Below, piece by piece: positions 1 through 64,000 of a stretch of DNA of 64,000 nt. Under the pieces are notes generated by a model. That model was given only the letters and a program-made list of their open reading frames with translations, made no database searches and was not told where the DNA came from. Where the stretch lies: contig JAQGDQ010000193.1 of NCBI GenBank assembly GCA_030141605.1, forward strand, positions 62,001-126,000, given 5' to 3'. Source of the DNA: Tubiluchus corallicola (Eukaryota > Priapulida > Priapulimorpha > Priapulimorphida > Tubiluchidae). Made by a program: the position numbers and the translations under genes. Position 1 is the stretch's first letter. Every line of letters starts with the position of its first letter.

Positions 1-26
1 ACAGTTGTTACTTCATACATTATACA

Positions 27-439
27 CTCATATATCGGTTTGCCGGACAAAAGCGGGGAGACGTCTGTCCGAATTTGCCGATTGTCTGTATTTTCCGATA
101 CTAAACTATTACAATAGGCGCTGTGTGTTAGATTCATGGTTATGTAAAATCTATTTTATCATATTTTCTCAAAAACGTCTAGTACCGGCCGCGCCTATGC
201 AAAAGGATGTAAGAATGGTAGGCAATTGACTCAAATAACTCTGCATAATTGATTCTATATTTTAATTCATCGAGATATACCCATGGTTACACTGATGTAA
301 GTGATGTAAACAAAGTAACGTTCTGCCAACTACCGGTCAGCTCGCGAAATAACGGACTGTGTCCGTATTATGCGGGATCAGATTTTGTCCGAATCTGCCG
401 ATGTCCATAAAAGCGAGGTCCGGCAAACCGAGATATGAG
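27..439. mobile_element. MITE-like element with ~20-bp terminal inverted repeats
   Basis: The left end reads ctcatatatcggtttgccgg and the right end is its reverse complement with one mismatch (ccggcaaaccgagatatgag). No long ORF lies between them, so this looks like a non-autonomous DNA transposon. It sits in the TADA2B intron upstream of the first visible exon. A segment around 186-275 is recognisably the reverse complement of about 5648-5740 inside another inverted-repeat element, so the two are related. I see no convincing target-site duplication. Confidence 0.5.
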
Positions 440-472
440 CTTACAGTATAATCTAATAATGCGTTTTTACAG

Positions 473-1977
473 GACCTTTATCTCCCAGTCTTGCCACTCA
501 CGATGGTGGTTTGGAAATCACAAGTGAAGATTATCACTTGCTTGGTTACATGCCTCTACGTGATGACTTTGAAAGAGAGTATGATAACGAAGCCGAAACT
601 CTAGTCAGCGGATTAATGGAAACTCAAGAGGATGATGAGTTAGATGCAGGTATCATGCTAAAACTCCTAATATTCTAAGGACATTTTGAGACTGAAATAT
701 GGCAACCTGAACAAATAATGTAAACACGTTGTTTAAAGAAATTCTGATACCAATGGTACAAGTTTAGCAATTTCTTGTCGAAAATTTGCCATCCCAATCT
801 AGAGAGAAACCAATGAAAAGTTTAATTTTCTGCAGCAATTCGACAACTTTACGTTGCATTTCTTTCCTTATGCTCTGTAGGCTTTTCTGTCTAATCTAGT
901 TAGTAAGGAGGCAGGTGGAGCAGTTCAAATCTTGCGTGTGTCAGTGAAAATGATATTAACATGATGGTGTCCTCGTAGCAATGTGCGAGTGAAAACTTCT
1001 TGTGATTTGGTGTCTAGATGCTCCTTCAGACAACCAGATAAATTGAAACTATGGTGTAAACATCACAATTTTGTATAAGCCGGGCATCACTAGCTGCGTA
1101 CATTGACCTAGAAAAGATATAAGGTTGCAATAATTCGGAAACTTAGTAAACATGGCAAGCTAGTTTGTCGGCCAGCCACACAGACCAGTGCACAGATGAC
1201 TTCTGCCAGTCCTCCGGTAGCTTCACAAAAATTCCTGGGAGGACAGGCATTCAATTTCCACATTAAATAGTATAATTTTCATTTAGAGTACAATTTACTC
1301 TGCATTGGCGAGTTTTTCCTAACATTACTGTGTTAGCATGTAAAAAACCAAAAACTTTCATTCGGTCCTATGTTTTGTTGTTGTTCTCATTTTTAGCTGT
1401 GAAGTTGACTCAAGTGGACATGTATTCACGGCGTCTGCGAGAGCGAGCGAGGCGAAAGCGAATCATCCACGACTATGGGCTAGTGCAAGAATTCTTCAAC
1501 CTAAACAACGGCAAACAGAAATCACCAGCAAAACGGAAAATTACAAAAGAGGAAAAGTTAGTGTGAATGTAACACTTTGTGAAATTTAATGCAGATGTAA
1601 TTTTGTAGATGTGGTTAGACCATAGGTTTTGCATTGATAGTTTATCTCACTAGTCGGTTATTTCTTTTGTTAAAACTTTGATTTGCCAAATTGTTTATGA
1701 ACATATGTAATGAGAAAAGATATGGATTCTTAATGTGCTACATTTTTTATCTTCTAGGGACTTCCAAGATAAAATGAGAGCATTTGCTCAATTCCAGTCA
1801 GCCATAGAACAAGAACAATTCTTTACTGAACTGCAGCGTAAGTTTTGCATTTTGAAAATGATTTGGAAGTGACTATCTGCTTGTTTTTCTATGTGCGTCC
1901 ACAGTAAACAACTCGTACTTTGACATTGTTTTTTTATTGTCTGTAGCACATAATAGAGTCATGCTATTGCCTCTGGT

Positions 1978-2024
<47 letters not shown>

Positions 2025-5000
2025 GCTCTCTCTTTCCATGCTCTCTTTCCCTGCTCTCTCTCTCTCTCTCCCCCTCCCTCTGCTCTCCAATTTATTGAGG
2101 ACACTTTTGTTTAACAGTTTAGTCAATAAATTGTTAGTTTTATTAATTATTTCAATCGTCTTTCAGATGAAAAGCAGTTAAAATCTCGTGTGAAGGAGTT
2201 AATGCGATTTAGGAAAAATGGTCTTACAAAACTATCAGGTACAAAAATTATCCGTATGCTATAACTTATCTTGCACTTTAAAACTATTACTGTTGTCATT
2301 GTAAAGTTCTCACTGTATCTAATATAAATTAAAAACTTATATTGGTACATTGTGTCACAACTTATAATATTTTCAAACAGAGTTTATACTGATTTCTGAT
2401 TTTAGGTAGTAGTTAAACTCATACTTCATAACTCTGAATACGAGAACTGAAACTGTTACCATTAAAGAATCAGAAATAAAACTATGTCACATTGCACAGC
2501 ACTATACTTATACTCTGCAATTCTCCGTAATTGTATTGCACAGTATATTTTCTGTTACATAGAAATTGAAGATTATGAACGGGCCAAGTTGCTCCGAGAA
2601 AAACGTAAAGAGACTCAAAAGAAAGCTGTGAGTATGTATTGTTCTAGTGCGCCTATTTCTGTAGTATAACAGTGCTGCATGTCCAGTACATAGTTCTCCT
2701 TCAATTTGGTATGATTTTACTTTACCATTGCACTTTTTTCAAAATATAACCAGACTTCATAATGACAGCTTGACCTGGTTGGCTTTAGCTTCTTAGATTA
2801 GTGGCTAGAGGTTATGTCTATCCTTCTGATCTCTCTGTTATGATTTACAGTTATTTATTCGATCATACAGTTTAATTTCACATATTTTATAATATTTTAA
2901 CATTATTGCCAGTTTATAAATGTTGCTATGGGTCTACCAGACTATTACTGTTACTTACCTGATTCTTTTCTTTTTCTCTTACTTTTTACTACTGGAGTTT
3001 CTGTGCGTTCAAACTAACAAGTTTTCTCTCTGGTATCAAACTCAAAATTGTAAACTGCTTTGCATGTTACTTTTGGTAAGTTATTGCAAACTCTGTGCGA
3101 GTTGATATCCTATCAGTTACTGTCTAATGTGGTATACAAGTGCTATTCTGCTACACATATGCTAGTTTGAAAGCGCTGTTAGCTTGTTAAAATTCCGATG
3201 GAAATGCAGTTTTGGTGTTGAATGTTTATACATTATTCATTTGTCATTGGTCTGCATTAGTAATATTAAAGCTGTTCCCACTGAAACTACAGTTTTTATT
3301 TCTTTATTTCAGTTTTGTGACACAGTTATGAGCAGTACCACAACAAACATTTTTCATACTAAGACAACTTTCAGATTTTTTTTCATATATAGGATAAATG
3401 TATTTTGAATATATATTTATGAATATGTGAATCTTGAATATTTAATTTTTGATTTTCATTTCTGTAAAATCTTGCCTGAGGCTTTTTTTGATGAAATACT
3501 TTTTTAATTTTTTAATATTGTGTATTTTTGTTATGATAATTTTTGACCTCTTTGCAGCCAACCTCACCAACCACAAGAACAATTTTCACCGCAAAGAAAA
3601 GTTTAACAACGTCATCAACCACATCAACAACAACCACAGTAAAGTCAGAGTAAGTGAATACTTTTTATAATATGCATGTTGTTACTTACCAACATATTTT
3701 TACGCAGTCATAGAATATCTATTATCAGCAACTAATCCTTAAAGAAAATGGGTGCCTGGAGTAAGTGTAAAAAAATCAGCCGAAAAAATTGTATTACTTT
3801 ATAGCAATTTTATGCATAAATTGTACTTGCTTTAAAAGGATATTTTGTTTGTTTTAATTTAAATTTCCCGCAGTATACTGTTTCGATCACGCCATTACAT
3901 GACCTCCTTACCCACAATGTAAATCGAGGATAAAACGTAACGTTAACTAGCCCCAAAATACTTTCCATACAAAGTTATATTACTTAGTATTTCGCTTATC
4001 TGCTTGAAAGACTTGTATAACTAAAAAAGAAAATTCTTAATGGTTTAGAATGTTCTCAACAATTGGCAAAAAATGATTGACTCACCTCCATTGTACACTA
4101 CTTCACTAACCAAAAAACCTATTTTTCAAATTATTGACAAGATACAGTAATTATGTAACTATACATATGTAACAGTAACTATACCATTAGTTAGTTGCTT
4201 AGTTAGTGAAGTGTTGGTTACGAATTCTTTTAAATCAACTTATTTAGGGTATTAGAACTGCAGAGCAGGCTGAATTATACTAGACCTATGAAAAATTAGT
4301 TCATTTTGCAAGTTTTATTACCCTGATGAACTATTTACCTTTAATAGCGGAAAAAACGAAAGAAAGTCGTCCTTCTCCCTCGGCGGACTAGACGACGGTA
4401 GCAGTGGGCGGCCTGTGGACATATCACAATTACCTGGTTACGAACTACTTACTGAGCGAGAATGCAAGGTACATTATTGTAGCCTAAACAGTCTACGTTT
4501 ATAGTATTGCATTGGCATGTAATGTATGTATGTTCCTCACAAACTAGGGTTATATGTTGTTCTACTTGATTTCTTCAGCTTGGTGATTTGGTGAAAGGCA
4601 GTTTGCCCGAATATGATCTGTCTTATTTTTAAGCCTTTCCAAAAAAGATGGTTTTTGAACACAGTTTATTTCAAAAACTTTTAATCTTAATCCGTTTTCA
4701 AGCTTGGTGATTTGGTGAAAGGCAGTTTGCCCGAATATAATCTGTCTTATTTTTAAGCCTTTCCAAAAAGATGGTTTTTGAACACAGTTTATTTCAAAAA
4801 CTTTTAATCTTAATCCGTTTTCAGCTCTGATTTAGTTCATTTCAATTATTATTTTTCTAGTAGGATTTATCGAAACCATTTTCTATGTATTTTAAAATTG
4901 TCCTCTTTAATAACGTGTATTAACCTTTGTTTTAACGACTCACTTTTTCTGTACTCACTTTTTTGCAGTCCATTTAGTTCTTATTGTTACCAAACCACTA

Positions 5001-6192
5001 ATCAACATGTACTTTATCTGTTTTTTCAGTTATGCACAGCAATCAACCTTAAGCCGGCACACTACACAGCTATCAAAACCGTTTTATTAAAGGTATATTA
5101 AATTTTATTGTTAAAATCATTTGCGAAATAGGTGTAAAGTACAGTAGGCACCGCTTAATAGACTCACTTTGTGACCGAAGTGTTTTGACCCAAGTAACCG
5201 ACTGAACCTATTAACCCGATGGGTGTAGGTTAATGTGTAATACATGTGTAATACATATACATATTATGTATGTATATACATTATATATATATATGTATAT
5301 ATATAATATAAATGAAGTAATGCCTTAATTCTTTAGTACAGTTAAAAATTAGAAAAAATATTATAAAAAATTAATTTATGTAAGTAAATTAGCAATAAAT
5401 TAAAAAGTATACTTTTCTCAATCACACAAGTCTGTTAATTACCAAAAATCACAGATTCCTTCAGTGTTCAAAAACAAATCAATAGGCTATCATAATTAGC
5501 GTATGATAGAAGTTCCTGCTTACAAACAAAACAGTACTAAACGCGATTGTTTCTATGTATATTATAAGACAAAAGCCAAGTAAGATGATATAAAAGTCAT
5601 AAAAGCTTATTAGTCTCGAAAGTAACTTATTGAAGCATGTGAAGCAAAATATTGAGTCAATTATGCGGAGTTATTTGAGTCAATTGCCGACAGTTTTTAC
5701 ATTTGAACATTTGAATAGAAGCTCGTACCGGGCGTTTTTGAGTCAATCGATTGAGTCTATTAAGCGGCACCTACTGTAATACCTAAAAAATAACTTGCAC
5801 ATAATTTGTTTTTTATTTGGTTTAGTCATTATAGCTCGGGTGTTCTTTTAGTTTTTTTTGCGGCAGAAGCACCAGTTAATTTGTTTCTTTATGTGTTCAT
5901 TTTTGAAAAGTAGCATTTAGAGTTGCTAGGCCATGTATTTCCATGTGAATTGTATAAAAGTATAGTTATGATCACCAATGTTACATATTTTTTATTAGTT
6001 ACATGTTAATATTACTACTACCAAATATTATGTTGCTCTGAGGCTATAAAGATAGCTTACCATTCTTAGGATCACGTAAAGACGAAACAAGGCATCAGCA
6101 CGAAAACGCCGTACATGAAAGGACTATCAAAAGCCAGTAAAAACCTAATAATGAAACTTCTTACTGAAAGCGGGTGGTTGTCTGCTTGCTAA
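473..6192 (+). CDS. TADA2B: TADA2B, transcriptional adaptor ADA2b, 3' nine exons (5' end outside window)
   Basis: This is the C-terminal part of the ADA2 adaptor, which links the GCN5/PCAF acetyltransferase and ADA3 inside SAGA-type nuclear complexes. Exons: 473-649, 1397-1562, 1758-1837, 2167-2238, 2563-2627, 3558-3649, 4348-4468, 5030-5092, 6070-6192. All junctions are GT-AG and the phases agree throughout. Exon 473-649 carries the diagnostic GYMPLRDDFEREYDNEAET. The next holds the basic VDMYSRRLRERARRK helix and KRKITKEEK. The last three encode the SWIRM domain, from LPGYELL through LCTAINLKPAHYTAIKT to LLTESGWLSAC-stop. The linker exon 3558-3649 is Thr/Ser-rich. The wording matches ADA2b better than ADA2a. 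The ZZ finger and SANT domain are not visible and should lie left of the window. Confidence 0.9.
1979..2075. repeat. (CT)n microsatellite
   Basis: About 21 uninterrupted CT units (1979-2020) are followed by an interrupted CT/CCCT tail. It lies in a TADA2B intron, about 90 bases upstream of the acceptor at 2166, so it extends the pyrimidine-rich stretch before that splice site. Confidence 0.9.
4577..4824. repeat. Two-copy tandem duplication, 124-bp unit
   Basis: The segment that starts agcttggtgatttggtgaaa at 4577 is repeated from 4701, almost base for base (single differences such as gaatatgat/gaatataat). It is intronic in TADA2B, between exons 4348-4468 and 5030-5092. The high identity implies a recent duplication. 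Confidence 0.9.
5142..5776. mobile_element. MITE with 25-bp inverted repeats and TA duplication (pogo/Tigger-like ends)
   Basis: The ends read TA-cagtaggcaccgcttaatag and, reverse-complemented from the right, TA-cagtaggtgccgcttaatag. The TIRs are about 25 bp with two mismatches and a TA is present at both borders. The interior is AT-rich with TATA-type dinucleotide runs and no ORF. TA target plus ends starting CAGT are typical of pogo/Tigger-derived MITEs (family knowledge). It lies in the last TADA2B intron. Confidence 0.75.
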
Positions 6193-6380
6193 TTTCACGT
6201 TACGTACAATCTGCAGATAGAACTTTCACGCAACATTTGCAAATAGAACTGCATTTGGAATTTAAAAAAATTAGCATGATAATCAGAGCTCAAGTTACAC
6301 ATTAATCGATTTAATCTCTTTATATTTGTGCAGTATACCGTGTGTATACAGCTTCTGCAATAAGCAAAAATATAAATATA

Positions 6381-6813
6381 CCGTATATGCTCGCATATAA
6401 GCCGAATTTAGAACTATAAAATACAATACTGAAATCAGGGGGTCGACTTATATGCGCATGTAACAAAATGAACACAAGGACAGACACTAATGCCAATTTT
6501 CCAGCCACACATTTTCATCGCTATCTGACTCTTTATTTGGTTGTGTGTCACCAGTGGTGTATTGGAGGGGGATCGCCGTCCACCCACTTTTTTTTACATT
6601 TTACATCTTTATAGTAAAAAATTTCTATGAACCAAAAATACCCAATTAACAAAATGTGATAAAAAGGGATCAATTTTGTTCATTGGGTATGGAGTAAAAT
6701 TAGACAAGTTGATGGTCGGCTTATATACGGGTTTTTGCAAAAACTGGCCATTTTAAAGCAGTTTTAGGGGGTCGGCTTATATGCGATGTAGGCTTATATG
6801 CGAGTATATACGG
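6381..6813. mobile_element. MITE with ~23-bp inverted repeats and TA duplication
   Basis: The left end ccgtatatgctcgcatataa and the right end (reverse complement ccgtatatactcgcatataa) are identical except for one base, and both are flanked by TA. Subterminal copies of ggtcggcttatatgcg occur near the right end. There is no coding capacity. It starts about 190 bases past the TADA2B stop codon and could lie in its 3' UTR or just beyond. Confidence 0.75.
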
Positions 6814-6815
6814 TA

Positions 6816-8995
6816 ACCCGATTGTGAACTGAGTAAAGTTTGTTGTGTTGCAATGAACAGAGAAAAAGTTAAACGATCGTCAATTGTTTTAGCAGGCTAG
6901 TTTTAACTTCAGTGTTTGACTTTGGTGAATTTGTAACAATGTAAAAATTACGTGTGTTATAGTCCTAAACCTTGTTTTATGTAATAAGTTAACCAATTTT
7001 CACTAATTTGTGTTGGGTTGTGATTTTTGTTAAATGAACGACAGCTCACTTGGCCGATTTTAACTGAGGGAATCATTGCTTATCATATAGTCGCGTTTAT
7101 AAATGGCATTATATAAGTCCATTGCAGTTTGCGATTTGTTGTGTTGCTGCGGCTTTCATCCTGAGTGTCTAGATCGTAAAAGGTGCTAGTGTATAATTAT
7201 GGTTGGGTAAATAAAGTGTTCGGAATTAGGATTTGTGATATGTAAACAGGCTAACTACGAATTGTGTATTGTAGCACAAATTACTATATATCTTCTAAAC
7301 TGCCATGTACTAGGTGGTGCCTGGGGTATTAAGTTATGCGTGACAGTAAGTCTTACTGTCATCGCGTTGCTGTCTGAATTCGGAAATTTGATGCGGTCAC
7401 TTACTGACTGTCGTCATTGGTCGTTTTTAAAAATGCCCTGTATGCACCAGTTGTTGGACACAATGTTATGCAAGAGGCATATCAGTTTTGTTCAAATTTG
7501 TAAATAGTATATGCAACTATTTATTATGTAAATAATTCGGACGTGCTAAAAATTATTAATAATATATATATAATTGGTGTTTGTTTCATACGTTGTGAAA
7601 GTCTTTTGTCAACTCGTTTGTTTAGCTACCTTTCTCTTGCCAGAAAGGACTGCTTAAATTGCACAAGAATTATTTGTTTCTGTTTATGGCTCAGTTAGTA
7701 ATTATTATAATAATTAGTAACATTTGTTACTAAGCTTGTTAGTAAGATCCTAGGGCAAGCTTTCTTTTTATGTTAGTATGATTTGTCAGTCCGTCCATTG
7801 GAAAATGGATTGTGTATTTTTATGTTAATTTAGTGTATTACGATATTTTCAATTGTCAAGTGAAATGTTAACTGATGTTTTGAGAGACTAATATAAGTGC
7901 AGTTCTGTTACACGTGTGTCAAACTTTTGCTCGCAAAGTGTCTTGTGACACTGGCTCTTAAAGAAATTCTCACGGGATTTTAACTCAGCTCTAACGTTTA
8001 GTCTTTTAAAACTTTAAAGACTTTAATAAGTTATGAGTGTTTAATTGTATCGATTTCGATTTGTTTAAATCCATTGGTTCTAATTGCAGTATTATAAACT
8101 CTAATTAGGTTGTTCCCAGTGCCAGTGAACATGTGTCTGTAAGTATCCCCTAGTGGGCGTGAGTCAAAGATACACTGTAATGCCCAAAAAATCAAATAAC
8201 TCTGACTGGCCTATTGATGTCTTATTGCTAGTACGGTTTAGTTAGCATTTAGTTATCCTCAGTTTTTCTAAGCCGGGAACAAGCAGCGTTATTTTTTTAT
8301 GTTTTTGTGTTAAGCACCTAAAATTACTTGCAACTAGGCACACATAATATGTAAACACCTCTGTAGACATTGCTGGAATAATTGGGAAATTTAAGACGAA
8401 ACTGAAGAGAAATGAATGAACGTGTACATTAGTTACTTTTTGTGTTGTTTTGTCGTTACGCATTTGCTAGTTAGTAGCAATTTGCGAAAGTGTATCATTT
8501 GTAAATACGCAAATAAACAGTATTTAAAAATTAAATGTTGAAGTAACTTTGTTGAATGAGTAGTTGAATGACTGCTTATTTTGGTGGGATTTACAAATGG
8601 GGCCTACATGACTGTAGTTGTGCTGTAAAAAATTGGCGACACATGGTAGTAGCAACTAGTATAAAATTGCCACCAGTTACCAGTCGTTGACCTCTTCCAT
8701 GGGCTACTGCCAGTTGAGGATCTTAACAGTGCTTGACATTTCACATAAAATACAAAAATCGTATCTTCCTGGACATTGACTTGTTCACGGTTCCGGTAAA
8801 AAGCTTATGGCTATCTGGTAAGGTATCCTTGGGGTCTTTCTGGGTGTATTCCTTATTCGCTTTTCTCCAGTTTTATTAGCATGTCATAGTAGCAGTGTGA
8901 GATCTCGTACACTTCCATCATGTCACCTATAAATCGGTATGTTAAGACATAAGAACTTTTATTTCACACATAACAAGATACACAGATTGTAGTCA
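6816..8995. other. Gene-poor spacer, nothing recognised
   Basis: AT-rich sequence with only short ORFs that have no recognisable content. Possible AATAAA-type poly(A) signals occur near 7210 and 8510, but none can be tied to TADA2B. Confidence 0.5.
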
Positions 8996-9003
8996 GTTGA
9001 CAA

Positions 9004-9568
9004 CAGCGGCGGATTATGCTTTTATGGGCCTTAGGCTTGAGCTTGGAACGGGCCTTTTAAATGTTGCTACACTGCTGAGCTGACGTGTTTTTGTGGAGCT
9101 CTCGTCGTTTGTAAGTTTGTTTAATTTTGTGAGTTTTTGCCCACCGATTGTGATAAAAATGATATCTTCTTGATCCTTGAGTTGTGGACTAGGACTATAT
9201 ATAGCGCCAAGCTGCTCGAAATCTTTTGGACACGTATCCTAACGATTTAGAGACATATTTTGTAGAAGAGTTAGTACACTTCCAGTCGTTTATCCAGAAA
9301 TAAGACCAAACTTGCAACGGCAGCATTGAACTACAGATGTATCGGCAAATTGTTTCCAATAACCTTCTGTCAAATTCGGAAACTGAAATTTTGAACTTAA
9401 ACTGTGTAAACGTGAATTTTGTAAACTTAAACTGTGTAAACTTGATTTGTGTAAACCCGATTTGAAATATAGTGACTGACTTTTGAAAAAAAAATGTTTC
9501 GTTTTATTTTGCCGGGCCCCTTTTGATCCCGGGCCTTAGGCTTCAGCCTATAGGGCTATCCGCTACAG
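9004..9568. mobile_element. hAT-like non-autonomous element with perfect 8-bp target duplication
   Basis: The 8-mer gttgacaa occurs at 8996-9003 and again at 9569-9576. Between them the element begins cagcggcggat and ends atccgctacag, short imperfect inverted repeats. Just inside, gggccttaggctt occurs near the left end and again near the right end. An 8-bp duplication with short CAG...CTG ends is the hAT hallmark (family knowledge). No transposase ORF is present. Confidence 0.75.
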
Positions 9569-9654
9569 GTTGACAAATAAATATTTAAATAGTGTGGGGA
9601 AAGGGAACCGATCATACGGGGGCAGTGGGCAGTTTCAGTGTCAACAATCTGTCT

Positions 9655-9830
9655 TCGTGCTCCAGACTCTATATACAATAAACCATTTTGGTTGCCCTAC
9701 GCTGTACGTTTTCTAGCTTTTCTGTAAAATGGTGACCAAACTACATTACCATACTCCAATATTGGTCTTACTAATGAGGTGCGTAATGGCAAAAACATAG
9801 TGTGAACACTTCTGGCTCTAGAATCTGTTT
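9655..9830 (-). mobile_element. Non-LTR retrotransposon reverse-transcriptase fragment (CR1/jockey-type C-terminus)
   Basis: On the minus strand the peptide SLVRPILEYGNVVWSPF is followed, after a one-base frame change, by KLENVQRRATKMV. That is the conserved segment downstream of the reverse-transcriptase core in CR1/jockey-like LINEs (family knowledge). The frameshift and the absence of catalytic YxDD upstream show a dead fragment. The open frame runs on to about 10110, but I recognise nothing there. Confidence 0.65.
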
Positions 9831-10691
9831 CTAAAACTGCTGAGGTTGTGAAAAAGGAAATTGATTCTGTGGTATCTTTCCAGATTCGGATGATTATCGA
9901 AAAATCGTCTGAGCCAAAGTTTTGTAATTTCTGTCTGTTCAAGTTGTCGAAACGTCTGTCAGCCATTTGGTTTGTTCCTTGTGATACCTTGCCATCTTTG
10001 GCGGTTGGTAATATTTCAGTTTCTTTGCAAAACGTTTCCATACTGGAGAGTTTGTGAAGCGAAAAATTTTTGCGGTGTAGGGATATGAGGCTATTTACAG
10101 ACATACCCATACAGAGTCTAACTTTGATAAAGTGGGTAAAGGTGGAATTGTAAAGTGTCAGTCTTTATTGCTTGGAATTGAATGTGTCAGGTATTATTTT
10201 TACACAAAATTCCACAATATCTGTACAGTATCACGTTTCTAGAAAAAGTTATTACGCAACAAAGAATTTCATGGCTACCTGGTCATTGGACTCTCGGAAA
10301 GTGATATATAGCTGTTTAGAAAGAGGAAGAACAGGGCTACACGATGATTTGGGCTGCATTTTAGAACAGGTCCACCAAGAGGAGTGACGACAAATTAATT
10401 AGATATTCTATTTTTGGCAATTTTCGCTTAGAAAACTGCTGACGCAAAGCCATTATTCTATAACCTTATAACTTTAATTCTGTAAAAGCTGCTGCTGGCT
10501 TTGCGTTATAAATGAGGACTATGTGTCGTGTCACAAAAAAATTACAAAATTAAAGGTATTACACAGAACATTTTATTCAGTGACAGTTTTTAGCCTTACT
10601 GCTTAAGTAGGGGTTGCATAACTTATACATACTAGGCCTTTCTAATATGCAGATTAAATTCAGTGTTCACATTTGCTATTTGAACTTACAG

Positions 10692-10849
10692 GTTGTTACA
10701 ATGTTGCTAGCAAATTATTTTAACCTCAAACAAATGTATTACTCTTCAATGAACAAAACCTGTGATTTTAAAATAGAAGCAAAAATAAACAGTTGTGAAG
10801 AAACTCTAAAGTTAAGTGCTAAGGCACTGATAAATAAAGTAGAATACAG
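10692..10849 (+). other. Exon-like segment, unidentified
   Basis: It is bounded by ttgaacttacag and a good donor (acag/gtgagc). It contains an open frame from an internal ATG at 10750, beginning MNKTCDFKIEAKI and continuing as a charged, helix-like stretch to VEY, ending in phase 2. It resembles a small coding exon, but I do not recognise the protein and no in-phase partner exon is evident. Chance is possible. Confidence 0.25.
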
Positions 10850-12841
10850 GTGAGCTTCTTTTTATATCTCAAACTTTATTTTCCGAATTAGTAGTGATAG
10901 CATACATTGCTCTCTCTCGGTCAAGTCACATGCTTACAATGTGATCTGTAAAAACAAACTGCCCAGGTAAAATTTTCCATGAAGTAAAAGGAAGTCAGCA
11001 ATTCCATGAATAATAATTACACTATTACAATAATTAAATAACTAATAATTAATAAAATCAAGAAATCGTGAGCTTCACGACATCAGTTACCTACTAATGT
11101 TACTAAAATGACACACTAGACAAAGAAAAGCTGGAAATAAACACGGAAGAAGTGTTTAACATTTTAATAAAATAGCTAACATCAAGTCAAAAAGTAAACA
11201 CAAACATAATGAAAATTCAAGATTTTCATTCCTATGTTGAGCGTGACTTGCAAGTCTGTTTTCAGCTAAAGAGACAAATGTTAACAAGTGTAACACATGT
11301 GTTCTAAAAAGAACGTTATCACCATTATATCAGTTGTTTCAAAAATTAACAACAACAACAGATTAATTTAAAAATACCATTTAAAAAAGATTGAACGTTT
11401 TCACTGTACGCTATTTTCAAGTGAAAAAAATAAGAAAAACGCAAAAATGGTCAGTAAATACTCGTTTTCTTTCCACGTGAAAACTGTCCACAGTAGTGGA
11501 ACAAAAAATCGTGTTTTTTCTTTCCTCAGTTGGAGGATTTTTAAATGGCTTTTATTGTACCAATTCTTAACATGTACTAAGAATGTTATAGATACTTGCA
11601 GAAAAAACTAGCAAACTACGTACAAGAATTTATTTTTCTAGAAATGTTTCATAATTTCACTTTCTAACTATAACTGTAACACTTAGTAACAGTGGCATAT
11701 TTTGAGTGACCAATGATCCTTGTCTGTAATAAATATCAATATGTATTAAAAAATGATGGCCCGCAAACCAGCAATAAACTACATGTAATTTGTATTAGTG
11801 TTCAATTATTCAATAATCAACCCCAAAACAAAACGAGTGATGTCACTGAAACCACGACAACAACTCTCTTATGATGTAACAGTTTCAAGTAAACTGAGTG
11901 AGTGAGACACACGCTTTTTTAACGTCGCCCCACTCATACTTGCCAGCATACTTATATACTGATGAAAATAAATATTATCTTATCTTAGCTTATCTTATCT
12001 TATCTTATCGTTGCAATAATTATAGTTCATTTTTGTTTCATTCAAATTATTACATCATTATTACAATTGTAGATCATCATCGTTATTATAACATCATTAT
12101 CACCCATCATCATCGCCATCATGTTCAATGGTGTCATATCACCGTCACTGCAAAAATTAATTACAAGTTCAATTTTTTTGGTACAGTTTTGAATTTCTTC
12201 AATGTTTTTCATTATCATCAGGCTCATATTTGGATACTCTACAGCCAACATCCATCATATTTTATACTTTATTTTGAGGCTTTAAAAGAGGATAGCTAAA
12301 TCAGTAACTGGCCACCTCGTTGTATGCTCAACTGCAAAACCAAACATAGCCAGGCCTAGTTATTAAGTGGACGGATGATGCAAATTACATGGTTGTGGGC
12401 AATTTCATAAGTCAAATTTTCTCTGTTATTCATCCTCGTGATGCCTCGTGATCATAAATACACATCCAGACATGTGGCTACCATAGCTCTATTGACTCAC
12501 TATCTGATCTTAATGTACTATGCTTAGGAGTGAGCTAGATTCTGGTCCAGCCACAACCATCAATATTGGTCCTGCAGCTGAATGGATTCCAACTGGATGT
12601 AATCACACAAAATGTCAAATTGTACAAAACAACCATAGTTATGATATTAAAATTATGTACCAGCTGTAAAGTCATCTTCATAATCATAATAATAATCATT
12701 GTTACCTTTATCATTTTCGGTGTTACAGTATTGGCATAATTTGCTGCAGCTTTTTAGCAACAAAAAACATTAAAATGGCGAACTACCTATGTTTAACACT
12801 TTACTGAAAATTTTTAATTTACAATTTTATTTACTTGCAAG
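10850..12841. other. Spacer with simple repeats, no gene seen
   Basis: AT-rich sequence. It holds a (CTTAT)n run at about 11975-12010 after an aataaat stretch, which could be a retrotransposon tail, and imperfect ATC/ATT trinucleotide sequence at about 12050-12130. Open frames here are repeat-derived. Confidence 0.4.
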
Positions 12842-12909
12842 CTAGGACGTTTGATGCCAAGTAGGGTGCTGGAGCTTCGAAGAATTGTTTTAGACGTTGA
12901 TGACAAGTG
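12842..12909 (+). other. Exon-like segment, unidentified
   Basis: It is preceded by a T-rich tract and ttgcaag and followed by gtaaga. In one frame it reads LGRLMPSRVLELRRIVLDV followed by DDK, with protein-like composition, entering in phase 0 and ending in phase 2. It cannot be spliced in frame directly to the 10692-10849 segment. Only 22 codons, so chance is not excluded. Confidence 0.2.
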
Positions 12910-12953
12910 GTAAGAACTACTGTTCTTCTAAAATTTTAACCTTTTGAAGAATT

Positions 12954-13396
12954 CAGGGTTACCACAGAATTTTAAAATAAATTTCTCTGGCTTTTCCAAA
13001 ACTTTTCTCTGACCAAATATTGATTTTCCATAAGCAAGATCAGTCGAAATTGCATTACCAGTATACATACTTATACATTTTTGTGCATGGGACATTCATA
13101 CATATACTGATATATAATGTATATATATTATCATTATTATCATCATTATTTTTGGAACAGAAATCGAAACTGGGAGCCTGCCAGATTTTATTTGAGGACG
13201 AATCGCTGAAAAACATTTTGGAAATATATCGATTCACTGTGATTATTTTTGCAACCCTTTCCAATTTCCCTGACTTTTCACCCCATTTTCACTGACTTTT
13301 TACCAAATTATCGTTTCCCTGACTTGTCCATGACTTTCCAGGATAGCCTGTATTTTCAAAGATTTTCCAGGGTTTTCTCTGACCGTGGGAACCCTG
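12954..13396. mobile_element. hAT-like MITE, copy 1 of the CAGGGTTCCC family
   Basis: It starts cagggttaccacag and ends gaccgtgggaaccctg. The same sequence occurs at 58008-58411 with the same internal landmarks, for example gaaatcgaaactgggagcct and tgactttccaggatagcctg. Subterminal ccctgac repeats cluster at both ends. This copy carries an extra AT/ATC-rich insertion near 13115-13150 and shows no clear target duplication. Open frames through it are not genes. Confidence 0.7.
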
Positions 13397-13609
13397 AACA
13401 CGTAAAAATTATGACTCTTTGTCAGAAAGACTATTTGAGCAGAAAACAAACTGGCACTGCCGCAGTGAGTCACGCTAAAACTTTCGCATGCTGTACCTAG
13501 TCTATATATTAATTATACTGGTATGGGCTTAATATATATTTAAGATTCGAGGCTATAGCTCCAGCGACGGCACCATTTGCGGCGATCTATGCATCAAACG
13601 AAAGGTCTC

Positions 13610-13712
13610 GATCTAAAGTGCTGATAATTTTAGGTTCGAATCGAATTCGAACTAAAAACAGATTCAAAACAAGTTTTGAACTCGAACGTTCGATGCTCAC
13701 CCTTAATTATCA
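13610..13712. repeat. Fragment of a dispersed repeat with attcgaa motifs
   Basis: The stretch with aatcgaattcgaactaaaa and the end gatgctcaccctt resembles about 29320-29420 (taattttagaatcgaattcg onward). This appears to be one end of the same element family. Confidence 0.4.
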
Positions 13713-14239
13713 GTTCGTCACTCGTCATTGCCATTAATACCGACCGCAATAGCATGAGTCGTAGATATAACACAAGAGTAATTGTGCACCACTTTGCAGT
13801 TTGACTAGAAGTTTCCCGTATTGCAAAAATTTTATCCTAAAAAAGCAAAAAAGTAGTTGAAGGAAAAACTACGGTGAGATCCTGCTTGTAAATGTAATCT
13901 GCTATAATATAGCGTTAGTAAGCATGCTAACTGTACAGCCCTTAGCTTGTATCGAGTAATTTTTTATCACGCATTGTGTTTTGTGGGATAGTGTGCTCAG
14001 CGTCGACACGTTAGTTCGTAGGTTTGTCAAGTTTATTAGTCTGTCTATTAAACTTCGTTTGTTACTTGCGTAACCATAATGAACGAACATAACATCTAAA
14101 GCATAACCAAAGGTAGTATTAGTAATCATTAGTTATTATTGATGAGCTTTGTGAGAAAATTCCTGGTCTAGCTGATAACCCTGTTCTGTGTTTGCACATT
14201 TGTCAAAGTTTGTAATATAATCATCATTTTACATTACAG

Positions 14240-14289
14240 ATATTGAAGATGACATTGCTGCATCTGTAATAGATACCAAACTAGCTTAA
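14240..14289 (+). other. Possible C-terminal tail of an upstream gene, ending 10 bases before SNAPC3
   Basis: A good acceptor (tttacattacag) ends at 14239. The sequence after it can be read in phase 1 as IEDDIAASVIDTKLA-stop, with the TAA at 14287-14289. SNAPC3 starts at 14300. It may be the last few codons of an upstream gene whose final exon is shared with SNAPC3, or only 5' UTR of SNAPC3. Sixteen open codons can arise by chance. Confidence 0.25.
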
Positions 14290-14299
14290 TTTTGTCCAA

Positions 14300-15457
14300 A
14301 TGGAACACCAACAACATATTGACAGCTTATCTTACTTGTCAAGTGTAGTTAACCTAAGAGATTTCTTGAACACATGGAAAACTCACATTTTCAATGACAG
14401 ACACAAGTTATTTCAAACACAAGAACCACTGGCATCTAGTAATCTAACAGATGTTACTGACTTACCTGCTGCGACTGTCAGTGAGTTGAAACGAGTTTGC
14501 GATGAAAGCAATTTGCAGTTGCCGGGATTCAATACGACTTTACAGAACTTGGCAGAAATTCCTAGCAATGTGGAGCATGATCTTCTTACACTCAGATTAC
14601 AAAACAAAGAGCTGGAAAAGAGAAAAGAGGTTCCATCACATAAACACAAAATGTGGACCATCATGCGTAATCACCGTGGTAGTATAAGACATCAGAGGGA
14701 AACAAAGAAGAAGAAAATCTTATCGGTAGAAGACATTGATGTGGTTTTAACCATTCAGCTATTCCGTCCACTTTTGCCCTCCAATACTGCTAGAGTTAAA
14801 GGCCAGAGCACTCTCAGTTTAGACAGGGAAGTTATTTTTCTGGGCAAGCAGAAACTGTCAGAGCTACGAGATATTATTGCATGTCCTGCAGATGTTTCTA
14901 ATCTGACCGAAATTTCGGATAATCCACAGACCATTCCTGATGTAAGAGCTGTTGACCTATATCCTTCATCTTACTTATTCATAAACGACACATTCTACAA
15001 TGACACGCGTAATATAGAAGCCAGAGATCTCAGTTCAGACGTGATCATATGGGCACGTGAGAGAGGAATCCATGTAAACCCCATTCCCCATTCTATGGAA
15101 GAGACAACCTTTCTGGATTTAAGGATTCGCATTGGGTTGCCGTATGTATTTGTCCACCAAGGTGACTGTGAGCACCTAGTAGTATTCAGTGATTTGCGCA
15201 TTCTTCATCCTGATGATATTTTGGAAGCTTCTAGTTACCCTATACTCTCTTCGGTTTGCAATCGCAGACGTGTTATCTGCATTGTGTGCCGCATGTATAC
15301 GGCTAGATGGGTTACATATGAGGATAAGCTGTCTCCGCAGGATCCAGGATTTTTCTGCGATCAGTGCTTTCAAAGCCTCCACTACGATAAGGACATGAAT
15401 AAATTGGCTCCGTTTCGCGCGTACACATTTATCGACAAAAGTGCTGCAATGTTTTAA
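14300..15457 (+). CDS. SNAPC3: SNAPC3, snRNA-activating protein complex subunit 3 (SNAP50), intronless
   Basis: A 385-residue subunit of the SNAPc factor, which binds the proximal sequence element of snRNA gene promoters for RNA polymerases II and III in the nucleus. The C-terminal half carries the family signature. FINDTFYND lies at about residue 225, HQGDCEHLVV at about 284-293, then a Cys-rich zinc-finger-like region with CIVCRMYTARWVT at about 329, FFCDQCF at about 352 and LHYDKD just after. It ends at a TAA after SAAMF. The N-terminal half is variable, as usual in this family. The ATG at 14300 is in a reasonable context (ccaaATGg) and length is close to that of animal homologues (about 400). 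The whole ORF is uninterrupted. A splice acceptor at 14239 suggests a 5' UTR intron. Confidence 0.92.
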   Translation: MEHQQHIDSLSYLSSVVNLRDFLNTWKTHIFNDRHKLFQTQEPLASSNLTDVTDLPAATVSELKRVCDESNLQLPGFNTTLQNLAEIPSNVEHDLLTLRLQNKELEKRKEVPSHKHKMWTIMRNHRGSIRHQRETKKKKILSVEDIDVVLTIQLFRPLLPSNTARVKGQSTLSLDREVIFLGKQKLSELRDIIACPADVSNLTEISDNPQTIPDVRAVDLYPSSYLFINDTFYNDTRNIEARDLSSDVIIWARERGIHVNPIPHSMEETTFLDLRIRIGLPYVFVHQGDCEHLVVFSDLRILHPDDILEASSYPILSSVCNRRRVICIVCRMYTARWVTYEDKLSPQDPGFFCDQCFQSLHYDKDMNKLAPFRAYTFIDKSAAMF

Positions 15458-15727
15458 AAGTACAATAAGCTTGAATAATGCAGTAAGGAACTTGAGATGT
15501 TCAGTATTACGGAGTTCATGCACAAATTTTGGTGCTGTTGGTTACTTTATCTATGTGTATCGTTATTAGACAGTGTTTATTTTGTAAGAATTATTAAAAT
15601 TGTTTATCAATTACAAAATTTGGCTATTTGAGTGCCCATAACTGTGGATATGACTTGCAAAAATTAGTGAAGGCCACAAACGTAGATTTGGCACATGGTG
15701 GTGGTCGACATGCTTACTGCCAACTGC

Positions 15728-16050
15728 GAGTATATGTGCAGTGTTCCACCCACTGGTACTACCAGCATACATGTAATTCAATTAAATGACGCGAGTGTAC
15801 GTGCAGTGTTCCAGCCACTGGTACTGCCAGTATACATGTAATTCAATTAAATGACTGAGTGTATGTGCAGTGTTCCACCCACTGGTACTACCAGCATACA
15901 TGTAATTCAATTAAATGACGCGAGGGTATGTGCAGTGTTCCAGCCACTGGTACTGCCAGTATACATGTAATTCAATTAAATGACTGAGTGTACGTGCAGT
16001 GTTCCACCTACTGGTACTACCAATATGCATGTAATTTGATTAAATGACAC
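15728..16050. repeat. Minisatellite, five ~65-bp copies in alternating A/B forms
   Basis: Each unit contains gtgcagtgttcca, cactggtact, and catgtaattcaattaaatga. Two variants alternate: A has cacccactggtactaccagc and a gacgcgag junction, while B has cagccactggtactgccagt and gactgag. The order is A-B-A-B-A, so the array was duplicated as an A+B dimer of about 130 bp. It begins about 270 bases past the SNAPC3 stop. Confidence 0.9.
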
Positions 16051-16873
16051 TGTAGCATGCGCAGAAAGCTTGGCAGTCCACCAGCGCACCTAAAAGTTTC
16101 TCTGGTAACAAGCCAAGTACTCGCATATGAGTTGGTATGAAGTGACATGGTGTGATACTGTTGGATGTTTAAGTGCAAGCAGGGCATTTCTAACATCATA
16201 CCACAGCTATGTGTTATCTCGTCTCATACTTGGCAATTGGCGAAAAACACTCCTAAAATAATTTTATGGCAGTCAATGGCATCCATTGTGAATAGCATCC
16301 ATTTAACCAGCTATACACTGCCATATGTACAGGATAGGGTGCTTCAGGAAATGTAAAAAACAAAACCTAATATGAAGTGGAAAATTTAGTCACTTTGACC
16401 AATGGCCAAATAAAACCAAAGGAAATTAATTTAATCAAACTTGATAATTCACTTGTCTCGTCTATTGTCTGAGGTTTCTTTCCGTATTAAAAGCTTAGTA
16501 TATCCTGCGCACCCCTAGCAAAAGCCAAAATTCCAAACCCTGTATATGTAACAAATTGTAAGTTCACTTCATTGCAAAAGTAGTCGTACGATTAGACCAC
16601 ACAGTGCAGTGTCCTATGTTGACAGGTCTGGTGTACGTAGTACAATGTACTACAAGTGTGCAGTGTACACTATAGTGCCATGCAAATTGATGTAATAGAT
16701 ACATTTGATATTTTACTTTTTCATGGTGACATACATAGGGTGCTTGGCTTGGGCTCTATCACTTGTGGCATTTTACTATAGACATCTGCCTAGGACTGTA
16801 TATTTATAATATGCATTACTGTAAGGTCAAGTTTTAATTATTCGCTTGAATGATAAACATAATGAAACCTGTG

Positions 16874-16896
16874 TTTATTATCAAGCTAATTTTATT
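16874..16896 (-). terminator. Candidate AFG1L poly(A) signals (two AATAAA)
   Basis: Two AATAAA hexamers on the minus strand (complement of tttatt at 16874-16879 and 16891-16896) lie about 415-440 bases past the AFG1L stop. They are the nearest clear signals in the right orientation. Confidence 0.4.
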
Positions 16897-17311
16897 TTTG
16901 AATCTCATAGTTTATAAATCATATAGCACAAATTAAAACCCGTTCGGCCCAATTATACTGTTACATCTTCTTAAAAAGAGATCAACAGCATTCGATCTAA
17001 GATTAATTACATGTGCATGTTAAGAATTTGTAAATTTATAAAATTAAATAACATCTGAATGTACAAAAACCTACAAAAGTACTCGTATGTTACATATCAC
17101 AAGCTTTTATGAGAAACTGTGAAATAATTAAAAACAACAACTATTAGGTAAACAATTATACATTATAAAAAATAGTCAAATGTAATAATTTAACAACAGT
17201 AGAGCATTTAATCATGGCAAATTTAACAACGACTGATAAAAACAAATACAGTAATGCCAACTTTACACTGTCCCCAAACACAATAAACATTTTACTAGCA
17301 GCAACTAGATT

Positions 17312-20300
17312 TCATAATTTCTTGTCGTCACGAAGAAGCCAATACTCATCCGTCTGCATTTCATGTAGTCGTGATATCACACGTTCAAATGCAAAGATTT
17401 CTTCTGCACCGGTGAATAAACTGAGATTAGCATTCTCCTACAAGAGAAGAATGGTGTAAGGGAGTGTGCATTATTATTTGGAGCTAAATATTAATCCACA
17501 TTGCTTAAGCTAGTTCCTTTTGTTACAATGATTTTGTAACAAAACAAAATCATAGTTAACAGAGTTTTTTGGCTCTCAAAGCCCACTGGATTTCACTAAG
17601 ATAGATTGATACAAACGATTTTCACAAAAGCTTTTTTAACAGTCAGTACATTCTATAATGAATTTACTGTCAGTACAGTGAATTTCTACATTAGAGTGGT
17701 ATGATCACTTAGACATGCCGACGAGTGTTTGTCGATGAAACAGCATGCTAATTCATTGGTTCAATGGAGACTTTTTAAGGCAAGCAGTAGATGCAGCAAA
17801 TAATACAACTTTTTTTAGTAATGTGAACTCAAACAAAGCTTGTTTTGTTCCGCAGTCAAAACACTAATTAATCTCTATACAGTCAAACCTCTTTTACATC
17901 GCCTACTTTGGGGCTGCAAAAAAGTTTGCGTCAAGCACTTTTGGCATTATAACGAGTTTCAATAATACATACGTGTCTATGCTAATATATAGACATTTTG
18001 TTTTGCCAAAGATTTAGTCATTAAACGAAGGTGACTTTATAAAGGGAGCACTATAATAAGGTTTGACTGTAATTTCATCAAAATTAATTAAATGAAATAT
18101 CACCAAAAATTCACAATCTCAGTATAACTCCATTATAAATTTGTAAGGCATGTCAGTAACAGCATTATGGTAGCACTCTGTTGTTTTCACTCATGCAAAT
18201 TTAAAGGAAGAACGACAACTGATGTGGTGTAGATGGCAGCACCTTTTACTGATGTGATGTTACCAGTTACAGACATGATACGTGCAGACTAGAACTAACT
18301 GAAATAGCCACTAATGTTGACTGAGAGAGAGGTTCAAGTTTTTCTAAACAAGATCAAGTAACACAAAAGTCAAAAACGTTGCACTGGCAGCTATATAAGT
18401 AAATATAGTCAAAGTTATTAAAACAAAAGTGATCAGCCGCATCTGATAAACCCCTGTCTTATTAACAATCAAGAAAAGGCTATTTTAAATTTGACAAAGT
18501 GGTAAGATTATTAATTACTGCCCTCACAATCCAGGTTAGTCTCTCTTATATATGCTAGATATCTCAGAAGTGATTTTGAGATTTTTTTGCCTTTTGAAAT
18601 CACTTGTAAGAAACATACACATACTCTAGTAATGCCTAGATCTTCCATAAGTCTTCTGTTCTCGAAATGATCAGTTTCTGTTAATTCCCCTTCTTGAAAC
18701 AGCTCTGTACTTGGAACATCAGCTGAACATACTAATCTCACCTGAAATTATATAAATTAAATTATTAGAAAAGGACGGATTAAGATCAAAGCTACCAAGC
18801 TTTACATATTTTATGAAATTACAGTAAATATGACATACACATTTTAAAGAACCAATAACTTATTGTGTCTTTTCTTGACCATGTATGACATCATGTTTCA
18901 AACAATACATTATATCAGACCGTCTACTGAAATTGTATTGAACAAACAGCAGTCAATGAGCTATTAAGTGTTAAGAAAAATCTTCTTAAACATTAATTTA
19001 TTGCCACAACTTACACAGAAAAAGGCTCAATAAAAATATCGCTATTTAACCTAGATAGGTCTCACTTGAGATTAAAATTATTAATTTACAATGTTCGGAA
19101 ATGAACACCTGGTTTGTGGGTGGAACTTTACTCCAGACTACCTCATAATCTTCAGAAAAATCAATCTACAATCTAAGTGCTCAGACAGCTAAAGTCTCAA
19201 ATTGCAAAGAATTTATTGCAGAGAATATTCGCTTTTTCATAAATAGCATGCAGCATCAAATCTAAATTTAACCATTTGTGTTGTATTAACCAACTTTAAA
19301 CATCATGTTTTCCATAGCAATACAAAAAATTCTCAATCAGGTGTTGTGAAATGAAAAATAAATGCTAAAATAAGATTAACAGCTGAGAAAGAAGAGCTAA
19401 AGCTCTAATCCCAATGACAATTTCATGCATTTAGCTATAGCTAATTTACCTTGTTATCATACAATGTGTCAATAAGAGTAATAAACCGTCTAGCTGCTGT
19501 CTTGATGTTCAAACTCATCTGAGGTACATCTCTCAAAATTATCACATCAAATGTCTGACTCATCTGGAGATAATCTGCGGCACCCAATGGCTATAAAACA
19601 ACAACAAAACTCAAATTAGAAATCAATTTCAACAGTAAATGGTTATATTAATCCTCTTGTGTAATATCATTATAAGACCTCACACGTACAAAAATGATGC
19701 ATCTTGAAAAAACTTAGTATCTAAAGCATTTCCCTAAAAATTACTTTATCATTTTTCAAAATATAAAAAATAGAAAAAAGAACAACTTTTTAAGTTTGGG
19801 TGTTGCATCTAAAAAAGGCGATATTTGCACACATACATTCATGAAATTGGAAAAAGAGCATTCCATACATCTTTAATAATTTTAATTAAGAATGCACAAA
19901 GCTACTGACAACCAAACAAATTCAGTGCGAATAAAGTGCAGTAGTGGTGAAATTACAAACCCTTTTGCAAAGTTCATCAAACGAAGTATCTAGAACACGG
20001 CCACAGGTTTTCTGAAATTCAACATCTCGACCTTTCACCCTTAACTTCCTTTGCCTGGGCGAGTCATTTTGCTGGCTGCATAAACGCTTGAATAAGTTAT
20101 CCAAATGACTGTCGGCATTGCACATGGATTTACTAAAAGAAAAAACCAACCATTATGCAAACTCTAAACAATGAGACAGTACAAAAACTTCAAAAACATA
20201 CAAAATAGTAATAATACTAGAAATCCAACAAAAATCTTTCCTCTTTTATCAATCACTTCATTCTGTTTTTTCATCCTATTATAGCTAATCTATGTAGATT

Positions 20301-23300
20301 TTCTATTTATCACCGTTTTTCTCCTTTTTGAATATGTCACTGGACTATATGTCATAACAGCAGCATGTTATTAAAATCAGTTTCACCTTTTGGCAGTAAA
20401 CACATTCGATTCACTTAATAAGACAGGAATTTACAATGCTTTATTATTTTAAACTTTGCACTACAATTTTAACGTTGCAGAAAGCCAAATCCGATATTCA
20501 CTCTTCGAAGGGACTGGGCATAGCTCAGTGAATTTCTTCATACTAACCTAGTCGGGTATTTAACTGTAAGCGCATTCTGCATTTCTCAGTCCATTTTTCC
20601 TGTTTTTTATCTCACCTCACAAATGTTAAGAAGTTTATCCTTTGTTTGACACTGGTATTGGATTACGCAAAAATACAATAAAGACTAAGGAATGTGTCAT
20701 AAACAGAACTCAAAAGTTTTGCACTAGCTCACTTTCACAAATGTCATGAAATTAATCTTCCGGAATAGACTGGATAAAGGGTAACAACAGCTTATTCTAA
20801 GACAATGCAGACAATGACAATAATAAAAATAAAAACTAACGAACTATTGCCTATTATTATATTATAAATGAACTATTACTATACTCACACAAAGTATGTT
20901 TGTTCTGTGGGTTTATTTTGAAAGCGGTAGTCGACACCAGAGTCTAGAGGTACTGCCTTGCAGTGATCTTTCAGTATACCGATAAATGGTAGAAAATTCA
21001 CCCTCTGCAAACCATTCTTGTACAGCTCTGAAATACAGCAACAAGATTAAAAATAGTTAACCTTGAAAAATGCATTCCAGCCATTCCAATGCTAAGAGAG
21101 AATATGCACTTCACTAGTATCTTGCGGTTAAGCAAATATGTTGACGTAGAATGCTGACTATGCTCTTCAAAGTCCTTTGTGTACATAATATTGATACATT
21201 AATATGTCAATATGTTTACGCAGGCTAGTCAACTACGTCAGCAAGTCAGGAGATATAACGGCGGTATTATTATTTACATTACAATGAACATTAATACAAA
21301 CATATATAAGTACAATGTGACCTGCAAACAAACGTATGTCTGGTAATGTTATGTAGTCATTGCTGAAGTTATGGCAAAGATAAAACAGCTCAAGAAAATG
21401 TCAAAGTTCTGGTACATTAAGTAAATATGTAAGTTTCTTGCAATAGACTGAAATAAATGTTTTGATATTATATCACTACGGACGACGCTTATTTAAATCA
21501 TGCCTATGCCTATGTGTACAGAAGAAATATTAACTTAAAGTCTGTTTGTCCCCAAATTTTCATATAGTGTAGCAATTACTTCAGTTATACAAATCTCACA
21601 GGTAGTTATGAATACAACTATCACAGAAGTAGCATCTGTTGCATGCATAAATTCACACTTACCGTCAGGTGGACGATTAGAGGTAGCTATGACCACAACT
21701 CCCCGATCGAACAATTCTGTAAAGAGTCTTTTTAATATCATGGCATCTGCAATATCTGTAACCTAAAAGCAGAAAATAACTTTAAAAAATCATGACAGGA
21801 TTTGTAAATTTTGATGATTCACTATTTAAAATATCAATTATTCATGGAATTACAGTAAATTACAATAAACTCCTCATTAGGTACTTTGCAAGGCATTAGC
21901 TTTACTGTGTAAAACAAGCTAAAAATACCTGAAATTCATCAAAACAAAGAAGCCATGTCTTTTCACTAATGGCATCAGCAACTGGTGGGATAGGATCATA
22001 TGGTATTGGCTTTTTGGCTCCGTAGATTTTCGGAATGTTTTTCTTGATTTCATGTATTTCTGCATCAGAAGACAGCAGCGATTAATTGCAACGAAGATGT
22101 TTAAGTAACTTTTCAATACTAATATTACACATTTTGCTTACTTGCTGTTCTTAATTCAATTTGGGTTGGGTGGCTAAGAGGTGGTCAACATTTTGAACCG
22201 CAACCGCCTTGAGTTCGAGTCTAGCGCCTACCGATGCCAGTGTATATACCGTACGTGTTATGCATTATTTGCGTGTTGCATGCATACTTGTATTGTCATA
22301 CGTATAAGTAGCTAAATAGCCGTTAATGGTAATGTTGTCTGTTAAACAAGCGATGGTAAATAAATGTTGTCTTTGTCTTTATCATGTTTAAGTTCTGGCA
22401 CTGGATTGCTGATATCACCGCAAGGATGGAAATGAACTGATTATCACAATGTAACTCATTTGAATGATATTTGAATTTTTAGTAGGTCTCAACAAAAGGT
22501 ATAACTTTAGCCATAGGTCTACCTAATCATATGAGAAATGGTTAAAAGGTTACCTAAACAAATGTATGGGAATTTTAACACTTAAATGAAATTAACAGTG
22601 AGCACTGTGATGAAACAATATCATGCAGTATTGCCACTAAACAGTTTGAAGTTCATATCTAAGATAAGTTCAAATCTTGACACCTCCAAGTTTGAAGTAA
22701 AGTACAAGTTTGCCATTCGAAAAATCTGTGTGTGAGCAAAATTTTCTGCAAACAATGCAGTCACTAGCGTGAAAGCTGCCATATATATGGCACTGTGCAA
22801 ACAGCCTTGGCGTAGCTGTCTACAAATTTATCAGATAACAAACTAGCTTAATCAGCAAAACAAACACCATTTAACACGAAAGCACAGCATGATTCAAACT
22901 TAGCCAAGGACAGAGTACCTACACAGACACACCCCCGTTTCAGCCAATCAGATAAGCTGAATCAAACCAGCCCACCATCATTTTCGATAACAGGAAATGA
23001 TAGTAAACTGCTTTCTGTGTATTTGCATTACAACATTCCCAATAAGGTTACGAGTGGCTTTCGAAGTGGGATAGCCTCCACATACTCAAACACCAGTTGA
23101 AAATTCAAAGACAACACATTTCAAGATCACCTTTTTAAGATGCACAGGTGTATTTCACATTTAGATATTTTCTGATAAAGAGATTTAAAGTATTCACACA
23201 TATTTTGTGAAATAACACAAACATTGCACTTAAACTCAGACTATCTAGCAATTACGCTTGTAATCCCTTGATACTGACGTTATCGATGCTTCGACAAAGT

Positions 23301-25665
23301 GACACTTACTAAAATGTTTTGGAGAACAGCAGCTTAGTTGCGCTATGGCTGTTTATTACTAATAATTTTGGATAATTCTGAAGTGTGAATGGCTTAGTAG
23401 TTACGAAGTAGCGCTTGATGACCAAACTTAAAAATAGTGTGAAATAACCAGATATAGCTGACCAGTAACAGAGCAAATGATCCCGCTTTGATGCTGATTC
23501 TGGCTAAATACCTTGTAGGAGCTCACAGAGTATCAACCACGGTTGAAAAACACCTGCTAGTTCATGGCTCATCGTAGAGGCATAGCCTTAATAATGAATT
23601 AGGTCCCAGTTTTGCCACAGGCTTCCAATTTGAGTATGACCTGCCATTGAATGATGAATTTTGGCTTGCAGGATTCCACACTATATAAAAAAGGTATGAA
23701 AATACACTCACTGTTATGAACATCAAGCATGAACTTGTGGAAGTGAATTCGGAGTTTATTCTCAGAAGGTACTTTGGAGAGAATGTAGAACATGTCCATT
23801 AACATTGTCTTGCCTCCACCTGCACAATGTACAAATGAACACAATCATTGAATTATAATTAAGTGATTGTAACTATACAATTGTGATTGTGTTGTGTCAG
23901 GAAATGATTGCCTAGTCATGCAAAAGAAACAAAAAGGACTGACAAAACCGCAAGAAAAAGCATTTAATTTTGAGTAAAGAACACCGATCTTAACATCTAA
24001 TACTACCATTGTTCACAGTTCTAAGGCTATAAATGGACAATGATACGATTGATGGTGGTTTCCCAATGAGAATGTTGTCAAGTTTTCAAATACTCCTTCG
24101 ATTTTTGGCAACAAAAATAAAAATAATTTTGAAAAACAGATTAAATGAAAGATATGTAATGCTGAAAATATAAAAAAAACATGTTTATATATGACTAGTG
24201 AAAAGTTTAAAGTACAGTGGCTAACATTTCCTGACAACCCAATGACACCACATAGGTGTAAATCCAAAAATGTACTTATAAAAGCAAGAGGGTAATTTAA
24301 TAATAGCATTGTAAACTTATGGAAAAATAAAAAAAGTACCTACCTACACTTCCATAAATGTATAAACCCTTTGGTGCCTTTCTCTTGTTGTAGAAATGAA
24401 ATGCCTGCACACGAAAGAAAAACTTTAGTTAAAACAAAATTGGGATCACTGACATTTCAGTGGAACTGTCATGACTTTCCATGTTATTGTTATTTTTATG
24501 TAGAGCAAAAGTAAAAATAAAAAATGTCCCATGAGGTTGTAACTATTAAAACATTAACAATGACTATTTCAAAATCTAACATGAGTTCTCTTATAATACA
24601 TGCCTTCAAGTGGAAAAATACTATGACACACTTATATATCTATGTAATGAAAATCAGTAGAATAAAACACTGTGAATTTATTTATTATATGTATAATATT
24701 TATAATAAAAAGGCAGTAATAGGATGTTTTTAGACTGAAAATGCTGAAGAATACCAGTTAGAAAAATAAAGAGAAAGTTATCATCCACCTAGCTATCTAC
24801 TAACTACGAATGAAGAAGCAGCATTATTACCCTCTACTGGAAATACACAGTGTTAACTAGGTTTGCTTAAAATTAAACTGACAAACAAACGAATTTAAGA
24901 AAACACACACACACACACAAACAAATAAAATTAGAAAAAAATAAATAAAATTTAATAAATCAAGTCGGCTTCATAATGTTACAATTATGTTAACCAAAAA
25001 CTGAAATTTGACAATTAGTCCACAGGATTAGGTACCAAACCTGTGCTTACCCCAGAAACTAAAGAAGTGCCAACAGACCAAGCATGCTGCCCTGCAAGTA
25101 TACCGATATTGGCTACCTTATGAAACAACGAATAACGGTTTCCTGGTGTATATTGCTTTAATTTGGAGCAAACAGTGTCCAATTCCTGAACAACTTTTTC
25201 TTGATAATCGTCTTGCTTCAGTTCTCCCAGCATAACCTTGGCACGGTAAGCCTCCACTGGTGTTCTGCCATGGTGCTTAAAACCATCCTCCACAACATGT
25301 CTGGACAGACCTGAAAACACAAACAAGCACACACTTTACAAAATTCACTGAGTTAATTTGCAAAAAGTTTGCTACAAAATACAATAATTAATACATTAAT
25401 ACAGACTTGCAATACAAACAGTAGTAAAAATAAGATTAGCACTACCTACACTAAATGATTAGTCATGAAATTTTGCACATGCAGTGTGATGTTATTAAAT
25501 AATGGCCACTTACAAACATCTGTAATAAATATGCAACTGTTGCCGGCGCAAAACATCTAGTTTTCACTGTTCGAATGAATACAAACCTTCCGTGTGCAAA
25601 CAACTTGCCAAATACTGACATCGAGCTGATGCAATTGTTCGGGTCAGTGCTCTTATAGATGACAT
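17312..25665 (-). CDS. AFG1L: AFG1L (LACE1), mitochondrial AFG1-like AAA ATPase, 11 exons, complete
   Basis: Inner-membrane-associated mitochondrial ATPase implicated in protein quality control (family knowledge). Exons, 5' to 3': 25587-25665, 25051-25310, 24344-24404, 23712-23819, 21929-22059, 21663-21762, 20889-21027, 19961-20132, 19450-19590, 18625-18741, 17312-17437. All are GT-AG with consistent phases. They total 1434 bases, or 477 residues, close to vertebrate AFG1L (about 480). The start [19 protein letters not shown] is Arg/Ser-rich without acids, as expected of a mitochondrial presequence. Walker A is YIYGSVGGGKT, split by the intron between exons 3 and 4. Walker B is LLCFDEFQ, and a sensor-type ATSNRPP follows in exon 6. 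The C-terminal exon reads [15 protein letters not shown] to [10 protein letters not shown]-stop. The long intron before exon 5 carries a tRNA-type SINE; the last intron carries a Tigger-like MITE. Confidence 0.93.
17880..18069. mobile_element. Tigger/pogo-like MITE with TA duplication
   Basis: It begins TA-cagtcaaacctc and ends aaggtttgactg-TA, 190 bases in all, with no ORF. CAGTCAAACCT ends flanked by TA match the pogo/Tigger group (family knowledge). It lies in the last AFG1L intron. A related, one-ended copy is at 39374-39455. Confidence 0.75.
22158..22385 (+). repeat. tRNA-derived SINE
   Basis: An A-box-like ggtggctaagagg at about 22169-22181 and a B-box-like gagttcgagtctag at 22211-22224 are spaced as in a tRNA gene. 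The sequence cannot fold as an intact tRNA, and a non-tRNA body continues to a taaataaatgttgtctttg tail. It lies in the intron between AFG1L exons 4 and 5, in the orientation opposite to the gene. Confidence 0.65.
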
Positions 25666-26099
25666 CGTTACAATGTGCGGTCTAGGCACAGCTTTAAACT
25701 TTTCAACGGTATGTTCTTTTAAACCTCACAAACAAACATTTAAACACAAGCAGCAACACTGTCACTGCTGTACCTACAGCATCAGCAGGTTTATATACAA
25801 GCGTTTAGATGATGACGTCATGACTCACGTGCGACCACAATACAAAGATCGATAAACAAAAATAATAGTGTGACAAATAGGTCAAGGACTGTAATTAATA
25901 ACTTTACGCAAAACAGAAAATCCGAAGCACGTTGTAATAACAAAACTAAACAAGGCAAACTATTGTGTAGAGTTTTGTTGTAAGTTTACTTAAAATTATT
26001 ATAACTATTTATCAGCTGGATGCGCCGTAAAGTGCCTGCTGTAGCTGACTGATTAGGCGTGAGGCAGTATTATTTTTGTCTTTTTTCTAATTATTTAGA
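25666..26099. promoter_or_regulatory. Candidate bidirectional promoter, AFG1L (-) / ACAA2 (+)
   Basis: Only 434 bases separate the two divergent start codons, and both products are mitochondrial. The spacer has no convincing TATA box at either end and contains a tight cluster of known motif types at 25813-25831 (separate entry). Shared control is an inference from the spacing. Confidence 0.5.
25813..25831. promoter_or_regulatory. Overlapping CRE, AP-1 and E-box motifs
   Basis: The 19 bases tgacgtcatgactcacgtg contain a full palindromic CRE (TGACGTCA, 25813-25820), an AP-1-type TGACTCA (25821-25827) and a CACGTG E-box (25826-25831). The cluster is about 150 bases from the AFG1L ATG and 270 from the ACAA2 ATG. 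These are consensus sites for CREB/ATF, bZIP and bHLH-Zip factors (established knowledge); occupancy is unknown. Confidence 0.55.
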
Positions 26100-27443
26100 A
26101 TGTCTTTACTGAAAAATGTGTTTATTGCTAGCGCAAAGAGGACACCATTTGGAGCTTATGGTGGCAAGCTAAGAGACCTCACTACAACAGATTTGGCTGT
26201 TATAGCAGGAAAGAGTGCGTTAGAAGAAGCTAAGTTATCTCCAGAGGGTGTTTCGTCTGTTATTATTGGAAACGTGGCACAAACGTCAAGTTGTGCAGCA
26301 TACTTGGCAAGGCACACAGGTATATTTGCTAATTTTGCTCTGCTTGTTCTTTTCTCGTGATTGTGATGTGATAACTTAAATGCGTTATATTAACTATAAC
26401 CTGATCATTGTAAGTTTACTTGTAGGTTTAAATTAAAAATATAAAAATGACTAGTACTAATACAAATAATTTCAGGACTAAGGTGTGGCACACCAGTTCA
26501 CGTTCCAGCTATAACTGTCAATAGGTTGTGTGGTTCAGGATTCCAAGCTGTAATTTCCGGTGCTCATGAAATTCAATTAGGAGAAAGCGATATTGTTTTA
26601 GCTGGAGGTGCTGAAAATATGAGCATGGCACCCTATGCCTTATGGGGTACTCGCTATGGCACTAAGTTTGGACAGCACTTAGAACTGAAATGTATAATGT
26701 GGACAACGTTAACAGACCAGTATACAAATCTACCCATGGGAATTACAGCTGAAAATCTTGCAGAGTTATATGGTATTACTAGGGAGCAATGTGATGAATT
26801 TGCACTACTTTCACAAGAGCGCTGGGCAGCAGCAAATGACTCGGGGAAATTTAAATCTGAAATTGTGCCAGTTGTTATAAAATCTAAGAAAGGTGACTTG
26901 ATTGTGGATACGGATGAGCATCCTAGGAAAACGACCATGGAGAGTTTATCTAAGCTGCCAGTTGTTTTTAAGAAAAATGGAACAGTCACTGCTGGTAATG
27001 CTTCTGGTGTTTGTGATGGTGCCGCTGTCATAATACTTGCAGGTGAAGAAGGTGTAAGGAAACATAATTTGAAGCCAATCGCAAAAGTTATCGGTTATAA
27101 TGTTTCGGGTTGCGACCCAGCTATAATGGGGATTGGTCCTGTCCCAGCAGTCAAGGGAGTTTTGGAACGAACTGGATTGAAACTGGATGATATTGACGTT
27201 TTAGAAGTAAATGAAGCATTTGCTCCACAATTTCTCGCTGTACAGAAAGAACTCGGGTTAGATCTGAAGAAAACAAACGTCAATGGTGGTGCCATCGCTC
27301 TGGGTCATCCAGTCGGTGCTTCTGGGGCCAGAATCATTGCAAATCTTACTTATGAATTACAGAAAACTCAAGGAAAGTATGCTCTTGGATCAGCATGCAT
27401 TGGTGGTGGACAAGGCATTGCAGTGTTACTGGAAAGGTGTTGA
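26100..27443 (+). CDS. ACAA2: ACAA2, mitochondrial 3-ketoacyl-CoA thiolase, two exons, complete
   Basis: Catalyses the last, thiolytic step of mitochondrial fatty-acid beta-oxidation. Exons 26100-26319 and 26476-27443 join in phase 1 at ARHTG/LRCGTP and encode 395 residues, nearly the length of the human enzyme (397). Visible motifs: FIASAKRTPFGAYGGKL at the N terminus, the acyl-accepting cysteine in VNRLCGSGFQA at about residue 92, GGAENMS, the catalytic histidine in GGAIALGHPVGASGARI at about 352, and the C-terminal cysteine in SACIGGGQG. All catalytic residues are present. The N terminus starts directly at the thiolase fold, as in ACAA2, whose import signal is not cleaved (family knowledge). 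Only one intron remains, few for an animal thiolase gene. Confidence 0.95.
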
Positions 27444-29024
27444 TAAAATCACGTAAGACTGTGAAATTATTTTCCTTCTTAGATTTTCGTAATCATGTGA
27501 TTACAACAAAATTCCACTTCTGTGCTGCTGCGTCTCTGCTATTAAAAATCTGCCAGTTAACAGGGCTGACTTGCATCGATGTGATTCCAAATATATGCTA
27601 GCCAGCTATATAGCAAATTAATGGAAAACAGAATGTAATAGTAAACTATTGTCCAAAATGATGTAACATTTAAAACATTAAAAGGGAAAACATAATTTCT
27701 TTTAAGAATGACACATACTTGTGAATGATTTATTACTGTGGAAGCCTAATTTAATATTCGCGTGGTTGCTGTTTGCATGCATTTGGTCATTTCTTTATTA
27801 AATGGCCAACAATGCTGCACATCAAAAAAAAGCACTATACTTGATTGTAAGAACACAGTTCAGTTGTGACATGGAACACTGTCTCATAAACACGGTGGTA
27901 AACTTGAAACTTGCTGAGTTTTTGTGTATTATAGTATTAGTGCCATAATTAAATTTTTACTTGCAAATATGTGCAACATGTTCGTGGAATTTTAGAAAAT
28001 TATGTTCAGTTGTGATGTGATCATTAGTTCTGCTATCTGTCTGTTCAAGTTTGTAAGCTAATTGTTAATTAATAGAAATATTTTGGCTGAAAATGTATAT
28101 TTTTATGATGCTTCAACATCTGATAAGTTCTCAAAAATTGCCCTTGTTGCAGCATGCTTGGCAAAATTTGGGAGTCTGTAGTTACTGTATATCTGTACAA
28201 ATTCTTGATGGAATCACGTTAATTCTAGTGAATTTTCCATCTTTTGTTTAGTTTGTCGTTAATAGTGTTTATTAGGAGCTATTTTCACGATTGTGGTCTT
28301 CTCAGTACCATTGTTAATGTAGTGTCCACTCTGTAGTTGAAAAGGAATGTCTCTCTTGGCCTCTGACCTCTAAGAATCTCTTGGCTTCCCCAAGTCTCGC
28401 TAGCAATTAATTTCACAAAAAATAAAGCATTTTTCTATTGTAGGACTAAGTTTAGTTGGTGTGTTACGTACATTACACTTATTTTAAGAGTGTAATAGTT
28501 AAAAAGAATAACTTGTTGCATTGTCGCTTCACAGTAAAACTATCATTGCATCGAAGTTTTATGATACTGTATAGTAACATTAAGTTGAATCTGTCACTTT
28601 AGCTTCTACAAGAATAATGGTACTTTTGTATATGATTATTTTATTTTATTTTTCTAAGTTTTTTGATGTTGCGGAATTGGAACTGGAAACTTTTTTCAGA
28701 CTTATTTGTTCATTTCAGTACTGCTGTTTGTACTTCATTTCCATTGTTACATCTGTGGTACTAAATATATTTTTATAAATTCATTATAGAAGTACTTTTG
28801 GTAGTAGTTTTTTAATGTGACAGTATGGTCAATGGCATAGCTAATAAGGGAGCAACCACTCTCCCAAGAACATTTTTTCAAAATAGGCACATTTTCAACA
28901 ACTTGCCTTATTACTTTATTTGACCAAACTGCTTCCCATGTTTGTTAAGTGAGAGTGCATTTATGCAACTCATTTGTCAAGGCTGACTGATTGAACTAAG
29001 AATCAAATTGCCCTAAATCTTGTC
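27444..29024. other. Downstream spacer, nothing coding seen
   Basis: AT-rich sequence with short unrecognisable ORFs. An AATAAA at 28421-28426 and ATTAAA variants nearer the gene could serve as ACAA2 poly(A) signals. Confidence 0.4.
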
Positions 29025-29420
29025 ACATTAGGGTTAGCATTCGCTACCAGAAAGCAAATTTTAATCGAATTTGTGGCTTTCAAATTCGAGTCGAGCCAAA
29101 TTTCACTATTCTCAATTCGAATTGAGATTGAAAGATTTTTGAATAAGTTTTTGAACCACCAGTAAAAACTAGTCTTACAAAGATCGTGCGTATTACTCGA
29201 TTTTGTACTGCAGTAAAGCCACAAATAATTAGTTTCAAAATTGTATACAGCTAAATTGTGCTAATTGCACAATGTTTCAAACGTTTTAATGATAAAGAAC
29301 GTACGTGGTTGAAGTGCTGAATTATTCGAATCTATAATTTTAGAATCGAATTCGAACTAAAACAACTCATTCAAATCCAATTCAAGCGTTCAAATTCCAT
29401 ACTCATTCCCAACACTGATG
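29025..29420. repeat. Dispersed repeat with attcgaa motifs
   Basis: It starts near tagggttagcattcgc and ends near ccatactcattccc. It is rich in aattcgaa/ttcgaatt words, and its right third resembles 13610-13712. It is probably a non-autonomous DNA element; borders are approximate. Confidence 0.4.
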
Positions 29421-30848
29421 GTGTCTGTTGTGCATAGACAATTAAACATATAATTCCTTCATGTGTCATGGCACCTTTTTGGTATGTGCTAGCTCCCTCT
29501 AACTTTAAAACTTACATGCTATTGCCCTGAATATGGTATCAAAGATATACTATTCTCTATGCTTATTATCAGTGCCTGAATTGAGGACATACATATTTAT
29601 GCATGTATGTACTTATATAAAAATTATATACTTTCTTCAAAAATAATTTCTTAAGACTTTCATGCACATTATTTCTTGCTAAAGTTTTTGATTTTTTTAC
29701 ATAGTAAAATTAAGCTTTTCATTTGATGCTGAATTGGCTGTTTAGTGTTGAGCTTTATAGTCAAACAGCTTTAGTGAAATCATAGGTGAAATGAACTTTT
29801 TGTTGTGCCTAACACATTAATTGTTGAACTTGAGCCTATAAACTATTTCCCGCAGTCTAAGGAGATGCCATTCGGAAATGATTCTATTTCCAGCTGTAGT
29901 TTTAAATGTTAAGGTGACAACGTTACAAATGCAAAAATCAAACCAGCACTTGAAGCTAGTCACACTAAACTGCAGCACAAAAAGATCTTTCTTGTCGTGA
30001 TGAAAAAAATCACTGTGTGAAATCAATTTTATGTGACCTTTTGGAAAAAGGGTTGCTTCTTTCTTTTTAATTATGCAAATCACTCAGTAACTTATTAGTT
30101 TCACTAATGCTTTCCTTTCCATTTCTTAATGCTCATATGTAGAGGACTGTCTTCAAGAGAAAGGTTTTTACACTACTTTACTATGAACATGTTAGCTAGT
30201 CAACTATTAATGAATTGTAACTAATGCCGAACCTATCGGTACATGTTCAACTTTTTTATGTACTAATAAATACAGCTTAAATAAAAAATCTATATATTAA
30301 TTTCGGTGATATATATAATTTCTTAATTTTCTTAAGTCTCGTCGTAGAAAAGAACAGAAGTTATAGTATAGTGAAAAAACTGTACAACGTCCACAGTTAC
30401 TTTGATTTCTGGTATTGCTAGGAAGACTGAAAGTGGAACAGGAGCCAAAGTTGTTGTTATGAATTACTTCTACGAGATGGGAGCTTGGAAGAGTCACACA
30501 CGCCCGCAGTAGAAGAACATAACCGAGCATTCGTGGAGTGAGTGGTTCTATAAATCGTTGCCACTCTAAAGTTTCACTGTTATTTGTCAGAAACCATGAT
30601 TATTGCTTTTAGAGATTTTTCTAATCTGTCGTACTTTATGCTAGTGTAATTCTTTCATTATGTACAGGTGAGACAGAGATGAAGAATTGTGGGTCAAAGT
30701 AAATAAAGAGCAAGCGTCTAGACTACTAATTAGAAAGAAGTTGGAACTCGCATCAAGTGATCAGCATTATTAGGTGCCTAATGTAATTAACTAGTTAAAA
30801 CTTCAGTTATTGTAAAAAAATAGTTGAATAAAAATTTTATGAAATAAA
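29421..30848. other. Spacer upstream of ARL16
   Basis: No recognisable coding sequence. A possible non-coding first exon of ARL16 lies around 30470-30535, where cattcgtg is followed by donor-like gagtgagt, but this is weak. Confidence 0.3.
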
Positions 30849-31376
30849 ATGCATCTGATAGTTGGGCCAGTAGCTGTGGGTAAAACTACGTTAATGAAGA
30901 GACTTCAATCTTATGGACAAGGGAACAGAGAATTTGCTGAACAGGATTTGCCCACGACCATTCCGACTGCTGGGACTAATTTAGTCAACATTATTTTGGC
31001 CAAGAAATGTGAACTTACTATTCGTGAGCTTGGTGGACAGATGGCACCTATTTGGCATAATTACTACAAAAACTGCAAGTGCTTTATGTTCATGGTGGAT
31101 ATCAGTAACAAAATGCAAATATCGGCTGTTGCAATAGAATTAATGGAGGCCTTAAGGTCTAAAGATTTGAAAACAGCAAATGTGCTAATCATATTCAACA
31201 AGTCTGATGCCGCCTGCTTTACTCTTACTGAAATAGTGTCTGTTATCATGCTGGATGACATTAAAAAGCATGCGCCTCAGAACATAGAGTATACGCTCAT
31301 TAGTGCCAAGACTGGGGATGGTATTATTAAAGTAATACAATGGTTGCGTGAGTCTGTTGAAAAAGCTGAAAGCTAA
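30849..31376 (+). CDS. ARL16: ARL16, ARF-like GTPase 16, intronless
   Basis: A 175-residue ARF-family GTPase, about the size of animal ARL16. It starts MHLIVGPVAVGKT, so the P-loop begins at residue 6. There is no room for the myristoylated N-terminal helix of classical ARFs, which is the ARL16 pattern. The switch I region has PTAGTNLV. The G3 motif is RELGGQM in place of WDxGGQ, a characteristic ARL16 change. NKSD serves as the guanine-specificity motif and SAKTGDG as G5. ARL16 has been linked to ciliary trafficking and the Golgi (literature knowledge). The ATG is the first in frame, and the coding region is one exon. There are no co-directional neighbours close enough to suggest an operon. 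Confidence 0.88.
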   Translation: MHLIVGPVAVGKTTLMKRLQSYGQGNREFAEQDLPTTIPTAGTNLVNIILAKKCELTIRELGGQMAPIWHNYYKNCKCFMFMVDISNKMQISAVAIELMEALRSKDLKTANVLIIFNKSDAACFTLTEIVSVIMLDDIKKHAPQNIEYTLISAKTGDGIIKVIQWLRESVEKAES

Positions 31377-31788
31377 GCTGCATCCACTGTGAGAAGACTG
31401 TGGAACTAGAACCTATAGCAGAACTCCTGCTTGTTTATTCGTATATGTTCTGCTTTACATTTTCAACAGTTCATTTCTGAGCAAACAATACAGTCATCAA
31501 ATCTGCTGTAGCCAGCTCTAATTTGGTTCCGGTTGAATGGCAAACTTTTGCTAACTCAGGCCCTAATGTCCTTTTTTAAGTCTTGTATGCTTAACTAGTA
31601 ACTACCTTTGATTGACAGTACAGAGACCCATGTTAAGCAGAGTTAACTGTAATATTATATTTTCTGTTATCATCAGTTATTTCTCTATATTATTTTGCTG
31701 CTGAAGCCCAACAATACCTTTCCACCACCATGGCTGTGGTATTTCACATAGTTTTATTCATTTGTTGTGCATGATTTGCTGTATTATA

Positions 31789-32223
31789 CAGGGCACGTAC
31801 TCGGCCTATAATTCCTATATTTTTTGAAAACGTCCTATAATTCCCATATTTTGAGGTTATGTCCTACAATTCCTATAAAATCATGAATTCTCAATGAAAT
31901 GAGTATGTTCTTGGTATTTTTGCACGTATTCGGCACACATAACCACAATTAGATATTATAAGTACATATCTTCATTGATTTGGGCACTTTAGTGAATGTA
32001 AATAACAATTGTCTGTCGCGAAGTATGTATGTTTTTACAGAGTTCGTATTCTCAAAAATCATTTACTTTTGCAAAGAAATTGTGAAAACCGCTGTAGTGT
32101 AAGGTTAGAAATTTTTTTTGTTTTTAAGAAAAAACGTCCTATAATTCCTATTTGTTTAAAAAATGTCCTATATTTTTTTTAGAATAATGTCCTATATTTT
32201 TGAAAATTAGAGTACGAGCCCTG
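31789..32223. mobile_element. Inverted-repeat element (hAT-like ends)
   Basis: It begins cagggcacgtactc and ends gagtacgagccctg, a 14-bp inverted repeat with one mismatch. Inside, the words gtcctataattcc or gtcctata recur at least six times, concentrated near the two ends like subterminal transposase-binding repeats. There is no ORF, and I could not find a matching 8-bp duplication. Confidence 0.6.
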
Positions 32224-34217
32224 ATAATATTCACTTATGTTTGGTATGAGTCTGTGAATATTGAGCATATTGTTGCTTTCAATCAGCAAACTGCAGATCA
32301 TTGCTAGCTACATACAGTACTATGTATCAAAGGCTGTTGAAATCATTTTATCATTGAATTTAGTGTTTCAATTGTGCACATTAAGCATTTTTATGCTGTG
32401 CATCTTTTAATAGATCTTGGCAAACATGGTTGGTTCACTAGTATTTTTCACTGCTGAAGCAATGTTCATATGAATTATTTTCTTCATTTTTTGAGAACAA
32501 AGATTTCTACAAACTACAAAGATCTTATGAGCACCAACATTTAATGAGTTTAGTGTCAGAAAATGTTCCTCCTTGTACTTTCCAGGAAAAACATAATCTG
32601 TGCATAATGTGAAGACGTGATTGCAGAAAAGACAGATGGACCGTAAACAGGCCTATGCCTAAAAGAGAAAAAAACAAATGTTAGTTTTGCAGAACTTTTT
32701 TACAGGAGCGCTTCATAACTATAGATTACAAAAGCGATGTGATACAAAAGGGAACAGAAAGAATTAGAAAGTTACATTTATTAAAGGACTTGTTAATTAA
32801 CAAGACTCCAGGACCTTATTTTATTCACACTTTCATTTATGAAGTTATGATATTTAGTTTGTTTTACTGTGATGTTTCCTATTTTAGGTTTACTTGCACA
32901 TATTTGTATAGCTTTGTAAATTATATTTTATGTCTCTGTACACTTTTTTTGAAAGTGAGAACTAGTCATTAAAATTATTAAAGTTGTGATGTTTTGTCCT
33001 TTAGTAGAATTGTAATTATAGATGATGTATTATTCTATATTTATAAATAAATGTCTATGCTATTGTATAATTACATACATTGTTTAAGACTGCTGCCTTG
33101 TTTATAACCAAAATAGTAAACATACAGTTATTATGTTTGACTGCAGAGAAAAATCTAATGACATAGAAGTATTTTTGAAATGTAATGAATCTTCTTTTGA
33201 AGCGTCAACATTATGTTTTTGAGTTAGCAGCTTTAACATTTTATTTTGTACGATCATGATAAACAAAGAATAAAAAGGTTTCAGGGGGTGTTGTAAAATG
33301 GAAAGAATTTCACAAAAACTCACCGAAATACAGATCGGAATGTGGAAGAAGTGAACAGAAGGCGTAATTTGGAATTAACAATTTTACATTTTGATTTCAC
33401 TTGTAGCAAAATATGTTTATTTTTTATTATAGGCACTTAAAAACATTATAGTTCAAACATCAAAAATTTTGACAAAGCTACTGCTGTCATCACTGGTAAA
33501 TTTTTACAAACATACAACCAGTTTATATGGGCAGAGCCTATAAGTATAGAACATATGCAGTAATTATGTATTTAACAGAAGGTAATGAATAAGCAGACCA
33601 GTAGAAAAGAAACTGATACAGTAACAAATAGCTAAGTGTTTGTGAATAAATGAATTGAACAGAAGAGAAATGAATAAACTTTTTTAATAGTTCAAAGTTA
33701 TATGTAGGTCTGGTCACAATGTCAAAATGATTACAATTAGCTTTGTGGTCACAAATATCATCATTAGTGCTGGATTGAGGAGAATTGCCGCAATTGAATT
33801 TTCCATGCCTGATAGATTGCCTATGAATTGCGTTGAATATAAGTGAAATAGAGTGTTGCGTTGAAAATATCCATGACCTGTGAGTAGAGCATCGGTCAAT
33901 ACCATATCAACCCACACCATTCAGTTTGTCTCATCAAGACGTTTTTTTTTAAATTTTCCACGCAATGCTAAAATCGAAACCTGTTATAATTGACCTATGA
34001 CCTCGGGGACAGGGTCAATGGCCAACCAATGTGCATGTATTTTATATCTTTTAGTTCTTCTTACCACTAACTTGCATGTGATATGCATGTAGTACACTGG
34101 GAAAAGAGTGTATCAAGACATTATGCAGTAGGCAAATAGTTCTGCCCCACTCATACACGTACAATTATTTGTGGTGTATTAGTAACCCTATTACCTAGTA
34201 CCTACGTGGTTGTTTTC
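32224..34217. other. Spacer, nothing recognised
   Basis: AT-rich sequence with short ORFs only. None shows a known motif. Confidence 0.4.
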
Positions 34218-34831
34218 TTAAATAAGAGCACATCTCAACGCCGGGAAATAACACAACCTCCACAAGCTTGGTATGCCAATTGATGCCTCAAAAATGATAT
34301 TTCCTCCGTCTCGTTTCTCCATACTGGTAGCAGCAGCCTTCGCTAGGAAGAAGCCAGATTTAACACTGAACATCCAGATTTCATCACAGCCCTTTTGCGT
34401 CACGTCCATCACGGCTCCAAATGAACCTTCAAAACCTAGGTGCCAGCGTTTGCGACAAAATGTCAATTCCTCCGTATTTCGCTGTGGTAGCATCGATCAG
34501 TGGTTACCACTCGCCTTCTTTGAGGGCGTTACACAAGGTACCACTTACCGAGTGTCCTTCAGCTTTCAAACATTTCACAGCCTTATCCAGATTCAGTTTG
34601 ATGCTGCTGCTGAGCATGATGTGGGCGCCATCTTGAGCTAAACACCTTGCAATACTATATCCGACTCCATAAGAGAATGCCGTGACAAGGACCACCTTTC
34701 CCTCGTGTTTTTGTGCGCTTGTGGCTTTCTCGGCGTCCACTTTAGGATTATGAAATCCGTACTTGAACCGCACCCTTGGTATGTAAAGTGGACCGTCAGC
34801 TTCCACGTCTAGATGTGTCAGGAATTGGTGA
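34218..34831 (-). pseudogene. Broken DHRS4-like short-chain dehydrogenase
   Basis: On the minus strand a short-chain dehydrogenase of the DHRS4 group can be followed: EGKVVLVTAFSYGVGYSIA (dinucleotide-binding start), CLAQDGAHIML, then an in-frame stop after KEGEW (TAA at about 34503-34505). The same frame then continues TTAKYGGIDILSQTLAPRF to a TGA. After a frame change come FEGSFGAVMDVTQKG and ATSMEKRDGGNIIF. Homology stops after FEASIGIP, so the catalytic YxxxK and the C-terminal half are missing. One nonsense change, one frameshift and a 3' truncation make a functional enzyme very unlikely. Upstream, a ttccttatag acceptor-like site precedes an open stretch (about 34831) that is not part of the usual family N terminus. 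No intact parent copy is in the window. Confidence 0.75.
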
Positions 34832-35109
34832 AGCTATAAGGAAAACTGAGCAATTGGATCTGACCGAGAGTTTTTCTCTGAGAGTTAACGGTTATAATTC
34901 TAATAAACAACAATCTATGTGACGTGCGTGATCGATTTTCTTCAGAATTGGAAACGTTTCCACATTAAAATCCTGAGCCTTTATTTTTTAGAAACGTGAA
35001 TTTCTTTCTTTGCCAGCACCCACAGTCAGTTCTGCACAAGATCAGACACTGTGGCTGGTGGTAGTAGGTGAGCAATACTGATTGGTTTCAATAAAACTGA
35101 GAAGAAAAT

Positions 35110-36228
35110 ATGGAAATGTACTCTCCAAAAGTTCCTGATAACGGATCCATCGCTGGTCTCGCTAGGTGAGCCTCAGAAATGACGTTTTAAGGTTATTGAC
35201 ATCGACTGTTCAACAGCGGCATTTTTTACTTGCATCATGGCCCTCAACTCTCAAGTGCGAAGTGTAAATTTTTATTTCATTCTAATGTGTTTATGTGTAT
35301 TTCACTGAACCTTAAAATAGGCTTTGTTACATAGATAGACTTAATGTGCATTTTCTTAAACATTTTTAATAATCTTAAGCTAAGGTTGTAATCTGGTATT
35401 GTTTTTTCTACGAGTATTACGGAGTAAGTTGCCTTTCAAATTTCAGCCACTATACTATAGACTGAATACTAATCACCATTATTATTTCGTATTGGTGTCT
35501 CTAAATATTAGTTAAATTGGATGTAGTGTTGTTAAATGATTCTAAATGGGCGATGTGGGAATGATATGCTCCGATACTTGTTCTTATCGATAGTTCGATA
35601 CAATATCTGTATATTTTTGTAATGATATTTTTATATATATGTTTATTTAAGTTCGATAACAATCGACTTAATGTTTGTGCTAAAAAACACGATGAACGAA
35701 AACGAAATTTTATTGAATATTTTTATTACTTACAGGCTGCAGTATAGGTATTTTCCAATTTTACTTTTCCCAGCCCTTTTTACTTTTACTTTTAGTTTTA
35801 GTAGTAAATAAGCCAAAAACCAAAAACGCCAATGTGTACAGATTTCGGATTGAAATATGGGGATCTGCATTATAAATACTTTTAGATATCGACACAATAA
35901 CTTGTTTACGATCGTATTGATACACTGATGGGCTATTTTACTGATCGATTCAGTATGATATGTATCAATAATTTTCACTTAACAGCACTAGTTAGGGGTG
36001 ATTTGACTTGTAGACTGTATGATTTTTTCGACACCCGTTGCCTGTGATCACTAAAAAATGATATAGACTAAGCCGTTTTTATAATAGGGCCTGGTTACTG
36101 TGTTTTTACAGTTTTCTGCAAATAATTTTTGAATTGATTGGATTTTATATATCATTTAAATAGGAAATATGGTTATCAATGGCATGAACTGCTTCGTTTA
36201 AAAGTCCTGAAAAATAATGTACAGACAG
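35110..36228 (+). other. Possible two-exon start of an unidentified small gene
   Basis: Exon 1 at 35110-35165 begins ATGGAAATG, reads MEMYSPKVPDNGSIAGLA and ends at ag/gtgagc in phase 2. Exon 2 at 36164-36228 follows an acceptor (atttaaatag), enters in the matching phase, reads KYGYQWHELLRLKVLKNNV and ends at acag/gtaagc in phase 1. The in-phase join and protein-like sequence support a real gene, but I do not recognise it and could not find a convincing third exon. A MITE at 35524-35990 would lie in its first intron. Confidence 0.35.
35524..35990. mobile_element. Inverted-repeat element with tagtgttgttaa ends
   Basis: It starts tagtgttgttaaatga and ends ttaacagcacta, an inverted repeat of 12 bases with one mismatch. 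The interior is rich in gata/tatcgat words and has no ORF. Target duplication is unclear, so borders are provisional. Confidence 0.5.
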
Positions 36229-36474
36229 GTAAGCGTACAAAGTTAGTTGCTTCATGTTTTATTGTTTTATACACAAACCATAAACTTATAAAGTTCTGTC
36301 AGTGTCACTTACAGTTCTCATAAATTAATGTGCGAATTGCTTCAGAGTGTACATTATTTGTTAATGTTTTGTCTTTTATTGGGGGCAGTAGTGACTCGCA
36401 CAAAGTTGCCAAAGAGCTGTTGTCTAAAAGTACCATCATGAGCAGGTTGATAGCATTACGTTGTACCTCAATGC

Positions 36475-37140
36475 CAGGGATATTACCGAAACTGAAATTA
36501 CAAACCGAAACCGAAATTTATGAAACATAGGAAATTGACACCGCAATGTAACCAAAACGAAATCGTTTTTGCAAAACCAACTGCTGTCAAAACTGGAAAA
36601 ATTCTGAATAAAATGAAATACTTTGTTTTTGCTTGTTTGCTTGCATTTGCTCTGCTACAAGCTTGATGAAGTAGTTAGGCAAAAAAGTAAAACAATTGTT
36701 ATGGTTAAAGGCTGTGAAGCTTAAAAAAATTGACAAATTGTATTTTGTATTTTGTTTCTTATGTTTTGCAAATTATAAAATTAAACTTGGTTTCATTCAA
36801 ATTACACTTTGATATTTCGATTGATTATGCCTGGAAACCTTAAAGCTTTACAGTCGTCAGCACTGAAGATATGCCGCATTGCCATAAAAACCATAGTACA
36901 AAAAATTAAAAGAACAATATTTACTCTTATTTGATATATTTTAACCAAAATTTTTCAGAGATTTTTAACGCCTACGAGAAAAAAGGCAAGCTCGTTAAAT
37001 ATTAGTATTAAAAAACCTGGGAAAAGTGCTAATGAAATTTTCTGCTACGATACTTAATAATTTTCGATGAAAATGCAACTCCAACGTAAGTGCAATTGTC
37101 GGCAAACCAAAACGAAATTTTCATTTCGGTAACATACCTA
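36475..37140. mobile_element. hAT-like non-autonomous element with near-perfect 8-bp duplication
   Basis: Flanks are ctcaatgc (36467-36474) and cttaatgc (37141-37148), 7 of 8 identical. The ends read cagggatattaccgaaac and ttcggtaacataccta, imperfect inverted repeats. The interior carries repeated cgaaat/gaaac words near both ends and no ORF. Confidence 0.65.
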
Positions 37141-38384
37141 CTTAATGCTCACATGTGGCATTATTAAATTCAAGTTTTAAATAATCATGCCATGTCCACT
37201 TTACTCAGGTAACGCCTTCCAGTTTAACGAACTGATTGATCAATACCCATCTCAAATGTGCTCATTACAATAAGTAAAATTTTGTTGTATGTTCTTTTTA
37301 ATTGGACCTATAAAGCCTAATTAAAGTCTGTTTATGCAATTGATAAATACACAGCTTAGAAAATTGTATTCCATTTTGTGGGTTTTTCGTATTCTTCATA
37401 TTTTAAGTAATGGTGAAAATTGATAGCTTTGGGTGAAAAGACATATTTTGCTTTACTAACAAAATGTTCTTGAAATCACGGTTTACTAGCACTTATGCAA
37501 CTTATTTATAAGTTAGTTTTTCATGTGTTGTAATACATAAAGCTGCACAAATTCGTGTATAATGTGCTATTGACAATAAATTGCTTACAGTCATTAAGAA
37601 AAATTTAAGACCACTAATTCTCCAGACTGTCAGTAGCAACTAATATCATTCTTTAATTGTTCTTGATTAGGCATCGGGCGTGATTGGTACAGGAATGTAT
37701 ATTATGATTTCTGGTGACATCGCGATGATCACATCCAATGAAGTAATCATCTCTTTACTATGACATCATCGATGATCATGTCTCTGCATCACATTTTACA
37801 GAGAAAAGTGTGTTTTTCTTGTATAAATTGCACATTAATTAACAAACAAATAAGCGTTGTGATCAGGTTAAAATACCTTAAAATGACAGAATAAAACATC
37901 GTAGAATGGGTCAAATTTTACCCGGCTTTGCTGGAAGTCCAAATGTACAATTGTAGATGAACCATGCTAACCATGGCTACTGCCATCAAGAATAACTAGG
38001 GATGGGTAGCAATCCCTACCAACAGTCTGAGATATTAGTGGTCTTATAATTTTGTTAATGATGGCACTTCTTTGATTAATGAATGCATGTTTAATGGCAG
38101 ATTTAATGGTGCATCTGTGTAATAAGTATGTACATGTATATAACTTACATTCTAACATGGAAAAAGACAGTTTTAAAGAAAAATAATGCAGTTTACTAAA
38201 AGCACTAAGATGTATCTGCATTTAACACCAGTAGTGGGATTTTTTTACAAGTCAAGAACTTGTAACAACACTAACAGCAACATTTACCAATATCTAGTGA
38301 TATGTGTTTGTTAGCTTTATGAAATTTATCCTAACTATTGTTCATTAAAATATTGCATCATATTAAAATCTCTTTTTATTTTAG

Positions 38385-40335
38385 ATTTCATCTTGTATTC
38401 TGGGCGTGAAAACCGATATCATTATTACAACATTCACAGACAAAACCTTTATAATTGTGTCTCAATTTGGAAAAGTAGGCAGCTTGGTAAGTAGTTCCTT
38501 TGCATGCATTTGAATTTTTATTCTAAATTTTAATGTGCAAAATTTTTCTTAATGTGTTCACTTCAAGTCCCAAGGCAAATATTTTAGATAAATTGCCAAA
38601 TCGGATCAATTCACTAGAAAGTTAAGCAGAGCTAGGTCAGCTAATAAGTGGATGGCTGACCACTGGGAGGACTGAGCAGTTTCGTCCAATGTATTGCCGC
38701 CAGCTATTTCTCATAGAACGGTTATGTATACACATCTGAGTTAGGTTAATACTCTTGTACTAGCTGTCTGAGAAGAATGTTCTTGGTAATAAACTGCGTT
38801 CTGGTCTTACCACAGTCATTCAATGTTAGTTATAATACCTGCTATTGAATGCTGAGTTCTGGTTTGCGGGATAGCCAACTCACCAGACCATGAAAAATGC
38901 TAGTCTAGCATTAGTAAATTAATATAGTTTAGTAATAGTTTTCTTACAGATGGATATACTAATATTGGAAACACTGCATGTATGGTCCATATTTTATGTA
39001 TAACATAATGTACATCTCTTAAAAAGAATGCTGGGATAGGTTGTGACCTGATGCCTCTCTGGGAGGGTCTGCGCTGTTACACAGCATAGCATTGGTGACC
39101 TCACAAAATCACTTTATCACTAATGGTGAATGGTGAACTGTAAACTATAGAACCCACCTTTTGTTAGCGTGACTTAATCACATTAATTAATTAAATTGAC
39201 AAACTAAAAGATGCTGCAGTAGTTGTTTATCATTATGTGTTACTACTAGTATGCATTAATAAAGTGTAAAATATGGTAGTCTACCGGTGGTCTGGTTCGA
39301 AAAGTAAATCATTAATGAAATGATACATCAGTAGTTATACGCAACATTCAATGTGTTGCAGATTCATAATATGGTCAAACCTCTCTATACTTTGGGATGG
39401 CCCATGGCACAAAAGTTGGCGTTATAGCGAGTTTGGCATTAAAACGAGATTAGCAGCAAAGCTATGACTGTAGCCCAGAAATTTTTAGTGCCATCAACCA
39501 TAATTATCTGGTGTAATACCTTAAATATAGCATCAGGTTTGTTAGACAAATATATTGATGAATGTTAATATTGTATTACATTATTTTCAGATTCAAGTGT
39601 CTCCGGATCCCTGTCTTCCTACTGTAACTGAACCCACATACACAGTCAGAACTATTCTTGGAAAAAGTGATGTAAGTTACATATTACTAAGCTACGTAAA
39701 ACTATGTGTGCTTTGTATATTATTATTATTCATTATTAATTTTAATTTTTGGTATCTCTTAGATCTTATGAATTTTAAACGTATGTTATTGTTTAGCATG
39801 CTAAGTTTTTTAAAGATATTTATCACTATATAAATAAATTTTTCATTATATATTTTACATTATGCATACTGCTTATGGTACTATCTAGGTGATTAGGTTA
39901 CAGGATTTCAATTTTCGTAAACTGGGAGCATACCTGCATCACCCATTGTTTTCTTCAACTGTTACAATTTAAATAACTGGTCTTTTTTGTATTGTACTTT
40001 GTGTAAATAGTCTGTGACTAAAAATTGAGTTACGTTACAATTATTTATGGTACGTCTGCAAGAGTTTGTTTAATGGCAAATATACTATTGTAAAAGTTAT
40101 TATACTGTAGTATAAAAGAGCAGTCCCTTCCTTATTTAGTTATATGAGTTTGCGTAACAATTTAATGTAGCTCAGCTCTTTCATTTTTTAGCCATTACAT
40201 CACGCCATTGCCAGAAGAGTTGCTGTGGCAGCACCTGCTGAGAAGCCAGTTCTTATTGCTCTTTCATTGAAAGACACGTCCCCTGAAGCAGTAAAGGAGG
40301 TTCACCGCTTATTGTCAGTGTGCAGTGATCGTTAA
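38385..40335 (+). CDS. PSMG3: PSMG3, proteasome assembly chaperone 3 (PAC3), last three exons
   Basis: Cytoplasmic chaperone that, with PSMG4, helps the 20S proteasome alpha ring form. Exons 38385-38486, 39591-39671 and 40192-40335 are all joined in phase 0. They encode ISSCILGVKTDIIITTF, the hallmark TFIIVSQFGKVGSL (compare VVVTQFGKMGTL in vertebrate PAC3), TVRTILGKSD, and PVLIALSLKDTSPEAVKEV to a TAA at 40333-40335. The roughly 12 N-terminal residues must come from a short upstream exon that I could not identify. The final stop lies 20 bases before the PHAX ATG, with no poly(A) signal between them. A 5S-like SINE and a Tigger-like fragment lie in the first visible intron. Confidence 0.82.
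38601..38680 (+). repeat. 5S-rRNA-derived SINE head (or 5S pseudogene)
   Basis: The stretch agaaagttaagcagagctag, then gtcagctaataagtggatgg, then ctgaccactgggagga follows the order and spacing of the internal part of animal 5S rRNA (gaagttaagca ... gtcagtacttggatgggtgaccnnctgggaa). It is too divergent to be a working gene. Unrelated sequence continues downstream, as in 5S-headed SINEs (SINE3 type). The element's 3' end is not clear. Confidence 0.65.
39374..39455. mobile_element. One-ended Tigger-like MITE fragment
   Basis: The stretch ggtcaaacctctctatactt, followed by aaaagttggcgttatagcga, resembles the left half of the MITE at 17880-18069. The opposite inverted repeat is missing. Confidence 0.55.
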
Positions 40336-40355
40336 ACAATAGCTGTTAGCTAGCA

Positions 40356-41630
40356 ATGGCAGATGCTTTAGAGTTGGAACTAGAAGATGGTGAAATATCT
40401 GATGGAGAATGTGAAGAACTACTGAGAGCCAGCGAGGAAGATAACAATGTGGACGAGGACAACGAAATTCCAGATGATGATTGGACGCCACTTCCAAGAC
40501 CTACTGCACCTGTCAATCCACCGTCGTTACCGGCAGTAGTGAAGCATGAAGAACAAAGCGGGAGTGATTCGGAAAAAAGCAGTAACAGCGATAGCGACTA
40601 CAATGCTGCTAGTGGAGACAGTGCATGGAAAGGAAAGAAAAAATTGCCACCTAGGCCAAATCGACCAGTTTACAGTGGGATGCCAGCTGGTGGTAATGAA
40701 GGTCCTCTTAGGAAACGGAATAATGTTTGGTCTACCATTGCAGAGGAGCAATCACTGGCTCAAGGACTAACAGGATTCGCTGTAAACAAAGACGAGTTTA
40801 ACAATGACAGAAGCGTAGAAAGCTACGATTATACTGTTGCTAGTGTGGCTTCTGTCAAGCGAAAACGAGATGACTGCGAAGAGGAGGAAGGTGAACTCTC
40901 CTCCGAAGAGGAAGATTCGATGGACTGGAAGCGTTCCGACAGAAAGCAGTCCGATTGGAAACGAAAGCGAATCGGCGATAGCGTAAAATCTGTTGAAGAA
41001 AAACCGTGGAAGAAGCCTGTAAAAGAACGGGTTGGCACAATGACAATGAAACACCGAATTGAACTAAGCATAGAAGATACACAGGAAAAAATAGTTTATG
41101 AGATGGCCCACCGGTTGTCAGAACCTAAAGTGAGTTTATTGGGTCGTGTTGTGGAAGCGCTGGGAAATGCAAAAACATTGTCCTTGCTTGGTGAAACTGA
41201 AGACATTGAACTTTCCGGGGGACTTTTGACGTTGGACGGGTCACGCCGTCGTACTCCTGGTGGTGTGTTCCTGCAGCTGTTGAAGAATGACGCGGACATT
41301 ACTAAGGAGCAGGTAGACCAAATCTTTCTTGTAGAGCGCCAAAAATACAATGAGCAGAGGGGGAAAGAGCGGAAGAAGAAACGAAAGTCAAGTAGAAGGA
41401 AAGCAGCTGGGAATGCAGCAGAGTTGAAAAAAGAAGCCTCGGCTACAGCAAATACAGTTGAATACGAAAAACCTATAAAAGAAGAATTCGAATTTGGAGA
41501 TGCAGTTGTAGAAACCAAAGAGTTAGAGATAAAGGAAGAGCAAGCAGAAACAAAACATATTAAAAAAGAAAATTATTCAACAGAAGGTCCATCATGTACT
41601 GTAGAAGTAATTAATGGAGCTATTACTTGA
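40356..41630 (+). CDS. PHAX: PHAX, phosphorylated adaptor for RNA export, intronless
   Basis: Nuclear adaptor that bridges capped snRNA/cap-binding complex to CRM1 for export (family knowledge). The protein has 424 residues. The N terminus is acidic (LELELEDGEISDGE), with Ser/Asp/Glu-rich patches and GELSSEEEDS, which resemble CK2-type sites. Basic KRKR stretches at about 168 and 202 could act as nuclear localisation signals. The conserved PHAX RNA-binding domain spans about residues 235-325: TQEKIVYEMAHRLSEPK, then GSRRRTPGGVFLQLLKND and the helix EQVDQIFLVERQK. The tail is charged, with a run of Lys/Arg at about 335-350. The start at 40356 lies in gcaATGg, and a stop in the same frame at 40347 rules out an N-terminal extension. 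An AATAAA at 42153-42158 is a possible poly(A) signal. Confidence 0.93.
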   Translation: MADALELELEDGEISDGECEELLRASEEDNNVDEDNEIPDDDWTPLPRPTAPVNPPSLPAVVKHEEQSGSDSEKSSNSDSDYNAASGDSAWKGKKKLPPRPNRPVYSGMPAGGNEGPLRKRNNVWSTIAEEQSLAQGLTGFAVNKDEFNNDRSVESYDYTVASVASVKRKRDDCEEEEGELSSEEEDSMDWKRSDRKQSDWKRKRIGDSVKSVEEKPWKKPVKERVGTMTMKHRIELSIEDTQEKIVYEMAHRLSEPKVSLLGRVVEALGNAKTLSLLGETEDIELSGGLLTLDGSRRRTPGGVFLQLLKNDADITKEQVDQIFLVERQKYNEQRGKERKKKRKSSRRKAAGNAAELKKEASATANTVEYEKPIKEEFEFGDAVVETKELEIKEEQAETKHIKKENYSTEGPSCTVEVINGAIT

Positions 41631-44473
41631 AGCCGTGCAAAAATTTGTCATTTATATGGTTGAGTTTTTGATATTTTTCCAAATGATATAACTTGTGTAC
41701 AGTATAAAAACATATTATAAAGTATACACATGCTAGGTTATGTCAGATTGCAACTGGTATCTGACTTATGTATATATATGTACATATATAAAATAGTTTG
41801 TGCTTTTTCTAATGAGTTTCAACTGCATCATTTCAATGTTGTGAAATTTTACATGTTGAAGATTATTGTTTTAAACTGCAAACAAAAAGCGAGAACATGT
41901 GTCGTGTACGTAAACAAAATAGTACGTGTATGATGGACATCAAGGGTGGAATTGTTCTGCGAAGTTTTCTTACTGATTTGAGTTCATTAGCAAACTGACT
42001 TGATAAAACAGCAATTTTTGTAATTGCAAGTTGATGCATTTTAACTTCTTCAGTGTAATTCTGTAAACGTAGAATCAGAAAATACACTCAAACACTTTTC
42101 AAACTCTCAAATCTTTATTCCTTGGAAAACGTCTAAATTCAAACTACATTCCAATAAAGTACATTATTAAAACATAATTATGTACATATTATAGCAATAT
42201 CATCGTTGATTACAAAAAATCACAAGCTGTCGTTTCAGCGATGTATAAATAATGGCTTCCGTATAGCATTATAATGGCTGCAACAACATTGCATTAATAT
42301 CATTACATATATTAGGCTCTCGTACATTAATCAAAACTCACATTTTTATAAATATAATTATTAAACAATGCTGAGTACCAATATTTTATAATTTAAATAT
42401 AATCCAATTTCTTTACAAACATCTGAAGCATTTATGCCTATTGCTTTATATTACTCTGCAATTTTATTAAAAGAGGGGAGACTCGAAATCTGGTTGTATA
42501 GATGTGCTAGCAAAGGCCTAACTCACTATTCATTTTTGTAATTGTGCTAGAATATTGTGCGTTTCCACTGGGTATCCCAAAATCACCTTACACTTAATCT
42601 CGTATTACTGGTAACTAAAGCCAAACTCAATGAAACAGCAACGACTGGATATTTGACGGACGGCCAAGAAGCCTTCCAGTATCGACGTTTGCTCCGCTGA
42701 GTTTTGTTTAGCTACTTAAGACGGATCAGAAACAAAACAAAAAGTAGGGTAACTTTGGGGACACCTTATATTTCGTGATCACGTGATGCGTCGTCATTAC
42801 ACGAGACGAGCTACAAAAAGAATCAAGCAGTAATATTGACGGAAAAAACACCACCAACAGTAGCTGAGGAAGAGGTAGTTAAAATTATAAGCTACCATCA
42901 GCTGCAGCCGAGTCAGAAACATGTATACATGTTAACAAAAATATAATTATTATGCAATCAATAAAAAAACTGCCATAAGAATAGAGGTTGCTTTGTAAAG
43001 GTGGAATGCAACAAAAAATGAGATTGTTTTATAAACGACGTATGACAGATAAAAAAAGTAGATGACACCGTGCACTGGTGTGAAAATTGATTACTTTTAC
43101 AAAGCCAAACTTGCGTGTTTTATTTGAATTTCGGCTTAAATAGCACCACAATGCACACTAAATGTAGAGCACCGAGTAACGCATTAGCCAATGTATAGCA
43201 GTTGTGCTAAAACACATCCGCTAAATTTGAGGAGATCCATGGGCAGTCCAAGTACTGCATCGGTCATTTCGCTCACTCTTAACATTATATTCGAAATTTC
43301 TGATATATTTTTAAAATTCTGTGAAAGTTTCTTCATTTTATAATAAATTGTTCGCAGAGTTGCAGTCAGTTTTGCATTGTAATAATTGCATGTTCAAAAA
43401 AGAAACAGATGTCGACCAGCCCTCAGTAAACAAAATAGAGTATGCAAACACTGGTAAGCAAACAGCTCACCAGCCTGTAAACGTCAACAAACATGCTTTT
43501 ACCATTTAGGACAGGCAAAGACACCGCAAAATTAATTTTAACAATCTAAACAGTATTGTATACAATACAGTTTGTTTTTGAGAGGAGGGCAACTTACTAG
43601 CAATGGCCATATAATTTATTACAAAACTTTGGCAGACAAATGGGTTATTAGTTAGGAGAAGTGTTTGACAAAGAGGTAATGAAACATATCACCTGCCTGT
43701 GAAGCGAGACAAAATAAAAATGACATACCTTAACGAAACATTGGAATTGCCTAAAAAGCCGGTTTACTTCATCTCAAAAATGTTAATCTTGAAACCAAAC
43801 TTAATAATGTTCATCCGTCTGGTACAGAATTAACGATTATTTTGTTTTATCGAATCTATAATTTACATTTGATTATTTTTTCAACGTATATTGATATGTA
43901 TTTTAAATCATTATTATTAAATAAAGAAGACACAATGGACACTTCCACTAAAATAAATTCGGCGCAGTTCCTGACCAGATTCTGGTGCACTAAATGGGCA
44001 GTCCATGTACTGTGCGCGCTTTATGACCCAGCCCATACACCACAAGTGGTAGATAAGCTAGCACATGTACTGCACAGTGCGCTACATAGGCTAGTGCGTT
44101 ACATGGCACCAAACATAAATATTTATTAGAGAAATCGCAAGCACTAAACTTTTACTTGCTGTTCGTGGGAATGTGTAAGAATGGTATCAAATACATCTAT
44201 AAAAATATGCAATAGAAAGTAGAAATCTGTACAAAATCAGAAAATGTGAGAAAAGCATGCTAGCAATAATATAAAATCTAACTAAGAGAAGAAAGATATG
44301 TACGCCCAACGAAGTCATAGTGTGTAAATCTCGTTGTAGAAAGAATTTAGACAAAAAAGTAAATCCATACAAACAGCATTTTTAACAGACAAACTATTTA
44401 CAAGTATGCACATGATATGGAAAATAATTACACAAATAAATCTATCACACAATTAGAGATGCCCTGCGAACAC
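41631..44473. other. Convergent intergenic/3' UTR region between PHAX (+) and the MuSK-like gene (-)
   Basis: No coding sequence recognised. Candidate poly(A) hexamers are AATAAA on + at 42153-42158, and on - at 44122-44127, 43119-43124 and 42114-42119. A cacgtg occurs at 42780-42785 without a nearby gene start. Confidence 0.4.
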
Positions 44474-45660
44474 TCAGGATGACTTATGTCGTCTGTTCTG
44501 CCTGGTCGCTAGTTCTTCTTGTATTTGCACAAGTGTCTTATATATGATGGCAAATTTAGGCCTATTCGATGGCTTCGCTTGCCAGCAAAGTTTCATCAAC
44601 TCGTACACGGGCAGAGGTGTATCAAGCGGGCTCTCCAACACGTGCCCACTTTTGGTAAATCGTATCACCTCTTCATGCGTCTTGCCGTAATACGGTTGCA
44701 TTGCAAACGAAAATATCTCCCACAGCAAGACCCCAAACGACCACACGTCCGACTGTGTAGTGTACTTGCTATACAGTATAGCCTCTAAAGGCATCCACCG
44801 TATTGGGACTGCATCGTTCTCGTTACCCTGGTAGTAATTGGTTGTATAGATTTTTCTTGAAAGCCCGAAATCACTAATTTTCACAATCAGATTGTCACCC
44901 ACCAAGCAGTTACGTGTGGCGAGGTCGCGGTGCACAAAGTTCCGAGACGATAAATACACCATCCCGGAGGCGATCTGCTGCGCAATGTACAGTTGGTCCC
45001 TCTGCTCTAGTTTCGCTTCCACCCTGTTGTTGGAGTTATTTTCCGACACTATGTAAGGTGAACATGATCTGAGGAAATCATTCAAATCACCTTTGCTCAT
45101 GTATTCGAACAGTAAACACATCGGTTTACCAATTGCACAAACGCCTAATAGTTTTACAATATTTGGGTGGTCAAACTCGCACATGAGCGAAGCTTCTCTT
45201 TCAAAATCAGCTTGCAGGTCCTCCGAAGCCTCCTCTTTTAGCGTTTTGACCGCTACGTACACGTATTCCACGCTTTTCACTAAACCCGGTGCTTTGGCTT
45301 GAAATACTCTTCCGAACGCTCCCTGGCCGATGTCGCGCACGTACACGATGTCATTACGTGAATACTCCATCTCACACAGTTTTGGGTTTAACGCCATTTT
45401 ATCATGTTCATGGTAGTGAGCATTCGTAGGTAATGTGGTCAGGTCGATTTCCACATCGCGCGTTGCAGTGCTACGATATGGTGTCAAACACGTTCTGTGT
45501 GCTCGACGGCACAGTACACTAAGCATAGTCACTAGCACCAAAATACCGACCGCTATACTTGAAATAATAGTTATTTTTTCTGTAGTTTCATCACCAAAAA
45601 TGGACCAGCCTAATTCAAATGCCTCCTTGGTGGCATTGTTTTCATTGAGGTAGTCGTTAG
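44474..45660 (-). CDS. MUSK: MuSK-like gene: transmembrane and complete kinase in one exon
   Basis: This exon opens [14 protein letters not shown] after an acceptor at 45661-45662. It encodes the membrane helix [20 protein letters not shown], the juxtamembrane region and the whole kinase. Kinase landmarks: GQGAFGRVF (P-loop), [11 protein letters not shown] (lysine), [17 protein letters not shown] (catalytic loop), KISDFGLSR, and the MuSK/Trk/ROR-type activation loop YTTNYY with three tyrosines, followed by [12 protein letters not shown]. All catalytic residues are present. The juxtamembrane tyrosine that in vertebrate MuSK lies in NPMY, the Dok-7 docking motif, is here in TNAHYHEH, without the Asn-Pro. 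The C-terminal tail (RQNRRHKSS) is short and basic. Vertebrate MuSK splits this region over several exons. Confidence 0.95.
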
Positions 45661-48600
45661 CTGTAAAACAAAAGGAACAATAAGCAACAGCAAACTGAAT
45701 GCGGCACAACAAGCATACTTATGCTATGAAATTTACCTTCACAATTCCATAAAATTAATTTAGAGTTTGATTACTTTCTTCTATTAGATCTTGTACTTGC
45801 TTATATACGCACATCAACAAAGATGCTAAACATGCTTGCAGGTACTCAGCCATCAGTTAAAATGCGTCAAATCATTATCGAAGGTATACCACAAGCTGCG
45901 ACAACAATTCTAAAAACATTCACCATATCACTTATCATTGCATCGCAAAATTTTCCAAAAGCAATAATTTTTTCAGGCGCTAATTACAGAAGGAGGACCC
46001 GACAGCATAATACTCCTTCCTCCTTTTTACAGTGACTTTTATCACTTATAATGTGGCAATGTTTGTGATCAAATGTGTATGCATATAGTGTGAAATAAAA
46101 TAAATTCAATTCAATTCCTGTTACTGTTTATTAGCTATTCTTTTTTGTAATATTTTTGGACTTATTTGTCAGGTTGTCTACCTTTTTTGATTATTCTAAA
46201 AAGCAACTTAAGTTCGGTGTTTAACACGAGTGAAAAACAAGACCTCAGAGAAATCCTAAAAAATCTGGAAGTAAACCTCGACGGATACTCCATCGTTTTA
46301 ACTACCAGATTAGCACGTTAACACACTGTGTTCCAGAAAACTGTCCACTGGCATGAGTGGAAATTGTACGACAAAGTGGCTATTTACTGACTAACGATAA
46401 TTTATAAAGCACTTACCACAACGTTTAATACTACAATTATCCCATCGTGTAAACTGATCTTGGGTAAAGCACCACGGCTGTTCGCCCTCTCCCAGCGGGT
46501 TGCGACAATAATTCTTCGCATTTCTCAAGCTGGGATAAACATCGGGAAAAAACTTATGACTATGAGGAACCTGGAAACGGAAGAAGGAAAACAATGAAAA
46601 TGATTCACTTTTATTGAGCTTATAATTTTTCTCTCTTTCGAAACCCATAACAAATTTACAATGACAGATCTGACCTATATACTCGATCTACTCCAGCAGA
46701 CTGTTCAGGTACACACTGGATTCCTGTGCAAAACAACAAAAGTATCCCAAGAAATAAAAATACAAGCCAAAAAGTTTGTGTTTTTTTCGTTTTTGATACA
46801 ATCAAAAGTTTCTCGGCAAAACGGAAAATTTATAGCGCACAGGGGTGTATCAACACGTTACGATGCCCTAGGCTGATGGTTCTGTCTCGCCCACCTCTAC
46901 TGTGAATTTAAGTTGTCTATGTAACGAGCGATTTAAACAATTACTTGTGATGTATAAGAAACACTATTAAGCTAGTTTCTACATGGTCATTATTAATTAC
47001 ACGTATTTGCATAGCGCTTATATTCAAGCAGACTGCGCAACTGCTTGTTGTGTAATACTTTGCACCTGTTCGTTATGTGGCACTTGTAAAAGCTGCATTC
47101 AGAACTGCCTGCGGTGTGCTATAAAATGTGCCCTTTACTGAATATGAAAGTATGCACATTTTCCAAGGGGAATGAATTTTTTTCCTAAAATGTGACGACC
47201 TAAACTATAGCATAGTTAGCCTACTGGTTAGAACTCCCCTGATTATGCAGGCCAAGCCTGAAATCCAAAGTCCAAGAAGTTCTTATTCATCTAAGAAGCT
47301 ACGACAATCTTCGTAAAACAGCATGCTGCGATATAAATAACTTTTAAAAGTCACTCACCTGTGCATTCCAGTATTGACAAGGTTTTCCCGATTCAGTTAC
47401 ATTGAGAGTTCCCTGATAGAAGGCACCTTTTTCATGAATACACTCGGCTGAAAAAACATTACACGATAAATTTTCCACATTATCATAGTGCCTGCACGTA
47501 GCAACCGTGCTTTGAAACACCTCCAAGACTTCACATGTATAGGCCACACTTTTATAGTAATTTAGTAAATGACCATGACCTGCCGATTTTTTATTGAAAA
47601 ATCTTTAATAAAAAATGAGAAAAAATTCATTGATTATTGTGGGATATTTACCAAATTGATGTTGTTCTTGCTATATTAAGAATTTGAAAACTCTATTTTT
47701 ATAGTAAATTTTTTGATTTTTTGTCTACCATATCTCAGGAGAAACTGTTACATTTATTCTTTGAACTACGCAGCAACTGTTCTATTTAACTATACAGTTA
47801 AACTGTTTTTATACTATTATACTGTATATTTTAAACTGCTTTTGCTAATATAAAAGGAGGCAAGCCACAATGCACACACTTCACACAGAACTGAATGAAT
47901 CGCACCAATTACTTTTGGAATAATTGGTAGGAAGTTAGGATAAAATGAACACAACTGTTCTTTGTAAAACCCTAGTTTTAAGCTTATTCAAACAACGTAC
48001 TAGTGGACTCGTTCTTGGCTCGTATCTCCCACTCGGAGTGCCAGTGCAGCGCCACCGTACACTTGCCACTTGAAATGCTGGGCAGCTCATCGCACGCCGG
48101 CAAGCGGAAGTGGCCGCGTGATTTCAGCGGATTTCCTGCCGCTTTATCATTCTCGATTTGAATCCAGTTGCTGTAGCAGAGAAAGTCTTTCATCATGTGG
48201 CATTCTTCTCTGTAATTAAAAGACAGTAATGATTAAGAGGTGTGATCAGTACATGCACGGATGATCCAAGGATGCTGTAAATGGCTGCAAGGAAGAGATG
48301 CTGTAGTAAGCGGCTGCAAGGAACGGATGCTGCAATAAACGGAGGTATCTGCAATAGATTTCCCTTTGCATATCTCAAACAAAACAGATTAATGATTTAA
48401 TGTCTCGACAACTGTCCCTTAGGTCACCATCAGGAGAAAAACACAAGAGAAAATGGTACAGAGATTACTGAACAGTTTGCCCTTACAGCACTTAGTAAAA
48501 AACAGTCAGCAGCAGCAACTTAACATAATTTAGCTAAATCAAAATAATCACGTGCGAAGTAAAAAAAAGCTATTTCCATTTAATGTGTGGGGAACATAAA

Positions 48601-51600
48601 CCTGCATGAACACAACACAGTGTAACGCACGTTATAAAATGATTTGCTGAATATTTGTCTGCACAAGAAATGTGGCTGAAAATTTTTCATGTTATAATAT
48701 TTCCGCTTTTCATCAAACTGAACGATGCGAGTTTATGTATGTGTCTGTGCAGACAAAACGTTTACTACGACACTGTGATTATCCTGCAAAATTATCATAA
48801 CATCCCGGAAGCCAGTAAGATTTCAAAGATGCAATACCTGCAAAGTGGCTTGGGTTTAATGAAGCCATCCGTCATGTCGCAGTTAGGAAACGCATAGTGA
48901 CACAACATTTTTTCACCTGGTATCCTGCACCTAGCCTCCATAGTAGAAAGCATTTCCACCCATAAACCTAAAATTGTATAAAAAGTGTCTACAATCATAT
49001 CGAAAATGGTATAAAAACTTTACACACACTAACCAACTAGACTGCAATTCAACCCCGTTACTAAACACGCATTGTTAAATTGCAAAAGAAATTCAAGTAC
49101 TCCACAGTATCCAAATTGCTCTTTCAGATAAAATGTTCAGATACGTGTAATAACTTCACACAAACTAGGAGCAAAAGGCCTACTTAGCACCACAGTAGAT
49201 GAAAGAAATGCCCTTCATGGAGAGAGTCAGTGGCATAAAACAGTGCCAGAAATGTTAGAATGCAATGTCTATTAAGATAACCCACTGTAAAGTGCAAATG
49301 TACGGGGTTAGCTTCTATTTCCTACATGAGACATCATAACTGATAAGAAAAAAGAAATATCATTTCAATAGTAATAAATAACAAATTATATTCTCATCAC
49401 TGTCAGAAGTAGAACTTTAATTTAACAGACCAGATTTGGAAAATGATTATGGCGTATACGATAAGCTTTTGAGCAATCGCGTTGATGAGCTAAGATACCT
49501 TTGGTGATGTTTTCGTTTAGCTCTGCCGGTGTGCTGAAAGTTGTATTAAGATAAACGTGACGTTTTCCCAAAATGTGCCTGCAGATGGAGCCACTGTATG
49601 GCACACACTTGCCCTCCGAGTAAGCTGACAATGGCCACAGTGTTGTAGAAGACCTAGAAATTATGAAAATTTTTAACATTTCAAGCAATTCAGGAAATTA
49701 CAAAATAATAAATTTTCAAGAAACTTTACAAAAAAATATTTCTCAAGAAATGCCTGCTGACGTTTCGTGCCCATATCTATGCAAACCACTAGAATTTAAG
49801 ATCGTTGATAAATTGCCCACTAGTTATATTCTAGCTCATTAAAATACAACAAAACAAAAAACTGAAAAAACTTTGTTCAATTTCTCACTAGATGGCTCTA
49901 GTGACGTAAGTTCTGGTTTTAACTAATTAAAAATGCTAGTGTCCAATATGAAAATTTGTTGTCATGACTGTGGTTGTAATTTCTTCTGCTCGGCAATATT
50001 TAGGCTGCCTGGCTTTAAAATGTGAAAAGATTCACAAAAAATGTCAGTCAGTAAATCTTATAACTAATCAAAATGTTCAAAAGTTTGATTGCTTGAAAAA
50101 AATTTAAGATGGGAATATAACAGCACTGCCCTGAATTTTTTTTTGAATACTAATTTATAGGTATCTAAATTAATATAAAGCATACACACACGCATCTCGT
50201 ATATGCCGTGATGCTAGGCACTAATAGCGTGGTAATTCTTTGCAAAAGACAGAATTTAATGCAAGTACTTTGTGCAGTACACCAAAAAGTGGACTACTAT
50301 CGTTGCATCGTAATCATGCTTGTGCTGTCACCATTGAGTGATGCCTGTATCACTTTGCTTATTATTATTTAATCAATTCACTATTAGAGAAACGGTAATC
50401 ACAGATACGAATGCCAAATTAGCATCGGACTCAGAAGAAATATGATGGAATGTTCTCTTTGGGTGACTGTTAGTATTGTCCTAGTTGAAATGTATATCAA
50501 AACTTTATATCAATTAAAACTATGGTCATTGCCACTTTAGCTAATGTGGCACTGGAACACTGAAAACCATGCCATTGCTGTTTTAGCTAACGTCGCACTG
50601 TATCATTGAAAACTATGCCGTTGCCACTTTAGCCAGCGTGGCACTGGATCATTCAAAACTATGGTCATTACCGCTTTAACTAAAGTGGCACTTGAACATT
50701 GAAAACTATGCCATTGCCATTTTAACTAACGTGGCACAGCATCATTCAAAACGATGTCATTGCGCATTTAACTAACGTGGCGCTTGAACATCGAAAACTA
50801 TGCCATTGCCATTTTAGTTATCGTGGCACTTGAACATTGAAAACTATGTCATTGCCATTTTAGCTAATGTGGCACTACATCATTCAAAACTACGTCATTG
50901 CCATTACCAGTAATTATTTTACCAACAAAATACAAAAACATTGAAGTTTTAGGCAGCACAAAATTATGCCCCAATCATGCACTCATTATCAAACTACACT
51001 ATTCAATTTGCATTCAGTACATTATAAACTACAATTTAAAATACAAGGTAAACAAATGAATAAGCATATGACCAAATACTTACTTTGCTGCTGGATAGGG
51101 AACCATCGTGTCAACAACATTGAACATGAAAAAGAATGAAAAAAGGCCAGATTTAATAATGATAAAAAGCATCTTGTCTCAGTGCTAACTTATAATAATA
51201 CAGGCATTGCTTCACATCCCTTTAGTTTCATCCAATTGTCTTACTAGCGCGTCCATGGCTTCACTAGTGAACAAAAGGCGCAGGTTCAGGACTCGCAAGA
51301 CATCAATCGACTCAGTGATATAAGTGACTCACGGCGAGAGGCAGTCATCCACTACCAATGCAAAACACTCATTTAACATTTGATACAACACAAACACTAG
51401 TTCTAGATGCTCTATTATCACTGCAGTTTCCAATTCGCAGCTTCAAGAATTTGCCAGATACGCAAATGGATTAATAAATGCACCAGCACGAGTACAAAAG
51501 TGAAATGGACTATAAGTTTCACAGATTTATTGCAAATTGCAAGACTGCTTCAGTTCACGTTCTAGGGTCAAGACACGGCTGACTGTACGTTATCTGACTT

Positions 51601-53295
51601 TGACATAAATGCCTGACCTGCGTCTGACTCTTAGCTGTGCGAATTAGTTGACCAGCTGACCGATGAAGAGACGAGTTATTGGTCACGTAGTCGGTACAGT
51701 AAAACAAATAATGAGGTACTTATCGTCGGGAAACTTCCAGAATTTCAACCCGCGAACCCACACTTTGAGAATGGAACCCACACCATAAAATTTATACAAT
51801 TTTAGGAATGTTAAAAAGATTGTTAATAAATTTTGATTATGACACAAGGCGCACACGATGCAAAATCTGTCTGCTGACTGGATAAACACTGCATTTCAAA
51901 CGATGTCGCACACGAATCCGTTTGCGACAACTCGTCTGAGACACGTTCTTGCTCGTTTGCGGGCTCGATAAAGGACTGAATTCCCAACTTTGTCGCACCC
52001 AAATTTTATTAAACGGGCTTAACTTTCCTGTCTAAATGATAATGCGCTCGTTTGCGGGCTTGGAGCAAAAATCTTACGTTACCAGATCTTACCTTACCAT
52101 ACCATACCCTAACTTACTTTTCTTTGCATTAACTTACCTTACTTTACCTGTCTTCACCTTACCTTACTTCAGGTAAACAGTAGATGTCCACCTAATGGAA
52201 ACCTTAAAGACAAGCGAGATAAACAAAATAATTTGAACAAAATTAAGAAGTGAAAAACAAAACACAACAAAAACTAGTTAACTAGACATAGCAAAAAACG
52301 TTGACCAAAGAAAATCTGGTTTCTACATTCTTTTTTTATGGAAGACACATTGCACGAACAAATTTTTAATGAGCTTTATTTGCGATTACGTAGTTGTAAT
52401 TTACACATGACCTTCAAATCAGCTAAGAATAGACTCCGCTTGTCCTGAGCTTTAATTTCATATGATCACACTCGATTCTTTCCTGTTCCCTGACTGTCAA
52501 AACCCCTGATAATAATTGTAGGCAAAAAATTGGGTAAAATAATATTCTCTTAACAGAGATATAATGATGCAGAGAAACTGCGTGAGATGCCCTTTTTAGG
52601 CCGTAGAAGCAGGATGACAGATATGCCGAATTCTATATCAACTCATGTCATTTTCATAAAGCAGTGTCATTTACTTTCAACTGATGGAAAATAAAAATCA
52701 TAATTTACGCCACTGCAATTTGAAAAAATCAGGGAAGTCAGAATCACTCGGCAGTTTTTGTGACCTTTGACCGTATCGTTGCAAAATTTTCAAAGATCTT
52801 GCGACTCTGTACCACTGTAGAAAATTGAAACTGAATGAGTGAGAAGTAAATAGATGGTAGATATACAAAGCAAAATGAATAAAGAACGTGGAACATTTCA
52901 CTGTGAAAACGAAATCCAGTACATAAGTCCTCATTATCGGCTAGCAGGTGGCGGGACAGATGTTCAAAAACATGTGAAAAAGCTTAACTCATTCAACAGA
53001 TGCCAGTGCGTCATAGGATTGGACAATCTGGGGGCAATAAAACTCTGTCACATTGCTAATACATGTGTAAAACAGCAGTGAACTGTAAAACTTTCCAGCA
53101 CATACAGACTCAACGTAAGAGTCTATATTGTAGCTGTTCTCAGTCCCTATTGTCGCCATCAACCAAAAATTCATATCATCTAGTCCAGAATGTGAAGCAT
53201 TGAGTTATCAATTTATTGAGCTTTCTGCCCAATTGTGTGGATATGTCATTCAGAACACCGATTGTCGTTGCCGTGGAATCTGTTTTATCATAAAA

Positions 53296-53366
<71 letters not shown>

Positions 53367-56300
53367 TATTATTATTATTATTATTAGAATAGGGAGTAAC
53401 TCCATTGTGACGTCGAGATACAAAAATTGGCTAGAAAGTTAAAAACTTATTACATGAACCACGAGAACGAGAACAGCGCCACGGCGAAAAAGATGATTTT
53501 ATTGAGTTACGTCGAAAGCATGTAACCCCAAAACATTTTTGGTGGGGCAAAATACCTGGTTACTCAGAAACACTCAAATGAAATGATTTCTGAGTAATCA
53601 TTCACGGCGAACATAAAAATTTAATGGTCCAACAACGAAAGAAAGCCTTTTGTTATGATAGTTAATTGTTCACAGGAACTCTTTATTTACGGTGATATAG
53701 CGTGGCTATGAAAAAGCAATCATTTTATGTTCTGGAAATTCTTGCTTGACATTCCCCCAAAAAACCATTTGGAATACCAGATCTTGTCATAAAGGAGCGG
53801 GAAAGAAGATTAGGCCTGAAACCCATCAAATATCAATACTCCGCAATCTTCATTTTAGGCAGCCAGGTGCAGCTCAACGGTAGCGTGTCTGCTTCCGACC
53901 TGAGAGGTTGCAGGTCCAACTTCCGATCAATATACCAAAGTCTTAACAAAATAGTATGTTGAATCTTCGAGCAAACAAGCGAGCTTACCAAAGTAGTGCG
54001 CGGATAATAATATTCGAGACCAACTTGGAAATTACTACAGGCTGCATTGTAACAAAATTATTATTATTTATAAGCTGGTACAATAAAAAAAGAAAAGTGG
54101 AGTAGCGGAGTGAAGGAACTGGAGTGTAATGCAGCAAGTGGCATATACTTGCTGAGCAGATTACTGAAGAGATAGAAAAGTGTAGAGAAGTACTTAGCAT
54201 AAAAATTTTGTTTATAGACTAATAATCCTTAACACCAAAACGTTAACTCGTAAAAGTACAGCATCTAATAAATAAATAACAATGAAATGTTTAAAAGTGA
54301 TGCAAAATTAAAATTTAAGAAACTTCACATGCTGAAAAGCTCATCAAACTTCCTTACTCGGTTTACTTTGGTAATTTCAAACTGCATAATATGAAAACTT
54401 GAAAATGAAAAAACAATTAACAAGTAAATTTTCCAGAAACTCACCCGAAACAGACAAAGCTTGAATAAAAACGAACAATGTTAAAAAAGTACGCATCATT
54501 TTATAATTGTTTGAAAATGATTGCATAAAACAGACACAGTTCATAGCCCAAACTATATCAGCCATGACCACGAATTGGTCAGTATCAGAACTAAATACCG
54601 TCCTGTTCCTTAGGTCTCAGTATTATGTCAGCAGCAGAGTTTAGGAATCAAGAATTACCCAATCATGGTCCACATATAGTAAGAAACTGATACGAGCTTA
54701 GAAAACAGCAGCCAGACACATGGTCACTAGCAGCTGTTGTTATAAAAGCGTGGGAAAACAACGCAACACATTGAAGTTAGTGATTAAGCTGCATGCTCAT
54801 CCGGCTACGGTAAACCGGCAATAGAATCGAATGGCAAGCTGCGTTCTCATTAATGGCGTGCAACGGAACCGGCAAAAATACTGAATAGGCGAAAAAGAAT
54901 CGAACGTCACTCAAGTGCAAAATCCTTACAGACATACAGACAGACAAAGACACAGATTTATTGAAATCGTCATTTGAAACAGAATTTGATTAACTAACAA
55001 TTACGAAAAATAAAAATACGTATGAAGAAAAGTATCAGTGGTAGGCGTGCAGGAAAAAAGGATAGCAAAGGGCCAATTTGACATCTGAAACAAGATAGCG
55101 AAGGGCCAATTTGACATCGGAAACAGGATAGCGAAGGGCCAATTTGACATCTTTTGTCATCAATTAGCTAAAAAAAGCACTAACACGTAAGTGTAATCGC
55201 ATCTTATCAACGAGCTTAAATGACGTGGATTAAAAATATTGAAAAAATTCTATTTCTGTTGCATATGATAATAATTAAGGAAAACACAATCCAATCCAAG
55301 TTGACAAAGTTCCCCGAGAAAGCAATTCAACTAAGAGCTAATGTAGTGAGATGGTTATTGCAAAATAGGTGATGTATGTATGATGTTCTGATATTACTTT
55401 GTGTTTCTTTAAAACATTTTCTGTGAAACACCTGGCTGCTACCTCCACTACCCCCACATCAGTGAAACGTAAATGAGTATTTCTTGTAATTTTGTAAGTT
55501 GTCATGCTATGATGTTGTCTCTTTAACTAGGAGTTATTGGCATTATTGTCATTTGTAATTTATGTTGATATTATTTTTTGCATCGTAGAAATGTGTCACC
55601 ATACTAGAATATTTTGTTGTATTTTGTCAAATTTACATTTTTGCATAATTATAAATTGTATTTCCTATGTGTATTGCCAATGTACTAGAAGGCTATTTGT
55701 GCAAATAAACTGAATTGTATTGTAATGTATATTAAGCTTAATAAACTGCGAAATAAGTTCCTGTAGAATTGGTGGGATTGATTCTTCCGTTCTCCCCATT
55801 CGCCGGCACGTCTCTGTTACGGCAGAACTTTTAAAGCTTTACCAACCGAGGGCGCCACAATATCATACCACTAATTTATTATCCATGCTCACCTTTAACA
55901 TCATTTTGTATAATGTTAATTCTGAAGGGGAAAGAAAACGACTTAAAATCGCCAAAGTCGTTATTTATAACTTCTTTATAAAAAGCCAATTAATCTTGAC
56001 ATAATCATATTTAGGCCTCTATCATGAAGGGCGAAGATTTCAACGTTATACGCTTTTATTTCAACGTTAAATAAGTGTTCATTCATAACGTTAATCGTCA
56101 GAAATGTCATTTTTTCACATCTCAGTAATTCAAAAACCCAAAACAGAAGACGTTACAAGACTAAAAACTAAAAGAAAACTGCATAAAACGTTACAAAAAT
56201 TGAGTTTGCAACTGCACTGTACTAATCTTTAACTGTGCAAGAGAGCTCAACCCCGTGCATTCACATTTGCATTAAACTAATTAACATTCGATGATGTACA

Positions 56301-59300
56301 ATTAAAACGGCATTAAATTTCACATCTGACTGCTAAAACTATAAAACCTTTACAAATGATTAAGGCACATTCAGCAGACTGTAATGATCGCATTATAAAT
56401 GAAAACGGTTACGGTCATGTCATTAGAAAGCTGAGGAAACGGGTCGTTTGTCTAGACGTCGAGTATCGTTTATGCTGTCATAACGTAATCCTAGATCAAT
56501 GACGCATTTGCAATATGCATGCAGGCGGTAATAATTTTAAAAATAATGACCAATTTGGGAAGCTGGTGAACAAAGCGTCGTCTGGAACACGGGATATTAC
56601 CAGACAGGAGAGGTCGGCTGGCTCGGAGGAGGCAACGCACAGGAAAAAAGTGAAAAATGTACTGCCATCGACGAAAAGCAGTCGCCTGACGCTAGCTGAT
56701 GAAGTGATCAAGTATATAAACTGATGACAGTCTACTAAGAACTATTACAGTCACAAAAACAGAAAAGCTTCTGTTTATCTTATATTCTGAGAAAATAAGG
56801 TTTCCCGACGACTTATATTTGATGTCGTAGCGACTCTAATATAAATAGACACAATATTTTATAAGTCAGTCACACTAATTTGATTTCCAATTTTCTACGC
56901 AGCCAGTCGAGTGTACAAACGGACCAATGATGTTCACCTTGTGGTAAACTTTTACCACGGAGTTAGACGCTAATATTAGTGTTTAACTCTGTGCTGAGAA
57001 TAATTGAAGTTTTGCAGTCGCGTTCTTCTGGTATCATGCTGATTCACAAAGTAGTGGTTTAAAATTGCTGCCATATATTATATATGAATGTAAAATATGT
57101 TATATATAGAGCTATATTTTATACAAAGCGTTATATATAGAGCGTGATATGTAGGTGTAAAATCGCTGCAGACTGATGAAAATAAATTTGATGCCACTAA
57201 AATTCATGTGAATCGCATAAACTCCGTCAATAAATCCCTATTTAGTTCCTGCTGTGTTTGTCAAAATTACTTTTAAAAATAAACTTTTAAAAATAAAATG
57301 TTTAACAAAATTTTTAAAAATAACGACAGACTTTTGAAACATCCTGTACTTCTACGAGTGTTTATTATTGACAAAGTTTAAAACCAGGCAGTCAGATATG
57401 TACAGCCGTGAAAACCAGTAATCCCATTAAATTAGATGCAAAGATACATAAACCTAACAAGTAACACACATCTGCCAAACACTAAAACAGACCGACCCGG
57501 AGTTTCTCTCAAAACAGGTTCCTTCCCAGTTTCAAAATTTATTTACAAAATACCATTTGTTACGAAAATGTTAACGCTCATCCGGGCGAACAATTTAATA
57601 CACCTGTAATGCATACAATCCATACAGGTATTCGCATTAATGTACACCTGCAAAGTCGGGTATTCAATTTCATGTAGATCTGTACACACAGACATGCGGG
57701 TTGATTGACAATTGATTGGGTAATCCAGCCCCTTGATTACAAGTAAATAGTAGTGATTTCCAAGAAATGAAAATTAAGCATTATTATCAAACCAGACCGA
57801 GGAAAAGATTTCAGTGGTGGGCAAACCTACATCGATGTTCGATTTTAATACAACCTTGACCTTTAACCTTTTATTTCTATATTCATGTCAGATACCAAAA
57901 AATAAAGACAAACAATCTTCCGCCTTGTGTGCAAAGAAATTAATAAAATCACCAATCAATCACAGTCTCCAAAGATACTAAACTCACTTTTGAACTTTGG
58001 CCTTACACAGGGTTCCCTCAGAATTTTAAAATAAATTTCCCTGACTTTCCCTGACCAAATATTGATTTTTTATGACCAAGATAAGCAGAAACTGTATTAC
58101 TGATATACATATTCATACATCTTTGTGTAAGGAAATGAATACATATACGGATACATAATGTCGGCCAATCATTATTTTTAGAACTGAAATCGAAACTGGG
58201 AGCCTGTCAGGGCAAAATTTTATTTGAACTTGAATCGCTGAAAAATATGTTTGGAAAAATATAGGTTCACGGTGATTATTTTTGCAACCCTTTCCAATTT
58301 TCCTGATTTTTTTGCCCATTTACGTCATTTTCCCTGACTTTTCCATGACTTTCCAGGATAGCCTGTATTTTCAAGGATTTTCCAGCATTTTCCCTGACCG
58401 TGGGAACCCTGCTTACACCCGTATATTCAAACCAGGACCTTCTGATAGGAGCCCAATGCAAACGGCCAGCAGCATCCACAGAGACATTAGCTTCTACCAT
58501 TTTCAATAAGTCTGTAACCTTGACTTCCGACCTTTCAGCTCCACATTCTTTTTTCTTAATCTTTTATTTTTTTATTCTTTAAGGACCACGTAAGATCACA
58601 TAACAATCGAATACATTTTTAGAAATTACAATATAAAACTGCAAAAAACCTACAGAATTCTATGACGTTGTTTAAAAGCTACTGCCACATAAAATACGCA
58701 ACAAAACCAACGAAAGTATTGTGGACTGTTAAGATTTGAAACTACTGTCATAGCAGATCTATATGAATATAATGCAGTATTTAGATTTTGATTTTAGATA
58801 CAGTGTTTTACTAATTTGCCAATGACAGACAAGAACAATGTCATTCATGTCAACTAGAAGGTCAGGAAACCATTTCGAGTTGAATAGCTTGACCAAACGT
58901 GGTGATGTTAGAAATGGACATTTTAGCTTTACTGTTAACTAGATCACTGAATTTTTGTTCTGTATTTTTTTACATCAGATATAGTAACGTCAGCAGAATG
59001 AACCTTAAAATGAAAATCCGTGTCCTATCTGGTACTATAATAAGTTAACGGTGATAGTCCTTACGTTATAGCTTTCGTAGCCTCTGCTAGTACTGCTTTC
59101 ACTACTTAACTGGCACTACTACTGTGAAGCTTACATAGAAGTACATAGAAGAGATTAATCATCATCAGCTATTGGTACCCCTGCATCAATGTGCTAAATA
59201 TAGGTCAGAGAAAGCCATTAAGAAACCCAAACAAATCACCTAGCTCACATTAACAAGCCTACTATATTACCAGTAATGTACAAGCTCACAACTGATTCTG

Positions 59301-62300
59301 AGAAATATTATCCTACGCATGAATGTATTTACTAGCTTGTGATAGTAAATGACTTTCTGGGAACAAGTAATCAGTGACACGCACACAAATTACATGTATT
59401 CAGTTTGAAGCGAATAAACCAAAGCTTGTTGCATGCAATGCCAAAGAACACAAACACAAACCTTTGAAATGTACAGTTGTCAACCTAATCGATTAAAAAT
59501 TAAAAATACATGATTTATTACGGCTTTCCGATTAAGCAATGTTTTTGTTATCTTTATTGCAAGCAAAAAATTTATCAAAAATCAGAAAAAAATGAAAACT
59601 ATATCTATTGCAGTGTGTGCTTGACGGCTGAAGTTAAGCAACATTAAACTTGATGACAGTGGGAAGAGAACTGCTTCTGAGTGGTTTCACCAGCCAAACC
59701 AGCCTCAGTCATTTCTCTTATTGAGATGGTTTATGCGTTAGAAAGTTAGCCAAGAATCTCTTGTGGTTCAGAACTTCAGACGGTCACATTTGGAAGACTT
59801 ATGCTTAACAATGAGCATGGTCTCAAATCTCAATCCTATCATACTAATCTATAGTAGGCAGGCCCCAACCTTTGCAACACGACTCACAAAAACCTTCACA
59901 TTGCGTGTGAAAATCTACACTTTCCATAAAACACAATCACTGGATGGTAGTTACTCGTCATTTAGACGAGAGACACGAATCATCATAGGAAAACAATTCA
60001 ATACTTACAAGGAGGTTCTAGCACGGTAACGAGACTAGTATGATTCACGGCAGACTCTCCTCGCACGTGTCGATTTGACGCCTCACATGTGTATGTTGCT
60101 TGTTCGGTAGCATTTACATAGAGTGTAGAATTTGAGTAGAGTGTTTGCGTCTCTTTGTCTTTGATCTGAATTGTGAATATACAAGAAATTATGACACATC
60201 CGAAAGAAACTCTGCAAGGAGTGAGAGAAAGACTAACAAGTAACGAATTTGTCAAGTGAAACACCAAATTTCCTACATTACAGTAGAGTAGTAATTCAGT
60301 ACTTACTACACTATAATCTCTGTACAACCGTACAACAAGTTACTAAATGACAGGCCAGGGTATCGTTTGTTCTGTTTCTATATGACATACCATCGTGTAC
60401 ACATAGTCACATACATCGGAATCGATACTGGATTTGTATTGGAAACAATACTTATAAAAGCAATACATTCAATGACTATGAATTTAGTAGATGAACCATT
60501 TGTTATAGAGGAAACTGCAGTACTTCAGTGATTTGCTAAAACAGATGCGTGGTGCACTAATCATATTGAGAACTTATACCAATGAAATGACAAATGGCAA
60601 TTTACATTTCAAATGTCGGTCGCACCTGATAATTTTTTCTGAATTTTGTAACAAAAACTGACCTGCAAAAATCAAAAATTTGGGTGTAATTGCACCTGGG
60701 AAAATTGGGGGAAGTTCTAGTGGATTTTGCAGATAAAATACAAAAAATTCACATAAAATTTGATTCAATATACAGATCACTTCATGGAAAAATGATGTCC
60801 CGGGATAATTTTGAACTGAAAAAACGTACAGCGACATATCAATTACTGGTAACCAGGACTATTAAATAACATAACCTGAAGTTAGTAATTTTTGCATGCA
60901 GTACAAGCATGAGTTACTTTACATGACCAACTAATAAAATCACCTACTTGTTCGTCGTTTTTGAACCAACGAATAGATGGGACGGGTATACCAACAGCCT
61001 TACACTGGAGATTGATGACAGTACCCCATCGGACTGTGCGATTAGACGGCCCTTGGACGATGGTGGCTGGAGCTGTAAAACACAAAACAAGCACATGAAA
61101 CAACACTGATTATTTGTTTGCATAAAAAACCCTTAATTTTGTGTACATAAAAACTTATTTTTTGTGAGCATGCTATGCGGTAATCATCTCCAGTTTTTAA
61201 ATTAATAACAAGAACATCAAACTTACCTGTCAAAAAAAACAGAACATTTTACACATAACTTAGTATATGCACAATCCTGTTAAAGAGTTTTGATCATAAC
61301 ACTGCTGCAATGTCATAATTGGCTAAATTAATGCCTCTAAGTGAGAACTGTCGTTTGTTCCGAAATAACACCAACTTATCGAGCCTAAAAACATTAAGAA
61401 ATTACCTTGCACTGTCACATACGCAGATTTTGACTTGGCAACTGATTGGTCGGGTATCTTGGCTTCACAATGGTACCAATTCTCGTCCAAAACAAAAACC
61501 CGTTCAAACAACAAGCTGCCATTCTTTAGCACCCTGAAAACAAACTCTTGAAATGGAAAAAACTTTTCTAGTACTGTAAGCTATAAATAATTCATAAATA
61601 GATCAAGTTGTGTTGTTTTTGGCATATTTATAAAACGGTTAAATGAAACACTATGGAGCTAATGAGGAAACTGCTCATTATGCCAGTTCTCCTAAAGCGT
61701 TTTTATAGCTGAAATCTGGATATTATAAAAAAAACGCCGGATATTATAAAAAAACTGATGCAAATTTTTATCAGAATATTCCTTACAGTTGCAGTACTTT
61801 ACATTTGCACTGTACTGAGAAAAGTGAGGTAAGTAGCTTAGTGCAGTACAAACAAAAATTGTACAGTACCATATTAGCAAATAGCAATTCCAGGAAATGA
61901 AAATCAAAACCCAATCGAAAATTAAGACTGCTGCTGCTGCTGCAAATACACTTATGCATTTCTTTCCACATAGAATCACGCTTTGTCTGAATGCACAGTG
62001 AGTTTTGCAAAATAATATAAACCGGGAGTTATCTGTTGGTCGGTTCAGTATAACAAAACAAACTTAATACTTTCAGTAAAGTTTTGACTTCAATTACGTC
62101 TACACTCTGCAGTTACATTTTTTCATTGCACCTATTCTTATTCAATTTAAATTTAAAAATTTAATTATCCGCATAAATTACATTGCTACGACGACACAAA
62201 GTGAACAAAAAGTTAAAAAAAGAGGGAAAATCTACCTCTCTGCACGGAGTTTATTATTCTTGTCACTATACCAGCTAATCATTGGTGGCGGCTCTCCATA

Positions 62301-62374
62301 AGCTTCACATGGCAATAGCAACATTTCGTCAACCAGAACAGACACATTCCTTGGTCCCCGCAATATTATTGGTC
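44474..62374 (-). CDS. MUSK: MuSK-like receptor tyrosine kinase (Ig-Frizzled-kringle-TM-kinase), 5' end outside window
   Basis: Single-pass receptor of the MuSK/ROR group. Exons recognised, 5' to 3': Ig 62236-62374, 61406-61533, 60948-61072, 60009-60165; Frizzled 49499-49653, 48838-48967, 48001-48209; kringle 47359-47447, 46417-46570; TM plus kinase 44474-45660. The joins from Frizzled to kinase are in phase: R completed across 48838/48209, T across 48001/47447, phase 0 across 47359/46570, A across 46417/45660. Kinase wording matches MuSK more closely than ROR, for example [31 protein letters not shown] and [12 protein letters not shown]. Vertebrate MuSK has three Ig domains; two are seen here, so one more and the signal peptide may lie to the right. 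The link from the Ig exons to the Frizzled exons is not proven: the last Ig exon ends in phase 1, whereas the best acceptor of the Frizzled exon needs phase 2. Confidence 0.85.
46417..47447 (-). CDS. MUSK: MuSK-like gene: kringle domain (two exons)
   Basis: Exons 47359-47447 and 46417-46570 join in phase 0 and encode [20 protein letters not shown], then [35 protein letters not shown] and WDNCSIKRC. The six cysteines and the NYCRNP and PWCFT motifs are those of a kringle. Mammalian MuSK lacks a kringle, but MuSK of some other vertebrates and ROR receptors have one (family knowledge), so its presence here is consistent with an ancestral arrangement. Confidence 0.92.
48001..49653 (-). CDS. MUSK: MuSK-like gene: Frizzled cysteine-rich domain (three exons)
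   Basis: Exons 49499-49653, 48838-48967 and 48001-48209 encode [76 protein letters not shown] and PACDELPS. Cysteine spacing and order match the CRD of MuSK. The donor at 49498 (aaag/gtatct) gives exactly the residue spacing seen in vertebrate MuSK between LNT and the LLC cysteine. In this family the CRD is the Wnt-interaction module. The 5' boundary of the first exon is uncertain: tttctag at 49654 gives a phase-2 entry, while an internal ttgtcag about 30 bases on gives phase 1. Confidence 0.88.
50516..50908. repeat. Minisatellite, ~8.5 copies of a 46-bp unit
   Basis: The unit runs aaaactatgccattgccatt, then ttagctaacgtggcacttga, then acattg. Eight full diverged copies plus a partial one are visible. 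Unit ends fall into two classes, gaacattg and catcattc, that partly alternate. It is intronic in the MuSK-like gene, between the Frizzled exons and the signal-peptide-like exon. Confidence 0.9.
53296..53387. repeat. (ATT)n microsatellite
   Basis: About 30 ATT units with a single interruption (tactatt). The poly-isoleucine open frame across it is an artefact. Confidence 0.95.
53862..53945 (+). repeat. tRNA-like SINE head (degenerate)
   Basis: The stretch gcagctcaacggtagcgtgt resembles a tRNA D-arm/A box and gaggttgcaggtccaac resembles the T-arm/B box, at tRNA-like spacing. The anticodon arm does not pair properly, so this is a pseudo-tRNA or SINE head, not a working tRNA gene. Confidence 0.45.
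54445..54499 (-). CDS. Signal-peptide-like exon inside the MuSK-like gene
   Basis: On the minus strand an ATG at 54499 opens [19 protein letters not shown], a textbook signal peptide: basic residue, hydrophobic core, small residues at the end. It is followed directly by a strong donor (ttcgg/gtgagt), leaving phase 1. It lies between the Ig exons and the Frizzled exons, on the same strand. It could be an alternative first exon that gives a receptor without Ig domains, or the true first exon of the receptor gene with the Ig exons belonging to a separate gene. Because the last Ig exon also ends in phase 1, the two could be spliced to the same next exon. An upstream in-frame extension exists, but the Met-Met start fits a signal peptide best. 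Confidence 0.55.
55061..55152. repeat. Short minisatellite, three copies of a 33-bp unit
   Basis: Copies of gatagcgaagggccaatttg followed by acatcggaaacag start at 55061, 55094 and 55127; the last is truncated. Confidence 0.9.
55153..58007. other. Intronic or intergenic stretch, no gene recognised
   Basis: AT-rich sequence. About 55680-55740 (gcaaataaactgaattgtat) resembles a retrotransposon or transcript 3' end. A 69-codon ORF at 56515-56724 has no recognisable motif. Confidence 0.4.
58008..58411. mobile_element. hAT-like MITE, copy 2 of the CAGGGTTCCC family
   Basis: It starts cagggttccctcag and ends gaccgtgggaaccctg; the inverted repeat is about 10 bases. Overlapping the ends, cttacac is found on both sides (58002-58008 and 58412-58418), consistent with an 8-bp duplication with one mismatch. 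It is homologous over its length to 12954-13396. Confidence 0.75.
59615..59680 (+). repeat. Second 5S-rRNA-like SINE head
   Basis: The stretch gtgtgcttgacggctgaagt, then taagcaacattaaacttgat, then gacagtgggaaga corresponds to the 5S rRNA segment gaagttaagcaacattgagc...ctgggaa. It is more degraded downstream than the copy at 38601. It lies in the MuSK-like gene. Confidence 0.55.
60009..62374 (-). CDS. MUSK: MuSK-like gene: two Ig domains in four exons
   Basis: Exons 62236-62374 and 61406-61533 encode the first domain: [51 protein letters not shown]. Exons 60948-61072 and 60009-60165 encode the second: [49 protein letters not shown]. Each shows the C-W-YxC pattern of I-set Ig domains. Each domain is split by one intron, and each pair begins and ends in phase 1, so the modules are symmetric and can be skipped without frame change. 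In vertebrate MuSK the Ig1 domain binds LRP4; whether either of these corresponds to it cannot be judged here. Confidence 0.85.
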
Positions 62375-64000
62375 CTGAAATAAATAAAATCATTGAAACA
62401 GAGATACAACAATTTATATTGACACTGAACTAAACAAGAGCCATGCTAAAATAAATGATCTCTTTTCTTCCGTTGTCTTCTACCTAGATGATGTATATAA
62501 TTTCCAATTTTAAGCTTTTAGTTTTTTAAAACATTAGATTAAGTGTCTAGTGAAGAGAAATTTCTCTTACGTTTGATGATGGTGCAATCCCACAATTAAT
62601 TAAATTTTGGTATGTGTTTGTGAAAATCATTAATATTGACCATGACATTAATATTGCAATAATCAATCAATTAGCTCTTAGGTTTCCATTCCAATGATCC
62701 AATGGGAGAAAATGTTTGAATTTCCTGGCACCTAATTAAAAAAACTATCATAGTAAAAATATGGTTTCTAACAAAACTCCATCCTCCTTGATGTATTTAC
62801 TCTTCTAATTACTTTATTTTACTACACGGATGTGGATAAAAATGAAATCACTCCACAATGTTTTTAAGCAAAAGAAATGAATATATGATTCATGCTTTTG
62901 CTTTCCGAGGTACACTCGTAATAGTGCGCTAACTTCGTATGTTTTCTAAAAACTTCCATCTACAATAAAAAATGACATAAAACAAGGACAAAGTTCTGAG
63001 AATCCTACTATAATATGCCAGTGTCAAGCATCCTCAGACAAGAAACCTCAGTGTAGGACCAAGACAGCGAATGCAGCCAAAAAAAAATTAGCTAGAAACC
63101 AAGAGGTTTGGCCGACTCCACGTACAGTATTTGATGTCCTGGGGCGACATTCGTTTAGAATAGATGTCCCTCTAAGACCAAAAGGCAAGAATGTTGTTAA
63201 CCTTGTTCTACAGACACAGCTAATCTGAGACAATGGCATGTACTAACGAACGTTGATTAGTTTTACATCCACTAGTCTATTACTAGCTTTCTTTAAGGGT
63301 GGATTTCTAAAGGCCTATTGTTTCCCCAATGTACCCAAAATCTCACTCTAGAAAGTTAGATATTAGAAAGAAAATATTATACCCGTTAGAAATATCACAA
63401 AAAACCACACAGGCACACACAGTAGTTGAATCTGCTTTAATTATAAACAATCCTAACTTGGCTTTAAATGAAAATCAAGATTTTGCTCCACAAAAGATAT
63501 TGTTTCCATAGATACTCGTACTTTTGTCATATTTTTTTCTTTCCAATTTTTAACCATTCTTTATATATTTCCTGACGACGGCTACTTGGTGTGCAATAGA
63601 AACGCTAGATTTTCATAATAAAAATTTAGATTTTTAATAAAATTTATATAGTAGGCTATTTATCAAACCGATTTTGCTCTTGTTGTAAACAATTTAAAGG
63701 CTTTATATATATATATATCGTACATATATAAGTATATATAAGTACATACATATATAGGTTAACTCATACACACAGGTTATCTTTAGTCTATTTTTACACA
63801 TCTTTCTAACTAGTCACAATTAGTGAGGCGACTCATACAAAGTATAAAACAACATGCTCTCCATGTAAAAACAACAGGTAGAATAATAAACTAATTAGCA
63901 TAGACAAAAATGAGTATACAGTTTATAAACGAGCTCGACTATGTACTTTTTACATAAAGCACTCTATGCTCTCAGCGCGATTAATTAAGTATTAAGAAAA
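62375..64000. other. Upstream intron, no exon recognised
   Basis: No further Ig-like exon is seen before the window edge. A TA-rich dinucleotide tract lies at about 63700-63760. Confidence 0.4.

Follow-up and report, generated by a model that had tools for sequence, protein, structure and literature searches.

The window is a 64-kb stretch of contig JAQGDQ010000193.1 (positions 62,001-126,000) of the priapulid Tubiluchus corallicola. The adjoining 10 kb, here called L001, was read together with it, adding 64000 to an L001 position giving the window numbering, and the scans described below as covering 74 kb comprise the window and L001. Four open reading frames on the plus strand match known proteins, namely SNAPC3 (14285-15457), thiolase (26451-27443), the Arf family (30843-31376) and the PHAX RNA-binding domain (40350-41630). 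On the minus strand lies a receptor gene, the model of which was built by reading the sequence and joining exons at consensus splice sites. The 11 exons joined in this way give a single open frame of 906 aa in which all junction phases are consistent.

In the direction of transcription, a predicted upstream signal-peptide exon (L001:7084-6940, or 71084-70940 in window numbering, thus outside the window; exit phase 1) is followed by two Ig modules, each split over two exons. The first module is formed by 62236-62374 (phase 1 in, 2 out) and 61406-61533 (phase 2 in, 1 out; no Pfam match alone), the second by 60948-61072 (phase 1 in, 0 out), which aligns with MuSK Ig3, and by the last Ig exon, 60009-60165 (phase 0 in, 1 out), which alone gives a Pfam Ig_2 match under the cut-off. 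Both modules are therefore symmetric 1-1 units. A phase-1 intron of 10,384 bp (49625-60008) separates the last Ig exon from the first of three Frizzled exons, 49499-49624 (entry phase 1), which alone has no Pfam match and was recognised by alignment with MuSK and ROR2. The second Frizzled exon (48838-48967) alone reaches 21.9 bits against Pfam Fz, below the cut-off of 32.1, and the third (48001-48209) alone has no Pfam match. Next come an exon for a linker and the first half of the kringle (47359-47579), whose acceptor was picked because the frame from Frizzled exon 3 stays open and not from RNA, and one for the second kringle half (46417-46570), identified by sequence reading and Pfam. The transmembrane segment, called by eye, and the whole tyrosine kinase domain sit in one exon that runs to the stop codon (44474-45660). 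Pfam is weak on single exons, with only the kringle and one Ig half above the cut-off; for the kringle, 46391-46687 scores 51.2 bits (cut-off 34.3) while 47344-47604 alone stays below it at 31.1 bits. No further Ig domain was recognised between 49 and 74 kb by a pattern search that found three of the four known Ig halves and one chance match that has a stop close by; since it missed a known half this is a weak test, and the gene may hold more Ig domains.

The kinase was compared with the PDB, where the top four matches are MuSK chains (434.9 to 423.1 bits), followed by TrkB at 300.1 and ROR1 at 268.7 bits. For the Ig-Ig-Frizzled part the best PDB match is human MuSK, aligned in one stretch (query 6-318 to 8s9p_C 120-439, E 2.2e-45), and the second Ig with the Frizzled domain aligns with 9lgg_A, a human MuSK Ig3-Frizzled construct (E 1.1e-31). 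On its own the Ig pair also finds good matches in Robo2 (6iaa_A, E 1.1e-35), DCC and further Ig proteins, so that the telling evidence is the joint alignment with Frizzled. Taken by itself, the Frizzled domain has a good match in ROR2 (106 bits). When the entire ectodomain is the query, the kringle and Frizzled parts lift plasminogen, HGF and ROR2 above MuSK. Vertebrate MuSK Ig2 is the best partner of the first Ig, which aligns only faintly with Ig1 (6.3 bits). From these alignments we take the two Ig modules to be counterparts of vertebrate Ig2 and Ig3 and to share one gene with the Frizzled exons. The kinase translation contains the ATP-site motif GQGAFG and a kringle is present between the CRD and the transmembrane segment; on this sequence evidence the host is one MuSK/NRK-type receptor gene. 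NRK and MuSK are treated here as one family because invertebrate genes, including those of annelids and Daphnia, cluster with Musk (PMC4812194), and because the best match of the kinase is MuSK. A Frizzled-kringle query has eight matches in the 343.5-Mb genome, of which five fall at this locus, two at C1718 and one at C1056 (weak, with five stops). At C1718:130141-136113 Frizzled, kringle and kinase matches follow in order on the plus strand, the kinase-search match lying just downstream of the others, and this locus is taken as ROR-like with its layout as the sole basis.

Of the new findings, the most useful is the upstream exon predicted to encode a signal peptide. This exon, L001:7084-6940 on the minus strand, reads MAVCFLPLINMKCSSSISYLLLPFILLDISGNGF... 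in translation; its exit phase is 1, as is the entry phase of the first Ig exon. It is predicted to be the signal-peptide exon of the Ig-bearing form. Its hydrophobic stretch is followed by RSRR, which resembles a furin site. Head-to-head with the receptor gene lies a DnaJ-domain open reading frame (L001:8122-8277, plus strand, E 1.3e-11) with its ATG at 8122. Given that only 1.04 kb separates the two ATGs, there is little space for a receptor start further upstream. As the Ig-bearing form would have a signal peptide of its own, any internal one is optional, which leaves two possibilities for it, a genuine alternative start or an accident.

Such an internal element lies at 54445-54499, within the Ig/Frizzled intron, and is a candidate alternative first coding exon that encodes a signal peptide of 18 residues plus one base and exits in phase 1. 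The peptide belongs to the minus strand, the one plus-strand frame translated at this place having stops. The preliminary description gave it a 19th residue, G, which results from reading through the donor and becomes A when the exon is spliced to Frizzled exon 1. The remainder of what was described there was confirmed: the signal peptide with its strong donor, its position on the same strand 5.5 kb from the last Ig exon (60165-60009) and 4.8 kb from Frizzled exon 1 (49624-49499), and, in the joined exons, an exit phase equal to that of the last Ig exon and of the symmetric Ig modules. At the donor (54437-54444) exonic CGG is followed by GTGAGTTT; with a weight matrix it scores 7.93 and ranks second of the eleven donors scored, the other ten ranging from 0.1 to 9.36, and it is the only one of at least 7.9 on the minus strand of the 10.4-kb intron. 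Frizzled exon 1 is entered in phase 1, so the candidate fuses to it in frame to give a predicted signal peptide-Frizzled-kringle-TM-kinase protein of 693 aa before cleavage. The cleavage site is predicted at the exon junction, and phase-1 introns are reported to be in excess near signal-peptide cleavage sites (PMC1626468). Other ATGs lie upstream; the one at 54565 is in frame and, if used, would add an extension of 22 residues (54500-54565, read from the sequence) and lengthen the n-region to 25 residues.

Neither a repeat origin nor a duplication is supported for the element. The segment 54300-54900 gives a single match in the 343.5-Mb genome, with no second copy found, and 54301-55100 compared with the 74 kb and 18 control pieces matches only itself and a short tandem copy (55121-55152), hence the exon being of repeat origin was rejected. 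Descent from the upstream signal-peptide exon was rejected as well, the two sharing only two 10-base matches. Several repeats were seen in the surroundings: three 32-nt tandem copies with a spacing of 33 at 55055-55152, about 0.6 kb upstream of the candidate; direct repeats with an offset of about 92 bp and about 80% alike at 50508-50905, and a long TAA/ATT microsatellite at about 53290-53390, both in the Ig/Frizzled intron; and a repeat shared by 58008-58411 and 12954-13396 with 76% identity. At 53860-53930, on the plus strand, a stretch looks by eye like a tRNA-derived SINE head; ARAGORN found no tRNA in the window.

A promoter for the candidate would lie within the same intron. Upstream of the exon, on 54740-54939, there are 13 CpG in 200 bp, the best among overlapping windows and at the 98.65th percentile of 5,023 windows. 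This equals the value upstream of the main signal-peptide exon, and 51900, in the same intron, reaches 16; the peak is a weak promoter hint. Neither the CpG scan nor a promoter scan with a bacterial model, inapplicable here, was discriminating.

How often chance gives a comparable element was estimated with a home-made scanner, used in place of a trained signal-peptide predictor, whose matches combine a start codon with a 9-residue hydrophobic stretch, a cleavage site by the -3/-1 rule and a donor, the last two hydropathy- and matrix-independent of any training set; its cut-offs were fixed post hoc, with the candidate already seen. It was run on the 74 kb, on 400 order-1 and 400 order-3 Markov simulated introns and on 36 control strand-pieces, each of 10 kb; these come from 18 places chosen non-randomly on contigs known from the genome search and may include real signal-peptide exons. 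At the scores of the candidate itself (donor at least 7.9, mean hydropathy at least 2.58) and in any phase, the candidate is the sole match in 74 kb on both strands. Under the same cut-offs none of the 36 control strand-pieces has a match, and the simulated introns have none in phase 1 (0/400 for each order) and 2/400 (order-1) and 1/400 (order-3) in any phase. With a donor of at least 7 and a hydropathy of at least 2.4, three simulated introns of each order match in phase 1 and 7/400 and 6/400 in any phase, the control pieces remain at 0/36, and a second element appears in the 74 kb at 61828 on the plus strand. This near-equal element (donor 7.71, hydropathy 2.57) has exit phase 2 and lies inside an Ig intron; no function is proposed for it.

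When the cut-offs are relaxed the candidate loses its distinction. At moderate values (donor at least 5, hydropathy at least 2.0) it still stands alone in phase 1 in the 74 kb on both strands, with matches in 5.5% (order-1) and 5.0% (order-3) of the simulated introns and in one of the 36 control pieces; in any phase there are three matches in 74 kb, two of them in the window (the candidate and 61828), and two in the 36 control pieces. For a donor of at least 3 in phase 1, the 74 kb hold only the candidate and the gene's own predicted upstream signal-peptide exon, while 16.5% and 14.75% of the simulated introns have a match and the control pieces give four. At a donor of at least 0, the level of the gene's weakest donors, there are eight matches in 74 kb, 61% of the simulated introns have one and 14 of the 36 pieces hold 20. 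The ROR-like locus was scanned on the plus strand over 10 kb ending inside its Frizzled match, which gave no match in any phase at a donor of at least 3 and one in phase 1 at a donor of at least 0; without a recognised Ig exon this stretch is a poor control. The candidate is therefore exceptional under strict and moderate cut-offs but not under weak ones; its excess over chance is modest to clear depending on the cut-off.

Among the possible explanations, the preferred one is that 54499-54445, on the minus strand, acts as an alternative first coding exon of the single MuSK/NRK-type gene. We give it a probability of about 0.45, and regard it as plausible and unproven. For the Ig-less isoform that the preliminary description had proposed, the strand, the frame, the phase, the donor strength and the cleavage site all fit, and the excess over chance varies with the cut-off.

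A serious contender, which we rate somewhat short of even, is chance itself: an AT-rich intron may by accident bring together a start codon, an open stretch of hydrophobic residues and a strong donor that never serve as a transcript start. Comparable elements arise in simulated introns at rates of 5.5% and 5.0% under moderate cut-offs and of 61% with weak donors, the whole window was surveyed when the element was first singled out, so that the three any-phase moderate matches in 74 kb, two of them within the window, have to be kept in mind, and 61828 is nearly as good in phase 2. Against an accident, no equal was found in the 36 control strand-pieces, simulated introns gave 0/800 in phase 1 and 3/800 in any phase, and the strand, the phase and the position of cleavage are all right.

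It is improbable that the candidate is instead the first exon of some other transcript, a nested gene or product whose next exon would lie elsewhere in the intron or beyond the kinase. Any downstream phase-1 acceptor would suit such a transcript, but the open reading frame that holds the candidate, the one of this intron covered by the Pfam scan, has no Pfam match and the only recognised downstream exons on the same strand are those of the receptor. Still less probable is the other possibility raised in the preliminary description, namely that the Ig exons are part of a separate gene and that an Ig-less receptor has its sole, genuine start at 54499. The intron is indeed long, at 10.4 kb, and the Ig pair alone resembles Robo and DCC well (6iaa_A, E 1.1e-35). 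Against this reading speak the Ig-Ig-Frizzled alignment with human MuSK in one stretch and as best match, 9lgg_A spanning Ig3-Frizzled, the 906-aa open frame over 11 exons, which includes a predicted upstream signal peptide, and the two Ig domains reported for the NRK of Lottia and Capitella (PMC2772990). Finally, a cassette exon between Ig and Frizzled can be discounted almost entirely: an AG ending at 54553, in the open stretch upstream, would by eye give entry phase 1, but it seems on inspection to lack a good pyrimidine tract, and an included exon would place a hydrophobic segment in the ectodomain.

Under the preferred explanation, the main transcript of the receptor gene would start at L001:7084-6940 and encode the signal peptide-Ig-Ig-Frizzled-kringle-TM-kinase protein of 906 aa. 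From a second promoter in the Ig/Frizzled intron, at some point upstream of 54.5 kb, would come internal-start transcripts that join the candidate exon to the Frizzled exon at 49624 through a phase-1 junction. Cleavage of the signal peptide near this junction would leave a receptor made of Frizzled, kringle, TM and kinase only. For this Ig-less form we infer the promoter, the transcript, its splicing and its secretion. As to function, it may be guessed that it would do without Ig-mediated contacts and rely on the Frizzled/kringle part, as insect NRK would. The broader proposal, that two promoters allow one invertebrate MuSK/NRK gene to produce two receptors, one Ig-bearing and one Ig-less and insect-NRK-like, is advanced tentatively, as possible rather than probable.

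The layout of the gene can be compared with those of known relatives. The NRK of the lophotrochozoans Lottia and Capitella has an IgC2 and then an Ig domain before the kringle, protostome NRK kinases carry GQGAFG, and no NRK was found in deuterostomes (PMC2772990). The priapulid gene is alike in its two Ig domains, kringle and GQGAFG kinase and has a Frizzled domain as well; unlike in the present proposal, an internal signal-peptide start is not described there (PMC2772990, section 27). The ectodomain of insect NRK (Drosophila Nrk), made of CRD and kringle without Ig, has the layout of the candidate isoform (PMC11219042, PMC2772990). In insects, however, the Ig-less layout is the architecture of the gene, whereas here it would be one of two proposed products and the Ig exons are kept.

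In zebrafish, the SV1 isoform of MuSK reportedly has no Ig domains. Zebrafish unplugged/MuSK makes two isoforms, SV1 acting in axon guidance and prepatterning and the full-length form at synapses after nerve contact (PMC2809748). It thus resembles the priapulid proposal in that one gene yields a full-length isoform and another that differs from it in role and timing, but there the two arise by alternative splicing (PMC2809748). With vertebrate MuSK the priapulid gene shares the collinear Ig2-Ig3-Frizzled order in one stretch and the best kinase match, and a kringle is present in the MuSK of fish, amphibian and bird (PMC3927609); vertebrate MuSK has three Ig domains against the two found here. 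In mice the MuSK domain bound by Lrp4 is the first Ig-like one, and in zebrafish it is the Frizzled-like domain to which Wnts bind (PMC5855712). Even the full form of the priapulid receptor has no recognised Ig1-like domain, as far as the weak pattern search over 49-74 kb shows. ROR has the same Frizzled-kringle-TM-kinase order, but the priapulid kinase is nearer to MuSK (434.9 bits vs 268.7 for ROR1), and the genome has, besides the MuSK-type gene, the other Frizzled-kringle-kinase locus at C1718. Among the titles and abstract openings of the matches listed from the open-access literature, none concerned an internal signal-peptide start in invertebrate MuSK/NRK.

If the alternative first exon is real, two receptor forms would reside together in one invertebrate gene, the Ig-bearing form known from vertebrates, molluscs and annelids and the Ig-less form of insects. 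The internal start would then have offered a ready route for the loss of the Ig exons in insects and would parallel the use of two MuSK isoforms in zebrafish, and the choice of promoter would separate Ig-dependent from Frizzled-dependent signalling.
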